Positions 1-64,000 of a stretch of DNA of 64,000 nucleotides are shown here, piece after piece. The stretch's first letter is position 1, and every line of letters starts with the position of its first letter. The stretch covers positions 1-64,000 of the forward strand of contig JAIEMQ010000008.1 in the NCBI GenBank assembly GCA_019752015.1, read 5' to 3'. Source of the DNA: Cyanobacteriota bacterium (GTDB lineage: Bacteria; Acidobacteriota; Vicinamibacteria; Vicinamibacterales; UBA2999). Both the position numbers and the translations under genes were made by a program. The notes under the pieces are model-generated. The model was not told the origin of the DNA. It did no database searches and was given only the letters and a program-made list of their open reading frames with translations.

Positions 1-2
1 CG

Positions 3-212
3 TTCTACTCGCGAGTCAATCGACACAGCGATGCGTTCAAGAGGGTGACCGTCGAGACGCCGGAGTTCGAGCAACTGGCCGCGGATGCGGCGGCAGTGTT
101 TCAGACCGCCTATGAGACGTATCGACAACGCCGCTACACGCTCCCTGAGGGAGGCGGCCGTCTGCACCGCCACGCGTCTCATCCGGGTGCGGACATCCCG
201 GCGGCGAAGTAG
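3..212 (+). CDS. C-terminal fragment of an unrecognised protein
   Basis: An open frame enters from the left edge and ends at TAG 210-212, giving about 69 residues. The piece is hydrophilic, with a helical stretch rich in Ala, Glu and Gln (EFEQLAADAAAVFQTAYETY) and a basic tail. There is no signal peptide or membrane segment in the visible part, and I do not recognise the family. The codon pattern (GC-rich third positions) supports it being coding. The start lies outside the window. Confidence 0.4.
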   Translation, partial: FYSRVNRHSDAFKRVTVETPEFEQLAADAAAVFQTAYETYRQRRYTLPEGGGRLHRHASHPGADIPAAK

Positions 213-241
213 CCTGGCCGGGCGGTGACGGCCGCGGAGCG

Positions 242-520
242 CTACGAGCGGCGTAAACCTCTCGACGGCAGGATCCGGAGCCGCTTGCGCCCGCCGGCGC
301 GATAGGTCTCGAAGTCGTCGTGGTCGATCGTGAATACCGTCGAAAGGGACTCGCGCTGTGCCAAGTGGACAAGCGAGGCGTCCGCGAAATCCATCGGGCG
401 ATCGCGATAGTTACGCATCAGCCCTTCAATGATCGCCTCACGGCACGCCTGGTGCCACGAATCGGTTCCGTCGAGGTACGCCAGCAACGCGCCGGTATCG
501 GCAAGTGCCCTAACGTGCAC
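242..520 (-). pseudogene. vapC: PIN-domain toxin (VapC type) with internal deletion
   Basis: The N-terminus reads ALADTGALLAYLDGTDSWH, the opening of a PIN-domain ribonuclease with its first catalytic Asp. The second half (MDFADASLVHLA, then FTIDHDDFETY) carries the later acidic positions. The product is only 92 residues where the family usually has about 130. The central block, which normally holds the second conserved acidic residue (Glu, in the helix after the first strand), is missing in frame between REAI and IEGLMRNY. It therefore probably lacks nuclease activity. It follows and overlaps an antitoxin gene that is itself frameshifted, the usual antitoxin-then-toxin order. Family assignment comes from remembered motifs; loss of activity is inference. 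Confidence 0.75.
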
Positions 521-805
521 GAGGCTGTCGCCGCTTCAATCGGGCTCTCACGAGTTCTCGAACCCGCTCGCTTCGTCGCGGGACACCTCCCGAGAGGCAT
601 CCCGCGAAGCGGCTTGCCCGGGCGTGGAGACGACGCTGGTGAACGCTCTCCGAACCGCCGGCATCGGTCGTTGCACCGAGGTGATCGGCGACGATTTGGT
701 CGAGCAGCTGGGCGACGCTTCGATTGGCGCTGCGCGCCGCTTCTTCCAGACTGCCTTCATCGCAGGCGAGACTCGCCACGTGTACACTTCACTCTTCCGG
801 GCCAT
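510..805 (-). pseudogene. Antitoxin partner of PIN toxin, frameshifted near N-terminus
   Basis: The first frame begins MARKSEVYTWRVSPAMKA, a beta-strand-like start of ribbon-helix-helix antitoxins, then degenerates. A second frame picks up immediately with LEEAARSANRSVAQLLDQIV and continues to a basic C-terminus (RRSERVRELVRARLKRR) ending at 510. Joining the frames near 750 restores a normal antitoxin, so one base appears to be missing around the AAGGCAGTCTGG stretch. The end overlaps the start of the truncated PIN toxin. In such systems the antitoxin binds the toxin and represses the operon promoter. Because the toxin also carries a large deletion, decay of the pair is more likely than a sequencing error here. 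Confidence 0.7.
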
Positions 806-859
806 GCATTACAGTGTAATGCATCGTCCGCACCGGACAACGCCGGTATCCGCCTGTCA

Positions 860-1125
860 CTCCACGCTGCGAATGCGTTGCGCGATGCGGCTCCGGGCAA
901 GCCAGCCCCAATCGCCCCGCCCACATCTCGAGATACGGCCAGTCCAAGCGCCGGCTGCGCCGCGATCACCTTGCGCACGTCGCGCAGATGGATCCCGGAA
1001 CTCGGCGTCGAACATCGCGATGAGCCGTTCCGCGCCCTCGAGCCGGGTCGTGACGAGTGCCAGCACCGAGAACTCATCGAGCATCGTCTCCGGGCCATGA
1101 GAGTCCAGCATGATTGGCGGCCGGG
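860..1125 (-). pseudogene. Possible remnant of a nucleotidyltransferase-type protein
   Basis: No single frame is convincing, but three overlapping minus-strand frames give protein-like pieces in order: LDEFSVLALVTTRLEGAERL, then HLRDVRKVIAAQPALGLA, then LDWPYLEMWAGRLGL. The second and third resemble the C-terminal region of DUF6036-like nucleotidyltransferases (residues around LRDVxxIL and the closing YIExW helix). This would require at least two frameshifts. Weak call, offered only because the segment otherwise has no gene and borders the decayed toxin-antitoxin pair. Confidence 0.22.
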
Positions 1126-1146
1126 CGCGGCGGTTGGGCAATCTCC

Positions 1147-1177
1147 TTGACAGCGCAACGCGGGTTGTCCGTATACT
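1147..1177 (+). promoter_or_regulatory. Candidate sigma-70-like promoter of metal cassette 1
   Basis: TTGACA at 1147-1152 is a perfect -35 hexamer, and TATACT at 1172-1177 matches the -10 at five of six positions. The spacer is 19 bases, longer than the optimal 17, so strength is uncertain. It sits just upstream of the His-rich secreted protein gene and argues for a start downstream of it rather than at an in-frame codon at 1110. Confidence 0.45.
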
Positions 1178-1184
1178 GACGGTC

Positions 1185-1553
1185 TTGATCCGAAGCCGCC
1201 GCTCCCGGCTCGTGATGTCTGCCATCGCGCTCTGCATGGCGGTGGTGCCGTCCTATACGGCGCCGCGGCACGCCCACGAGCAGACGTCGGGCGCGATCCT
1301 GGTGCACAGCCACCCACACGAAGAACACGCCGGCCATTCGAACGCCATCGATCACGGAGCAGAGAAGCAGATTCCGGCGGTATCGACGGCATTCAGAGTC
1401 GAGCGCACGCTCGAGATCACGCCGGTGGTGCTGACGGCGGTTATTCCGGTTCCTGCGCACACACCGGAGCTGGCCTCGAACGTCCCGGAAGATGACCCGG
1501 TCATTCACGGTCCGCCCATTGCGGTTCCGTCGCTCCGCGCGCCTCCCGCCTAG
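1185..1553 (+). CDS. Small His-rich secreted protein heading cassette 1
   Basis: With TTG at 1185 as start, the product has a basic n-region (IRSRRSR), a hydrophobic core (LVMSAIALCMAVV) and a plausible cleavage near SYTA, i.e. a Sec signal peptide. The mature part opens with a His cluster (HAHEQ, then HSHPHEEHAGH) suited to binding divalent metal, followed by a Pro/Val-rich tail without recognised domain. Start codons at 1212 (GTG) and 1215 (ATG) are alternatives but would remove the basic n-region. The gene lies 73 bases ahead of czcC and probably shares its transcript. A role as periplasmic metal binder is inferred from composition and position. Confidence 0.6.
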   Translation: MIRSRRSRLVMSAIALCMAVVPSYTAPRHAHEQTSGAILVHSHPHEEHAGHSNAIDHGAEKQIPAVSTAFRVERTLEITPVVLTAVIPVPAHTPELASNVPEDDPVIHGPPIAVPSLRAPPA

Positions 1554-1626
1554 CCCTCAGCTGTACCTTCCGCGACCGCTCGCGGCATATCTTTCGTTCG
1601 ACAATTCGTTCTCGTTGTGAGGTGCC

Positions 1627-3039
1627 ATGTCCATCGGCTTTGGCGCACCCGGGCCATGCCCGTGGCGCGCGCCTGCGGCAATCGTGCTGGCCGTCGCGTT
1701 CCTTCTGGGAGCGGCGCACCAGGCGCACAGTCAGGAACCGGTTTCGCAACGCCCTCTGGGCCGGGACGTTCCGGTGTTCGTGCCGCCGGCGGCCGGCGCG
1801 CCAGGCCCCGGGGTGTCGCAGCGCGACAACCCGGGCGGCGTCCTCACGCTTCGCAACGCCGTCGCGCTGGCGCTGCTGCAGAATCCTGTGCTCGCCTCGT
1901 TCGCGTGGGACATCCGGGCCCAGGAGGCACGCATCCTTCAGGCGGGCCAGCGGCCGAATCCGGCATTGGGTGTTCTGGTCGAGGATTTCGGTGGACGGGA
2001 CTTTGGAGGCGGCGCCGTCAACGAGCCCATTCAGTCGCAAACGACGATTCAACTCAGTCAACTCGTCGAACTTGGCGGGAAACGGACGGCGCGCCGCGAG
2101 CTGGCCGCGTTGAATCGCGATCTTTCATCGTGGGACTACGAGACCGCCCGCATCGACATCCTGACCGAGGTCACGCAGGCATTCACGGACGTGCTGGCCG
2201 CGCAGGAGACGCTGGCGCAAATCGAACGGACGACCCAACTCGTCGACCAGGTCCAGCAGAGTGTCGCCGCGCGCGTCGTTGCCGGCGTGGTCTCACCGAT
2301 CGAAGAGACGCGAGCCAGCGTCGCACTCGGGTCGGTGCGCGTCGAAGTAGCGAAAGCGCGCCGGTATCTCGAGGCCAGCCGTGTGCGTCTCTCTCTTCTG
2401 TGGGGCCAGCCCACGCCGCTGTTCACCTCCGTGGAAGGCGCGCTCCGGCAACCCCCGCTTCCGCTCCCGGCCCTGGAGACCCTGGCGGCCCGGTTGCAGC
2501 AGAACCCCGAGATGGCGCGCTGGGCGACGGAGCTCTCGCAACGCGAGGCATCGCTGCGTGTGCAACGTGCGCGGGCCGTTCCGGATATCTCTGTCCTTGG
2601 CGGTTACCGCCGCTTCACGGACGTCGACGCCAAGGCATTGGTCGGGGGCGTGACGATGTCGCTGCCGCTGTTCGACCGGAACAAAGGCGGCATCCGCGAA
2701 GCCGAACTGCGCCTGGTCAAAGCGGCTGAAGAACGACGAGCCACCGAAACGCGGCTGGTCGCCGCGCTCGTGGATGCCTACGCCGTCCTCGCCGCCGCCT
2801 ACGACGAAGTCACGCTGTTGCGTGCAGCCGTGGTCCCCGGTTCGCAACAGGCGTTCGAAGCGGTCAGTGAGGGCTACCGCCTCGGACGATTCGGGTTCCT
2901 CGACGTCCTGGAGTCGCAGCGGACGTTGATCGCCAATGACAGCCAGTACTTGCGCGCGCTCTCGCAGTATCGCAAGGCCATTGCGGCGGTCGAGCGCCTG
3001 ATCGGCGAGCCGCTGAGCCCTGCCCCGTCACGAGAGTAG
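1627..3039 (+). CDS. czcC: CzcC-family outer-membrane efflux factor (cassette 1)
   Basis: 470 residues with a cleavable signal peptide (hydrophobic AAIVLAVAFLLGAAHQ, then HS). The body is the TolC-type repeat architecture: long amphipathic helices with the characteristic NPVLASF and QRPNPALGV segments in the first half, and NPEMARW and VPDISVLGGYRRF in the second repeat, ending in a helix with GYRLGRFGFLDVLESQRTL. Such proteins form a trimeric barrel plus periplasmic tunnel and export substrate from an RND pump. The ATG at 1627 is preceded by GAGGTG. czcB starts 4 bases after the stop. Metal specificity is not encoded here; it follows from the neighbouring CzcA. Confidence 0.93.
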   Translation: MSIGFGAPGPCPWRAPAAIVLAVAFLLGAAHQAHSQEPVSQRPLGRDVPVFVPPAAGAPGPGVSQRDNPGGVLTLRNAVALALLQNPVLASFAWDIRAQEARILQAGQRPNPALGVLVEDFGGRDFGGGAVNEPIQSQTTIQLSQLVELGGKRTARRELAALNRDLSSWDYETARIDILTEVTQAFTDVLAAQETLAQIERTTQLVDQVQQSVAARVVAGVVSPIEETRASVALGSVRVEVAKARRYLEASRVRLSLLWGQPTPLFTSVEGALRQPPLPLPALETLAARLQQNPEMARWATELSQREASLRVQRARAVPDISVLGGYRRFTDVDAKALVGGVTMSLPLFDRNKGGIREAELRLVKAAEERRATETRLVAALVDAYAVLAAAYDEVTLLRAAVVPGSQQAFEAVSEGYRLGRFGFLDVLESQRTLIANDSQYLRALSQYRKAIAAVERLIGEPLSPAPSRE

Positions 3040-3043
3040 TCGC

Positions 3044-9548
<6,505 letters not shown>

Positions 9549-9590
9549 GGACGAACCAGTGGAGGAGGACCGATCGATGCGGTGATCGGG

Positions 9591-9606
9591 GGCTGGCGTG
9601 CCAGCC
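9591..9606 (+). terminator. Inverted repeat after cassette 1, possible transcription stop
   Basis: GGCTGGCGTGCCAGCC is a perfect inverted repeat lying 43 bases after the ATPase stop and before the PEGA gene. There is no following T-run, so it is not a classical intrinsic terminator; it could be a weak terminator or a protein-binding palindrome. Confidence 0.35.
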
Positions 9607-9685
9607 GTGATGAGCGCATACTATAGAAAGCCGCGCCTGAGTCCGTAGTCACGGACGTTGATGAATATCTGTATTGGGGGTTCCC

Positions 9686-10336
9686 ATGCGAGTACCAATC
9701 GGCACATTGATCGTAGCGGCCGCGGCAGCTATCGCGCTGACAGCGACGCCCGCGGCGGCGCAGCACGGCGGCGGCGGACACGGCGGCGGCGGCGGACACG
9801 GTGGCGGCGGCCACGTGTCAGGCGGCGCAACACATCGAGGCACTCACGCGGGCGGTGGCAGCTTCGGTCCGGCTATACGCCGGGCCGTCCCGCACGTGAC
9901 GGCAGCCACACCGCACCTCGATCGGCGGACGACCGTGGTCGTGCCATCGCGTGGAGGTCACATTGGCGGAACGTTGGGCCTGGGCTTCGGCATCGGCGCG
10001 TACGGGTACCCCTACGCTTATTCGAGGTACGGCTACGGGTATCCAGGCTATTACGGATCCTCGACGGGATATTACGGCGGCGCGCCGGGCTATTACTACG
10101 GGCGTGCCCGTCTCCGGATTCTTGATGCGCCCCGCGACGCCCAGGTCTTTGTCGACGGCGTCTACGTCGGCATGGTCAACGACTTCGATGGCCGGCTGCA
10201 GCATCTCGATCTCACGCCCGGCGTCCATCAGATCGAAATCCGCGCGCGCGGCTTCGCGCCGATCGTCTTCGACGTCAACGCCGTCGATGGTCGTACGATC
10301 ACATACCGCGCGCAACTGCTGCCAGGCCGGCCCTAG
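9686..10336 (+). CDS. Secreted PEGA-domain protein, His/Gly-rich
   Basis: 216 residues from ATG 9686, five bases after a G-run that can serve as ribosome site. A signal peptide (LIVAAAAAIALTATPAAA) precedes a Gly/His-rich linker of GGGGH repeats, a Tyr/Gly-rich segment (YGYPGYYG type) and a C-terminal PEGA domain (RILDAPRDAQVFVDGVYVG to the end). PEGA domains are small beta-folds found on surface or periplasmic proteins and often assist attachment to the cell envelope. The His repeats could bind metal. A paralogue with the same layout is at 62223-62843. Function beyond envelope location is not known. Confidence 0.85.
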   Translation: MRVPIGTLIVAAAAAIALTATPAAAQHGGGGHGGGGGHGGGGHVSGGATHRGTHAGGGSFGPAIRRAVPHVTAATPHLDRRTTVVVPSRGGHIGGTLGLGFGIGAYGYPYAYSRYGYGYPGYYGSSTGYYGGAPGYYYGRARLRILDAPRDAQVFVDGVYVGMVNDFDGRLQHLDLTPGVHQIEIRARGFAPIVFDVNAVDGRTITYRAQLLPGRP

Positions 10337-10386
10337 CCCGGCAGTCAGCGCCGAACCGGCTCATCCGTAAGACGCGAGCTGGCGCC

Positions 10387-11037
10387 ATGCTTGCATGTGC
10401 TACCGCCGTGGATCTTTCAATTTTCGCTCTCGCCCGTCGTGCCGCGGCGATGTCGGTGGTCGTCGCGACGACGATGCCAATCTTTGCCCAGACGCCAGCC
10501 AAGCCGGCGACTCCGCCGTCCACGCCGGCGAGTCAACCGGCCACCGCCCCGAATCAAACCGCCGCGACGCTTGCTGAATTCACCGCTCGCATCAACGAGT
10601 ACATGGCGATGCACCGCAAGCTGGCGAATGAGACCGGCAAAATCAACGACACCAAGAAGCCTGCAGAAATCACCCTGCGGGAGGAGGCGCTTGGCAAGCT
10701 CATCCAGACCAATCGCGCCGAAGCGAAACAGGGTGATTTATTCACGCCCGCCGTTCAGACACTGTTCAAAGCCATTATCAAGCAGGAGTACGCACGACGG
10801 ACGGCTGCGATGCGCAAGGATCGCAAGCAAGATCAGGACGAGCTCGCAGATTTCACGCCGATTGTCAACCAAACGTATCCCCCTCAAAAGCCGTTGGTGA
10901 CGTTTCCAGCCGGCCTGTTACGTGCGTTACCCAAATTGCCCAGGGAACTGGAATACCGCCTGGTACAGCGCAACCTCATTCTGCGCGACATCGAAGCGAA
11001 CATCATCGTCGACTTTATCCCCGCCGCCACGCCTTAG
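10387..11037 (+). CDS. Secreted protein of unknown function
   Basis: 216 residues with a long signal sequence ending around IFAQ, then a Pro/Thr/Ala-rich spacer (residues about 37-60) and a mostly helical domain rich in Lys and Glu. The C-terminus holds a motif LPRELEYRLVQRNLILRD followed by IEANIIVDFIP, which I remember as recurring in small secreted proteins of related bacteria but cannot name. The stop codon overlaps the ribosome site of the metallophosphatase gene 9 bases downstream, so the two are probably co-transcribed. Confidence 0.75.
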   Translation: MLACATAVDLSIFALARRAAAMSVVVATTMPIFAQTPAKPATPPSTPASQPATAPNQTAATLAEFTARINEYMAMHRKLANETGKINDTKKPAEITLREEALGKLIQTNRAEAKQGDLFTPAVQTLFKAIIKQEYARRTAAMRKDRKQDQDELADFTPIVNQTYPPQKPLVTFPAGLLRALPKLPRELEYRLVQRNLILRDIEANIIVDFIPAATP

Positions 11038-11046
11038 GAGGTTTCC

Positions 11047-11895
11047 GTGTCGAGACGCGTTTGTCTGCTTGGCGTTGTGCTGATCGCCAGCACAGCCATT
11101 GCCGTTGCCCAGGAACTGACCTTACCGCTCGCCCAGGGCTCCGTTCGCCTGCTGGTGATCGGCGATAGCGGTACCGGCGACACCGTTCAGAACGAAGTCG
11201 CGCGTCAGATGGCGAACTTCCGCGCGAAGTTCCCCTTTGATTTCGCCATCATGCTCGGCGACAACATGTATGGATCCGAGCGTCCGCAGGACTATGTGCG
11301 AAAATTCGAAGCGCCGTACAAACCGTTACTCGATGCGAAAGTCGAGTTTTACGCCACGCTCGGGAACCACGACGATCCCAACCAGCGCTTCTACAAAGCC
11401 TTCAATCTTGGCGGCGAGCGGTACCGCACATTCCGGAAAGGTAATGCGCGATTTTTTGCCCTCGACAGCAACTACATGGATCCCGACCAGGTGCGGTGGC
11501 TCGAGAAAGAACTACAGGCCTCCGGATCCGATTGGAAGATTGCCTATTTCCACCATCCGCTCTATACCGCGGCGACGCGCGGACCGACCGTGGAGCTGCG
11601 CGCCGTGCTCGAACCGCTGTTCCTGAAATACGGAGTCAACGTCGTCTTCACCGGCCATGAACATCTCTACGAGCGCGTGAAACCGCAGAAGGGCATTCAA
11701 TATTTCGTCGCCGGCGGATCGGCGAAGTTACGCCCGGGCGATCTCCAAAAGAGCGCGCAGACCGAGGTCGGGTACGACCGCGATCGAAGCTTCATGCTCG
11801 TCGAGATTGCCGGCGACGCGTTGCACTTTCAAACCATCTCGCGGACCGGAGCGACGGTCGACAAAGGTGTGATTCAGCGCCAAACACCGCGCTGA
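11047..11895 (+). CDS. Secreted calcineurin-like metallophosphoesterase
   Basis: 282 residues from a GTG preceded by AGGAGG. A signal peptide (VCLLGVVLIASTAIAVAQ) is followed by the full metallophosphoesterase set: GDSGTGD, LGDNMYG, LGNHDD, FHHPLYT and FTGHEHLYER. These residues bind a two-metal centre and hydrolyse phosphate esters. The order and the tyrosine-bearing NMYGS/HHPLYT context resemble purple-acid-phosphatase-like enzymes. It should act in the periplasm or outside. It pairs with the unknown secreted protein upstream. Confidence 0.9.
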   Translation: MSRRVCLLGVVLIASTAIAVAQELTLPLAQGSVRLLVIGDSGTGDTVQNEVARQMANFRAKFPFDFAIMLGDNMYGSERPQDYVRKFEAPYKPLLDAKVEFYATLGNHDDPNQRFYKAFNLGGERYRTFRKGNARFFALDSNYMDPDQVRWLEKELQASGSDWKIAYFHHPLYTAATRGPTVELRAVLEPLFLKYGVNVVFTGHEHLYERVKPQKGIQYFVAGGSAKLRPGDLQKSAQTEVGYDRDRSFMLVEIAGDALHFQTISRTGATVDKGVIQRQTPR

Positions 11896-11915
11896 GGCCG
11901 CTTCGGCGCCGCATC

Positions 11916-12026
11916 TCAGCGGAATTGATGGGGAATCCACATCTCCATGGTCATGATCAGGATCACGACGACGGCGATGACGACGACCAGGATCGTACCC
12001 AAATCGGGCCGGAGTTTCTCAAGCAT
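11916..12026 (-). CDS. 36-residue single-span membrane protein coupled to P1B ATPase
   Basis: ATG at 12026 lies within the last codons of the ATPase gene and shares the bases ATGCTTGA with its stop, an 8-base overlap typical of translational coupling. The product has a short charged head (MLEKLRPDLG), one strongly hydrophobic helix (TILVVVIAVVVILIMTM) and a brief tail (EMWIPHQFR). Met, His and Glu near the helix end could contact a metal. Small one-helix subunits are known for other P-type ATPases (for example KdpF), so a subunit or regulator of the adjacent pump is a reasonable inference. I know no named family for it. Confidence 0.6.
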   Translation of the reverse strand: MLEKLRPDLGTILVVVIAVVVILIMTMEMWIPHQFR

Positions 12027-14448
12027 GCGGCCCCCGCGGCGGCGCCGCCACGCCGGGGCCGGCCCCTGAATATCCCAGCAGCCTCAACGCGTTGCCAACG
12101 ACCAGCAGCGTACTGCCTTCGTGCACGACCACGGCAAACCCCATTCCGGCGATGCCCGTGGTCGTGGCGATCACCAAGAGCGCGATCACCGACATCGATG
12201 CGACAAGGTTTTGCCGGATGATCCGGCGGGTCTGCCGTGCCAGACCGATGGCGAACGGCAATTGTCCAAGATCGTCCGCCATCAACGCAACATCCGCGGC
12301 CTCGAGCGCCGCCGCCGTGCCGGCCGCGCCCATCGCGATGCCAACCGTGGCGTTGGCGAGGGCCGGCGCATCGTTGACACCATCCCCAACCATGCCGACG
12401 CGGCCATATTTGCCCGTGAGCTCGCGGATCACCGTTACTTTGTCTTCCGGCAGCAGGTTGGCGCGGACCGCATCGATGCCAACGTCCTTGCCGACGGCCT
12501 CGGCGACGAAGGTGTTGTCGCCGGACAGCATGATGATTGGCGACACGCCGAGCGCCCTGAGCTGCTCGAGAATCTGTTTGACGCCTTCGCGCGGACGATC
12601 GGCGATCCCGTACACACCGATGAACTTGTCGCCGTGACGAACCACGACGGTGCTCCGGCCGGCGCTCTGTTGGACGCCCACTGCGGCCCGAACAGGCTCA
12701 GGTATGTCGATGCCGAGCTCCTCCCACAGCCGCAGACCGCCGATTTCGACGGGCTTCCCGCTCACGATCGATCGTACGCCGCGGGCGGTCAGGCTTTGGA
12801 GGTCGCCCGCTTCGGGCAACGCGCCGCCAAGGGACTCGGCATGACGGACGATCGCGTCGGCGAGCGGATGCTGGGACTTCCGTTCCACCGCGGCGGTGAT
12901 TCGGACCACCTCATCGAGCGGGGTGTCGAGAGGCGTCACCTCGATGACTTCGGGGCGCCCAATGGTCAACGTACCGGTTTTGTCGAGGGCCAGGGCGCGG
13001 GTGGCGCCGAGATTTTCCAGGTGCGCGCCACCTTTGATCAGCACGCCGCGCCGCGCGGCTTGCGCAATGCTCGCGAGGATCGCCGCGGGAGTGCCGATCG
13101 CGAGCGCGCACGGCGTGGCCGCCACGAGCAACGCCATCCCGCGATAGAAGCTCACCGACCAGGTCCAGACGCCCAGCAGCGGCGGTACGATGATCAGCAG
13201 CGCATCAGCCACGAGCACGATCGGCACGAACACACGTTCAAAGCGCTCCACGAATTGCTGGGTCGGCGCCTTCTGCGTCTGCGCTTCTGCGACCAGGGTG
13301 ATGATGCGGTCCAGCGTGCGATCGCCCGCCGCGCGCGTCGTCGCAATCTCGAGCGTGCCATCACCGTTGACGGTGCCGGCGAAGACCTCGGCGCCAACGG
13401 CTTTTTCGACGGGCACCGACTCGCCGGTAATTGGAGCCTGGTTGACGGCCGACTGCCCGGCGCTGACCGACCCATCGACCGGGATGCGTTCGGCAGGCCT
13501 GACGATGACGATGGCGCCGACCGCGACTTGTTCGACGGGCACGTCCTCTTCACGCCCGTCCTGCCGTTTCACGCGCGCGCGCCTGGGCGCCAGCTCGCCA
13601 AGTGCACGAATCGCGTTGCGCGCGCGATCGAGCGCATAGTGTTCAAGCGCGTGCGCGAGGGCGAACAGAAACAGCAGGAACGCCCCTTCCGCCCATTCGC
13701 CCAGCAGCCCAGCGCCGGTCGCGGCGACCAGCATCAGGAGATCGATGTCGAAACGGAAGGCGCCCTTGCGAACGCTGGCGAGGGCATGCCGTGCGAGATC
13801 GTATCCACCAAAGGCGTAGGCGGCGGCGTACAGCGCGATGGCGGGCGTACTCGGCAGTCCGAACCACTTTTCGCCCGCGAAGCCGGCGAAGAGCAGCGTC
13901 CCGGACGCCAGGCTCCAGGCCAACTCCTGGTTGCGGCTGTACCAAGAGCGTGGCGGTTCGGGAGTCGTCCCCGCCGGCTGCCCGGCAGCAGTGCTGTCGA
14001 CTTCGGCAAGACCGATCGCATCGATCGCGGACGTGATGGCATCGAGGGACGTGACCGACTTGTCGAATTCGACCCGCACGCGCTGCGCCGGCAGGCTGAC
14101 AGCGGCATCGAGGACACCCTGGATGCGCCTTACCGCCTGCTCGATGCGGCCGGCAATATCCTCCGCGCCGACGACGCGAATCGGCAACGTGGCATGGCCG
14201 TAGCGCTCGGTCAACTGGGCGCCGGCGGCACGCGCGCGGCCGTTCAAGCGCTCCAGCGACAACACCCCTGCGTCGTAGTGAAGGCAGAGCGTCGGCGCCG
14301 CTACCTTGGGCGGCATCAATACGTGGGCATCGCTGATGCCGGGCTCGCGCTCGAGTAATTCCTCGAGCCGTTTCACGCAGGCGTCGGCGCCGTCCGAGGC
14401 GTCCGGCAGGAGCACTTCGAGGTCGAGGCGTAATTTGCGAGTCGCCAT
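12019..14448 (-). CDS. Heavy-metal P1B-type ATPase with TPC motif (cassette 2)
   Basis: 809 residues. Two N-terminal ferredoxin-like modules (about residues 5-60 and 78-140) resemble HMA domains but lack the CxxC metal site. Then come the transmembrane helices, TGES, helix 6 with ATPCALAIGTP (Thr445-Pro-Cys447), DKTGTLT, SQHPLADAIV, LSGDN and GDGVNDAPALA. Thr replaces the first Cys of the usual CPC, so substrate probably differs from Cu(I); Zn, Cd or Co are likelier. It lies 5 bases after the PII-like gene in the cassette 2 operon and overlaps the small membrane protein at its end. Confidence 0.92.
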   Translation of the reverse strand: MATRKLRLDLEVLLPDASDGADACVKRLEELLEREPGISDAHVLMPPKVAAPTLCLHYDAGVLSLERLNGRARAAGAQLTERYGHATLPIRVVGAEDIAGRIEQAVRRIQGVLDAAVSLPAQRVRVEFDKSVTSLDAITSAIDAIGLAEVDSTAAGQPAGTTPEPPRSWYSRNQELAWSLASGTLLFAGFAGEKWFGLPSTPAIALYAAAYAFGGYDLARHALASVRKGAFRFDIDLLMLVAATGAGLLGEWAEGAFLLFLFALAHALEHYALDRARNAIRALGELAPRRARVKRQDGREEDVPVEQVAVGAIVIVRPAERIPVDGSVSAGQSAVNQAPITGESVPVEKAVGAEVFAGTVNGDGTLEIATTRAAGDRTLDRIITLVAEAQTQKAPTQQFVERFERVFVPIVLVADALLIIVPPLLGVWTWSVSFYRGMALLVAATPCALAIGTPAAILASIAQAARRGVLIKGGAHLENLGATRALALDKTGTLTIGRPEVIEVTPLDTPLDEVVRITAAVERKSQHPLADAIVRHAESLGGALPEAGDLQSLTARGVRSIVSGKPVEIGGLRLWEELGIDIPEPVRAAVGVQQSAGRSTVVVRHGDKFIGVYGIADRPREGVKQILEQLRALGVSPIIMLSGDNTFVAEAVGKDVGIDAVRANLLPEDKVTVIRELTGKYGRVGMVGDGVNDAPALANATVGIAMGAAGTAAALEAADVALMADDLGQLPFAIGLARQTRRIIRQNLVASMSVIALLVIATTTGIAGMGFAVVVHEGSTLLVVGNALRLLGYSGAGPGVAAPPRGPHA

Positions 14449-14453
14449 GACGG

Positions 14454-14783
14454 CTACAGCGCGTCGATGCCGTGCGCGCCGGTGCGCACGTTGACGGCGT
14501 CCTCGACGGGAATAACGAAAATTTTGCCGTCGCCATGGCGGCCGGTATGCGCCGCGCGTTGGATGGCGGCCACCACCTCTCCAGTCAGGGCGGACGGCAC
14601 GACCAGCTCGAGTTTCGCCAATTCGGTCTCGCCGTACCCGCCAGGCTGCGCCGTCGTATCAATCCGACGGCCGAACCCCTGCACCACCGACAGCGTCGCA
14701 CCGGGGAGTCCCGAGATCTGGTGCAGGGCGTCCAGAATCTCGGGCACGCGGTCGTGACGAATGATCGCTTTGATTTCTCGCAT
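14454..14783 (-). CDS. PII-family signalling protein inside a metal efflux operon
   Basis: 109 residues with the PII fold sequence: MREIKAIIRHDRVPEILDAL at the start, a T-loop region (QGFGRRIDTTAQPGGYGE) and the B-loop signature TGRHGDGKIFV. PII proteins are trimers that bind nucleotides and regulate transporters; relatives in RND metal operons have been noted, but their effectors are poorly known. The T-loop lacks the usual uridylylated Tyr context. The start ATG overlaps the czcA stop (TGATG), and the P1B ATPase starts 5 bases after its stop. Its likely partner is therefore one of these two pumps. A GTG at 14786 is an alternative start. Confidence 0.88.
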   Translation of the reverse strand: MREIKAIIRHDRVPEILDALHQISGLPGATLSVVQGFGRRIDTTAQPGGYGETELAKLELVVPSALTGEVVAAIQRAAHTGRHGDGKIFVIPVEDAVNVRTGAHGIDAL

Positions 14784-17700
14784 CACACTTCCACCTCGAT
14801 CGAGTCGCGCTGGAACCGGCGATAGAGCGCTGGCAGGACCAACAACGTCAAGGCGGTCGACGTGACCAGACCGCCAATGACGACGGTCGCCAGCGGCTGT
14901 TGCACTTCGGCTCCGGCGCCCGTCGATATCGCCATCGGGATGAAGCCAAGTCCGGCCACCAGGGCCGTCATCAGAATCGGCCGCAGCCTCAGCTCGGCAC
15001 CTTGACGGACCGCGTCATCGACGGACAGTCCGTGCTTCCGCAGCTCGATGAAATACGACACCATCACCACGCCGTTGAGCACCGCGACGCCGAACAGCGC
15101 AATGAACCCGACCGCCGCGGAAATGCTGAAGGGCATGCCGCGCACAAAGAGCGCGACAATGCCTCCGGTGGCGGCGATCGGGATGTTGATGTAGATCAAC
15201 ACCGCCGGAATCGCGGCGTTGAAGGTGGTATAGAGCAGCACGAAAATCAGGAACAGCGCCACCGGCACGACGAGCATCAGCCGGGCTGACGCCCGTTGCA
15301 GGTTTTCGAACTGCCCGCCGTATTCGATGTAGTAACCGGTCGGCAACTTGACCTCGCGGGCGATCGCCTGCTGCACGTCGGCGACGAAGCTGCCGAGGTC
15401 GCGGCCCCGCACGTTGGCTTCAATGTTGATCTTGCGGTGAATGTTCTCGCGGCTGATCTGGGCCGGGCCCTCTTCGACGAAAATGTCCGCGAGCTGCGCC
15501 ATCGGGATCATGCGGCCTTGCGGATCGGCCACCTGCAGCGCCTTGATCTGATCGACCTCGGCGCGCGACGACGGTTTGAAGCGCGCCTGGAGCGTGTAGC
15601 GACGTTGCCCTTCCAGCACCTCTCCGACGCTGCGCCCGCCCAGCGTGCGCACCACGTCGAGCACGTCGGAGGCATTGATGCCATAGCGCGCAATCTCGTC
15701 GCGGCGGACCTTCACCCGCAGGAACGGCAGACCGCCGGTCTGTTCGAGCTTGACGTCGGCGGCGCCCTGGACCCTCGACACGACACGCATGATTTCGGCG
15801 CCGGTGCGGCGCAACAGCTCGAGATCGTCGCCGTACAACGTGATCGCGACATCCGATCGAACACCGGCGATCAGCTCCTGGACCCGCAGCTCGATCGGCT
15901 GCGAGAAGCTCAGCACATTGCCGGGTACCTGCTCCTCGAGCGCCTGCTTGATCTTCGCGATCAGCTCCTCGCGCGTGCCGGCCGTGGTCCATTCGGAATG
16001 CTCCTTGAGCATCACATAGATGTCGCTCGTCTCGACGCCCATCGGGTCGGTGGGGATCTCGGCCTGGCCGGTGCGCGAAATCACCGAGGTGACTTCGGGA
16101 AAGGTCTTCAGCACTTTTTCAATCGCCGTCGTGCTCTTGGTCGACTCGGACAGGGAGACGCTGGGCAGCCGCGCCGCCTGGATCGCCATGGTGCCTTCGT
16201 CGAGCCGCGGAATGAACTCGGATCCCATGAACGGCACCAGCAGCAGCGACGAGGCAAACACGCCGCCGGCCATCAGCCCCACGAACCCCGGACGCGCGAC
16301 GGCGCGATTGAGCAGCGGACGATAGCGATCCTTGAGCCAGTGCACGAGGCGCGGCTCTTTCTCCTGCACCTTGCCGCGGAACAGCAGCGAGGCCAGCACC
16401 GGCATCAGCGTCAACGCCAGAATGAGCGACCCGACCAGCGCGAACACGACGGTCAGCGCCATCGGGCGAAACATCTTGCCTTCGACACCCTGCAGCGTCA
16501 GCATCGGCAGATACACCAGGATGATGATCAGCACGGCGAAGAAAACCGGCCGGGCCACTTCGCGGCCCGCTTCACGGATAATGTGCTCTCTCGAGGCGGC
16601 CTTGTTGTCGTGCGCCTCGCCCAGGCGCCGCACGATGTTCTCGATCATGACCACCGAGCCGTCGACGATCAGGCCGAAGTCGATCGCGCCCAGGCTCATC
16701 AAATTGCCGGACAGTCCCGCCTGCACCATGCCCGTAAACGCGAACAGCATCGAGAGTGGAATCGCCGAGGCAACGATCAAACCGCCGCGGACGTTGCCGA
16801 GCAGCAGCAGCAGCACCGCAATGACCAGCACGCCGCCTTCGACCAGGTTCTTCGTGACGGTGCCGATTGTCTTCTGCACCAGGGCGGTGCGATCGTAATA
16901 GGCGTCGATCTCGACACCAGGCGGCAGGCTGGCCTTGATCTCCTCGATTTTGGTCTTGACGCGGTCGGCGACCACCCGTGAGTTCTCGCCCATCAGCATC
17001 ATGACCACGGCGGTCACGACTTCACCGCGGCCGTCGCGCGTCACCGCGCCCTGCCGTACCTGCGGCGCCAGCACGGTCTGTCCCAGGTTCTTCACGTACA
17101 CCGGGGTCCCGGCGCCGGTGGTGGCGACGACGATGTTGTCGATGTCGGCCAGCGACTCCACCAGGCCTTCGCCGCGAATGACGTACTGCTCCTGCGCGCG
17201 CTCGATGAAGGCGCCGCCGGTGTTGGCGTTGTTCTGTTCGAGCGCGGTGAAGACCTGGGCCAGCGACACGTTGTAGGCGACGAGCTTTTCAGGCACCAGC
17301 TGGACCTCGTAGGTCTTCAGCTCGCCGCCGTAGGTGTTGATCTCGACGACACCCGGCACGGACCGCAGCTTGAATGCAATGTCCCATTCGAGAATGCTGC
17401 GCAGCTCCATTGCCGAATAGCCTTCTCCGCGGACCTCGAATTGATAGATTTCGCCGAGACCGGTGCTGATCGGTCCCATCGTGGGTATGCCAAACCCCTC
17501 CGGAATAGCTGCACGCGCGTCGGGGAGACGCTCGAGCACGAGCCGCCGCGCGAAATAGATATCCACATTCTCATTGAAGAAGATCGTGACCGACGACAAT
17601 CCAAAACGCGACACCGAACGGATTTCCGAGATATTCGGCAATCCGCTCATGCTGGTCTCGACTGGAAAGGTCACCGAGCGTTCGACTTCGACGGGACCGA

Positions 17701-17863
17701 GACCAGGCGCCGAGGTGAGGACCAGCACCTGGTTCGGCGTGACGTCGGGAACGGCGTCGATTGGCAGACGCAGCATGGAATTGATGCCGACACCAATCAC
17801 CACCACGGTGAGCACCAGCACCAGGAACTTGAAGCGGAGCGAAAGGTCGATGAGGCGTTCCAT
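14783..17863 (-). CDS. czcA: CzcA-type heavy-metal RND efflux pump (cassette 2)
   Basis: 1026 residues. It opens MERLIDLSLRFKFLVLVL and carries PIDAVPDVTPNQV. Helix 4 reads DFGLIVDGSVVMIEN with Asp395, Asp401 and Glu408 at the positions of the CzcA proton/metal residues, so divalent cations are the expected substrate. It has two large periplasmic loops and twelve predicted helices, ending with [19 protein letters not shown]. Comparison by eye shows it is clearly diverged from the pump at 4555-7683, not a recent duplicate. It is 3 bases downstream of czcB. Confidence 0.95.
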   Translation of the reverse strand: MERLIDLSLRFKFLVLVLTVVVIGVGINSMLRLPIDAVPDVTPNQVLVLTSAPGLGPVEVERSVTFPVETSMSGLPNISEIRSVSRFGLSSVTIFFNENVDIYFARRLVLERLPDARAAIPEGFGIPTMGPISTGLGEIYQFEVRGEGYSAMELRSILEWDIAFKLRSVPGVVEINTYGGELKTYEVQLVPEKLVAYNVSLAQVFTALEQNNANTGGAFIERAQEQYVIRGEGLVESLADIDNIVVATTGAGTPVYVKNLGQTVLAPQVRQGAVTRDGRGEVVTAVVMMLMGENSRVVADRVKTKIEEIKASLPPGVEIDAYYDRTALVQKTIGTVTKNLVEGGVLVIAVLLLLLGNVRGGLIVASAIPLSMLFAFTGMVQAGLSGNLMSLGAIDFGLIVDGSVVMIENIVRRLGEAHDNKAASREHIIREAGREVARPVFFAVLIIILVYLPMLTLQGVEGKMFRPMALTVVFALVGSLILALTLMPVLASLLFRGKVQEKEPRLVHWLKDRYRPLLNRAVARPGFVGLMAGGVFASSLLLVPFMGSEFIPRLDEGTMAIQAARLPSVSLSESTKSTTAIEKVLKTFPEVTSVISRTGQAEIPTDPMGVETSDIYVMLKEHSEWTTAGTREELIAKIKQALEEQVPGNVLSFSQPIELRVQELIAGVRSDVAITLYGDDLELLRRTGAEIMRVVSRVQGAADVKLEQTGGLPFLRVKVRRDEIARYGINASDVLDVVRTLGGRSVGEVLEGQRRYTLQARFKPSSRAEVDQIKALQVADPQGRMIPMAQLADIFVEEGPAQISRENIHRKINIEANVRGRDLGSFVADVQQAIAREVKLPTGYYIEYGGQFENLQRASARLMLVVPVALFLIFVLLYTTFNAAIPAVLIYINIPIAATGGIVALFVRGMPFSISAAVGFIALFGVAVLNGVVMVSYFIELRKHGLSVDDAVRQGAELRLRPILMTALVAGLGFIPMAISTGAGAEVQQPLATVVIGGLVTSTALTLLVLPALYRRFQRDSIEVEV

Positions 17864-17866
17864 GAG

Positions 17867-19153
17867 TTAGTGCTCGTCTCCGATCAGTTCGCGCTGCAAC
17901 GCCGTCTTGAAATAAAAACTTCCGACGCCGACGATGGTTTCGCCCCCCTTCAATCCCGCCTTGATCTCGACCATGTTGCCGGCCTGCAAGCCGAGCTGGA
18001 CATTTTGCCGGCGGAACCGGGTCTCGGACTCGCGCACGAACACCGCCGGCTGGCCGTCGATTCGTTGAATGGCGTCGACGGGCACCGCCAGTGCCTGTTG
18101 CTGGTCCTTGGTCGGAATCGCCACGCGGGCGAACATATCCAGGCGCAGCAGCCCGTCCGGGTTCTGCACCACGCTGCGCACCTTCGCCGAGCGTGACTTC
18201 GGATCGATCACGTCGCTGACGTAGGTGAGCTGTCCCTTGAACGTCCGGTCTGGGTAGGCGTCGACCTTCACAGTCACTTCTCCCGAAGCGGGCACGCGCG
18301 CCAGATCCTTTTCATACACGTCGGCGAGAATCCAGACGGTATCGAGGTTCGCGACCGTCACGAGCGCTCGTTGGGGCTCCACGATTTCACCCAGCGCCAC
18401 GTCGTAGGTCGTAATCACGCCATCGAACGGCGCGCGAATGGTGGCGAGGGTGGCGGCGCGGTGATTGGTCTCTGCGGTATCCGGACCAAGCTTTTCCAGC
18501 TCCGCGTCAGTGAGGCCGAACCGGTGAATCTGTTCGTCAATCCGATCCATCGTCGCCTGCGCCCGATTGACCGCTGATTGCGCATTCTTGAATTCGGCGC
18601 GGCGGAGATCGAGCACCTGTTGGGAGATCGCCTGCTGGCCGATCAACGCCTCGGCGCGCTCAACCTGGCGTTGCCTGACCGCCAGATCACTCTCCGCCTG
18701 CTGCAACCCTGCCCGCGCCTCGAAGAACTCGCCCAGCCGCTCGCCGAGCTCGATGTTGTCGTAGGTCAAGAGCGGCTGGCCGGCCTTGACGCGGTCGCCG
18801 AGCCGCACCGAGACCGCGGTGATCAGCCCTCGCGCCAGAGGCCGGACTTCCGCAACGCGCGAACCTTCGGGGGCGACAACACCGGTCACTTCGAGCTGAA
18901 CAGGCACGATCGATTGTTTGGCTTCGACGAGCTTGACGCCGGCGTTCGTCTGTGCCGTCACGGGAATCTCGACCGTGCCGGGTGGCAGATCGGCGCGCTC
19001 GGCTTCCTGTCCGGCGGCCGCGGGCACCCCGTCCCGGCCGCTGACGGCCCACATGAGCCCGCCGCTCATGAGCGCGCCCGCCAGCGCAGCGATGACAAGT
19101 GGCGCCGCTTGGGAGCGCCCGGAATTCGATGGTAAGTTGAAATCGTCTGTCAT
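17867..19153 (-). CDS. czcB: CzcB/CusB-family RND adaptor (cassette 2)
   Basis: 428 residues with an uncleaved N-terminal anchor (PLVIAALAGALMSGGLMWAV), then the adaptor core: VAEVRPLARGLITAVSVRLGDRVKAG in the first barrel half, a helical hairpin with repeated Gln/Ala heptads, and IRAPFDGVITTYDVALGEIV in the second half. The barrel and membrane-proximal domains follow (VAIPTKDQQQALAVPVDAIQR). It lacks the extra N-terminal domain seen in the cassette 1 protein. It joins the inner-membrane pump to the outer-membrane factor. czcC lies 12 bases upstream. Confidence 0.93.
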   Translation of the reverse strand: MTDDFNLPSNSGRSQAAPLVIAALAGALMSGGLMWAVSGRDGVPAAAGQEAERADLPPGTVEIPVTAQTNAGVKLVEAKQSIVPVQLEVTGVVAPEGSRVAEVRPLARGLITAVSVRLGDRVKAGQPLLTYDNIELGERLGEFFEARAGLQQAESDLAVRQRQVERAEALIGQQAISQQVLDLRRAEFKNAQSAVNRAQATMDRIDEQIHRFGLTDAELEKLGPDTAETNHRAATLATIRAPFDGVITTYDVALGEIVEPQRALVTVANLDTVWILADVYEKDLARVPASGEVTVKVDAYPDRTFKGQLTYVSDVIDPKSRSAKVRSVVQNPDGLLRLDMFARVAIPTKDQQQALAVPVDAIQRIDGQPAVFVRESETRFRRQNVQLGLQAGNMVEIKAGLKGGETIVGVGSFYFKTALQRELIGDEH

Positions 19154-19165
19154 GGTCGGATCCTG

Positions 19166-20461
19166 CTAAGGCTGAACGGAAGGACGGCCAATGGCCGCTG
19201 CAACTTCGAAGTCGCTGAGACGACGCTCGTAGAGCGCGCGATTGTAAATGCGCAAGGTGTCACGGAAGGCGCGCTGGGCATCCAGGTAATCGATCAGCCC
19301 AGCCTCGCCGACCTGGTACGCGGCCATGACGGCATCACGAGCCTCGCGCGCCGCCCCCAGTGTCTCGCGTTCGATGTACTGGACGCGGGCCTGGTTGACT
19401 TCGATTGCGTTGACGGCCTGCTGCACGTCGAGCCGCACGTCGATCTCCGCGGCCGTGGCCCGGTTGGCGGCCCGCCGGCGCTCGGCCTCGGCTCGCACGA
19501 TGCCACCAGGGTTGCGATTGAACACCGGCAGCGGGACTGTTACAGCGAACAATACGCCGTTCGATGCGGTTCGGCGCGTGTACCCCCCACCGAGGGTGAT
19601 ATTGGGCGTGCGTATCGCGCGCTGCAACTGGGTTTCCGTGTCGGCGCGCTGCTGCTCCGTCCGCGTCGCCAGCAGGTCTGGGCGGCTCGCCATGGCTTGC
19701 CGCTCGAGCGCCGCGCGATCCAGCGCCCCGGTAGTTTCCACCCGGGCCAGCGTCGCCGTCACGGCGGGGACCTCCGTAAGCAATCCGCTGACGTCGAAGT
19801 CCCGCGTCAAATCCTGGTAGCCCATCGCCGCCAGCAGCGCGGCCTTGGCGTTGCGGAACGCCAGGTCGGTTGCAAACTGATCATCGACGAACCGCAGGCG
19901 CTCCACTTGCAACCGCCGCAGTTCGCCGCCGGCGATTTCGCCCTGATCGAACCGCGCCCGCGTAATCGTCAACATCCGGTCGATGTCCTCGAGCGCGGCC
20001 CGCGAGACGTCACGCTCCGCTTTCGCCAGCACGACTTGCAGATACGCCCGCTGCACGGCCAGCTCGACGATGCGGCGCTGGTCCGCTTGCAGGCTGCGCG
20101 CGATCTCCACCCGGGTTGCGGCGCTCCCCGTGCGTAAGCGCCGTCGCCCAGCCAGCTCCAGCTCCTGGTCCGCGCGAATGGTGAAATCCTGGCCGTTCAT
20201 GAACGACGGCCGTGAGGCATCGAACATAGGGAACCCCTCCGACGTGGTGGTAATCGCAGGATTCAGCCGCCGGCTCGCCTGCAGCCGATCGCCTTCGGCA
20301 GCCTCTACTTCATTGGCCGCAGCCGCGAGGGTGGGATTGCGTCGGCCGGCCAGCTGGATCGCGTCCCCCAACGACAGCACGGCCGGCAGCTCCTGCGCCG
20401 AAGGGGCCGCGGCGAACAGCAGCATCAAGGTCATCGAGCATGCGATGCGCGTACGTAACAT
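19166..20461 (-). CDS. czcC: CzcC-family outer-membrane efflux factor (cassette 2)
   Basis: 431 residues from ATG 20461, preceded by GGGGAAG at suitable distance; an earlier in-frame start at 20491 would place extra charged residues before the signal peptide. The signal peptide is MLRTRIACSMTLMLLFAAAPS. The TolC repeats follow: GDAIQLAGRRNPTLAAAANEV, RLNPAITTTSEG, and in the second half RPDLLATRTEQQRADTE and TPNITLGGGYTRR. The C-terminal helix has YQVGEAGLIDYLDAQRAFRDT. It is the outer-membrane exit duct of this RND system. Confidence 0.92.
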   Translation of the reverse strand: MLRTRIACSMTLMLLFAAAPSAQELPAVLSLGDAIQLAGRRNPTLAAAANEVEAAEGDRLQASRRLNPAITTTSEGFPMFDASRPSFMNGQDFTIRADQELELAGRRRLRTGSAATRVEIARSLQADQRRIVELAVQRAYLQVVLAKAERDVSRAALEDIDRMLTITRARFDQGEIAGGELRRLQVERLRFVDDQFATDLAFRNAKAALLAAMGYQDLTRDFDVSGLLTEVPAVTATLARVETTGALDRAALERQAMASRPDLLATRTEQQRADTETQLQRAIRTPNITLGGGYTRRTASNGVLFAVTVPLPVFNRNPGGIVRAEAERRRAANRATAAEIDVRLDVQQAVNAIEVNQARVQYIERETLGAAREARDAVMAAYQVGEAGLIDYLDAQRAFRDTLRIYNRALYERRLSDFEVAAAIGRPSVQP

Positions 20462-20585
20462 CTCGTGTCTTCCCCGGAAGAAAATGTTCATGCAAGTCCT
20501 GCCGCCGCACGGGCAACGGGACGTGAAGCCGCCAACGACGTGCGCGACCTCCTACTGACAGTCGCGCGAACGATGTTGTGACTGA

Positions 20586-20915
20586 CTAGCTGAGAAGACG
20601 AGGCGGGTGGTAGAGGGGAAAACTCTTCCAGGCCGGATTGTGAAGAGGTTCCAGAGGGGCGTGACCTCGATCGAAGACCGCGGCGGCCATCTGCACAATC
20701 GTCGAACAGTTCACGTTGTGCGAACAACAGAAACAATCGTCGGCCGCAACCGGCGGCCGCTCGGGCCATGCCGGGTCATCGTCGATCGAGGCGTGCCCAG
20801 CGACGAACAGCATTTGATCCAGCCCGCAGAGAGCAGGATTCACGACGTCCACGGCAGTCCAGGCGAGGAGCACGAGGACCACGGCCGGAGCAATACGCCT
20901 GGCGAGTGGAAACAC
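20586..20915 (-). CDS. Small Cys-rich secreted protein heading cassette 2
   Basis: 109 residues with a signal peptide or N-terminal anchor (RIAPAVVLVLLAWTAVDVV). The mature part has a compact Cys/His motif DDCFCCSHNVNC (about residues 59-70) and ends in a short basic tail (YHPPRLLS). The motif could bind a soft or intermediate metal ion. I recall similar short proteins next to czc operons, with DxCxCC and a C-terminal PPR, but not a family name. It reads into czcC 124 bases downstream, matching the layout of cassette 1, where a His-rich secreted protein precedes czcC. Confidence 0.7.
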   Translation of the reverse strand: MFPLARRIAPAVVLVLLAWTAVDVVNPALCGLDQMLFVAGHASIDDDPAWPERPPVAADDCFCCSHNVNCSTIVQMAAAVFDRGHAPLEPLHNPAWKSFPLYHPPRLLS

Positions 20916-21004
20916 CGTTGTTTAGCCTATCACACGCAACCGGATGAGCTCAGTCGAAGCGGCAGGTCGCTTGATCGCCGCAAGGACGGCCTTCGGCCGG
21001 GACG

Positions 21005-24000
21005 TCAAAATCCCGGCGTCAATCCGAATTGCCAGATCCAGCCGCGCGATCGATCGAGCGGCCGGACGTAATCGAATTCCGCGATCGCATATCCGAGCAC
21101 GTTGATGCGCAGCGCGGCGCCGGCGCTGCGCACCCAATCGCGATCGCCGCCCGCGAAGCGCGGCCTGGTGCGTGAATTCCACGCCATCCCCGCGTCGGCA
21201 AACAGCGCCATCTCGATCGGGAACGGGCCGTAGAACGATCGACGGCTGAACAGGCCCAGCAGCGGGAACCGAAACTCTGCGTTCGCGACGGCCACACGGC
21301 TGCCGTTCAACTGATCGAACACCGCGCACGTGGCGCCGTCAACCGAATTGCACTCGGCGGCCGTGAACGATCCGTAGCTGTAGCCGCGGACGAGCCCCTG
21401 ATACCCGATGAACAGCGGCCGGAGCCGCGTGTCCTCCGAGCCGGTGCCATAACGCCCATAGTGCATGCCCCGCACTGCGATGGTGAACGGACGAACCGGC
21501 ATGAAGTAGCGGCGATAGTCGGCGAGCAAGCCGCCATAGGTGAGCGTGCCTGACATCTGCGAGTACTCGAGCCGATACCGGCGGCCGAACAGAGGACTGG
21601 TGGCGCCGAACGTCGACGAGTCATAGACGAGCGCCGCCGTCGCCGTCGCGAGATTCAACGCGTCCGGACGCGGCAGATCCTCTCTCGTCTGATTGACCAG
21701 CTGCCCGGTGACGGGGGAGAACACCTGCGTTCTGACTTCGGCGTCGAACCCGAGCCGCCGCACGCCGGCTGACGCCTCGAAACGCTGGACGCGGCTGAAC
21801 GGATACTGGGTGATCGCGCTGGCGCCTGAATCGAGCTGCACGACGCGCACCTGCTCCTGAACGATGGCGGTTTGCCCGTCCACGTTCGCCACGCCCTGCG
21901 AGTACCCGCCGGTGACATAGGGCAGACGCTCGATGACCGCGCCCCAGTTCCAGCGCGACTCGCGATTCAGGTAGACAGCTTGCGCGCCGGTCTCCTGGAT
22001 CCGGCTGGTCGACTGGACCGTCGCACCGATCATCTGCTGATTCAGCATGTCGCTGAACCGGAACGAGATGCCGCCGGCCGCATAAGTGCCGAAGCGATCG
22101 GCGCCGACGCCAATGGCGGGTTGACTGATCCCTTCGAGCTGCAACTTCGACTTGTATGGCGATGTCGGATACGGCTGCGGCTGCGGCAGGCCGGCGCTGC
22201 TGGTCTGCAAGTACTGAATCACCGCATCCGGCCGCCGCTCCCCAGGCGGCAACACCGATGCGTTGCGCGAGGTGGTCCCCAGCGCGCCCACCGTCACCGG
22301 GCGCAGCGTATCCGCCGCGTATATGTTGTAGCGATCGTTCTCGAACACGGTGAACACGATCGCGTTGCCCCGGGCCGCCGCCGACAGCGCCGGCGTCAGC
22401 GGTGTAATGCCCGCGACCCCGGAGATCACGTTGGTCACCTGCTCCGGCGATCCGCCCTGCGCCGGGTTCCGCAGGCGGTAGACGTTCGGAACGCCGTCGG
22501 GGGTGGCCAGGAAATACAGCGCGCCGTCGCCGCCGAAATCCGGATTCGAATTGCGTCCGGTCTCGAAGCCGGCGAGTTGACGCGCCTGCCGCGTCGCCGG
22601 GGACAGCGCGCCCAGCCGATAGTTGCCGAAGGACAGCGTCTCGAGATCCGACGAGAAACGATCCGTCACCCAGACGATCTCGCGGCCATCGGGCGTCCAT
22701 TCCGGATCGAGATCCGCGAACGGGTCGTTGGTCAACTGCTGCAACTGCTTCGAATCGAGGGTGTAGAGAAACAAGTCGAGCACGCCGCCTTTGATCGCCG
22801 AGAAGGCGATCTGCCGGCCGTCCGGCGACCATGCCGGGTTATAGATTTCACCGAGGTCCTTGAACTCGAATTCGCCCTCGTGACGGCCGTTCGCCGTGTT
22901 CAGGATCGTCAGCACCGGCTGCCCCTTGCGCACGGCCCCGAACACGTAGCGGCGGTTGTCGGGCGCCCAGTCGCCGGCCGAGGAAATGAATTGCAGGCTC
23001 TCGAAATGCGGATCGCTCGCGGTCTTCACCAGCCGCCGGCGGATTTTTCCGGTCTGGACGTCGGCCACATACATGTCGATCGAGAACATCGATTTTTCCG
23101 ACAGGAACACGAGGCTCTTGCCGTCCGGGCTAATGGCCGGCGTGACGTTCATGTCGCCGCCGCCCTGTTCGCGCGAGATCAACGCGCGGCCGAAGTCGCT
23201 CGCCGGTCGCGACGTTTCATACACGGCCGCGAACGATTTCTTCGTCGCCGCATGCCATTCGGTCGAGAGCTGCGTGTCGTCCATACCCAGCACCGCCGCG
23301 ATCGCCGCCTTGACGTTGCCGTCGGGTCCGGTCGCCCGCACCAGATCGCCGACGACGCGATCGCCCCAGCGGCCGGCGACATACGCCCAGAAGGCATGGC
23401 CGTACCGGTACGGAAAGAAATCCGGATCGTCGAGCTTGTCGACGGTCGGCATCGCGTCCCGGCTCGCCGCTTCGCGGACCCACATCGCGGTATTCGCATC
23501 GATCGGACCGAGCGAGAGGTACTCCGCCATGCCCTCGATGAACCACAGCGGCGTGGCCACCAAACCCGCGCCGGTGGGACGGCCGTTGATGTCGGTCTGC
23601 GACGCCATGTCGTACTGGAAGGCGTGCACGAGCTCGTGACCAAGCACGTGATCCGTTTCGGCGAGTCCGCCCGCGAACGGCAGCATGACGCGCCGCCGAT
23701 TGCTCTCGGTCACGCCGCCGGTGCCCTCGCCGACCGGTCCGATGATGGTGTTCTGCTGGAAGTGCGGATGTGCGGCATAGAAGATGATCGGTTGACGGCC
23801 GCGCAGCTCGTGCGCCAGCACCTTCGTCAGACGCACGTACCAGCGCTCGGCCATGCGCGCGGCCAGCCGCACGGCCGCTTCTTCCTCAGGGTAATAGTAG
23901 ATGTCGAAATGCTCGGTTGCGAGGATCTGAAAATCGAACCTGTTGTATTGGACCTGGTTCCGGCCGAAGTACTGCGCGCCAGAGGGAATGGCGATGCCGA

Positions 24001-24043
24001 AAATCAGTAACATCACAAGCACGACAATCGCTCGCCAGCGCAT
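21005..24043 (-). CDS. Secreted peptidase-MA-like protein with PD40 propeller and outer-membrane barrel
   Basis: 1012 residues from ATG 24043 (MRWRAIVVLVMLLIFGIAIPSGAQ signal peptide). Residues to about 270 form a gluzincin-like domain with HELVHAFQYD (HExxH) and a downstream GMAEYLS (the second Glu), as in basic-secretory/MA-type peptidases. The middle third contains repeated PD40/WD-like propeller blades (ISPDGKSLVFLS, WSPDGRQIAFSA, WTPDGREIVWVT). The last 400 residues resemble an Omp85-type barrel ending in Phe (FGLTPGF). The whole would be surface-exposed and anchored by the barrel. Peptidase activity is inferred from the motif. Confidence 0.8.
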   Translation of the reverse strand: MRWRAIVVLVMLLIFGIAIPSGAQYFGRNQVQYNRFDFQILATEHFDIYYYPEEEAAVRLAARMAERWYVRLTKVLAHELRGRQPIIFYAAHPHFQQNTIIGPVGEGTGGVTESNRRRVMLPFAGGLAETDHVLGHELVHAFQYDMASQTDINGRPTGAGLVATPLWFIEGMAEYLSLGPIDANTAMWVREAASRDAMPTVDKLDDPDFFPYRYGHAFWAYVAGRWGDRVVGDLVRATGPDGNVKAAIAAVLGMDDTQLSTEWHAATKKSFAAVYETSRPASDFGRALISREQGGGDMNVTPAISPDGKSLVFLSEKSMFSIDMYVADVQTGKIRRRLVKTASDPHFESLQFISSAGDWAPDNRRYVFGAVRKGQPVLTILNTANGRHEGEFEFKDLGEIYNPAWSPDGRQIAFSAIKGGVLDLFLYTLDSKQLQQLTNDPFADLDPEWTPDGREIVWVTDRFSSDLETLSFGNYRLGALSPATRQARQLAGFETGRNSNPDFGGDGALYFLATPDGVPNVYRLRNPAQGGSPEQVTNVISGVAGITPLTPALSAAARGNAIVFTVFENDRYNIYAADTLRPVTVGALGTTSRNASVLPPGERRPDAVIQYLQTSSAGLPQPQPYPTSPYKSKLQLEGISQPAIGVGADRFGTYAAGGISFRFSDMLNQQMIGATVQSTSRIQETGAQAVYLNRESRWNWGAVIERLPYVTGGYSQGVANVDGQTAIVQEQVRVVQLDSGASAITQYPFSRVQRFEASAGVRRLGFDAEVRTQVFSPVTGQLVNQTREDLPRPDALNLATATAALVYDSSTFGATSPLFGRRYRLEYSQMSGTLTYGGLLADYRRYFMPVRPFTIAVRGMHYGRYGTGSEDTRLRPLFIGYQGLVRGYSYGSFTAAECNSVDGATCAVFDQLNGSRVAVANAEFRFPLLGLFSRRSFYGPFPIEMALFADAGMAWNSRTRPRFAGGDRDWVRSAGAALRINVLGYAIAEFDYVRPLDRSRGWIWQFGLTPGF

Positions 24044-24212
24044 AACCCACACCTCGCCCGGCCAGCCTGCAAAATGCACGCCTCAATACGGGCGGCGAAG
24101 TGATTGCATGCTCAGCGCCAGGGCGTTCTCCCGATGCGCGTTCGATCGCGACAAATATGATGAGGTGATGAGATGGTAAGCACGGCCGGACGCAACAAAC
24201 GTCAGTTGACAA

Positions 24213-24662
24213 TTGTATTTGCCGTACTTCGAAGTGCTCTCGGACATGCTGTCGTCGATCGGGGTGATTGCCGCCGGCCTGATCATGTGGACGACGGGGT
24301 GGTACTACGCCGACCCGATTTTCTCCGCCGGCATCGGCTTGTTCATCCTCCCGCGAACCTGGTCGCTCTTGCGTGAAGCCGTCGGCGTCCTGCTCGAAGG
24401 GACCCCGTCGGACGTGAATGTGGCCGGCGTTCGCGAGGCGATCGCCGCCATACCCGGTGTCACCGCCGTCCATGATCTGCACGTCTGGAGCCTGACGTCG
24501 GGGTTGAACGCGCTCAGCGCGCACGCGGTGCTGGCGCCGGGCGCCGCGTATGATGCGGTGCTCCGCGCGGTCCAGGCCCGCGTCACGGACGGGTTGAATA
24601 TCCACCACACGACGATCCAGGTGGAGCCGTCAGGTCACGCCGAGTCCGAGCCGCATCTGTGA
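24213..24662 (+). pseudogene. Cation diffusion facilitator, N-terminus missing
   Basis: The frame opens directly in helix 5 of a CDF transporter (YFEVLSDMLSSIGVIAAG), continues with helix 6 (WYYADPIFSAGIGLFILPRTW) and the complete cytoplasmic metal-sensing domain (AIPGVTAVHDLHVWSLTSG to HHTTIQVE). Helices 1-4, about 150 residues including the first half of the transport metal site, are absent, and no continuation is visible in other frames upstream. The ATG at 24213 may be fortuitous. CDF proteins export Zn, Co or Cd, so this was probably another resistance gene. It lies next to other truncated genes. Confidence 0.8.
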
Positions 24663-24703
24663 CGGGCCGTCAGCGTGTCTGATCAATAATCAAGTCGACG
24701 CAG

Positions 24704-25036
24704 ATGGACCTCATCGGAATGCTCCAGCATTTGCTGCAGTTGTCGATCGCGTTCGCGCTGGCACTCCCGATTGCCTGGGACCGCGAACAGCGCGAACGGA
24801 GCGCCGGTCTGCGGACATTCACGCTCGTGGCGATATCCACGTGTGGGTTCATGATGGCGGCCCAAACGGCCCTTGGTGCTTCGGCCGACGCGCAATCACG
24901 GGTCTGGCAAGGCCTCCTCACGGGCATTGGCTTCATCGGCAGCGGCGCGATCCTGAAAACGCAGGGCACGGTGCGCGGCACGGCCACGGCGGCGAGTATC
25001 TGGAACACCGCCGCGGTGGGCACCGCAGTCGCCTAA
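24704..25036 (+). pseudogene. mgtC: MgtC/SapB-family membrane protein, C-terminus truncated
   Basis: 110 residues covering the N-terminal membrane domain of MgtC: LALPIAWDREQRERSAGLRTF, the LLTGIGFIGSGAIL helix, then VRGTATAASIWNTAAVGTAVA. A stop follows immediately, where the family continues with a further helix and usually a cytoplasmic domain. The break point at about 25035 is also where a PIN-toxin gene on the opposite strand is cut, so both genes probably lost their 3' ends in one event. MgtC proteins are linked to Mg homeostasis and inhibition of ATP synthase. Confidence 0.8.
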
Positions 25037-25085
25037 AGTGCAGTGCGCTGACAAGGACGTTGGTGTCCGCGACGACGCGCGTCAC
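25035..25085 (-). pseudogene. N-terminal stub of a PIN-domain toxin
   Basis: GTG at 25085, overlapping the antitoxin stop (GTGA), starts VTRVVADTNVLVSALHF, the textbook first strand and helix of a PIN-domain toxin with its first catalytic Asp. After 17 codons the similarity ends exactly where the MgtC reading frame begins on the other strand. Only about one eighth of the toxin remains. Too short for automatic gene calling but clear from motif and coupling. Confidence 0.7.
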
Positions 25086-25318
25086 GAACGTGTGCGGGAC
25101 TCCTGGACAGCCTGCTCGACGACAGCCTCGACTTCAGCGTCGCTCATGTCGCCGCGCCGCTGATCGCTCTCGCGCCCGATGCGGTCAAGCCAACGACGGG
25201 CGAGATCACGCTCGATCGCCTTGGTCGCGAGCTGATCGACGGTCGTGCCCTCGGCGGCGGCAATCTGCTGCACGCGCTCGTAAACGGCATCCGGAACGAC
25301 GATGCTCTTGGTGGGCAT
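25082..25318 (-). CDS. Antitoxin of a PIN-type toxin-antitoxin system, toxin lost
   Basis: 78 residues from ATG 25318: MPTKSIVVPDAVYERVQQIA at the start, then a helical part (TTVDQLATKAIERDLARRWL) and an acidic tail (DMSDAEVEAVVEQAVQESR). This is the layout of short antitoxins that precede PIN toxins, binding DNA by the N-terminus and the toxin by the C-terminus. The toxin gene starts with a 4-base overlap but is cut after 17 codons, leaving the antitoxin orphaned. Confidence 0.7.
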   Translation of the reverse strand: MPTKSIVVPDAVYERVQQIAAAEGTTVDQLATKAIERDLARRWLDRIGRESDQRRGDMSDAEVEAVVEQAVQESRTRS

Positions 25319-25339
25319 GGTGAACTCACTCAAGTATAA

Positions 25340-25459
25340 CAGTGCGAGGCGTCCTGGCTGCTGACGAGAAACCGCTGCATTGATGTCGATCTCGTCGCGG
25401 AGCGATTGAAAACCGCCGAGAGGGATCACGAGGAACACTATGGCCAGTCGAAACGCTGA
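25340..25459 (+). pseudogene. Possible C-terminal remnant of a HigB/RelE-like toxin
   Basis: The frame ending at TGA 25457-25459 reads VDLVAERLKTAERDHEEHYG, resembling the closing helix of phage-Gp49-like HigB toxins (ExxxARxRLKxAE). It overlaps the start of the HigA-like gene by 20 bases, the normal toxin-antitoxin arrangement. The body of the toxin is missing; a stop lies at 25337. Weak evidence from one helix and the context. Confidence 0.35.
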
Positions 25460-25784
25460 ACGAAGAGAACCGGTCACGCGCGGCACCGGAAACGTGTTCG
25501 TCGACCTCGCGTTTCCCGACGCCGCCGAGCGGCAGGCCAAGCTGCGCCTGGCCTATGCCCTGAATCAGGTGCTCGAGGCGCGCAAGCTCTCACAGGCCGG
25601 TGCCGCCAAGGTGCTGGGAGTGACACAGCCGAAGGTCTCCGCGCTCCGTCACTACAAGCTGGCAGGTGTTTCGGTGGAGCGCCTGATGAACCTGTTAACG
25701 GCGCTCGACCAGGATGTCGAGATCGTGATTCGGCGAAAGCCGCGCTCGCGGAAGGCTGGTCGGATTAGTGTCGTCGCGGCTTGA
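25440..25784 (+). CDS. higA: HigA-type antitoxin, XRE helix-turn-helix
   Basis: 114 residues. A helix-turn-helix domain spans roughly residues 35-85 (LRLAYALNQVLEARKLSQAGAAKVLGVTQPKVSALRHYKLAG), followed by a strand with DQDVEIVIRRKP and a basic tail. The form with FVDLAFPDA upstream of the helix-turn-helix is the larger COG5606-like HigA group, where the toxin gene comes first. Here only a possible end of the toxin is visible upstream, so the antitoxin may be orphaned. DNA binding and self-repression are expected from the family. Confidence 0.8.
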   Translation: MASRNAERREPVTRGTGNVFVDLAFPDAAERQAKLRLAYALNQVLEARKLSQAGAAKVLGVTQPKVSALRHYKLAGVSVERLMNLLTALDQDVEIVIRRKPRSRKAGRISVVAA

Positions 25785-26088
25785 GAAACGTCGACGACAC
25801 CGGCAATGACGAGCTACGTGCACAGCCCTTCCCGCACCCGGCCGTCGAGGATCGATTCACACGGCGGCGTCTACGCGGTGAGCACCTCGATCGACGTGCT
25901 GCTGACGAAACCTCTGAGACGCAAGTCACGAGACAACGGGCCGTCGCGAAGGAGATGGCTAGCTGGGTGTGGCGCGACGACACTAACCAAAACCGTCGTC
26001 ATACATCGGCGAGAAGGCTGGCGACGCGCGCACACCTGGCCTCGATGTCACCTGGCGCCCATACGGTCGTCGTTCCCATGCCATCGCT
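25785..26088. other. Gene-free stretch, no recognisable content
   Basis: About 300 bases between higA and the converging DUF421 gene. Open frames on both strands are short, basic and without motif or ribosome site. No repeat, hairpin or tRNA was seen. Confidence 0.5.
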
Positions 26089-26682
26089 TTACTCGACGTT
26101 TCGTGGGCCCCGGCCGGCCACCTCCGCAAGGAGCTGCTCGATCCGGTCCAGACGCGCGTCGATCGCCATGGTAGTGGCCTCGACCGGCGTCGGCTGGCGC
26201 CTGATCACCGTGATGGTTCCGCTCGTCTCGAGGATCACCTGCGCGCACTCCGAGATCGATGGTACGCCCTGCCGGTGCACCGCCGCGAGCAACTCGTCCT
26301 CGGTGAGCAGGGACCTGTGCAGGTTCTCCGGGAGCGGTTGCCCGTCGCGCACCAGTGGGATCGGTTCGCCCTGGATTCTCTGATCGAGCACTTTGTGATG
26401 GTAGAGAAAATGGACGACGAGCACATTGGCCAGTACGAGTGTCGTGCCGCCGATGATGCCGCCGAGCAGCGAGTTGTCATTGCCGATGATCGCGTTCTGG
26501 ACCGTGTTCGAAAGGGTCAGCAGCACGACGAGATCGAAGGGGTTCATCTGGGCGAGGCTGCGCTGGCCGCTGAGCCGCAGCAGAATCACCAGGAACCCGT
26601 ACACCAGCAGGGGCCGCATGATTTTCTCGGCGATGCTCACGCCGGGCACGAAGAGATTCGCCAGGAGCGTCATTAGATCCAT
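26089..26682 (-). CDS. DUF421 (YetF/YcaP-type) membrane protein
   Basis: 197 residues from ATG 26682. Three transmembrane helices fill the first half: SIAEKIMRPLLVYGFLVILL, FDLVVLLTLSNTVQNAIIG and IIGGTTLVLANVLVVHFLY. The motif RLSGQRSLAQMNPFDLVVLL is diagnostic of DUF421. A cytoplasmic mixed domain follows (IPLVRDGQPLPENLHRSLLTEDEL) with a C-terminal coiled segment (IDARLDRIEQLLAEV). The family is linked to stress and spore traits in Bacillus, but its biochemistry is unknown. An in-frame extension upstream to 26886 lacks family similarity. Confidence 0.9.
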   Translation of the reverse strand: MDLMTLLANLFVPGVSIAEKIMRPLLVYGFLVILLRLSGQRSLAQMNPFDLVVLLTLSNTVQNAIIGNDNSLLGGIIGGTTLVLANVLVVHFLYHHKVLDQRIQGEPIPLVRDGQPLPENLHRSLLTEDELLAAVHRQGVPSISECAQVILETSGTITVIRRQPTPVEATTMAIDARLDRIEQLLAEVAGRGPRNVE

Positions 26683-26740
26683 TCGACCGTACCTCTCGTT
26701 TTCAGTCTGAGCGTTATTCTGCGCGTCCTCGCCTGCCTGC

Positions 26741-27448
26741 TCAACGGCGCTCCGAGGCCCGAAACAGCAGGCTGATCCCCGCGGACACGAATCGCCGTGG
26801 AGGTGCGCGCCCGCGAAGTCCGGCGCCGGCGCTGACATCGATTTGCACACGGCGGCCGGGCAGCCAGGCGACACCGCCGTCGACAATGACCGATGGTCCA
26901 GCCGCCCGGCTCTCGGGCGCCTGAATGCCGGCGTCGACGAACGGATTGATCGTCTTCGCCTTGTTGAAGTAGTTCACCGTCAGGGCAAAAAGTCCCGCGG
27001 TGAATCTCCCATCCTTGTACTCATTGAGAGCGACACCCGCGTTGGCGTTGAGCGAAATCCTGGGCGTGAGGTTCCAGTCCGCCGCGAGACGCAGATCGCC
27101 GGTGGCACGGCCCGTATGAAGCGTGCCGGTTCCAGACGAGGGAAAGATGCGCAGTATCGTGCCCAACGACGGCCGATGGGCCCCGGCGGCGGCTTGGATC
27201 TGGAACTTCACGCCGACGGACACCGGGGCGAGCCCCGTCCGGGTCAGGCCGTTTTCCGAGGTTGGCGCACTCACTTGCGTCACGGTGTTGCTCTCGAAGC
27301 GCGCTTCCCAACGGGAACCGAGGCCCCAGCGCCCGAGTGTCGGCACAAAATGCGCGCGTGCCGTGCCTGTGTCAACGGCACGAAATTCCTCCTGGAACCG
27401 CATCGACATTCGTCGTGGCGGGCGTCTGAGCCGCAACGGGCTTCCCAC
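26741..27448 (-). pseudogene. Outer-membrane transporter-like barrel, 5' end disrupted
   Basis: 235 residues with the strand pattern of the phenol-degradation meta-pathway type outer-membrane proteins: RWGLGSRWEARFESNTV near the start, LAPVSVGVKFQI, then GRATGDLRLAADWNLTPRISLNANAGV, and a C-terminal strand FVSAGISLLF. No signal peptide exists in this frame. A different frame just upstream (from GTG 27470) reads VTALATLCGKPVAAQTPATT, which looks like the end of a signal peptide and early mature region. A frameshift around 27380-27400 therefore probably separates the two. Substrate unknown. Confidence 0.6.
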
Positions 27449-27618
27449 AGAGCGTCGCCAGGGCTGTCACGGCCAAGGGTCGCGGCCGCCGCGTTGATCG
27501 AGAAGGGCAGGATGTGCGCAGGCAGGGCGATGGCGATCCGCACGCATGTCATCGTCACACTGCCATCGATCATACCGTCATGTAGAATACGGACCGCGCC
27601 GGATGGAGCGGCATCAGC

Positions 27619-28248
27619 ATGATTCGCATGATTCAGAGTTTCGTTCAGACGCTCAGCGCGGATCGTGAGCTGCCGCACGGCTTCGCCCCGGCCGATGCGT
27701 TCGAGCAGTTGTACCGGCGCCGTGAAGATCCGTGGGACGTGCGCCACTCACCGTTCACGCGGGATCGTTATCTGGAAGTCATGCGAACGCTCACCGCGTT
27801 CGCGCCGTGCCGATCGATGCTCGATGTCGGCTGCGGTGAAGGGACATTCACGCAGTACCTGACCGGCTTCGCCGGTGACGTCGTCGGCATCGACATCAGC
27901 GCCACCGCGATCGCACGCGCGCGGCGCGGCGTGCCGCGCGCGCGATTTCATGAGACGTCGCTGGAGGCTTTCGAACCCGCGGTGCCGTTCGATGTCGTCG
28001 TGGCGATCGAGATGCTCTACTACGCCCCGTCGGTCACCGCCGCGCTCGATAAACTGCGGCGCCTGGCCACGCACGTCGTTATTTCCTACACCCACCGCGA
28101 TCGCGCACGCCTCGATCCCGAACTGGATCGCTACTCCGTCCCGATCGCCCGCACCTTCCACCCGTATTTCGGCACGAAGCGCTTCGGATTCGTGATCGCG
28201 ACCCTGCCGGGGGCGCCGGCTGCACCGGAGGTAACGGCCCAGGAGTGA
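27619..28248 (+). CDS. NodS-like SAM-dependent methyltransferase
   Basis: 209 residues. The opening FEQLYRRREDPWDVRHSPFTRDRY is characteristic of NodS-type methyltransferases, followed by SAM motif I (MLDVGCGEGTFT, about residues 72-83), the acidic end of strand 2 (VVGIDIS) and FDVVVAIEMLYY. NodS methylates an amino sugar of Nod factor; relatives act on other small molecules. It could belong with the sugar-type genes at 35-37.7 kb (radical SAM, DegT), but 600 bases and an unrelated gene intervene. An ATG at 27628 is an alternative start. Confidence 0.88.
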   Translation: MIRMIQSFVQTLSADRELPHGFAPADAFEQLYRRREDPWDVRHSPFTRDRYLEVMRTLTAFAPCRSMLDVGCGEGTFTQYLTGFAGDVVGIDISATAIARARRGVPRARFHETSLEAFEPAVPFDVVVAIEMLYYAPSVTAALDKLRRLATHVVISYTHRDRARLDPELDRYSVPIARTFHPYFGTKRFGFVIATLPGAPAAPEVTAQE

Positions 28249-28357
28249 TGCTGGGAACTCTGCGGTCATGGCAGGACGTCGAACAGCATAACTGCGGCCT
28301 GCACAGCCTGGCTGGCAACAAGGTCATCTGATATACACTGGGTTCGTCAAACGCCGC

Positions 28358-28759
28358 ATGGCACATGCCACCTTCTGGATGCTCCGGCTCACGTGGACGG
28401 TGTGCGCATGTATTTGCGTCCTTACCCCTCGCTCCGTCATTGCTGGATCACGTCTCACGCTCGAGCGCAACAGCGACGGCCAACGCGGCAACGTCACGTC
28501 CGATCTGTGCGAGCCGTCGGTCGTCGGTGTCTGGGTATCCGAACCCCGGCTCACCAGCGTCACCCAGAGTCGTGCGCCGCTGCTGAGAGCCGCGACTGGC
28601 GATCTCGACGACGATCAGCGGCCCGACCTGATCGCCAGCGAGTTACGGATGCACGTCTGGACGCGGCATGACGAGTTCCGGCAGAATCGCGCGCACCCAT
28701 CGTACCCGTCGGCCGAACCGGGCGCCGCACGCCCCCCCCCAGCGCACATCCCCGCCTAG
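28358..28759 (+). CDS. Small secreted protein with FG-GAP-like Asp motif
   Basis: 133 residues. A hydrophobic N-terminus (LTWTVCACICVLTPRSVIAG) serves as signal peptide. The middle carries RAATGDLDDDQRPDLIA, a calcium-binding-type Asp loop like those in FG-GAP/VCBS repeats, followed by HVWTRHDEF and a Pro-rich end. I recall similar short proteins at the head of czc operons in related bacteria, so it may belong to cassette 3, although a radical-SAM fragment lies between it and czcB. Real function unknown. Confidence 0.5.
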   Translation: MAHATFWMLRLTWTVCACICVLTPRSVIAGSRLTLERNSDGQRGNVTSDLCEPSVVGVWVSEPRLTSVTQSRAPLLRAATGDLDDDQRPDLIASELRMHVWTRHDEFRQNRAHPSYPSAEPGAARPPPAHIPA

Positions 28760-28829
28760 TCCAGTTCCACTGTACTTGTAACGTGGTCGGCATCTGTCGC
28801 GCCAGCGCGCGACACGGGAGTGCACGCGC

Positions 28830-29087
28830 ATGCGAATCGTCCTGGCGGATATCAACGGCGGCGACGGCGTCATCAGCAAGGACACCGTCGTCGGAGGGTA
28901 CGGCTCGAGGCTGAGACCGTTCTCGAAAGTGACGCGCGTGTTGGCCGCCACGAAGCGTGGCTTTCACGCGATGCCGAGCGTGCACCTTGCCTACGCGGCC
29001 GCGCTTGCGGTCCGCGCCGGGCACGAGGTGCATGTCGTAAAACCGTCGGACGGTCCAGCCGTGCGGTATGGCGTCGCTCGTCCATGA
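28830..29087 (+). pseudogene. N-terminal fragment of a B12-binding radical SAM protein
   Basis: The first 70 residues (MRIVLADINGGDGVISKDTV, then GGYGSRLRPFSKVTRVL and MPSVHLAYAAALAVRAGHEV) match the start of B12-binding radical SAM enzymes, in which the GGYGSR motif and the helix before GHEV are conserved. Similarity stops near residue 75 and the frame ends at 29087. The rest of the cobalamin domain and the CxxxCxxC cluster site are missing. The matching C-terminal half is at 35119-35817, on the far side of the czcBAC genes. Confidence 0.65.
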
Positions 29088-29176
29088 AGGGTGTGTGTGC
29101 CTTGTCCGTGGCGACGACCACATTGTGCTTGGCTTGCACGAATGTCGTCGCAAGAGTGCCGTTTGGGAGATGGCTT

Positions 29177-30388
29177 ATGACGCAACGGAAGCGCGATCGA
29201 ACCTGCACGAGCGTCGTGACTCTACGACAGATTTTTGTCGCCGCGATGTTCGCGGTACCCGTCGCGATCGGGTCCTCGGCCTGTCGCGGCGCAGAGCCCA
29301 CTGCCGACGCGCCCGCAGCGACAGCCGCCGGCAATCGATCACCAAACGCCACGAGCGGCGTGCGCCTGCAGGCGTCGCAGCTCAAAGAGGTCCGCATTGA
29401 GGAGCTCTCGAACAACGCCCCGGCCAACGCCATCAAGGCAACAGGGACCGTCGAGTTCAACGCCGACCGCACGGCAAAACTGCTCCCGCCGGTCTCGGGT
29501 CAAGTGCAGAACCTCGCCGTCAATGTTGGCGACACCGTCCGCAAGAATGACGTGCTGTTTCTTCTGAGCAGCCGTGAAGTCGCCGCCGCGGTGGCCGAGC
29601 ATCAGACCAGCCACAAAGATTTCGACCTCGCGGAGAAGATCTTTGCCAGGACCAGCGATCTCTTCGAGCATCAGGCCGCGTCCCGCATGGCACTGGAGCA
29701 GTCCGAGAACGAGCGGGCCAAAGCCCGGTCAAGGGTCGTGCAAACCGAGGAAAACCTCCAGGTGCTTGGATTGGACCCGCGTGCCGAAGACGAGACGCCG
29801 CGGGTGCAGCCGAGGATTCCAGTCCGCACGCCGATTGACGGCACCGTCATCGAACGGAACGTGACCAATGGTCAATTCGTCGGGTCGGAGACCTCACCGC
29901 TCGTCACGATCGCGGATCTCTCGAGCGTCTGGCTCCAGGGCGACATCTTCGAACGCGACCTGCGTCACATCTCCATCGGCCAGAAGGCAGACGTCACGAC
30001 CGCCGCGTATCCCTCCGACCAGTTCAGCGCACAGGTATCGCGCATCGCGTCGGTGGTCGACTCGCAGACGCGTACCGCGAAGGTGCGGTTCCTCGTCGCC
30101 AACCCCGGTGCGCGTCTGAAGCCCGGGATGTTTGCGTCCATTACCCTGTATCTATCGGACGCAGCGTCATCACTGTCGGTGCCGGCGAAAGCCGTCTTTG
30201 TCGAGAATGGCCGGATGTTCACCTACGTGCAGACGGGCCCGCAGGAGTTTGCCCGCCGCGAGGTTGAAACCGTGGCCAGCGGATCGGATCGCCTTCGCGT
30301 GGTGCGCGGCCTGAAAGCCGGTGACCGCGTGATCAGCGATGGCGTGTTGTTGCTGCGGCAACTGGAAGCAGAGTCGTCGGCCCGATGA
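29177..30388 (+). CDS. czcB: CzcB-family RND adaptor (cassette 3)
   Basis: 403 residues from ATG 29177. The N-terminus has a signal sequence (IFVAAMFAVPVAIGSSAC) with a weak lipobox-like Cys, so it may be a lipoprotein. The adaptor halves are LLPPVSGQVQNLAVNVGDTVRKND and VRTPIDGTVIERNVTNGQFV, separated by a helical hairpin rich in Glu and Ala. The barrel and C-terminal domains follow (VPAKAVFVENGRMFTYV). The stop overlaps the czcA start (ATGA). Unlike the other cassettes, here the adaptor gene comes first and the outer-membrane factor last. Confidence 0.92.
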   Translation: MTQRKRDRTCTSVVTLRQIFVAAMFAVPVAIGSSACRGAEPTADAPAATAAGNRSPNATSGVRLQASQLKEVRIEELSNNAPANAIKATGTVEFNADRTAKLLPPVSGQVQNLAVNVGDTVRKNDVLFLLSSREVAAAVAEHQTSHKDFDLAEKIFARTSDLFEHQAASRMALEQSENERAKARSRVVQTEENLQVLGLDPRAEDETPRVQPRIPVRTPIDGTVIERNVTNGQFVGSETSPLVTIADLSSVWLQGDIFERDLRHISIGQKADVTTAAYPSDQFSAQVSRIASVVDSQTRTAKVRFLVANPGARLKPGMFASITLYLSDAASSLSVPAKAVFVENGRMFTYVQTGPQEFARREVETVASGSDRLRVVRGLKAGDRVISDGVLLLRQLEAESSAR

Positions 30389-33300
30389 TCCGTCGCATCG
30401 TCTCTGTCGCACTGCACCAGCCCGTCTACATCCTGCTGCTGCTGGTGCTCTTCGTGGCCGGAGGGATTGCCGCGTTTCGATCGCTGCCGGTGGAAGCGTT
30501 CCCCGACGTCACGGACGTCCAGGTCACGGTGATCACGCTGTTTCCCGGTCACGCGCCGGAAGAAGTCGAGAAACAGGTGACGATTCCGCTCGAGATCGGG
30601 TTGAGCGGTCTGCCGAACGCGGTGCGGATGTTCTCACACACGCAGTTCGGCTTGTCGTACATCATCCTGACCTTCAACGACAACGCGAACGACTACTTCG
30701 CGCGCCAACAGGTGTTGGAACGGCTCCAGGCCGTGGATCTGCCGAGTGGCGTGCAACCGAGGCTCGGGCCGCTCTCGACCGCGATCGGCGAGATTTACCG
30801 GTACCACGTGGCGGGGAAGGGCTCGAGCCCGTCGGAGCTCCGGAGCGTGCAGGATTGGGTCGTCGCCCGGAATCTCAAGATGATTCCCGGCGTCGCTGAC
30901 GTGGTGAGCTTGGGCGGGTTCATCAAGCAGTACGACGTGACCGTGAACACGGCGCGCATGAAGTCGTACAACGTCACGCTGCAGCAGGTGTTCACCGCGC
31001 TCGGTCGGGGCAACGCGAACGCGGGCGGAAGTTTTCTGGAGCGCGGCGAGCAGCAGTATCTCATTCGCGGCATCGGCATGCTGCGCTCGAGCGATGACAT
31101 CGGCGACATCGTCGTCGCCGAACACCGCGGCACGCCGCTGCTCATTCGCGATATCGCGGATGTCAAGGTCGGTGCCGTTCCGCGCCAGGGCATCGTCGGT
31201 CAGGACGGCGATGATGAGATCGTGGCGGGCGTCGTCCTGATGCGGAAGGGCGAGAACCCGTCGGAGGTCCTGGCCGCCGTCAAGGATCGGGTCGCCGCGC
31301 TCAACGCGTCGATCCTGCCCAAGCCGGTGCGTCTCGTGCCGTTCTACGACCGCACCAAGCTGATTGATACGACGCTGCACACCGTGTTCAAGAATCTGCT
31401 CGAGGGCGCGCTGCTCGTGACGGTGGTCCTGTACCTGTTCCTGGGCAACCTTCGCGCCGCCGGCATCGTCGCCGTCGTCATTCCGCTGTCATTGCTGGCC
31501 ACCTTCATCGGTCTCAGGCTCCGTGGCATCCCGGCGAACCTGCTGTCGCTCGGGGCCATGGACTTCGGCATCATCGTCGATGGCGCCGTCATCGTCCTGG
31601 AGAACATCTTCCGCCACCTGACGGAGCGGCAAGACCACCACCGCGTGCCGAAGGCGATCGTCCTGGATGCGGCGGTCGAGGTGGGACGTCCGACCGTGTT
31701 CTCGATGCTCGTCATCATCATTGCCCATCTGCCGATCTTCACGTTGCAGCGCAACGAAGGTCGCATTTTTGCGCCGATGGCTTACACCGTGGTCTCGGCC
31801 CTGATCGGCTCCTTGCTGTTCTCGCTGACGCTGGTCCCGCTCCTGTCGCTGTTTTTCCTGGGCCACACCAAGGCACACGAAGACAACCTGCTCGTTCGCG
31901 CGTGCAAACGAGCGTATCAACCGGTGCTTCGCTTTGCGCTCGAGCGGCGGATAGTGGTTCTCGGTGCGGCCGTCGTGGCCCTGCTTGCAAGCCTGGCGTT
32001 GGTGCCGAAGCTGGGGACCGAGTTTCTTCCGGAACTGAATGAGGGCGCGTTGTGGATCAACATCATATTGCCGCCCGGCATCTCGGTCAGCGAGACATCG
32101 CGGCAACTCGCGCGCGTCCGGTCGACGCTTCGACAGTTCCCGGAAGTGGTCTCGGTGCTGTCGAAGGCCGGACGCCCGGAAGACGGCACCGATCCGAAGA
32201 TGATCAACATGGCTGAATTCTTCGTGGACGTGAAACCCGAGGCCGAGTGGCGGCGTGGTCTCACCAAGGATCGTCTCCTCGACCAGATGAACACGGCGCT
32301 GCAAACGATTCCCGGGATCAAGCCAAGCTTTTCCCAGCCGATTCGCGACAATGTGTTGGAGAGCATCTCGCAGATCGACGGGCAAATCGTCGTCAAGGTC
32401 TTCGGTGAGGACGTGGATGTCCTCAGACGTCTCGCCAATGACGTCTTGTACACGATCGCTCCGGTTCGAGGCATCGCCCGGGCCTTCGTCGATCGAGCCG
32501 GACAGGTGCCGCAGTTGCAGATCGAAATCGATCGCGCGCGGGCCGCCCGGTATGGGCTCAACGTCGCCGATGTCGAGGACGTGATCGAGACGGCCCTCGG
32601 CGGCAAAACGGCGACCGAGCTCTGGGAAGGCGAACGGCGATTCAAGGTCGTGGTGCGCCTCAGCGAAGAGGAGCGCCAGGACGAAGCGGCTATTGCGAAC
32701 GTGCTGGTCGATACGCCGAACGGATTGAGGATTCGGCTTTCGGAAGTCGCGACCGTGTCCGTCGCCAGCGGCAGCATGAACATTGCCAGAGAATCAGGCA
32801 TACGGGTGGCTGCCATCGCCGTGTTCATTCGGGGCCGGGACATGGGCGGCGTCGTCAACGAGATGCAACAGCGCGTCGCCGCCCTTCGCCTGCCGGCCGG
32901 CTACTACGTCACCTGGGGCGGCGAGTTCGAAAATCAGCAACGCGCGATGGCCCGGCTGCGGCTGATCGTGCCAATCAGCATCCTGTTGATCTTCGTGCTG
33001 CTCTTCAACGCATTTGGCGCGGTGAAACATGCAGCCCTGATCCTCGTCAATGTCCCGTTCGCGCTGATCGGCGGCATTCTCGCGCTGTATCTGACCGGCA
33101 TTCATCTCAGCGTGTCCGCGGCGATCGGGTTCATCGCGCTGTTCGGCCAGGCCGTGCTCAACGGCGTCGTCATGGTCAGCTACTTCAACCAGCTGCGTCG
33201 CACGGGCGTCGGGGCGTATCGCGCGGCTTTCGACGGCTCGCTGGTCCGACTGCGCACCGTTCTCATGACGACGCTGCTCGCGATGCTCGGGCTGACACCG

Positions 33301-33456
33301 ATGGCGCTTTCTCACAGCATCGGATCCGAAGTCCAGCGACCGCTGGCGGTCGTGATCATCGGCGGGCTGTTCTCGGCGGCGGCGCTGACGCTCCTCGTCC
33401 TGCCCGCCTTGTACGTGATGTTCGAGGGACCGGACGCACCACTTTCTGGGAGCTGA
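30385..33456 (+). CDS. czcA: CzcA-type heavy-metal RND efflux pump (cassette 3)
   Basis: 1023 residues beginning MIRRIVSVALHQPVYILLLL with VEAFPDVTDVQVTV. Helix 4 reads [15 protein letters not shown] with Asp393, Asp399 and Glu406, the CzcA-type set for divalent cations. The periplasmic loops and the final helices ([19 protein letters not shown]) are complete. The sequence is as distant from the other two CzcA proteins as they are from each other by eye, so separate origins are likelier than local duplication. Confidence 0.95.
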   Translation: MIRRIVSVALHQPVYILLLLVLFVAGGIAAFRSLPVEAFPDVTDVQVTVITLFPGHAPEEVEKQVTIPLEIGLSGLPNAVRMFSHTQFGLSYIILTFNDNANDYFARQQVLERLQAVDLPSGVQPRLGPLSTAIGEIYRYHVAGKGSSPSELRSVQDWVVARNLKMIPGVADVVSLGGFIKQYDVTVNTARMKSYNVTLQQVFTALGRGNANAGGSFLERGEQQYLIRGIGMLRSSDDIGDIVVAEHRGTPLLIRDIADVKVGAVPRQGIVGQDGDDEIVAGVVLMRKGENPSEVLAAVKDRVAALNASILPKPVRLVPFYDRTKLIDTTLHTVFKNLLEGALLVTVVLYLFLGNLRAAGIVAVVIPLSLLATFIGLRLRGIPANLLSLGAMDFGIIVDGAVIVLENIFRHLTERQDHHRVPKAIVLDAAVEVGRPTVFSMLVIIIAHLPIFTLQRNEGRIFAPMAYTVVSALIGSLLFSLTLVPLLSLFFLGHTKAHEDNLLVRACKRAYQPVLRFALERRIVVLGAAVVALLASLALVPKLGTEFLPELNEGALWINIILPPGISVSETSRQLARVRSTLRQFPEVVSVLSKAGRPEDGTDPKMINMAEFFVDVKPEAEWRRGLTKDRLLDQMNTALQTIPGIKPSFSQPIRDNVLESISQIDGQIVVKVFGEDVDVLRRLANDVLYTIAPVRGIARAFVDRAGQVPQLQIEIDRARAARYGLNVADVEDVIETALGGKTATELWEGERRFKVVVRLSEEERQDEAAIANVLVDTPNGLRIRLSEVATVSVASGSMNIARESGIRVAAIAVFIRGRDMGGVVNEMQQRVAALRLPAGYYVTWGGEFENQQRAMARLRLIVPISILLIFVLLFNAFGAVKHAALILVNVPFALIGGILALYLTGIHLSVSAAIGFIALFGQAVLNGVVMVSYFNQLRRTGVGAYRAAFDGSLVRLRTVLMTTLLAMLGLTPMALSHSIGSEVQRPLAVVIIGGLFSAAALTLLVLPALYVMFEGPDAPLSGS

Positions 33457-33460
33457 CGAT

Positions 33461-34993
33461 ATGACAACTTGGAGCTTGATCTGTTTCGTGCTCGTGACGG
33501 CGATCGGAACAGGGTGTGCACATCACGTGCGAACCCATACGTACGCGTGGCAACGGCGAGGCCGGGTGGCATCGGTGATTCACGCGATTGCGCTGGCATT
33601 CATTTTGGTGTCAGTTGTGCCGCCGGCCTTGGCACGAGGCCAGTCCGGATCGCAGAACCCCACCGCGGCGCCGCCTGTGCCACCGCGGCTCACGTTGCCC
33701 CAGGCCGAGGAGTTGCTGCGTCTTCGCAACCTTGCCGTCGTCACGCGGCGCCGTCAACTGGACGCCAACGTCGCTGCCCGCGTGATCGCGGGTTTCAAGC
33801 CGAATCCAGTATTGACGCTTGGGGCGCAGCAGTTCCCATATGCCACGAACGTGCCCGGCAGTGCGCCGCGATTTGTGTCGACGAATCCGGACGCGGGTGC
33901 AAACCCGCTGTACACCATTCATGTGGACAAAACTGTGGAGCGCGGTGGCAAGCGTGAACTTCGCATGGAGCAGGCCGATGCAATCGTGGACGGCGCGACG
34001 GCGCAAATCGAGGACGCGCTTCGTGTTCAAGGGTTTCAACTGCGGCAGGTGTTCGTGAGTGCCATGTTGGCTCGCGACAACCTGAGTCTGGCATCGCAGA
34101 TTCAGGACGACTACACAAACACCGTCACGATCGTTGCGACGCGCGTGCGCGCCGGCGACCTCCCACCAGTCGAGCTGTACCGTGCGCAGGCCGCGAACTT
34201 GCCGTTTCGACAAGCCACGCTCGACGCCCAGAACGGTTACGAACAGGCGATCCGCGACGTGCTGAACGTGCTCGACGCGGGGCCGGACGATGTCGCCGCA
34301 TCCCGGCCGGCGGCGACGTACCCCGCGTCGGACCGCGGTGTGCTGGCCGATCGAACGCTGTCGCTGGCTGTCGCACCACAAACGCTCGCAGTTTCGACGC
34401 CTCTGGAGATAGAGGGCAGCTTCAGCGCGAGACCCGTGATGTTGTCCATTGCAGAACTGCGTGCGCTGGCACTGGCGAACCGTCCCGACCTGCGCTGGGC
34501 GCGAAGCAATGTCAAAGTGGCGCAGTCGGCGACGCGTCTGGCTCGGGCCGAGCGCGCGCGAGACGTCGTGGTCGGCCTCGAATACCAGCGGGTGGGCAGC
34601 GATCAAGCAGTGGGCGTCACGACGCAAATCCCGTTATTCGTGTATAACAACCAGAGGACGGGTATCACGCAAGCCACGGCCCTCGAACAGGCGGCCGAAG
34701 CGCAGGTGCGCCAAGCGGAACGGCAGGCGCTCACCGACGTGGACAAAGCGTACCAAGCGTACCTCGCGGCGAGCCGGACACTCGCCCTCTACAATCAAGG
34801 CAATCTCAAGCAGGTCGAAGATGTCCGCAGCATCACCGCGTACACCTACCAGCGCGGCGCCGTCCGGTTGTTGGAACTCCTCGATGCCGAGCGCATGGCG
34901 CGACAGACCTTGGTCGCGTTCAACCAGGCGCGGGCGGCCTACCAACTCGCGCTCTTTCAACTGGAGGCGGCGACCGGCGTTCGGTTGCCGTGA
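33461..34993 (+). CDS. czcC: CzcC-family outer-membrane efflux factor (cassette 3)
   Basis: 510 residues. The ATG at 33461 follows GGGAG; a first hydrophobic stretch with Cys (LICFVLVTAIGTGCAHH) is followed by a second signal-like segment (VIHAIALAFILVSVVPPALA), so the true processing site is uncertain. The TolC repeats are present: LTLPQAEELLRLRNLAVVTRR, FKPNPVLTLGAQQFP and, in the second half, LALANRPDLRWARSNVKVA. The C-terminal helix has YQRGAVRLLELLDAERMARQ. It completes the third RND system. Confidence 0.9.
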   Translation: MTTWSLICFVLVTAIGTGCAHHVRTHTYAWQRRGRVASVIHAIALAFILVSVVPPALARGQSGSQNPTAAPPVPPRLTLPQAEELLRLRNLAVVTRRRQLDANVAARVIAGFKPNPVLTLGAQQFPYATNVPGSAPRFVSTNPDAGANPLYTIHVDKTVERGGKRELRMEQADAIVDGATAQIEDALRVQGFQLRQVFVSAMLARDNLSLASQIQDDYTNTVTIVATRVRAGDLPPVELYRAQAANLPFRQATLDAQNGYEQAIRDVLNVLDAGPDDVAASRPAATYPASDRGVLADRTLSLAVAPQTLAVSTPLEIEGSFSARPVMLSIAELRALALANRPDLRWARSNVKVAQSATRLARAERARDVVVGLEYQRVGSDQAVGVTTQIPLFVYNNQRTGITQATALEQAAEAQVRQAERQALTDVDKAYQAYLAASRTLALYNQGNLKQVEDVRSITAYTYQRGAVRLLELLDAERMARQTLVAFNQARAAYQLALFQLEAATGVRLP

Positions 34994-35118
34994 GCAACTC
35001 ATGCCGGGGGCCGCTGACGGCGTGATCGTCATCTATCGATGGGAGGGACTGCCGCGAGGGATCGTCGGATGGTGACGTTGTAGAATCCTCGCTCGGTGCC
35101 CCGGGCGCCTCCCGCTCA

Positions 35119-35817
35119 TCGCTGTTCACGCAGGATCGAACTCGCGTCTTCGAGCTCTGCGACGCGATACGATCGCGCAGTCTCTCGCACACCTTCGAAT
35201 GCGAGACGCGGCTGGATCGCCTCGACGGAGAGCTGTTGCTCGCGATGCACCGCGCGCGCCTGCGCGCTTTGAGCTTCGGCGTCGAATCAGTCGCAGACAC
35301 GACGCTGAAGAAGGTGGGACGACGTCCGATCCCCGAGCCTCACCAGCGCGAGGTTCTGCGACGGTGCCGCGACCTCGGCATCGTGACCGCGGCCTTCTAT
35401 GTGCTCGGGTTCGCCGAGGACACCTGGGACTCTATTCAGGCGACGATTGAATACTCAATCGACCTCGGATCGACGGTGGCTCAGTTCAAGATCCTGACGC
35501 CTTATCCGGGCACACCGCTCTACAAGCGGATGCTGCCAACGATCACTGAAACTGACTGGGAACGGTTCGACGGCTTTACGCCGACGTTCACGCACGCCTC
35601 ATTGACGCATGCGGAGCTGCGGTTTCTGTTAGGGAACGCGTACACGCAATTCTACATGCGTCCGTCGTTCCTCACGAATTACATGCGCATCGCCATGCCG
35701 CAAGTGCGAACGCTGGTCGAATCACTGGACGGGCGCGTTCGCGAACATCACAGGCGGGACGTCATGGCCAAGAAACGGTCGCTTGCGGACGACCGATTGG
35801 CGGCGCCGGTGTGCTGA
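35119..35817 (+). pseudogene. C-terminal half of a radical SAM protein
   Basis: The continuous frame reads LFTQDRTRVFELCDAI, FECETRLDRLDGELL, LSFGVESVADTTLKKVGRRP, AAFYVLGFAEDTWDSIQ and TPYPGTPLYKRML. These are strands 3-6 of the radical SAM barrel and the C-terminal region of the B12-dependent group (YMRPSFLTNYMRI). The cluster-binding Cys triad should be about 60 residues further upstream but is absent; the frame runs into unrelated sequence before 35119. No start codon fits. It is most simply the other end of the gene begun at 28830. Confidence 0.75.
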
Positions 35818-35835
35818 CAGCTCGTTCGCAAGCGC

Positions 35836-36417
35836 ATGGATCTGACCGGCCTGCCTGGACTCCCTCACTGGCTGCCATACTGCGGCATCTTGATTGCGGC
35901 CGCCGTGGAAGGCGAAATCGCGTACATCGCCGTGACGCTGGTCGCGAGCGGACAGCTCAATGCGATCGGCGTCCTGGTGTCGGGCACCATCGGTGCGGCG
36001 CTCGGCGATCAGGCATTCTTTTTTGCGTTTCGCGGCCGCCTGCCCCGGTGGCTGTCGCGGTATCCGTGGCTGCAGCAGCGGGCGGCGCCGCTCGTCGAGC
36101 GCGTGCGGCGCCGCGCGGCGTTGATGGTGCTGCTGATCCGGTTTGCGCCCGGCCTGCGCATTGCCATCATCGCCGCTTGCGCGTGGGCCGACGTGCCGCC
36201 GCGGAAGTTTGCGGCGCTCAACCTGCTCTCGGCCTTGGTGTGGGCCTCGGCCGTGATGGCGCTCGTCGGGTGGTTCGGGCCGGCGTTTTTCGCGCAGTTC
36301 GGACTCGGAGGATGGAAGGGCGCGTTGATCGTTGGCGCCGCGTTATTCGGGTTGCTCAAGGTGCTCGGCTGGTTCGAACGCCGCGCGTTGGAACGCCCAC
36401 ACTCCGTCAATTCGTAG
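35836..36417 (+). CDS. DedA-family membrane protein
   Basis: 193 residues from ATG 35836. Membrane segments include PYCGILIAAAVEGEIAYIAV, VLVSGTIGAALGDQAFFFAF and the C-terminal GALIVGAALFGLLKVLGWF. The conserved pieces E-x-E near the start and FFAFRGRLPRW and LLIRFAPGLRIAIIAACAW (the FxRFxPxxR-type motif) place it in DedA/VTT, proteins that move lipid carriers such as undecaprenyl phosphate or phospholipids across the inner membrane. It follows the radical SAM fragment by 18 bases and precedes a DegT-type gene, consistent with envelope glycan work. Confidence 0.88.
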   Translation: MDLTGLPGLPHWLPYCGILIAAAVEGEIAYIAVTLVASGQLNAIGVLVSGTIGAALGDQAFFFAFRGRLPRWLSRYPWLQQRAAPLVERVRRRAALMVLLIRFAPGLRIAIIAACAWADVPPRKFAALNLLSALVWASAVMALVGWFGPAFFAQFGLGGWKGALIVGAALFGLLKVLGWFERRALERPHSVNS

Positions 36418-36430
36418 CGAGGCAGTAACC

Positions 36431-37726
36431 ATGGCCGCTATCTCGAGGTTCGGCACGCGGGTCGTTCCGGACTTACAGCAGATCATCCGGCAGTGCCGCG
36501 AGCGCAATCAGCTCGTCCAGGGCCCGCACATCGAGGAGTTCGAGCACGAGTTCGCGCGCGTTCTCGGCTCGGGGCACGTTCGTGCGTGTTCGACCGAGTA
36601 CGGCCGGATGGCGCTCTATTTCATCCTCAAGGCGATGGACTTTCCGCCCGGCGCCGAGAGTCATCGTCCCGGCGTTCACCTTCTGGGTCGTTCCAGAAAT
36701 CGCGCGCGTCGCCGGCCTCACCCCGGTATTCGTGGACATCGATCCCCTGACGTTCACGATGGATCCGGCAGCCGCGGCCCGCGCGGTCACGCCGAACACG
36801 CGGGCAATTCTTCCGACCCATCTGTATGGCATGTCATGCGACATGGATCCGATCCTCGAGCTGGCGCGGCGCCACCAACTGCGAGTCATCGAGGACTGCG
36901 CTCACTCACTCGGCGCCACCTACAAGGGCCGGATGGTGGGCACCCACGGCGACGCGAGCTTCTTCAGCTTCCAGGCATTCAAGCCACTGAATACCTACGG
37001 CGGCGGGCTCGCCTGGATGCGTGATGCGGACGTTGCGCGCAGAGTCGGTGAATACGCGGGCGCGGAAGCGTGGCCGGCGGAGAAGCGCGTCGAACGCATT
37101 CTTGGTCCGGCAAATGGCAGCACACGTTCATCCGGCCGAAGGTCTTCACCTATTCGCTCTTCCCGATCTGGTACGCCGCGTCGTGGGTGAATGCGAAGCC
37201 GGAAGAGCGCTTGTGGGAGCGCGTCCGCCGTCTCGATCCGCTGCCGCAACAGTACCGCGGGCGCTTCTCCAATGTGCAGGCGGCGATCGGACTCGCGGGG
37301 CTCGCGCGGCTGCCAGTGGTCATCGAGCGCACGAGGCGGCACGCATTGATGCTGGATCAGTTGCTGGGGGATGCTCCCGGCATCACCATTCCCCGAATTC
37401 CGCCGGACCGCACACACGTCTACTATCAATACTGCGCCTACGTGCCGGACAGCGAGAGCTTCGTGAAGCGGTGCATTCGCCGCGGTGTCGATGTGGCGCC
37501 CATGCACGTGGATGTCTGCACCGGCATGGAGTTGTTCGGGTGGACGGGTGGACCGATGCCGGGCGCGGCGAAGGCGTCGACAGCGGTGCAGGTGCCGGTG
37601 TATGAGTCGCTGGCGGATCACGAAATCGAGCGGATCGGACGGCTCGTGCGACAGCAGGCCGAGGCGCACATCGGCAGGGCAAGCCGTTCACCGCGGACCA
37701 GGATCGCCGGCGATCCTGGGGGCTAA
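36431..37726 (+). pseudogene. DegT/DnrJ/EryC1 aminotransferase, two frameshifts
   Basis: Three frames in series make one PLP-dependent sugar aminotransferase. Frame one (from ATG 36431) has QLVQGPHIEEFEHEFARVLG; frame two continues after about 36659 with VIVPAFTFWVVPEIARVAGL, EDCAHSLGATYKGRMVG and the PLP-Lys segment FFSFQAFKPLNTYGGG; frame three from about 37110 gives FIRPKVFTYSLFPIWYA and the C-terminal domain ending at 37726. The first shift fits one extra A in GCCGAGAGTCATC. Two separate shifts imply either a dead gene or assembly errors. An intact enzyme would aminate a nucleotide-sugar ketone. Confidence 0.85.
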
Positions 37727-37866
37727 AACCTGATCCCGATACCCGCGCGGACCTGGTGTGCGCGCAACGGTTGTCCCAACCCCAGGACGGCGCCGAGGAC
37801 GTCGTTGGGAAACAGCTGCTTATATCGATACCCGACGTCGACGTGAACGTGCAAGCGGGACGCACA
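37723..37866 (-). pseudogene. C-terminal remnant of an outer-membrane barrel protein
   Basis: The minus-strand frame reads LHVHVDVGYRYKQLFPNDVL and ends VRAGIGIRF followed by TAG at 37725. The final alternating strand closing on Phe is the standard C-terminal signal of outer-membrane barrels recognised by the Bam complex. Only about 47 residues remain; a stop at 37869 blocks the frame. It converges on the end of the DegT gene, overlapping it by a few bases. Confidence 0.55.
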
Positions 37867-37945
37867 TTACGGTTCCGTGCCGCGCCTCTGCCGTAAGAAA
37901 TTTTCCGGCGAAGCGGCATTACGAAGACGCATACTCGATCGCAAC

Positions 37946-37970
37946 TCCCGGCGCCGATGCGGCGCCGGGA
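37946..37970 (+). other. Perfect 10-bp hairpin upstream of zf-TFIIB gene
   Basis: TCCCGGCGCC at 37946-37955 pairs with GGCGCCGGGA at 37961-37970 around a five-base loop (GATGC). It ends 19 bases before the start of the zf-TFIIB gene, outside its GAGGTG ribosome site. It has no T-run. It could be a terminator for upstream reading or a 5' untranslated structure. Confidence 0.4.
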
Positions 37971-37989
37971 CACGTGATGAGGTGGACAG

Positions 37990-38253
37990 ATGGCTGACTT
38001 GCAATGTCCGAAATGCCAGGCCGTGATGCGCAGCTACGAGCGCAACGGCATCACCGTCGACCAATGTACTGGCTGCTCCGGGATTTTTCTCGATCGCGGC
38101 GAGTTGGAGCGGCTGATTCAAGCTGAGGACGTCCATTACAGCGGCGGCGGCCAGGGAGGACCAAGCGGCGATCCCCAGGCGCCGCGCCGCGGCTTTCTCG
38201 ATCGCGTGCTCGGTGGACATCATTCAGGTTACGGACGGCGCGGACACCACTAA
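37990..38253 (+). CDS. zf-TFIIB domain protein
   Basis: 87 residues. Two Cys pairs, CPKCQ (residues 6-9) and CTGC (26-29), with GIFLDRGELERL form the zf-TFIIB domain, a small zinc ribbon common in bacteria and of uncertain role. The C-terminus is Gly/Arg/His-rich (GGHHSGYGRRGHH). A GAGGTG ribosome site precedes the ATG. Zinc binding is expected from the Cys arrangement. The PhoD-like gene starts 6 bases after the stop. Confidence 0.88.
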   Translation: MADLQCPKCQAVMRSYERNGITVDQCTGCSGIFLDRGELERLIQAEDVHYSGGGQGGPSGDPQAPRRGFLDRVLGGHHSGYGRRGHH

Positions 38254-38259
38254 AGTCGG

Positions 38260-39939
38260 ATGCCGGGCTTAGTCCTCGGTCCGCTGCTGCGGCACGCCGG
38301 CGCGGCCGACGCAACCGTCTGGGTCGAGACCGACGGGCCGTGTACGATCGAGATCCTGGATCGACGGTCGGAGACGTTCGAGGTGTGCGGTCACCATTAT
38401 GGAATCGTGACCCTCGACGGATTGGCCGCGGGAGTCACCTACCCGTACGCGGTCGCACTGAACGGCGTCCGGAAGTGGCCCGACGGCGACGCTTCCGTTC
38501 CCCCAAGTGTCCTGCGAACGATTGATCCATCAGCGGCGTTGCGGCTCATGTTCGGGTCGTGTCGCGTCACGTCATGGCAGACGCGGGGCCCGGGTTCGGG
38601 CCCGGCCACCGATCCCGGCCACGGCCCCGACGCGCTGCGCGCCCTCGCCACGCGATTGCGCAACACTCCGGTCGACGATTGGCCACACGCGCTGATTCTG
38701 CTTGGCGATCAGGTGTATGCCGATGAGCCTTCGCCTCGCACGCTCGCTTTCGTGCGGGCCAGGCGCAGCACGGCGGGCGCGCACGGGGAGGAGGTGCGCG
38801 ACTTCGAAGAGTACGCGCAACTTTATCAGGAAGCCTGGCAGGAGCCGCACGTCCGCTGGCTGTTGTCGACCGTGCCCACGACCATGCTGTGGGACGATCA
38901 TGACGTCCATGACGACTGGAATATCTCCGCCGAGTGGCAGGAACAGACTCGAGCGCAGCCGTGGTGGGCGGAACGGCTGACCAGCGCGATCATGGCGTAC
39001 TGGGTCTATCAGCACCTTGGCAATCTGTCGCCGGCGGCGCTCGCCGCGGAGCCGCTGCTGGCCGCAGCGCGAGCCGGCGACGGCGGCGCCGCCCTGCGCG
39101 CGTCGGCCGAGCGCCTGTCCAGCGACCCGTCAGCGGGGCGATGGAGCATCGCGCGCGACTTCGGCACGACGCGCTTGCTGGGCGTCGACTGCCGCAGCGC
39201 CCGCGCGCTCGCGCCGGGCGCGCGATCGATGCTGCCGGCCGGCGAGTGGCGGTGGCTCGAGGAGCAGGTCCGTGGCGACTTCGACCACCTGTTGATCGGT
39301 CTTCCCGATCCCTACCTGCTGACGCCGGCACTGCACCATCTCGAGGCCGCGATCGAGATCGTCTGCGACGGCGCTCTCGGCCGTCGCGCCGCGGCCGCCG
39401 CCGAACACCTGCGGCAAGCCTGGGACCTGGACCACTGGGCGGCGTTCGACGCGTCGTTCCGCAGGCTGACGGCCTTGCTCCAGGACGTGGCGTCGGGACG
39501 TTATGGTGTGCCGCCGTCCACCATCCTCACGCTTTCCGGAGACGTGCATCACTGCCTGCTGTCGTCGTTGGCATTCCCGCGCCACATCGGCGCGGTCAGC
39601 CGGGTCTATGAAGCGATCTGCTCGCCGCTGAGGAATCCGCTTCGTCTGCGCGATCGCATCGTGGTGCGGCTGCTGTGCACCCGATTCATATCGAGGCTGA
39701 TGCGCGCGCTCGCGCGATGCGTGGGCAGCGCCAGGCTGCCCTTCGAATGGCACCGCCTCGCCGGGCCCATGTTCGACAACCAGATTGGGACCGTCGAACT
39801 GCACGGCCGATCGGCCGTGATCCGCTACGAGCGGGCGGTCGATTCGAATGGGAGGGAGCCGCGCCTCGCCCTGCAGTTCGAGCATCAGCTTTCGACCAGC
39901 GACGCACGACCGACGCAACGCGGCTCCGGTGGTGATTGA
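38260..39939 (+). CDS. PhoD-like alkaline phosphatase family protein
   Basis: 559 residues. An N-terminal fibronectin-like domain (ATVWVETDGPCTIEIL to about residue 85) is followed by the metallophosphatase domain: FGSCRVTSW, ILLGDQVYADE, TMLWDDHDVHDDW (metal ligands) and LTLSGDVHHCLL near residue 430. This is the PhoD/alkaline phosphatase D arrangement, which uses Fe and Ca to cleave phosphodiesters and phosphomonoesters. No signal peptide or Tat motif is visible at the ATG, so it may act in the cytoplasm, unlike classical PhoD. Confidence 0.88.
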   Translation: MPGLVLGPLLRHAGAADATVWVETDGPCTIEILDRRSETFEVCGHHYGIVTLDGLAAGVTYPYAVALNGVRKWPDGDASVPPSVLRTIDPSAALRLMFGSCRVTSWQTRGPGSGPATDPGHGPDALRALATRLRNTPVDDWPHALILLGDQVYADEPSPRTLAFVRARRSTAGAHGEEVRDFEEYAQLYQEAWQEPHVRWLLSTVPTTMLWDDHDVHDDWNISAEWQEQTRAQPWWAERLTSAIMAYWVYQHLGNLSPAALAAEPLLAAARAGDGGAALRASAERLSSDPSAGRWSIARDFGTTRLLGVDCRSARALAPGARSMLPAGEWRWLEEQVRGDFDHLLIGLPDPYLLTPALHHLEAAIEIVCDGALGRRAAAAAEHLRQAWDLDHWAAFDASFRRLTALLQDVASGRYGVPPSTILTLSGDVHHCLLSSLAFPRHIGAVSRVYEAICSPLRNPLRLRDRIVVRLLCTRFISRLMRALARCVGSARLPFEWHRLAGPMFDNQIGTVELHGRSAVIRYERAVDSNGREPRLALQFEHQLSTSDARPTQRGSGGD

Positions 39940-39975
39940 CGCGCCGGCGCCCGCGGCATGGCTCATGCCTGTCTG

Positions 39976-40005
39976 CTCCTGCCTGCGCAAGCGCGCAGGC
40001 AGGAG
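39976..40005 (+). promoter_or_regulatory. Strong hairpin sequestering the ribosome site of the nuclease-like gene
   Basis: CTCCTGCCTGCGC at 39976-39988 is perfectly complementary to GCGCAGGCAGGAG at 39993-40005, leaving a four-base loop (AAGC). The right arm contains the AGGAGG ribosome site (40001-40006) for the ATG at 40017. A 13-bp GC-rich stem would hide it. Either it limits translation (needing a helper or a coupling ribosome) or it works as a terminator for the phosphatase gene; no T-run follows. Confidence 0.5.
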
Positions 40006-40016
40006 GAACACGTCAA

Positions 40017-40529
40017 ATGGGCGAGCATTCGAAGGATTTCGATGCGAAGAAAGGTAGCCGTTCGCGCCGCGCTTCGCCAGCGACGCAATTTCTGATCGGG
40101 ATCACGGCCGCCCTGATCGCGGTTTTCGCGCTGTCTGCAAACGCGCAGCCAGGCGCATTGCCGATGTCGGTTCGCGCCGTTGTCGACGGCGATACGATTC
40201 GCGTCGGTGCGCGCCGGGTCAGTCTGCTCGGCATCAAGGCACCGAGGCTTGGCGACGCATACAACACGGAGCCGCTGGCCCGGCAGGCGCGCGATCGGCT
40301 GTCGAGTCTCGTGATGCTGCGGTTTGTGCGCCTCGAATACGATGGTCCGCAGCGTGGCAGCGCCTACGTGTTTACCGAAGACGGTGTGTTCGTCAACGCC
40401 GAGATCGTGCGGGCCGGCCTCGCCCGTGTTGCTGGCCGGCCGGCGTTGAAACGGCTCGATGCGTTGCGGGCGGCGGAAGCGGAAGCGCGCGGCGCGCGGC
40501 GCGGCGTCTGGGGACTTGCACCGCGATAA
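40017..40529 (+). CDS. Staphylococcal-nuclease-like (thermonuclease fold) protein
   Basis: 170 residues from ATG 40017. A basic head and hydrophobic segment (FLIGITAALIAVFALSANA) form a signal peptide or anchor. The SNase fold follows: VRAVVDGDTIRVGARRVSLLGIKAP, then PLARQARDRLSSLV and VFTEDGVFVNAEIVRAGLARV. The usual catalytic Arg/Glu/Arg pattern is only partly kept (no obvious Glu after LLGIKAP), so it may be a non-catalytic OB-fold member. It would lie outside the cytoplasm. Its ribosome site is in a strong hairpin. Confidence 0.8.
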   Translation: MGEHSKDFDAKKGSRSRRASPATQFLIGITAALIAVFALSANAQPGALPMSVRAVVDGDTIRVGARRVSLLGIKAPRLGDAYNTEPLARQARDRLSSLVMLRFVRLEYDGPQRGSAYVFTEDGVFVNAEIVRAGLARVAGRPALKRLDALRAAEAEARGARRGVWGLAPR

Positions 40530-40666
40530 AGGGGCGCGCGCTATTCCGCCGTGACGGCGGTGACGGGCTCACTAGGCGGCACCGCCGGCGATCGATTCAC
40601 GTCAAGACCGTCCCTGAAGCGCATGCCGAGGGCTATGCACGAACGATGCTCAAAGAGGCGCGCCGC

Positions 40667-40852
40667 TTACGACCCTGAACCATCACGATCGGGTTCAAAG
40701 GTCTTTTCAGCTTCGTAGCGCTGCGCTTCGGGATCGTGACTGCGCGCGGCGTCTTTCTTCGTTGCAGGTTTCTTGCTGAGTTGGTCATTGGAGACGCCAC
40801 GGTCTCGATGCCCGTGAGGGCGCTCAGACTGCTGGGTGTGCTCTTTGGTCAT
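40667..40852 (-). CDS. Small hydrophilic protein of unknown function
   Basis: 61 residues from ATG 40852. Composition is almost entirely polar and charged (MTKEHTQQSERPHGHRD, then SKKPATKKDAARSHDPEAQ), with no hydrophobic core, signal peptide or Cys. It resembles disordered stress-associated small proteins. The nearest neighbours are transcribed on the other strand, so it would be expressed alone. A moderate call based on clean codon use and the lack of a better frame. Confidence 0.45.
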   Translation of the reverse strand: MTKEHTQQSERPHGHRDRGVSNDQLSKKPATKKDAARSHDPEAQRYEAEKTFEPDRDGSGS

Positions 40853-40906
40853 GCCATATGACAAGCAAACACCGTTCCTCGCGGTTGCCGAAATGGCAGA
40901 GTAGGT

Positions 40907-42255
40907 ATGATCCGTGACGTGAGCGTTGACCGTTATCGCCTCGCGGCGTGTGCTGGCTGCGGTTGGCTGCTGTTTTCCGCCGGGCTTGGCGCGCAGGAAC
41001 CGCAAGCGAAACCGGAAGTGCACGAGCACGTCGCCGTGACGGCGCCGCTGCTGACGCCCACCCGTGACGCGTCGGGCACCGCGTGGCTGCCGGATGCGAC
41101 GCCAATGTATGGCATTCACCGCGAGTGGAACGGCTGGGAGGTTCGCGTCAACGGGACCGTCTTTCTACAAGGACTGTTCGAGCCGCGCGATCGTCATCGA
41201 ACCGGTGGTTCGCAAACGCGACAGGTTGTCGCCACCAATTGGGGAATGATCATGGCGCGTCGCAGCGTGGCCGGCGGCCGCTTCGGTATCCGCACCATGC
41301 TGTCGGCGGAGCCGTGGACGGTGTCGCGTTGCGGCTCGATCAATTTCCTTGCGGTCGGCGAGGTGTGCCGCGGCGACACGGTGCACGATCGACAACAGCC
41401 GCATGATCTGGTCATGGAGCTCGCCGTCGATTACGAGCGGCGCCTGCGCGGCGGATGGCTCTGGCAGCTCTACGCCGGCCTCAGCGGCGAGCCCGCGCTC
41501 GAGCCGCCGGGCTATCCTCATCGTGCGTCCGCCATCGCGAACCCGACCGGTCCTCTCACCCATCATTGGCTGGACTCGACGCACGTCACATTCGGAGTCG
41601 TCACCGCCGGTGTGCGGAACCGGCGGTGGAAGGTCGAGAGTCGGCGTTCAATGGCCGTGAACCCGACAGCACCCGCGTGGATTTGGATCTGGGAAGTTTC
41701 GATTCGGCGTCGGCGCGAGTATCGTTCTTGCCGTCCGAGCGTTGGGCGTTGCAAGTGTCGGCAGCGCGGCTTCGTCTGGCAGGCAGCGATTTTCCGTTTC
41801 CCAATCAGCCCGCCAACGGACGGGCCACCGCCTCGGCCACATACCACCGCGTGTTCGGCGGCAATGGCATCTGGGCGACCACGGCGGCGTTCGGTGTCAA
41901 CCATGCGCGCGAGCGAGTGGCGTTGGGAGTGTTCGACGGCACCAGCGCGGCCGGTCTGATCGAGAGCAGCGCAACGTTCTCAGCCCGTCACACGATATTT
42001 ACCCGCGGCGAGTTCGCTGGAATGCCCGCCCATCACCTGCATGCGCATGAATACTCGTTGCTCAGCGTACCGGTGAGGAAGGTGCAGGCAGGGTACGTGC
42101 GTCACTTCAAGGCCGCAAAGGGACTGGTCCCAGGCCTCGGTGCGGCGGCCGCGCTCAGCTTCGTGTCGCGAGAACTGGCACCACGCTATTCAGGCAACGT
42201 CGCGCCGAGTTTCACGGTGTTCTTTTCCGTTCAGGCGGCGAGGCATCAGATGTAG
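40907..42255 (+). pseudogene. Outer-membrane barrel protein of the copper region, one frameshift
   Basis: Frame one (ATG 40907) has a signal peptide (CGWLLFSAGLGAQ), a His-containing start (VHEHVAVTAPLL) and strands such as WEVRVNGTVFLQGLFEP and WLWQLYAGLSGEPALEPPGYPH, up to NRRWKVE. Near 41637 the sense moves to a second frame: SAFNGREPDSTRVDLDLG, then HARERVALGVFDGTSAAG and SFTVFFSVQAARHQM. Joined, they give a barrel of about 450 residues. I remember the type from acidobacterial copper loci but know no name. The neighbouring adaptor converges on it. Confidence 0.65.
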
Positions 42256-42279
42256 CTGCCACCGATCCGCATCTGAAGG

Positions 42280-43796
42280 TCATTGGACCACGACGGCTCC
42301 CTTCAACATGTTCATACCGCAGGAAAACGCAATCTCGCCCGGCTTCCGGGGCGTGAAGTCAATCGGCACAGGTTCATTGAGCGGCAACGCGCGTGTGATG
42401 TTCAACGAAGGGAAGGCGACTTCGGTGGCGCACGTCTGGTCCGTTGTGCGAACAAACGTCAGGCGTGCCGGCACTCCCGTGCGAAACATCACCTTCGCAG
42501 GCTCAAAGCCTTGTCCGGTAACGATGACTTTGACTTGCTGGTTGTCGCCGACGGAAGCCGTCTCAGTCGCTGAGCTGTTCCGCGTCGGGACTGTTGTCGT
42601 TTGGGCCGTCGTGCGCAAGCCGAGACGCTCGCGCTCAGCCTGAACGAAAAAGCTGCCTTCGGCGACAACAGTGTCTCCCTGCGCCACCCCTGACACGATC
42701 TCCACGCGATCGCCTGCGGACCGACCCAGGCGAACTTCACGTTCGGTGAATTTGCCGGGCTCTTTCGGGTGTGCAAGGTAGACGACCGTCCGGTCGGCAA
42801 CGTTCTGAACGGCGCTGCGCGGCACGACGAGCGTCCTGGCGGCGCCGGCCACAGCCACGACGACGTCAACGAACATCCCAAGCCGCAACTCCGCGCGAGG
42901 ATTGGGCACCTCGATGCGAATCTTCGCCGTTCGTGATTCAGCGTTGACCTGCGGATCGATGTAGCTGACGCTCCCGCGTAGCGCCAACTCCGGATAGGCC
43001 GTCGCCGTGATCGTCACGGTACTCCCGACGCGGACGCGGGAGAAATCCTTGTCGTAGAGATCGGCAACGATCCAGACGGTCGACAGATCGACGACGGTGA
43101 ACAGACTGGTGGCCGGGTCGACGTTAAGGCCGATGTTGGCGGCCCGCTCAGTGACGACTCCGTCAATCGGCGCTGCGATGTTCACCGTGGCGTTCACACT
43201 GCCTGCGGTGCCGAGCCCGTCGATGGTTGAAGACGACACGCCCAGCAATTCGAGTTGCGCCCGCGAGCTTTGCACGGTGGCAGACTGCGCAGCGTGCTCC
43301 GCATGAATGCGTTCGAGTTCCTGCCGGCTCGCCGCACCGATCTGGACGAGCTTTTCGGTGCGTTGTAGTTCACGGTCGTGTGCATCGAGCATAGCCTTCG
43401 CGGAGACGTACTTCGTCTGCGCGTCGGCGAGCTCGGGACTGTAGATTTGCGCGATGGTTTGCCCACGTCGGACTCGATCACCCAACGCCGCGGAAACCCG
43501 CGTCACTCGTCCAGAGACAAGAGGAGTGACGGCGACCAGCTTATAGGCGTTCGGCTCTACAACACCCGGTAGCCGGATGTCGGCACCTGATTCACCGCTC
43601 GAGGCGGGCGTCACGACGATGCCTGCGCGCGCGATCGCTTCGGCACTCAAGGGCACGACAACAGTGGCGCCGTCACTGTTCGCGCTTCGGGTAATGAAAT
43701 ACGCCGCGCCGGCGCCGATCACCACCAGCAGGAGGCCGATCAGTATGGCCGCGGCCTTATTGATCGATACGCGATTTCGGCTTCTTTTAAAGTCAT
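42280..43796 (-). CDS. CusB-type RND adaptor fused to a cupredoxin-like domain; frameshift near start
   Basis: The adaptor part spans VAVTPLVSGRVTRVSAALGDRV, a hairpin, IAAPIDGVVTERAANIGLNV and VVPRSAVQNVADRTVVYLA. After a Thr/Ser linker the last 95 residues form a small beta domain (VIVTGQGFEPAKVMFRTGVPARLTF, CATEVAFPSLNI, FSCGMNMLKGAVVVQ) like cupredoxin_1, with Cys, Met and possible His-less copper ligands. The in-frame anchor (AAILIGLLLVVIGAGAAYF) has no start codon; ATG 43796 after ACGAGG is one base out of frame, and a missing base in TTTAAAAG would restore MTLKRSRNRV. No RND pump gene lies beside it, so it must pair with a distant one. Confidence 0.85.
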
Positions 43797-43835
43797 CTTC
43801 AATCCTCGTGCCACGGCTGGCAAAGGTTGACGCAC

Positions 43836-43849
43836 TGAACAGCTGTTCA
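43836..43849. promoter_or_regulatory. Candidate ArsR/SmtB-type metal-sensor operator
   Basis: TGAACAGCTGTTCA is a perfect 14-bp palindrome. The pattern TGAA-N6-TTCA is the core reported for ArsR/SmtB-family operators, which release DNA when Zn, Cd, Cu or similar ions bind. It lies 40 bases upstream of the adaptor ATG (43796) in the divergent gap with the gene at 43967. No ArsR gene is present in the window. Confidence 0.5.
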
Positions 43850-43966
43850 CGCTTTTTAATCGCAGGAGATTGACGTCAGGCTTGCGGTCGCGTCGTTGGC
43901 GTTCGCATGAGGTATTGGATAAAGTAGCCGCGGCGACGTTCCGGCCGGCCTGCCAAGGAGATCCCG

Positions 43967-44746
43967 ATGCCGACGACGAAGCACCGCCTCGCCGGCGTGT
44001 TCTTCCTGCTTGCGCTGCAGCCCGCGCTCGGCGCCGACGTGCTGATCAAAGAGACGCTGATCACGGCGATGGCCGGCGGCGAGCGGCGCGCCGCCCGCAC
44101 CATCGCGATCAAGGGAGAACGCATGCGCATCGAGGTGGCCCAGGCTGGGCAGACGACGGTCACGCTGTTCGACCTGCCTGCACGCGCCACGATTACGCTC
44201 GACGCCGCGAAGCGCCGCGCGACCGTCACCCCGATGGCGGTGCGCGCCGCCGAGCTCGAGCGGAAGGTCCCACGCGCGCGCGTGACCAGCGCCATCGTCC
44301 CGCGCGAGGGCGTGCGGGAGGTGGGCGGCGTTCCGTGCCAGGACTTCACGTTCTCGGTACGGGTCCCCGCGACCAGCGACGGCGATCAGATCGTCGCCCT
44401 GTCGGGCACGGCCTGCGTCGCGGCGGTGCCGGGCACGGACGATTACGCGGCATTTGCAACGGCAGCGGCGGCGAGCGACCTCGTGATCGGCTACGCCTCG
44501 AGCAACAAATTCGCGCTCGCCGTAACGAGGGGCCGCACCGAGCTCCATCGTGCGCTCGCCGCCGTTCGCGGAATTCCGCTCCAGATCGACATGATCTCGA
44601 AGGCCGAGGGCGCTGGATTGTTCAACCGCATGCTCAACAAGATCGTCGCCGGCACGTCCGTCTCAACGGTCACGTCGGTCACGACCACGCCGCTCGAGGA
44701 CGCCAGTTTCGCTGTACCGAACGGCTGGAAGCGCCAGCAAAAATAA
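43967..44746 (+). CDS. Secreted DUF4412-like protein
   Basis: 259 residues with a signal peptide (RLAGVFFLLALQPALGA). The mature part is beta-rich: VLIKETLITAMAGGERRAARTIAI, MRIEVAQAGQTTVTLFDLP, VGGVPCQDFTFSV and the closing FAVPNGWKRQ, which matches the end of DUF4412 proteins (FxVPxGYK). One pair of Cys (VPCQD and GTACV) may form a disulfide. DUF4412 resembles lipoprotein-carrier-type folds; its ligand is unknown. It is divergently placed from the CusB fusion and may share the palindromic control region. Confidence 0.7.
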   Translation: MPTTKHRLAGVFFLLALQPALGADVLIKETLITAMAGGERRAARTIAIKGERMRIEVAQAGQTTVTLFDLPARATITLDAAKRRATVTPMAVRAAELERKVPRARVTSAIVPREGVREVGGVPCQDFTFSVRVPATSDGDQIVALSGTACVAAVPGTDDYAAFATAAAASDLVIGYASSNKFALAVTRGRTELHRALAAVRGIPLQIDMISKAEGAGLFNRMLNKIVAGTSVSTVTSVTTTPLEDASFAVPNGWKRQQK

Positions 44747-44913
44747 TCCGGCGGCCGCGGCGGGTGTTCGACGACGAGCGCCTCACAAGGAGCCGTTGCT
44801 CGGGGTATTGCTTTTGCATGCCCATCGAGGGGGCGTGGCCGGCCGATTTTGCGTCCTGCCATACGGCCGTGGTCCGCGGCGTCGTTGTAAAGGACATTTT
44901 CGAAGGTCAGCCG

Positions 44914-45564
44914 ATGGCGAACCGTCTGCCGCGTCATGTCGGGATCATTCCAGATGGCAATCGCCGGTGGGCGGAGCACCAGGGGTTGCCCCGGCCAGCG
45001 GGTTACGCCGCGGGCATCGAGCCCGGCTTAATCGTGCTTCGCCGTGCCGAAGCGCTGGGCATCGAAGAAGTGACGGCCTACGGTTTCACAAAGGAGAATG
45101 TCCGCCGTCCGCGGGCGCAGGTCGTGGCATTCCAAGACGCGTGCACCGAGCTCGCCTTGCTGGCGCTTCAGGAAGGCGCGGCGCTGCTCGCCGTCGGAGA
45201 TACCGCCTCGCCTGTGTTCCCTGATCGCCTGCGCCCCTTTACCGAAGTGCGCGCACCAGGACGCATCAAGTTCAACATTCTGGTGAACTACAGCTGGCAA
45301 TGGGATCTCGGTCACGCGTTTCGTGTCGCGCGCGCTGATCGCGTCGTCGTCAAGCCCGCCGAGGCGCTTGGGTCAGCGGCGATCGGACGCATTGACCTGG
45401 TAATTCGCTGGGGAGGACGCCGTCGTCTGTCGGGGTTCTTGCCCTTCCAATGTGCCTATGCCGATTTCTTCACGATTGACAGCCTGTGGCCGGACATGAA
45501 CGGCGACATGCTCGATGAAGCGCTGCAGTGGTACGCCGGCCAGGATGTGACATTGGGCGGCTGA
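44914..45564 (+). CDS. Undecaprenyl diphosphate synthase family protein (short form)
   Basis: 216 residues from ATG 44914, with GAAGG upstream. The cis-prenyltransferase signature is present: RHVGIIPDGNRRWAEHQGLP (catalytic Asp), YGFTKENVRRP, LVNYSWQWDL, and the C-terminal IDLVIRWGGRRRLSGFLPFQCAYADFF and LWPDM. RWGG replaces the usual RTGG, and the chain is about 30-40 residues shorter than typical UppS. It probably makes an isoprenyl diphosphate, perhaps of non-standard length; a housekeeping copy is expected elsewhere. Earlier in-frame starts exist at 44820 without family match. Confidence 0.85.
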   Translation: MANRLPRHVGIIPDGNRRWAEHQGLPRPAGYAAGIEPGLIVLRRAEALGIEEVTAYGFTKENVRRPRAQVVAFQDACTELALLALQEGAALLAVGDTASPVFPDRLRPFTEVRAPGRIKFNILVNYSWQWDLGHAFRVARADRVVVKPAEALGSAAIGRIDLVIRWGGRRRLSGFLPFQCAYADFFTIDSLWPDMNGDMLDEALQWYAGQDVTLGG

Positions 45565-45750
45565 ACACGGATCGGCCCGCCGGCGATCCCGGCAGGTGCC
45601 GTTCGTTCGCACCTCTGGTCCTGCGTGTGGGCGAGGTGCGGGCGCCGTTCCCTCATCATCACCCTCATCATCGATCGGCTTGTCGGCCGCCGGGCATAAT
45701 GTTAGGCTTCTGCTCCGGTCGATTTCGTGAACATTTCAGGGAGAACACGC

Positions 45751-46170
45751 ATGAAGCTCGCTTACTCACTCGGTTTGACCGTCGCAATAGCCGTCGTCGC
45801 GATGTGCGCGACGATCACCGCTCACGAACGTAAAGAAGTTGCCGGCCTTGAAATCGTATTCGGCGCCGAGCCCGAGCCGGCTTTGAATGGCGAGAAGCAG
45901 TTCCTGCGGTGGCGCTTCCTGAAGGACAAGCAGCCGTTCGGCGACATCGAGGAACTGGTGGCGAACGTCAAACGAAATGGCAAGACGTTCGGGCCCTTCA
46001 CCGGCCGCATGACGCCCCGCGAACCGGGTGTGGTCGCCACCCAACACATCTTCAACAACGTCGGTGAGTATGAGGTGACGTTGACGTTCAAGAAGAAGGG
46101 CGACGCGACCGTGCACACCGTGACGTTCCCATTCAAGATCGGGGATCGCAAGACGCTCGAAATTCCGTGA
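45751..46170 (+). CDS. Small secreted Ig-like protein with N-terminal His, YtkA/FixH-like
   Basis: 139 residues from ATG 45751, preceded by GGGAG. The signal peptide (LGLTVAIAVVAMCATITA) would leave HERKEVAGLEIVFGAEPEPAL as mature start, i.e. His1. The remainder is a single beta sandwich (FLRWRFLKDKQPFGDIEEL, PGVVATQHIFNNVGEYEVTLTF) in the style of YtkA or FixH domains. The stop overlaps the start of the HupE-like gene (GTGA), so the two are translated together. A periplasmic metal-binding or chaperone role is suggested by the neighbours, not proven. Confidence 0.7.
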   Translation: MKLAYSLGLTVAIAVVAMCATITAHERKEVAGLEIVFGAEPEPALNGEKQFLRWRFLKDKQPFGDIEELVANVKRNGKTFGPFTGRMTPREPGVVATQHIFNNVGEYEVTLTFKKKGDATVHTVTFPFKIGDRKTLEIP

Positions 46171-46850
46171 CGATCGTCCGTCGATGGCTGGTGCTGGTGC
46201 TGGCGCTGGTTCCGCTGCTGCCGGTACCGCTGGCGGCGCACGGCGTCTCCGCGAGCGATCAGGATTTGATCACTCAGGGGCGTCAGCTGGCCGTGTTCAT
46301 CTATCTGGGCGCCAAACATATGGTCACCGGTTATGACCATCTGCTGTTTCTGTTTGGCGTCATCTTTTTTCTCTACCGCCTCCGCGAGGTCGCATCATAT
46401 GTGACGCTGTTTGCCGTCGGACACAGCTTCACGTTGCTGTATGCCGTGTTGAGCGGCACCCACGTCAACGCCTTCATCATCGACGCGATCATCGGTTTTT
46501 CGGTGGTCTACAAGGCGCTCGACAACATCGGCGGGCTCCGGCGTCTGCTCGGCGTTCAACCAAACACGAAGGCCGCGGTGTGGATCTTCGGCTTGTTCCA
46601 CGGCCTCGGACTCGGCACGAAGCTGCAGGACTTTTCGTTGTCGCCCGACGGGCTGGTGGCGAACATCATCGCATTCAACGTTGGTGTCGAAGCGGGGCAA
46701 ATCCTCGGCCTCAGCGCCATCCTGATTGGCATGGGCTTCTGGCGCCGATCGAACGGCTTTGCTGATCACGCCTATGCGGCGAACGTCGCCGTGATGACGT
46801 GCGGCTTCGTTCTGGTGGGCTACCAGTTGGCCGGCTACGCGATTCAATAG
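46167..46850 (+). CDS. HupE/UreJ-family membrane protein
   Basis: 227 residues from GTG 46167. A signal peptide-like start (WLVLVLALVPLLPVPLAA) gives His at or near the mature N-terminus (HGVSAS). Six or so membrane helices follow with family motifs: IYLGAKHMVTGYDHLLFLFGVIFFL, VGHSFTLLYAV and IFGLFHGLGLG, each carrying His or Asp within the membrane. HupE/UreJ proteins are linked to Ni or Co supply, but the HupE_UreJ_2 group occurs widely in copper and other metal loci. It is coupled to the Ig-like protein upstream. Confidence 0.85.
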   Translation: MTIVRRWLVLVLALVPLLPVPLAAHGVSASDQDLITQGRQLAVFIYLGAKHMVTGYDHLLFLFGVIFFLYRLREVASYVTLFAVGHSFTLLYAVLSGTHVNAFIIDAIIGFSVVYKALDNIGGLRRLLGVQPNTKAAVWIFGLFHGLGLGTKLQDFSLSPDGLVANIIAFNVGVEAGQILGLSAILIGMGFWRRSNGFADHAYAANVAVMTCGFVLVGYQLAGYAIQ

Positions 46851-46865
46851 AATCCATCCGTAACC

Positions 46866-47426
46866 ATGACCGCACCGGGCTTACCGTCCACTGCGCAACT
46901 AATACGGGCGATAGTGATTTCAGCCGGCGTCGCAGCCGTCATCCTGGTCGTCGCTGTGCTGCCGGCGGAATACGGCGTCGATCCCACCGGCATTGGCGAG
47001 CGTATCGGTCTGCGCCGTCAGCGGGTGTCATCGGCCATCGACATGTCGACTGCGGTTGACGCGGCGGCTGCCGCAACCGTTGACCGCTCGGAGACGCCGT
47101 TCCGCACAGATCAATTAATCGTGACGCTCAAACCCGGTGAGACCGCCGAGATCAAGGCGACCATGGATGCCGGCGCCACCTACGTGTTTGGCTGGACGGC
47201 CGCTGGCGGGACGGTTGACTTCGATATGCACGGCGCCCGGGCGGACGGCGGCGGCGGAGAAGCCAGTTACTGGAAGGGTGAAGCGTCGGCCGGCGGGCAC
47301 GGTTCGTTTCGCGCGCCGTTCACCGGGCAACACGGATGGTTCTGGCAGAACACGACCTGGGAGCCGGTCACCATCACAGTCAAGACGAGCGGCTTCTACT
47401 CGAGGATCGAACGCATCGGGAACTGA
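46866..47426 (+). CDS. Transmembrane anchor protein of the HupE locus
   Basis: 186 residues. One N-terminal membrane helix (AIVISAGVAAVILVVAVLPAEYG) is followed by DPTGIGERIGL and a periplasmic domain with GETAEIKATMDAGATYVFGWTA, DFDMHGARADGG and a Trp-rich end (GQHGWFWQNTTWEPVTITVKTSG). I recall this type being annotated as transmembrane anchor protein beside HupE-like genes. The Trp/His cluster could form a binding surface. It begins 15 bases after the HupE-like stop, probably in one operon of three genes. Confidence 0.75.
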   Translation: MTAPGLPSTAQLIRAIVISAGVAAVILVVAVLPAEYGVDPTGIGERIGLRRQRVSSAIDMSTAVDAAAAATVDRSETPFRTDQLIVTLKPGETAEIKATMDAGATYVFGWTAAGGTVDFDMHGARADGGGGEASYWKGEASAGGHGSFRAPFTGQHGWFWQNTTWEPVTITVKTSGFYSRIERIGN

Positions 47427-47455
47427 CCTCGAGCATCACGACGCGGAGCTCGAAT

Positions 47456-48190
47456 TCACACAACCCCGACACCACGGGATCGCTGAGCTGAGAGCAGCAG
47501 CGTGACGCCGGCAGCGGCCACGGTGAATGAGGCGACGTGCGCCACGGTGAACGGACCGAAGACTCGCGTATTGAGGCGCACGAACTCGATGGCGAATCGC
47601 AACGATCCCGTGAGCACCAGGTAGACGCCGAGCACGACTCGATCGCTGTAGTGCTGCCGGCGCAATTTCAGCAGCAGCAGGGCGATCGGCATCAAGAGCA
47701 CCATTTCGTAAAGCTGCGTCGGGTGAACGGGAACGGTCGTGGGCGGGAGCCCTTCGGGAAACGCGACGGCCCAGGGCAGCTGGCTCGGGCGGCCATAGTC
47801 ATCGCCGACCAGGAAGCAGCCGAGGCGCCCGAGCAGGTGACCGACCGCCAGTGCAGGCGTGGCCGCGGCGAGTAACGGCACGATCGCGAGTCGGCGCCGG
47901 CGCATGAGCGCCACGCCGGCGAGCAACCCGCCGGCGACGCCCCCAAACCAACTCATGCCGCCGCGCGACAGCAGCAGGTCTCGGAGCGGCCCCTCGCCGG
48001 CGTGCTCGGCCACCCATAACAACTTCGCACCGGCCAGGCCGCCGAGAATACCGGCAAAGCCGACATCGTAAGCGGCGCCGGGTAGACCTGATCGCGCGAG
48101 CTCCCGCTTGAACAGCGAGAGCCCCACGACCGCGGCCACGGCGACCATCACGCCGAAGCTGGTGACCTCGAACGACCCGATGCGGAACAG
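47456..48190 (-). CDS. lgt: Prolipoprotein diacylglyceryl transferase homologue (Lgt), start unclear
   Basis: Lgt features: PVLFRIGSFEVTSFGVMVA in the first helix, GISMGG-type SRGGMSWFGGVAGG, LGRLGCFLVGDDYGRP with the conserved Arg/Gly signature, PVHPTQLYEMVLL and LRFAIEFVR. The family normally starts a few residues before PVLF; here those codons (GTT TAT CCC) include no ATG, GTG or TTG after the upstream stop. CTG 48190 is used as the least bad start; GTG 48154 would cut the first motif. Lgt adds diacylglycerol to lipoprotein cysteines in the inner membrane. A copy inside a copper region is unusual. Confidence 0.8.
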   Translation of the reverse strand: MFRIGSFEVTSFGVMVAVAAVVGLSLFKRELARSGLPGAAYDVGFAGILGGLAGAKLLWVAEHAGEGPLRDLLLSRGGMSWFGGVAGGLLAGVALMRRRRLAIVPLLAAATPALAVGHLLGRLGCFLVGDDYGRPSQLPWAVAFPEGLPPTTVPVHPTQLYEMVLLMPIALLLLKLRRQHYSDRVVLGVYLVLTGSLRFAIEFVRLNTRVFGPFTVAHVASFTVAAAGVTLLLSAQRSRGVGVV

Positions 48191-48226
48191 AACGGGATAA
48201 ACGGCCCACCCCGTTTCTGAAAACGG

Positions 48227-49081
48227 CTACTGCGCCGGACGCCGTGCGCGGCTCGACGTGTGCGAATGGCGAATTTTCCAACCGTCCGCGACACGGACGA
48301 GCACGAGCGTTTCGAGCCCCTCGGAGTCGATGTCACGTTCGCCCATTTTCGCCTTGATGGTGTATCGCGATGTGGCGTACGCGGATTGTCCTCCCGGCAT
48401 CACGGTCACTTTGGTATCGGTGTGGTTGAACTGCAGGTTCGTGAAGGCCTTCAGCTCCGGACCCAGATGCCGATCGCGGTAGTCCGCCCAGCCGTTGTTG
48501 ATGCCGGCGCCCTCGTAAATCGTGACATCAGGATGATAGAACGCGCCGAGCCGATCGAGATCCCTCGCCATGAATGCGGCATCGTAGCCCTTCAACCACG
48601 CCTCAACAGCCGCCGCGTCACCGGTCGACGCCTGTGCCGCGGGCGCGTCGGTCAGCTTCGTCACGGGACCCGAACGCCTTCCGCCGGCCGGTTCGACCCA
48701 GCCTGTGACCGTCCCGTCAGCGAAGTGCTGATGAGCCTTCCACAGAATCTCGGGGCCGCTCTGCGGATTCCGCGCGCGGAAAACGAATTCCGCGGTTTCT
48801 TTCGGCGGGATGTTTCGTGTCCAGGTGATTGCGACGATGCGATCGCCCTGCTTTTGCACTTCGAACGATTCGCCGCCGTACTTCGCGACGTCCAGGACGG
48901 TCACGCCGTCAGGAATTTCGACGCGAACGGACGTGGTGGCAACCGCGCCTTCCGTCGGCACGCGGACCGTGTAACGTTCCTCGCCGCCGGGCTTCGATTG
49001 ACGCGGCAGGATGCCGACGTGCGCGGCGGCAAGGGACGGCAACGCGAGAACGAACGTGAGGGTCGTCAGCAGCTTCATCAT
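48227..49081 (-). CDS. YcnI (DUF1775) copper-binding domain fused to NTF2-like domain
   Basis: 284 residues. The signal peptide (LLTTLTFVLALPSLAAA) would expose HVGILPRQSKPGGEERYTVRV, the His1-containing start of YcnI/DUF1775 proteins, which bind Cu(II) through the N-terminal amine and His. That domain runs to about residue 130 (ETAEFVFRARNP, FADGTVTGWVEP). After a short linker, residues about 155-275 form a SnoaL/DUF4440-type NTF2 fold (AVEAWLKGYDAAFMARDLDRLGAFYHPDV, ADGWKIRHSHTS). Fusion of the two is not something I know from characterised YcnI. It ends just ahead of lgt. Confidence 0.85.
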   Translation of the reverse strand: MMKLLTTLTFVLALPSLAAAHVGILPRQSKPGGEERYTVRVPTEGAVATTSVRVEIPDGVTVLDVAKYGGESFEVQKQGDRIVAITWTRNIPPKETAEFVFRARNPQSGPEILWKAHQHFADGTVTGWVEPAGGRRSGPVTKLTDAPAAQASTGDAAAVEAWLKGYDAAFMARDLDRLGAFYHPDVTIYEGAGINNGWADYRDRHLGPELKAFTNLQFNHTDTKVTVMPGGQSAYATSRYTIKAKMGERDIDSEGLETLVLVRVADGWKIRHSHTSSRARRPAQ

Positions 49082-49098
49082 GGCCTCGCGTCGCTCGA

Positions 49099-49431
49099 TT
49101 ACTTGGTGGCCGGCGCCGGTCCAAGCTCGATCGTCTTGGCGATCAGCTTCTCGTCGTTCTCATCGGTGACTGCGGCGATCACGACCCGCATGCCCACGAT
49201 CAGGTCGGAGGGCTTCATCGCCTTCTTGGCGCGCATGAATTTGGTGCTCTTGTTGATGGCCACCATCGTGTCCTTGCCGTCGGTGGTTTTCAACATCACG
49301 TGATCCGCCGCGGCCATGGTGACGGTCCCCATGACTTTCTGCTCGTGAGCGGGGTGCGCCAGGGCCGTGCCGCTGGTCAGCGCGATCGTGGCAAACATGG
49401 TCAACAAAACAATTGCACTGCGTCGAGTCAT
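49099..49431 (-). CDS. Small secreted DUF5666-like protein with mature N-terminal His
   Basis: 110 residues from ATG 49431, nine bases after GAGGAG. The signal peptide (AIVLLTMFATIALTSGTALA) has a clean ALA cleavage leaving HPAHEQKVMGTVTMA. The domain is a small OB-like barrel (HVMLKTTDGKDTMVAINKST, MRVVIAAVTDENDEKLIAKTIEL) like DUF5666. A TTG at 49437 is an alternative start. A paralogue of the same plan is at 57925-58233 (HPGHEYHIEGTV). Copper binding by the HPxHE start is an inference from sequence and context. Confidence 0.75.
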   Translation of the reverse strand: MTRRSAIVLLTMFATIALTSGTALAHPAHEQKVMGTVTMAAADHVMLKTTDGKDTMVAINKSTKFMRAKKAMKPSDLIVGMRVVIAAVTDENDEKLIAKTIELGPAPATK

Positions 49432-49573
49432 GATCAAACTCCTCAGGTGTAGGAAACGCTTGCCCCATTATTATGCGGGGCTGATCGCCGCGCAAACATT
49501 GCACGTTGATCATGAATCAAAATTAATCCTGATGTCAGTAGGGCGCGATATCTTCAGAACCAGGAGTTGACTT

Positions 49574-50209
49574 ATGAGGCCAGTCGTGAAAGCCGCGGGT
49601 ATCCTCGCCGGCATTGGAGCTGCAGTCGGCATTCTGGCGTTCATTTATCTCATGAACACGGGCCTGAGCGCACGTGAAACACCTGGTGCGTTGGAGACCG
49701 CGCTGGCATTGCGGGCGCGGAATCTCACGATCGGCTGGCACGCCCGAAAGGTGACCAACCCGACGCAATCGAATCCCGAGCTGTTGGCGCAAGGGCGCGA
49801 GCATTTCGCCGATCATTGCGCGACGTGCCATGCCAACGACGGCAGCGGCAATACGGACTTCGGCCGCGGGATGTTTCCCAAACCGCCGGACATGCGGCTG
49901 GCGCGAACGCAACAATTGAGCGACGGGGAGATGTTTTACATCATCGAGAACGGCATTCGCTTTACGGGCATGCCGGGCTTCGGCACTGGCGACACGTCCG
50001 CCAAATCGTCTTCCTGGGCTCTGGTAAATTTCATCAGGCATCTGCCGCAGCTCACCGAAGAGGAATTGTCCGAGATGGAGGGCTTGAACCCCGCACCGCC
50101 CGCCGAGATCGAACGGCGGCTCCAGGAGCGTCAGTTCATGCAAGGCGGCGACAGTCCAAAGCCGGCCATGCCCATGCCGATGCCGCCTCATAAGGGCGAT
50201 CACAAATGA
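49574..50209 (+). CDS. Membrane-anchored monohaem cytochrome c
   Basis: 211 residues. An uncleaved N-terminal helix (AAGILAGIGAAVGILAFIYLM) anchors it. Haem attachment is CATCH (Cys82, Cys85, His86); Met in GMFPKPPDM or TGMPGFG supplies the sixth ligand. The C-terminus is Pro/Met/His-rich (PAMPMPMPPHKGDHK), suggesting copper contact. It lies 52 bases ahead of copA and reads in the same direction, so it may pass electrons to or from the multicopper oxidase or respond to copper oxidation. It probably faces the periplasm. Confidence 0.88.
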   Translation: MRPVVKAAGILAGIGAAVGILAFIYLMNTGLSARETPGALETALALRARNLTIGWHARKVTNPTQSNPELLAQGREHFADHCATCHANDGSGNTDFGRGMFPKPPDMRLARTQQLSDGEMFYIIENGIRFTGMPGFGTGDTSAKSSSWALVNFIRHLPQLTEEELSEMEGLNPAPPAEIERRLQERQFMQGGDSPKPAMPMPMPPHKGDHK

Positions 50210-50261
50210 CTGGCGCATGGCACGAAGCGTGCTTGTGTAAAATCGTTCTCAGGAGAGCTTG

Positions 50262-52190
50262 ATGAGTTCAGCAAGGAAGCAGGCGGCCGTGGTCAAAACG
50301 TACCCGCCATCACGGCGGACGTTCGTGAAGGGTCTTGCGATTGGCGGCGCTGTCGCGGGCATGGGGCTGTGGCGCGAAACGGCGTGGGCGCAGGCGCTGT
50401 CCAGACAGCCCGCCGTCGAATTGTCGGGTACCGAATTCGATCTCCGGATCGGCGAAACGCTGATGAACTTCACCGGACGCACGCGAACGGCGTTGACCGT
50501 CAATGGATCCATTCCAGCCCCGACGCTACGGTGGCGCGAAGGGGACACGGTGACGCTGCGCGTCACCAACGCGTTTAAAAACACGCGCGAAGATACCTCC
50601 ATCCACTGGCACGGCATCCTGCTGCCGGCGAACATGGATGGCGTGCCCGGGATAAGCTTTCCCGGCATTCACCCGGGCGAGACATTTACATATAAATTCC
50701 AGGTCCGGCAGGGCGGCACTTATTGGTACCACAGCCATTCCGGTTTCCAGGAGCAGCGCGGCGTCTATGGCGCCATCGTGATCGAACCGCGCCAGCCGTC
50801 TCCGGTGCAATTTGACCGTGAGCATGTGGTAGTGCTGTCCGACTGGACCGACCGCGACCCGGGACCACAACTGTTCGCGAAACTGAAGAAACAGTCGGAT
50901 TACTTCAACTTCAACCAGCGGACCGTCGGCGATTTTTTCAGCGACGTTCGTCGTCAGGGACTGGCGGCGACGATCAACGATCGCAAGATGTGGGGTCAAA
51001 TGCGAATGGCCCCGACGGATCTCTCCGACGTCAGCGCCTACACCTACACGTATCTCATGAACGGCACCGCGCCCGCGGGCAACTGGACCGGGCTGTTCAA
51101 GCCGGGAGAGCGCGTGCGTCTGCGCTTCGTCAACGGCGCCGCCATGACGTATTTCGACGTCCGAATTCCCGGGCTGAAGATGACGGTGGTCGCCGCAGAC
51201 GGTAATTACATCCACCCGGTGACGGTCGACGAATTTCGCATCGGCGTGGCCGAAACCTACGACGTCGTCGTCGAACCGACCGGGCAGGATGCGTTCACGA
51301 TCTTCGCGCAATCGATGGATCGCACAGGCTATGCTGCCGGCACGCTCGCCGTCCGGCACGGATTGCAGGCGCCAGTGCCCACGCCCGATCCGCGGCAGCT
51401 GCTGACGATGGCGGACATGGGGATGTCGCACGGCGACATGGGCGGCATGAGTGGGATGAGCGGCCACGACATGGCCGCCATGGGCGCACCGGCCGCGACA
51501 CCGCCCGCGCCAGCCGCTCCGGATCCTCACGCCGGCCACACCATGCCGGGCCAGAACACGTCGCCGGCGGCGCCGAGCCAGCCCGCGCCGCCCGACCCGC
51601 ATGCGGGACACGTCATGCCCGGCAGCACGTCCGGAATGCAGATGGACATGGGTGGAATGGGAGGCATGCAGGCGCATCCCGAATCGGAAGAAGGCAATCC
51701 GCTGGTCGACAACCAGGCGATGTCGCCGATGTCACGCCTGGACGATCCGGGCGTCGGCCTGCGCGGCAACGGCCGTAAAGTCCTGACTTACTCCGACATG
51801 CGCACCATCTTCGACGATCCCGATGGCCGCGATCCAGGACGCACCATTGAAATTCACCTCACCGGCCACATGAATAAATTCTCCTGGTCATTCGACGGCG
51901 TCAAGTCTTCGCGTGCCGAGCCGGTGCGCCTGAATTATGGTGAACGGATGCGCATCGTGCTCGTGAACGACACCATGATGTCGCACCCGATCCACCTGCA
52001 CGGCATGTGGAGCGACGTCGAGAACGACGCCGGCGAGTTCATGCTGCGCAAACACACGGTGGATATGCCACCGGGCACGAAGCGGACATTCCGCGTCCGT
52101 GCTGACGCGCTCGGAGGGTGGGCATTTCACTGCCACCTGCAGCTGCACATGGAAGCGGGCATGTTCCGTGAAGTGAGGGTCGAGGAATGA
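50262..52190 (+). CDS. copA: CopA/PcoA-type multicopper oxidase, Tat-exported
   Basis: 642 residues from ATG 50262 after AGGAG. A Tat signal (SRRTFVKG at residues 17-24, then GLAIGGAVAGMGL) exports it folded. Copper ligands: HWHG (His115, His117), HSHSGFQ, HPIHLHG (near 575) and HCHLQLHMEAGM for the T1 and trinuclear sites. A Met-rich insert of about 120 residues (MADMGMSHGDMGGMSGM and twice PDPHAGHxMPG) lies before the last domain, as in PcoA/CopA proteins that oxidise and store Cu. It acts in the periplasm to convert Cu(I) to Cu(II). The stop overlaps copB (ATGA). Confidence 0.95.
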   Translation: MSSARKQAAVVKTYPPSRRTFVKGLAIGGAVAGMGLWRETAWAQALSRQPAVELSGTEFDLRIGETLMNFTGRTRTALTVNGSIPAPTLRWREGDTVTLRVTNAFKNTREDTSIHWHGILLPANMDGVPGISFPGIHPGETFTYKFQVRQGGTYWYHSHSGFQEQRGVYGAIVIEPRQPSPVQFDREHVVVLSDWTDRDPGPQLFAKLKKQSDYFNFNQRTVGDFFSDVRRQGLAATINDRKMWGQMRMAPTDLSDVSAYTYTYLMNGTAPAGNWTGLFKPGERVRLRFVNGAAMTYFDVRIPGLKMTVVAADGNYIHPVTVDEFRIGVAETYDVVVEPTGQDAFTIFAQSMDRTGYAAGTLAVRHGLQAPVPTPDPRQLLTMADMGMSHGDMGGMSGMSGHDMAAMGAPAATPPAPAAPDPHAGHTMPGQNTSPAAPSQPAPPDPHAGHVMPGSTSGMQMDMGGMGGMQAHPESEEGNPLVDNQAMSPMSRLDDPGVGLRGNGRKVLTYSDMRTIFDDPDGRDPGRTIEIHLTGHMNKFSWSFDGVKSSRAEPVRLNYGERMRIVLVNDTMMSHPIHLHGMWSDVENDAGEFMLRKHTVDMPPGTKRTFRVRADALGGWAFHCHLQLHMEAGMFREVRVEE

Positions 52191-53206
52191 CGCTCACCGC
52201 AGTCACGCGAGCCGTCTTCGTCGCCGGTTCCCTCGCCGTCACCGTTCCGGCATTCGCTCAGGATCCGCATGCCGGGCATGGTCAACCCGCAAAGGCAGCG
52301 GCGAAACCGGCACCGGCAAAACCGCAGCCGCCGAAGCCCCAGCCGCAGTCCGCGAAACCTCAGCAGGTGGAGGATCCGCCGGTCTCCAAACCCGCCGGCT
52401 CTCCTGCAATGAAAGAGATGCCGGCGGCGGGCACCGAGGATCATTCCGCGCACGGGGCAACACCCGCCACCGACCCTGATGCCGCTCGTCAACAGCCGAA
52501 GGAACCGATTCCGCCGATCACCGATGCCGATCGCGCGGCCGCATTTCCGCCGGGACTCCACGGGCACCCGGTGCACGACCGCGCCATCAATTACATGTTT
52601 CTGTTCGACCAGTTGGAGTGGCAGGGACCCGGGAACGGCGGCGGCAACCTTGATTCCCTCAATTGGATTGGCGGTGATCGCTCCCGAATCTGGATCCGCA
52701 GCGAAGCAGAGTCGCAACGCAGCCGCCTCGAAAATGCGTTCGTCGATGTGCTGTATGGGCGATCGATTGCACGCTGGTGGGATGTGGTCGGCGGCATGCG
52801 TCAGGACTTCGGGACCGGACCCGGCCGGACCTGGGTGGGCGGCGGCCTCCAGGGCCTCGCGCCCTACTGGTTCAATGTCGCAGCGACGGCGTATGTCGGC
52901 GAGGGCGCGCGGACGCATGCCCGTTTCGAAGTCGAATACGAATTGCTCCTGACCAATCGCTTGATCCTGCAACCGCTGTTCGAAGCCGAATTGTACGGGA
53001 AGTCAGATCCCGAGCGGGCCCTCGGTGCCGGCCTCAGCGCCATCGACACAGGGCTGCGTATGCGGTACGAGTTCAAACGTGAGCTCGCGCCGTATGTCGG
53101 CATCACGTGGAACCGTAAAATGTTTGGCACTGGCGATTTGGTGCGGGCTGCGGGTGGGCAGGCCGGCACGACGAGAATCGCGGTCGGCTTACGTACCTGG
53201 TTTTAA
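52187..53206 (+). CDS. copB: CopB-type outer-membrane copper resistance protein
   Basis: 339 residues. A signal peptide (AVFVAGSLAVTVPAFA) precedes a linker starting DPHAGHGQPAK, rich in Ala, Pro and Lys, with HSAHG further on. The C-terminal 220 residues are the CopB barrel: AINYMFLFDQLEWQ, DRSRIWIRSEAESQ, YGRSIARWWDVVGGMRQDFG and the closing RIAVGLRTWF. CopB proteins are thought to bind or shed copper at the outer membrane with CopA. It shares the PHAGH motif with CopA, and its start overlaps the copA stop, marking a two-gene operon with the cytochrome upstream. Confidence 0.93.
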   Translation: MTLTAVTRAVFVAGSLAVTVPAFAQDPHAGHGQPAKAAAKPAPAKPQPPKPQPQSAKPQQVEDPPVSKPAGSPAMKEMPAAGTEDHSAHGATPATDPDAARQQPKEPIPPITDADRAAAFPPGLHGHPVHDRAINYMFLFDQLEWQGPGNGGGNLDSLNWIGGDRSRIWIRSEAESQRSRLENAFVDVLYGRSIARWWDVVGGMRQDFGTGPGRTWVGGGLQGLAPYWFNVAATAYVGEGARTHARFEVEYELLLTNRLILQPLFEAELYGKSDPERALGAGLSAIDTGLRMRYEFKRELAPYVGITWNRKMFGTGDLVRAAGGQAGTTRIAVGLRTWF

Positions 53207-53275
53207 CGGCACGGACGCGAGGACTGGTTTCGAGTCCCCGCCTCCGAGCCAATTGGTTGCGAATCTTCACAAAGC

Positions 53276-53854
53276 TCACTCGACGATGACTTTGCCGCGC
53301 ATCCCCTTCTCGAAGTGCTTCTCGAGGAAGCAGCCGGACATCCATTCGCCTCTTCGCGTGACCGGCAGCGTGAAGGTCATGAGGTAGGTGTCACCGGCCT
53401 CGGCTTCCACCATCGTGCCGTGCGGCTTCGCCCCGCCGTGTCCACCGCCAGCGGCGTGCTCGGCCCCGTGCCCTGCCTCCTCCTTCGGTCGCGTTGAGCT
53501 CGCACCGGCCGATCGCCCGGACGCGGCGGCCTGCTTTTGGATGCCGACCTGAACGTCGGCGAAGAGATCCTGCTCGAATGCGCCCTGGTGTGGTTCCCGC
53601 CCCGCCATGAATTCATGCGGGATTTTCCCACGGTTCCGGATCACGAGCGTGACGGGACGGCCGGCGGGTATTCGCAACGGTTCGGGGGCAAACGAGTATT
53701 CGTTCATTTGCACCTCGATGCGTACCGGCTCGGCGGGTTGCGCGGGCGCTGCCAATCCGCTGGCCCACAGAACTCCGCCCCAGGCGACGACGACGGAGCC
53801 CAACGCGAGCACTGGGACCCCGGACAACCTTTGCGACAGATTCAAGCTGATCAT
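53276..53854 (-). CDS. Cupredoxin-like periplasmic protein
   Basis: 192 residues from ATG 53854. An N-terminal anchor or signal (VPVLALGSVVVAWGGVLWASGLA) precedes a single cupredoxin domain: VQMNEYSFAPEPLRIPAGRPVTL, KIPHEFMAGREP (His ligand), a His/Gly-rich insertion (EEAGHGAEHAAGGGHGG), and MSGCFLEKHFEKGMRGKVIV with Cys, His and Met of a type 1 copper site. It should carry copper or electrons in the periplasm. It is convergent with copB and may be regulated separately. Confidence 0.88.
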   Translation of the reverse strand: MISLNLSQRLSGVPVLALGSVVVAWGGVLWASGLAAPAQPAEPVRIEVQMNEYSFAPEPLRIPAGRPVTLVIRNRGKIPHEFMAGREPHQGAFEQDLFADVQVGIQKQAAASGRSAGASSTRPKEEAGHGAEHAAGGGHGGAKPHGTMVEAEAGDTYLMTFTLPVTRRGEWMSGCFLEKHFEKGMRGKVIVE

Positions 53855-54057
53855 GACGAACTCCTCGTTCTTAGCCGTGGTGAGTGCCGATGCTGACATT
53901 GAGATCAGGCGGCATCCGCGCGTCCGGTATAGCGCAGTCGGCGGTAGACGCGCATTAAAAGTTCTTCACGGAGTACGTTGAGCTGTTCCAGGGCCTGCCG
54001 GCGGGTGGCGATCGCGAACAGCACTCACGGTCGACGACAGGCGCTCCGCGTTCGATC

Positions 54058-56508
54058 TCAGAACCGGTAGCGGATGCCGAGCGACGGCAGCAGCGGTAAC
54101 CCGTTTCCCGGCGACGATCTCACGCGTGGGCGATCCGATTGCGGATCGTATTCCAACACCGGTTCGACACTGCCGGCATTCTTTCGATTCAGCGCGTTAA
54201 TCACGTCGATATAGAACTGCCAGCGGCCGCCCGACCACCGTGGCCGGAACGTCACCCGCATATCGAGCCGCGCGAAGGCCGGCAGCCGCGATGCATTCAG
54301 GTTGCTGATGTTGCCCATGTCGGGTTCCCACACCAGCAACCCTGTGCGATCGCGTTGCGGCACGAGCTCGCGCACGTTGCCGTCGCCGTCCGCATCGTCG
54401 ACATCGGCCACGGCGGCAGGGCGCACGCCGATGGCGGGCGTGTATGGAAATCCGGACTGAACGCGCAACGTTGCGGCAAGATCCAGCGCCGGCCGAACCG
54501 CGTAAGCCGCGACCACGCTCAGCGCGTGCCGGCGATCGTAATCAAACGGAAAGCTCCGCCCATAGGCGATCGTCTGCGCCCGGCCGAGCGTGTACGACAC
54601 CCATCCAGTCAGGCGATCGTCTGAGGATGTCTTCTGCCGTGCGAGGTACACATCCACACCGTACGCGCGTCCGCTGCGGTTGTTCGAGGGAACCGTGGTG
54701 ATGCGCGGCGCGTCCAGGCCCGCCGGCCGGATCGCCTCCGGAAAATCGTAGGCCGCCGCACGCTCGATGGCTTCGGCCGGCGTCTCGAGCCTGCCGCCGA
54801 TCAGCCGATCGAAGCGCTTGTAATACGCCTCGACTCGCGTCACGACGCCGCGCGACACGGGGCGCTCGGCGCTGACCAGTGCATGCCACGCGCGCTCGCT
54901 CTGCAGGCGCCGTCCGCCGGCGCCGGTCAAATCGACGAAATAGTCGGATTGCAACAGCTTCTCGTAGCCGGGGCTTTGGGTGAACAATCCACCGGCAGCA
55001 CGCAGCCGCACGGCGCCGATCGCCGTGGTGAGGGCGAGACGCGGCGATGCCGTCACCTCGCCGGCCAGCCCGCTCCAGTCGACGCGGAGGCCTGACTCGG
55101 TCTGGATCCGCGGCCCGAGCGATCCGCGATCGATGATCCATGCGCCCGCACGCCGCGCCGCCGCCGAGGAATCCAGCCGCGGCGGCAGTGCGGATCCACC
55201 GAACATCGACGACGGGTTGCTCTCGTGCGGATTGCCGCCGCCGCTGATACGCCATGCCCAGCCGGTCTGGATCGCATGCGTCTCGAAGCCGGTTTCGACG
55301 ACGTGTCCCGCCGCGGCGGTAATGGCGGTCTCGTGCCGGATGGCGAGGTCGCGCACACCAACGGCCCTCGTGAACGCGATCGTTCCCACGCCGGCCGCAT
55401 CGTCATCCGCACGGTTCGAGCGTCGCGACTCGTTGCGAAACGCAGCATCGACGTCGAAGTTCTCGCGATTCCGGTACCAGGAGAGCGTGGTCCTGGTCGT
55501 GAGCCGCCGTCCGAACGGCGACGCAAAAGACACCGCGCCGAGTGCATTGCGCGTCTGGGACTGCAAGCCAAACCGTTCCCCGCTGGTGTCGCCATTGAGT
55601 GCGGCGTTTGTCCCCTCGCGGCTGATCAAGCCGAACACCCTGAGTTGGCGTCCTGGCGTTGGTTCCCACGCCATCGCCGTCTGGAGATCGGCAAACGACG
55701 GCAGGTTGGTGTTGACAATCCGCTCGGCGATCAAATCGTAGTAAGTACGGCGCGCGGTGATCAGCCACGACGCCGACGACGTTCCTGGCAGCCGCCCCTC
55801 GGTCACGACGTTCGCATCGGTGAGTCCGAGCGTGGCCGATCCGCGCAGCGGCGCAGCGCGGGTGCCGGTGCGATTCTCGATCAGGAGAATCGACGACAGC
55901 CGATCTCCATACCGTGCGCTGAACCCTCCCGTGCCGAGCTCAAAACGCTGGACGGTTTCGGGGTTGAACGCGCTGGTCAGTCCGAACAGACGATAGGGAT
56001 TGTAGATTTCCACACCATCCATCATCGTCAGGTTTTGATCCGGACCACCGCCACGCACGCTGACACGGCTGCTGAATTCGCCCGTCGCCGCTACTCCGGG
56101 CAGGGTGGCGAGGGCGCGGAAGATGTTGTCGCCTGTGCCCGCGAGGGCGGTGACCTGCTGCGGGCTGACTTCCTGCACTGATGGTGCCGGCGCGGGCGCC
56201 GCAGTCACGGTCACGCTCTCGTCAAACCGTGGGCGCGCGACGAGCGTGATCTCCACGGTGACGCCGTTCGCCGGCACGTCGACCTGCAGGGATGCGTCCA
56301 CATATCCGGCGGCTGAAGCAGCGAGCACGACTGTTCCGATCATCACTGACGCCGTGAAACGTCCTGTGGCATCGGTGGTCACGGTCTGCGTGCCGGAGTG
56401 GAGGACGGCAGCGATGATGGGCCGCCGCGTGGCGGCGTCGATTACCGTTCCGCGCACTGTGGCTTCCTGCGTGAGGATGGCGCCGGCCAGCAGCAACAGT
56501 GAAGTCAC
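54058..56508 (-). CDS. TonB-dependent receptor
   Basis: 816 residues from GTG 56508, which gives a short signal peptide (TSLLLLAGAILTQ); longer in-frame starts add unlikely residues. Order: carboxypeptidase-regulatory-like domain (VRGTVIDAATRRPIIAAVLHSG), plug domain (DNIFRALATLPGVAATGEFSSRVSVRGGGPDQN) and a barrel ending in GIRYRF. The region VEIYNPYRLFGLTSAFNPETV is typical of receptors with a peptidase-regulatory N-terminus. Substrate unknown; near copper genes it might import a metal complex. Divergent from the propeller gene at 56677. Confidence 0.88.
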   Translation of the reverse strand: MTSLLLLAGAILTQEATVRGTVIDAATRRPIIAAVLHSGTQTVTTDATGRFTASVMIGTVVLAASAAGYVDASLQVDVPANGVTVEITLVARPRFDESVTVTAAPAPAPSVQEVSPQQVTALAGTGDNIFRALATLPGVAATGEFSSRVSVRGGGPDQNLTMMDGVEIYNPYRLFGLTSAFNPETVQRFELGTGGFSARYGDRLSSILLIENRTGTRAAPLRGSATLGLTDANVVTEGRLPGTSSASWLITARRTYYDLIAERIVNTNLPSFADLQTAMAWEPTPGRQLRVFGLISREGTNAALNGDTSGERFGLQSQTRNALGAVSFASPFGRRLTTRTTLSWYRNRENFDVDAAFRNESRRSNRADDDAAGVGTIAFTRAVGVRDLAIRHETAITAAAGHVVETGFETHAIQTGWAWRISGGGNPHESNPSSMFGGSALPPRLDSSAAARRAGAWIIDRGSLGPRIQTESGLRVDWSGLAGEVTASPRLALTTAIGAVRLRAAGGLFTQSPGYEKLLQSDYFVDLTGAGGRRLQSERAWHALVSAERPVSRGVVTRVEAYYKRFDRLIGGRLETPAEAIERAAAYDFPEAIRPAGLDAPRITTVPSNNRSGRAYGVDVYLARQKTSSDDRLTGWVSYTLGRAQTIAYGRSFPFDYDRRHALSVVAAYAVRPALDLAATLRVQSGFPYTPAIGVRPAAVADVDDADGDGNVRELVPQRDRTGLLVWEPDMGNISNLNASRLPAFARLDMRVTFRPRWSGGRWQFYIDVINALNRKNAGSVEPVLEYDPQSDRPRVRSSPGNGLPLLPSLGIRYRF

Positions 56509-56676
56509 GAGGGCCTCGTGACCTGCCGCACCACCGCCGGCCTCAGTGCAAGAGATCGCCGCGCACGCATCGGGCAATTGTCGCACGCGACACGAGAAGT
56601 GAGCCTGCCGGGGAGGTTTCATTAACGGCCATTAACATTTGCGCGAGGATGACCATGACCGCGGTATCATCACCGC

Positions 56677-57915
56677 ATGATCATGCCTCGCGCTCTCGCG
56701 GTGGTCACCGCCGCCTTGCTTGCCGTGACAGTCACCTCAGGTACCACCGCGCAGTCGATTGACGGCACCATTGCCGCCGTGGCCTCACCCGCGGGACCGT
56801 CGAGCGCGCAGCCGCAATTGACGGTGTCGGCGCGCGGCGTGTTGCTCAGCTGGATTGAACGCACCGGCGACGTGGCAGCGCTCAAATTTTCCGAATGGAA
56901 GGGCGGTGCATGGACGGCGCCGCGCACCGTCTCGAGCGGTCGCGACTGGTTCGTCAACTGGGCCGATGTGCCGTCGGTGATTCGGCTCGCGGACGGATCG
57001 CTGTACGGTCATTGGCTGCAGAAAAGCGGTCCCGATACCTACGCCTACGACGTGCGCCTCGCCCGTTCCACGGACGACGGCCAGACCTGGACGCCTTCGT
57101 TTACCCCGCACGACGACGCGACGAAGACCGAGCACGGCTTCGCGTCGCTGTTCCAGATGCCTGGCGCGGGTTTGGGACTGATCTGGCTCGATGGCCGGGC
57201 GATGAAGCCAGGTCATGGCGAGCCTGGCGGCGAGATGAGCGTGCGCGGCGCCATTTACGATCAAAAAGGAAAACAGATTTCAGAAGCCGCGGTTGACCTG
57301 CGGGTCTGCGAATGTTGTCCGACCACGGCGGCGGTGACTGCCGACGGCCCGATCGTCGCTTATCGCGATCGAAGCCCGGCGGAGATTCGCGACATCTACG
57401 TGGCCCGATTCGTCGCCGGTAAATGGACCGAGCCGGTGCCGGTGCATCGCGACAACTGGCAGATCGCCGCATGCCCCGTGAACGGCCCGGCGCTCAGCGC
57501 GATCGGCAAGACGGTGGCGCTCGCATGGTTCACCGCCAAGGGCGACGAGGGCCATACCTACGTCGCCTTCTCCAGCGACAGCGGTAAGTCCTTCGGCACA
57601 CCGGTGCGGCTCGACGACGTCAGCGCGCTGGGCCGGGTCGACGTCGCGCTGCTCGACGACGGATCCGCCGCGGCCACGTGGATTGAATTCGCCGGCGGCA
57701 AGGCGCAATTCAAGATGCGGCGCGTCACCGCCGCCGGCGAACGATCGAGTGCGGTGACGGTGTCAGGATTGGCGGCCAGCCGCGCGAGCGGCTACCCGCG
57801 CATGGCGCGCGCCGGCAACGAGTTGATGTTTGCGTGGACCGAGAGCGGCACGCCGTCGAGGGTCTCGACGGCGCGTCTCTCGTTGACGAAGCTGCAGACT
57901 TCGCTCCAGCGATAA
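56677..57915 (+). CDS. Secreted sialidase-like beta-propeller protein
   Basis: 412 residues with a signal peptide (ALAVVTAALLAVTVTSGTTAQS). Repeated propeller blades contain sialidase-type Asp boxes (STDDGQTWTPSF, SSDSGKSFGTPV). A Cys motif VCECCPTTAAV and IAACPVNGPAL could bind metal. No catalytic Arg triad is evident, so enzymatic activity is doubtful. The gene is 9 bases ahead of the DUF5666-like protein. A 134-base piece of its 5' region is repeated at 61951-62084. I recall similar proteins in copper loci, but the role is unknown. Confidence 0.78.
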   Translation: MIMPRALAVVTAALLAVTVTSGTTAQSIDGTIAAVASPAGPSSAQPQLTVSARGVLLSWIERTGDVAALKFSEWKGGAWTAPRTVSSGRDWFVNWADVPSVIRLADGSLYGHWLQKSGPDTYAYDVRLARSTDDGQTWTPSFTPHDDATKTEHGFASLFQMPGAGLGLIWLDGRAMKPGHGEPGGEMSVRGAIYDQKGKQISEAAVDLRVCECCPTTAAVTADGPIVAYRDRSPAEIRDIYVARFVAGKWTEPVPVHRDNWQIAACPVNGPALSAIGKTVALAWFTAKGDEGHTYVAFSSDSGKSFGTPVRLDDVSALGRVDVALLDDGSAAATWIEFAGGKAQFKMRRVTAAGERSSAVTVSGLAASRASGYPRMARAGNELMFAWTESGTPSRVSTARLSLTKLQTSLQR

Positions 57916-57924
57916 GGAGGAAAT

Positions 57925-58233
57925 GTGACGCGACGAACCATAAGCTACGCAGCGGCAGGCCTGCTGTTGTCCTCGGCGCTACTGATGGGCGCGCACCCCG
58001 GCCACGAGTATCACATCGAGGGCACGGTGACCAAGATGCGCGCGCCGCACTTCGAGGTCAAGGACGCGAAGGGCAACACCGAGTCGTTCATGATCGTGCC
58101 TGGCACGGAAGTCTCGGTGAACAATTCACGCGCCACCGCGGCCGACATCGCGGTGGGCGTGCAGGCCGAGGTCGATGGCGTCGAAAACGATCGCGGCATC
58201 GTCGAAGCCAAAAAAGTCAGGCTGACGCGCTAA
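57925..58233 (+). CDS. Small secreted DUF5666-like protein with HPGHE start
   Basis: 102 residues from GTG 57925, with a strong AGGAGG site four bases upstream. The signal peptide (AAAGLLLSSALLMGA) leaves HPGHEYHIEGTVTKM at the mature N-terminus. The rest is a small barrel (HFEVKDAKGNTESFMIVPGTEV, VGVQAEVDGVENDRGIVEAKKV). It is a paralogue of the gene at 49099-49431. It follows the propeller gene in an apparent two-gene operon. The repeated His near the N-terminus suggests metal binding. Confidence 0.8.
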   Translation: MTRRTISYAAAGLLLSSALLMGAHPGHEYHIEGTVTKMRAPHFEVKDAKGNTESFMIVPGTEVSVNNSRATAADIAVGVQAEVDGVENDRGIVEAKKVRLTR

Positions 58234-58419
58234 TTTGAGCGGCGAACGCGAAGAGGCTTGATCGCGTTCAGGAATACCCGCACGTCGGGGCCCCAGGTGC
58301 AGGAGTGCTGCGCGTCCACGGCCGAGCCATCCCATTAGTGCGCGGTGACACCGCGCAGGTGGACGCTCCGACACCAGGAAACAGATTCTCTGACTGCACG
58401 ATAGGCGCCGCCAGGCCAA

Positions 58420-58530
58420 CGCGCGGGTGACGCGCGTTCATGGACGTCATCCGCGGGCGATAGCCCCACCGGCGTGCCGCATCGACGACCGCCTGCGCCA
58501 GCGGATGTCCCGGCCTTTGCCAGTTGCAGA
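58420..58530 (-). pseudogene. Possible fragment of a P-type ATPase
   Basis: At 58475-58510 the minus strand reads GHPLAQAVVDAA, like the HP motif of P1B ATPases (SEHPLAxAIV). The surrounding frame continues about 60 residues without other ATPase motifs. Very short evidence; the rest of this 370-base gap between genes holds nothing else recognisable except the promoter at its right end. Confidence 0.22.
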
Positions 58531-58538
58531 TAAACTCC

Positions 58539-58566
58539 TTGACCGACCAAAACGGTCGGATATATG
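58539..58566 (+). promoter_or_regulatory. Promoter with palindromic operator ahead of TonB receptor
   Basis: TTGACC (58539-58544) and TATATG (58561-58566) form a -35/-10 pair with 16-base spacing. Between them lies the inverted repeat CCGACC-N5-GGTCGG (58543-58548 and 58554-58559), filling the spacer. This arrangement suits repression by a TetR-type dimer. The receptor ATG is 40 bases downstream. No TetR-type gene is present nearby. Confidence 0.45.
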
Positions 58567-58605
58567 CTGCGAAGGCATCTTGCGACTGAGTCTCATTATC
58601 CAGAC

Positions 58606-61016
58606 ATGACCCACAACACGTCGATACTAGCGGTCACTCTTGCACTATCACTCGGCGGCCTCACTGCCGATCTGGCCGCCGCCGGACAGTCCGACAGCGG
58701 ACGGGGCGGGGCGCCATTGCGGGCCGCGTGGTCGACGCCAGCGGCGCGGCGGTGCCGAACGCACTGATCCGGCTGACGGCGTTGTCATCCCCTCAAGCGG
58801 TGCGGACGGCGATGACCAATCAGGATGGCGCGTTTGGGTTCGCGCCGCTTGGGCCCGACGACTACGAGATCGTGGTCGACGCGCCGTATTTCTCGGTTGA
58901 GCGGCGCTCGGTGCGGGTGGACAGCGGCCCAATCGAAGTCTCGCTCGCGCTGCAGACCGGCCGGTTCTCGGAGTCGCTCAGCGTCGTCGGGACGCGGCTC
59001 GGCGACTCACCCGCGACACTGCGGCGGCTGCCCGGGGCGTTGACCATCCTCGATGCGGCGACCCTCGCCGGCAGCCAGGTGTTCACCGCGACCGAAGCGC
59101 TGCGCAAAGTGCCGGGTGTCAACGTGCGCGACGAGGAGGGGTTGGGTCTCAGGCCCAACATCGGCGTCCGCGGCTTGAACCCGACGCGATCGTCGAAGGT
59201 GTTGCTGCTCGAAGACGGCGTGCCGTTTACGATCGCGCCCTATGGCGACAACGCGAGCTACTATCACCCTCCGATCGAGCGGTTCGAAAGCGTGGAGGTG
59301 CTGAAAGGCTCCGGGCAGATCGCCTACGGGCCGGTCACGGTCGGCGGCATTGTGAATTACGTGACGCCCGATGTACCGAAGCGCACGACTGCGATGGCAC
59401 GCCTGGCGTTCGGCTCGCGCGACTATGCCAATGTCTCCGGCTTCGCGGGCACAACCGCCGGACGCGTGGGCATGTCGTTGGACTACATGCGGAAGCAGGG
59501 TAATGGCGCGCGGGACAATGTGCGCTCGCGCCTCGACGACGTCTCGGCGAAAGTGCACGTGAGCGTGACCGACGCACACTCGGTGACCGTCAAGGCCAAC
59601 TACTATGGCGAGGACTCGACCGTCACCTACTCGGGGCTGACCGAGGCGGAGTGGGCCGCGTCGCCGCGGCAAAATCCCTTCACGAACGACGCGTTTGTCG
59701 GCGCACGCACCGGCGTCACCGCCACGTGGAAAGCACAGTTCGGCGGCGGTCTGCAGATGACCACGAACGTCTATCAGTCGTCCTTCAATCGCGACTGGTG
59801 GCGGCAGTCGAGCAACTCCGGCCAGCGGCCGAACCGGCGCCCGGACCCGGCCTGCGGCGGCATGGCCAACCTCCTGACAACGTGCGGCAATGAGGGCCGT
59901 CTGCGCCAATACGATTTCTGGGGCGTCGAACCACGATTCCGGGCGATGCCGACCGTCTTCGGCGTGACCAGCGAGACGGACTTCGGGGTGCGGGTGCACG
60001 CCGAACGACAGGATCGCCTTCAGAAGAACGGGGCCACACCGATCGCGCGCGACGGCGTCCTGGTCGAGAGCAACCTGCGAGAGAACGCCGCGCTCTCCGG
60101 CTTCGTGCAGAACCGCTTTCTTCTCGGCAGGCTCACGGTCACGCCCGGACTGCGGGTGGAAGAGATTCGCTATCGGCGCACGAACCGGCTGACGGCTGTC
60201 GGCGGCAATACCTCGCTGACGCAGTGGCTGCCGGGGATCGGAGCGGCATTTGCGCCGTCGGCGGCGCTGACCATCTTCGGTGGACTGCACCGCGGCTTCG
60301 CGCCGCCGCGAACGGAAGACGTCATCAGCGACACCACCGGTGCCGTGGTGGAGTTGGACTCGGAGCGCAGCTGGGACACGGAAGCGGGCGTCCGTTACAC
60401 CGCCACTGGCCTCAGTGCTGAGGCAACGTTTTTCCAGATGAACTACCAAAACCAGATCGTGCCGGCGAGCCTGGCTGGCGGTGTCGGCGCGACGCTCACC
60501 AACGGCGGCAAGACCCTGCATCAGGGTGTGGAGCTCGGACTGCGCGCGGATTCCGCCGGCCTGATAGGGGGCCGGCACAACATCTTCACACGTGTCGCCT
60601 ACACCGCATTACCGACCGCCAGGTTCACAGGTATCCGCTACAGCAGCGTCGCCGGATTTTCGCAGGTGCCGGTCACCAACAACCGGCTCCCGTACGCGCC
60701 GGACAGCCTGCTGGCGGTGACCATCGGGTACCAACACCCGGTGGGATTCGATGCGCAGGTGGAAACCGTCCGTGTGAGTGATCAGTTCGGCGACGACCTC
60801 AACACCGTGGTCCCCTCGGCAGACGGCCAGCGCGGGCTGATTCCGGGCTACATCATCTGGAACGCGGCGGCGAACTGGGCGATCGCGCGGCTGCATTCGT
60901 CGGTCTTTGTCACGGTCAAGAACGTGGGTGACACGTTGTATATCGCCGACCGCTCCCGCGGCCTGCTGCCGGGCGTGCCGAGACTATTGCAAGGTGGCGT
61001 GCGCGTCCGGTTTTAA
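58606..61016 (+). pseudogene. TonB-dependent receptor with frameshift after signal peptide
   Basis: From ATG 58606 the first frame gives a signal peptide (SILAVTLALSLGGLTADLAAAG) and a few residues. At about 58705-58715, in the G-rich run GGACGGGGCGGGGCG, the sense moves to another frame reading AIAGRVVDASGAAVPNALIRLT (peptidase-regulatory domain), then a plug (GVNVRDEEGLGLRPNIGVRGLNP) and a 550-residue barrel ending GGVRVRF. Apart from this shift the receptor is complete. The plug resembles FecA-type receptors for metal chelates. The shift in a G/C homopolymer area may be a sequencing error. Confidence 0.82.
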
Positions 61017-61119
61017 AAAAGAAACTGATGGGATCACCTGGTTGATCATCAGGCGGCTTTTACCTCCACCTCGACACCGGGATCGCGCAGACGTTCGAGG
61101 CCGTATTGGCCGTCGATCC

Positions 61120-61443
61120 CTACCGGTCAGCCGGTGGGGCCGCCGGCCGGAGGAGCTGAGCCTGCTCGTCGATGATCCGGCGGAACGCATCCGAGGATGA
61201 CGCCCACTCGACGATGTCCACGGCAAACGGCAGATTGGATTCGTCGAACGCGTCCCGCAACCGGCCCAGCGTGAGCAGATCGAGGGGCTCATCGCCCATG
61301 ACGACGAGGTCGAGGTCCGAGAAGCGCTTCGCCTGCCCGCTGACGCGCGAGCCCATGACGCGAATCTCGCGGCCGGGCGCGTAGCGCGCCAGCATGTTCA
61401 GCACCGCCTTCAACGCCGGCGCCGGCGCGTCAATCGTCCGCAC
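61120..61443 (-). CDS. mntA: MntA-like nucleotidyltransferase antitoxin
   Basis: 107 residues. The minimal nucleotidyltransferase motif is GSRVSGQAKRFSDLDLVV (GSx10DxD), followed by PLDLLTLGRLRDAFDESN and a third acidic strand (VDIVEW). In HepT/MntA systems this protein adds AMP to the HEPN toxin and silences it. The gene overlaps the end of the toxin gene by 14 bases, the usual toxin-first order for this type. Confidence 0.85.
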   Translation of the reverse strand: MRTIDAPAPALKAVLNMLARYAPGREIRVMGSRVSGQAKRFSDLDLVVMGDEPLDLLTLGRLRDAFDESNLPFAVDIVEWASSSDAFRRIIDEQAQLLRPAAPPADR

Positions 61444-61855
61444 GGTTCCGCGCCTCCAACCGCGACAGCAGGTGCCCGACGTCCTCTACGAAACGAGGCA
61501 GCGTGTTGACGATGCGCTGCGCCTTCTGCCGATCGTAGGAATGGCTGGTGATGTTCCTGGCCTCGCGGTACTCGTGAAACCGCGAGACGTCCGCGACCAG
61601 GCCCGTCTCGGCCGCCGCTCGTACGACCTGCATGAAGGTCATCTCGTCGACAGCCGATGGCACGGGCACGATCTGCGCCAGCTGGCGCTTCATGAACTTG
61701 AAGGCGAGCTCGTACGTGAACTCGAACGCCTGGATGGCCGCGGCCCGAAATTGATCCCGTAAGCCCGGGTCGACCGCGAGGTCCGAATCGAGGTAGCGCA
61801 AGCTGACGTTGAGCGCCGCCAGCGCGTCGCGGAGCGAGGAAAGGTCCAGCCGCAT
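61430..61855 (-). CDS. hepT: HepT-like HEPN toxin
   Basis: 141 residues from ATG 61855 (a longer in-frame extension is not family-like). It is an all-helical HEPN protein of the nucleotidyltransferase-substrate-binding group: FRAAAIQAFEFTYELAFKFMKRQL, then EYREARNITSHSYD containing the RNITSH (Rx4H) ribonuclease motif and the nearby Tyr that MntA AMPylates. Ends with a helix (HLLSRLEARNRADD). Together with mntA it forms an apparently intact toxin-antitoxin pair, unlike the other such loci in the window. Confidence 0.85.
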   Translation of the reverse strand: MRLDLSSLRDALAALNVSLRYLDSDLAVDPGLRDQFRAAAIQAFEFTYELAFKFMKRQLAQIVPVPSAVDEMTFMQVVRAAAETGLVADVSRFHEYREARNITSHSYDRQKAQRIVNTLPRFVEDVGHLLSRLEARNRADD

Positions 61856-61950
61856 AAGAGTCTGATTGGCTGAGTATGCGTGTCCGCCACTTCGACGGTC
61901 AAGGCACTGAAGAGGGCATGACGGCCGTTCACACTTGCGCCGGCATGGCC

Positions 61951-62084
61951 CAGGTACCACCGCGCAGTCGATTGACGGCACCATTGCCGCCGTGGTCTCA
62001 CCGGCGGAACCAGCGAGCGCGCCACCGCAACTGACCGTGTCGGCGCGCGGCGTGTTGCTCAGCTGGGTGGAACGCACCGGCGAC
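61951..62084 (+). repeat. Truncated duplicate of the sialidase-like gene 5' region
   Basis: This stretch matches 56738-56871 base for base except about 11 substitutions in 134 (roughly 92% by hand count). The plus frame still reads GTTAQSIDGTIAAVVSPAEP and LTVSARGVLLSWVERTGD before diverging into a stop. The start codon and signal peptide on the left and the rest of the propeller on the right are missing. It sits in the 367-base gap upstream of the second PEGA gene. Confidence 0.85.
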
Positions 62085-62222
62085 AAGATCCGGCGGCGGT
62101 GAGTGTCGCCGCAACCTGAATCGCGGTAACGCGCCCAAACGTGCCGTCGGGGATTGCCGTCTTTAAGGTTCGCATAAGGTGCCATCGCTAGACTGCTTTT
62201 AACGGCAACGAAGGAGGCGGTC

Positions 62223-62843
62223 ATGGATGCGAAACTCATTGCGGCAATCGCGGCCTTGAGCATGACGATGGCAACGGCGCCGGCGCGGGCGCAGCACGGC
62301 GGCGGACATGCCGCCGGCGGGCGCGGCGGAGGCGGTGGGCACGCAGCTGCTGCGCCCGTCCACGGCGGCGGCACCTTGGGTGGCGGGGTGGTCGGCCCCG
62401 CCGTGCCGCGCCTTCCGCCCGCGCTGCACGTGAGCGGGCCACTTCACACGACAGGTGGCCGATACTATCCGTCCCTGCACGCGACCATCGGATTTGGACT
62501 GACCGCAGGATACCCGTACTACGGGTACGCGTGGCCCTACGGCTATGGGCGACCCTTCGCGCACCCCTACGCGTACGGGGCATCCGGGTACGGCTATTCG
62601 GGGTTCGGCTCCCCCCCGGCCATCGCGGAATTTGGCGACATCCGTATTCAGGGTGCGCCGAAGGATGCGCAGGTGTACGTGGATGGCTACTACGCCGGTA
62701 TCGTGGACGACTTCGACGGCACGTTCCAGCGGCTGAACGTTGGACGCGGACCGCACCAGATCGAAATCGTCGTGCCGGCTGCGCCGCCACTCACATTCGA
62801 CGTGAACGTGCAGCCCGGTCGGACGATCACCATTCGGCCGTAG
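62223..62843 (+). CDS. Secreted PEGA-domain protein, second copy
   Basis: 206 residues from ATG 62223 with AGGAGG upstream. A signal peptide (AIAALSMTMATAPARA) is followed by a Gly/His-rich stretch (QHGGGHAAGG and HGGGT), a Tyr/Gly-rich part (YPYYGYAWPYGYG) and a C-terminal PEGA domain (IRIQGAPKDAQVYVDGYYAGIVDDFDG). The layout equals that of the protein at 9686-10336, and the PEGA domains are close. Envelope location is likely; function unknown. Confidence 0.85.
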   Translation: MDAKLIAAIAALSMTMATAPARAQHGGGHAAGGRGGGGGHAAAAPVHGGGTLGGGVVGPAVPRLPPALHVSGPLHTTGGRYYPSLHATIGFGLTAGYPYYGYAWPYGYGRPFAHPYAYGASGYGYSGFGSPPAIAEFGDIRIQGAPKDAQVYVDGYYAGIVDDFDGTFQRLNVGRGPHQIEIVVPAAPPLTFDVNVQPGRTITIRP

Positions 62844-63060
62844 CCGGCGACGGCCGTACGGCTCGCCAATGTGAAAGGTGAGACTTGGGTGGTCGGGTTG
62901 ATCGTGCGCGAGACGTTGTCGTCACACGGATGAGCGCGCTGGGGGTTGAGACTGCACGGCCGGAAGGTCACGACGAAGTTGGCTCGTCGCACGAGTCAAC
63001 AGATCGTAGATGAACAGACATTAACTGGATAGCCAGGTCACCGCCGTACTAAATTCGATT

Positions 63061-63112
63061 GCAGTGATGATCGTGACTTCAACCAGGCAGTGATGATCGT
63101 GACTTCAACCAG
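63061..63112. repeat. Two tandem copies of a 26-bp unit
   Basis: The unit beginning GCAGTGATGATCGTGACTTC and ending AACCAG occurs twice without gap (63061-63086 and 63087-63112), identical in both copies. It lies in the non-coding gap (62844-63138) before the methyltransferase gene. Such a repeat can arise by slippage or mark a binding site. Confidence 0.9.
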
Positions 63113-63138
63113 GCGCGTGATTGTTGGCGCGGCACGTG

Positions 63139-63816
63139 ATGAGAATGGACAGCAATAACCGCATCAGCCAGCAGTTGACCTCGTGCAGGCCGGTTGCCGG
63201 GCGAGGGACGCCGCATAGCCTCCTCTTCCGCTGGCGAGGGTGGCTGGGTGGTTTGTTACTGGCTCCGGCAGTTGTCATCGCGCTCTTTTCAGGGCCAATC
63301 GTCGCCGAACGGCCGTGGCAGGGGGTCGCGCTGACCGCGCTCGGATATGGCGTCTTTATGACAGGCGCCGCGCTGCGCTTCTGGGCCACCTTGTATATCG
63401 GCGGTCGCAAGCAGGCGGTCGTCATCAGCGATGGGCCGTACTCCCTCTGTCGCCATCCGCTGTACGTCGGTTCGCTGCTCGTGGCGGCCGGTGCGGCGCT
63501 GCTGCTTCAGAGCATCCTGGTGGCGAGCGCCTTCATCGCCTTCAGTACGGCGTATATGCTGGCGGTCGTGCCCGCTGAGGAGGCGCACCTCCGCGCCTTC
63601 CTCGGTCCAGAGTACGAGCGCTACTGCCGGCGCGTCCCGGCATACGTACCCTCGTTCCGCTCTTTCCGCACGCCACCGCGCATCGAAGTAGACGTGCACG
63701 CACTGAGGCTGGAGGCTGCGCGTGCCTCCCGCTGGATCTGGGTGCCGGTGCTGGTGCAGGCGTTGGGGTATCTACGGGCACAGCCGTGGTGGCCGCATCT
63801 GTTCGTCTGGGGCTGA
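63139..63816 (+). CDS. Isoprenylcysteine-methyltransferase-like membrane protein
   Basis: 225 residues from ATG 63139. At least four membrane helices (LLLAPAVVIALFSGPIVA, ALTALGYGVFMTGAALRFW, SLLVAAGAALLLQSILVASAF). The motif GPYSLCRHPLYVG followed by EEAHLRAFLGPEYERYCRRVPAYVP is the SAM-binding signature shared by ICMT, phospholipid methyltransferases and related bacterial proteins. Substrate is unknown; candidates are lipids or small hydrophobic thiols. An upstream TTG at 63121 is an alternative start. Confidence 0.82.
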   Translation: MRMDSNNRISQQLTSCRPVAGRGTPHSLLFRWRGWLGGLLLAPAVVIALFSGPIVAERPWQGVALTALGYGVFMTGAALRFWATLYIGGRKQAVVISDGPYSLCRHPLYVGSLLVAAGAALLLQSILVASAFIAFSTAYMLAVVPAEEAHLRAFLGPEYERYCRRVPAYVPSFRSFRTPPRIEVDVHALRLEAARASRWIWVPVLVQALGYLRAQPWWPHLFVWG

Positions 63817-63905
63817 GCCATCCATTGATATTCTTGCGCGATCTGAAGACAGCCGCGGCGAGAGCCGGTGCATGGGTTGGCCCCGTGCCAGCGTTGACGT
63901 GACCC

Positions 63906-64000
63906 ATGCCTAGCACATCCCCGCGCTTCGCGCCCGGCGGACCGGGCATGGCGCCACGGTGGACGCGCCGCGCCAAGGAGGCCGTCGGGACGGCGTATTC
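63906..64000 (+). CDS. Start of a glycoside hydrolase family 15 (glucoamylase-like) gene
   Basis: The ATG at 63906 opens a frame reading FAPGGPGMAPRWTRRAKEAV and GTAY before the window ends. The PGMxPRWTxxAKxxVGTAY segment is the well-known beginning of bacterial GH15 glucoamylase/glucodextranase-type enzymes. Only 31 residues are visible, so substrate and completeness cannot be judged. Confidence 0.7.
   Translation, partial: MPSTSPRFAPGGPGMAPRWTRRAKEAVGTAY

Follow-up and report, generated by a model that had tools for sequence, protein, structure and literature searches.

A composite czc efflux operon lies between the two ends of a broken radical SAM gene in an acidobacterial genome

A czc efflux operon is found on the + strand of the 64,000-nucleotide stretch of DNA that we analyzed (the window), with pieces of radical SAM (rSAM) sequence on either side of it and on the same strand. 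Are the two pieces the ends of one gene, as the original prediction held, and, if so, how did the operon come to occupy the middle? We searched each rSAM piece separately against 99 relative genomes and found that both match the same gene, collinearly and on one strand, in 12 of them (own genome not counted); one further intact locus (L046) came from GTDB contigs, for a total of 13 loci. In an alignment with the 13 intact proteins (462 to 466 residues), the left piece corresponds to residues 1 to 67 and the right piece begins at about residue 240. Positions 28830-29030 and ~35117-35817 are confirmed as the two ends of one gene of ~463 codons, and the fragments fit one intact homologue, not different families.

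The left open reading frame (ORF; 28830-29087, 85 codons) had been taken as a whole for an rSAM start, which it is only as far as 29030. The homology ends there sharply, after codon 67, and codons 68 to 85 are post-junction sequence. Its rSAM part is 88% identical in amino acid sequence to the intact gene of genome G034, and its matches to relatives reach an E value of 1.6e-34 (87 to 88% identity over 67 to 68 amino acids). The right piece, predicted at 35119-35817, is the C-terminal part that it was thought to be, with homology beginning at about 35117, and has the same relatives (E values down to 5e-114; 69 to 75% identity over ~220 amino acids for the nearest four). By DNA alignment, the left join is at 29030/29031 and the right one at about 35116/35117. 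The block absent between them amounts to about 171 to 174 codons, fewer than the ~200 first estimated, and it contains the cluster cysteine triad, as anticipated: the motif CPEFCTYC falls inside the block, all 13 intact relatives have CxxxCxxC at residue ~196, and the window's remnants have no such motif. The absent block was not found elsewhere in the own genome by a protein search, whose empty answers had no internal positive control. Because the Fe-S cluster motif is gone, the rSAM enzyme is dead.

The three intact relatives that were scanned match the Radical_SAM Pfam model above its cut-off and have no B12-binding Pfam domain (threshold E value, 0.01), so the assignment of the gene to the B12-binding group was not supported. 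Intact homologues find their best-scoring models in HpnJ, one of the B12-type families, and AprD4, with all scores far short of the equivalog cut-offs; among solved structures they match only AprD4 (6fd2), apart from a weak match to NocN. With Radical_SAM and CPEFCTYC they resemble HpnJ/AprD4/BchE-type enzymes, of which their scores make them an unnamed relative; the window copy, in contrast, consists of two remnants. Of these, the right piece falls just below the Radical_SAM cut-off and matches the HpnJ, AprD4, and BchE models over their last parts, and the left piece alone matched no informative family in Pfam or NCBIfam. Judging from the neighboring genes, the reaction of the intact enzyme may be the modification of an amino sugar or a lipid.

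No czc gene was detected inside the retrieved intact rSAM loci of relatives (threshold E value, 1e-5), and all 13 loci represent the empty site that the original prediction called for. Relatives keep the gene whole, so its destruction is the work of the operon or of a rearrangement that brought the operon in. Third-codon-position bias persists in the remnant, with a mild excess of amino acid changes on the window branch; by this rough test, the break appears young relative to the gene and to its divergence from the relatives. The rSAM gene is absent from all 8 same-genus genomes, and, therefore, the event cannot be dated within the genus.

The flanks of the insert also belong to one host locus. 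The small secreted FG-GAP-like protein to the left (28358-28759, + strand) had been suspected to head the czc operon. Its homologues instead sit upstream of the intact rSAM gene: it is 36% identical to the ORF directly upstream of rSAM in L049 (E = 4e-17), it matches upstream genes in L047 and L050, and it has no match to the FG-GAP genes located ahead of czcC in the related operons of L104 and L105. To the right, an intact DedA/VTT membrane protein gene (35836-36417, + strand; VTT domain, 2e-11) encodes a product with 62 to 64% amino acid identity to those of the DedA genes adjoining rSAM in L049 and L050. It is followed by a broken DegT-type aminotransferase gene (36431-37726, + strand), the 3' partner of rSAM in relatives. 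Aligned with the intact DegT genes of L049 and L046, the window copy has gained a single base at one indel and lost a single base at the other, and it stops prematurely; these indels could be sequencing errors. The gene order of L049 (genome G068), FG-GAP-like, rSAM, DedA, and DegT, is that of the window minus the insert, and other rSAM relatives have subsets of these four genes or an altered order.

Between the joins, all on the + strand, are czcB (29177-30388), encoding the periplasmic adaptor (HlyD_D23, 8.6e-51; RND_mfp and CzcB/NccB models); czcA (30385-33456), encoding the HME-RND pump; and a czcC ORF of 510 codons (33461-34993). CzcA matches the CusA/CzcA family model TIGR00914 over its full length (residues 1 to 1013; 1067 bits, against a cut-off of 701). 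The three efflux genes that had been predicted are present, with one qualification: the first 39 codons of the czcC ORF (33461-33577) come from another gene, that of a small DUF5666-like lipoprotein, and are 44% (L105) and 36% (L104) identical in amino acid sequence to ORFs directly 3' of czcA. The remainder (33578-34993), fused in frame to this lipoprotein start, makes up a complete czcC; it includes a signal-like segment of its own and the OEP domain of a TolC-type outer membrane factor. The lipoprotein gene that directly follows czcA in the related operons (L105:1-285; L104:7636-7920) may be a standard accessory in operons of this type.

Genomes G119 and G120, from other families of the same order, have the nearest czc operons in the order. 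The window's czcB product is 78% and 66% identical, and its czcA product 92% and 87% identical, to those of G119 and G120, respectively, whereas its czcC product is only ~27% identical to theirs and has its best relatives (48 to 52%) in other families of the phylum. The operons of G119 and G120 read FG-GAP, czcC, czcB, czcA, and small lipoprotein, in contrast to the B-A-C order of the window; that of G120 (L104:6605-16257) is flanked by two FG-GAP genes, which share 63% identity over 182 residues. The B-A-C order is not unique to the window, since L137 and L138 of the same phylum share it. Given that czcB, czcA, and the lipoprotein start are from one operon type and czcC is from a different lineage, the operon is composite; the predicted insertion of a resistance cassette with loss of host sequence is supported, but the cassette did not exist ready-made.

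In having a pump above the TIGR00914 cut-off, an adaptor of the HlyD/CusB type, and a TolC-type outer membrane factor, the system resembles CzcCBA and other HME-RND efflux systems, from which it differs in its gene order and in a czcC of other lineage fused to a lipoprotein start. The nearest solved structure to CzcA is ZneA (4k0e), with which it aligns end to end, and CzcA keeps the transmembrane-helix motif DFGIIVDGA...EN, which in this family suggests export of divalent cations. These features suggest that the pump exports divalent metal ions.

To what extent can the source of the czc genes be traced? Fourfold-site differences between the window's czcA and those of G119 and G120 are 0.49 to 0.50, and the difference in rpoB between this genome and G120 is 0.37. 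The divergence of czcA is no smaller than that of rpoB, and, therefore, there is no sign of recent transfer from the G119 or G120 lineages, a source that we reject on this comparison. Movement of a resident operon would fit as well, as would a donor outside the sampled genomes. We also reject a plasmid source, because a plasmid search returned relatives at 60% identity or less for czcA and at 33% or less for czcC.

Metal resistance genes are common on the contig: besides three HME-RND operons and a partial fourth czcA, it carries two P-type ATPases, a CusB-like protein that includes a cupredoxin domain, a multicopper oxidase, CopA/CopB-like proteins, and a cupredoxin. The HME-RND, P-type ATPase, and copper resistance genes lie at 1627-20491, 29177-34993, and 42280-53899. 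More gene debris is located near the insert, at 24213-25323: the C-terminal piece of a cation diffusion facilitator gene, covering only the end of Cation_efflux together with ZT_dimer, and after it an MgtC gene with an early stop that may continue in another frame.

At the joins themselves, two short stretches belong neither to the rSAM gene nor to the efflux genes. The left one (29031-29176, + strand; 146 bases) has no homology to rSAM relatives or czc operons, and in the own genome it matches only short words (16 to 24 bases, 88 to 100% identity). The right one (34994-35116, + strand; 123 bases), after which rSAM homology resumes, likewise gave only short chance words. The recombination footprints that the original prediction had proposed to look for at the joins did not emerge: target duplication, terminal inverted repeats, microhomology, and direct or inverted matches between the two joins were all at or below the level of shuffled sequences. 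No repeat of at least 12 bases spans the joins within the window, and no long repeats occur at the joins in the own genome. No recombinase (transposase or integrase) is present among the window proteins scanned, the window has no tRNA gene, and no RNA families or sigma-70 promoters were found near the join. The G+C content is even across the region. The joins are known from one draft assembly of 82 contigs.

We are highly confident that an insertion-deletion took place in the rSAM gene, by whichever route. Because we detected neither a target duplication nor repeats, terminal or long, and no recombinase among the proteins scanned, illegitimate recombination is the simplest route, and we consider it probable that in this way the composite czc operon of ~6.1 kb replaced ~170 rSAM codons. 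We propose that the ancestral host locus consisted of the secreted FG-GAP protein, rSAM, DedA, and DegT aminotransferase genes, and that ~6.1 kb with czcB, czcA, and the fusion of lipoprotein start and czcC would have taken the place of the central codons by non-homologous recombination while DNA was being repaired or taken up. As in other insertion-deletions of this origin, other DNA substitutes for a stretch of a host gene, and the joins lack repeats. A known route to such changes in natural transformation is homology-facilitated illegitimate recombination; unlike in that process, no stretch of donor-host homology was found at either join. The DegT frameshifts would fit the decay of a pathway no longer needed. 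Alternatively, a larger mobile element (a transposon or integrative element) with metal genes may have inserted into the rSAM gene and subsequently lost, through deletions, its recombination genes and its ends along with part of the host gene. The abundance of metal resistance genes on the contig is in line with such a two-step history, and the junction stretches (146 and 123 bases) could be its remnants; given that neither a transposase or integrase nor a target duplication or terminal repeats turned up, and that the window has no tRNA gene, we regard it as possible but not likely. That the capture was itself selected, with the efflux genes taking over host-operon transcription and one series of rearrangements also creating a lipoprotein-started outer membrane factor with altered CzcC anchoring, seems doubtful to us.

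The remaining explanations require the arrangement to be an artifact, a coincidence, or a program. An unrelated czc contig could have been joined into the rSAM gene during assembly, which was a draft in 82 contigs, but both joins interrupt a single gene whose two parts keep their strand and order, neither join is bridged by a usefully long repeat in the genome or the window, the G+C content is even, and the flanks on both sides form one syntenic host locus; a chimera is, therefore, improbable. Since radical SAM genes are numerous, and G120 has an unrelated one upstream of its related czc operon, two different genes or remnants might flank czc by chance. The window's remnants, however, have the same nearest relatives and are complementary, non-overlapping parts of one gene, so we give coincidence very little credence. 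Gene inserts that are excised precisely are known in general, and a programmed element of this kind would restore the rSAM gene on leaving it; with ~170 codons lost and not found in the genome, excision cannot do so, and the insert has no recombinase, which makes this the least credible reading, close to negligible.

The gene disruption is sound, if mechanistically fairly ordinary. The scar is clean and well bounded: in a phylum that has received little study, a resistance operon replaced part of a metabolic gene, and no machinery of a mobile element is left. It is also an annotation trap, in that the two rSAM remnants would appear as separate genes. The czc genes are intact and run the same way as the host operon, from which they might be expressed, and export of divalent metals would be possible. 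For the Acidobacteria, the locus illustrates that efflux operons are pieced together from separate parts and can be put in place with no transposon in evidence.
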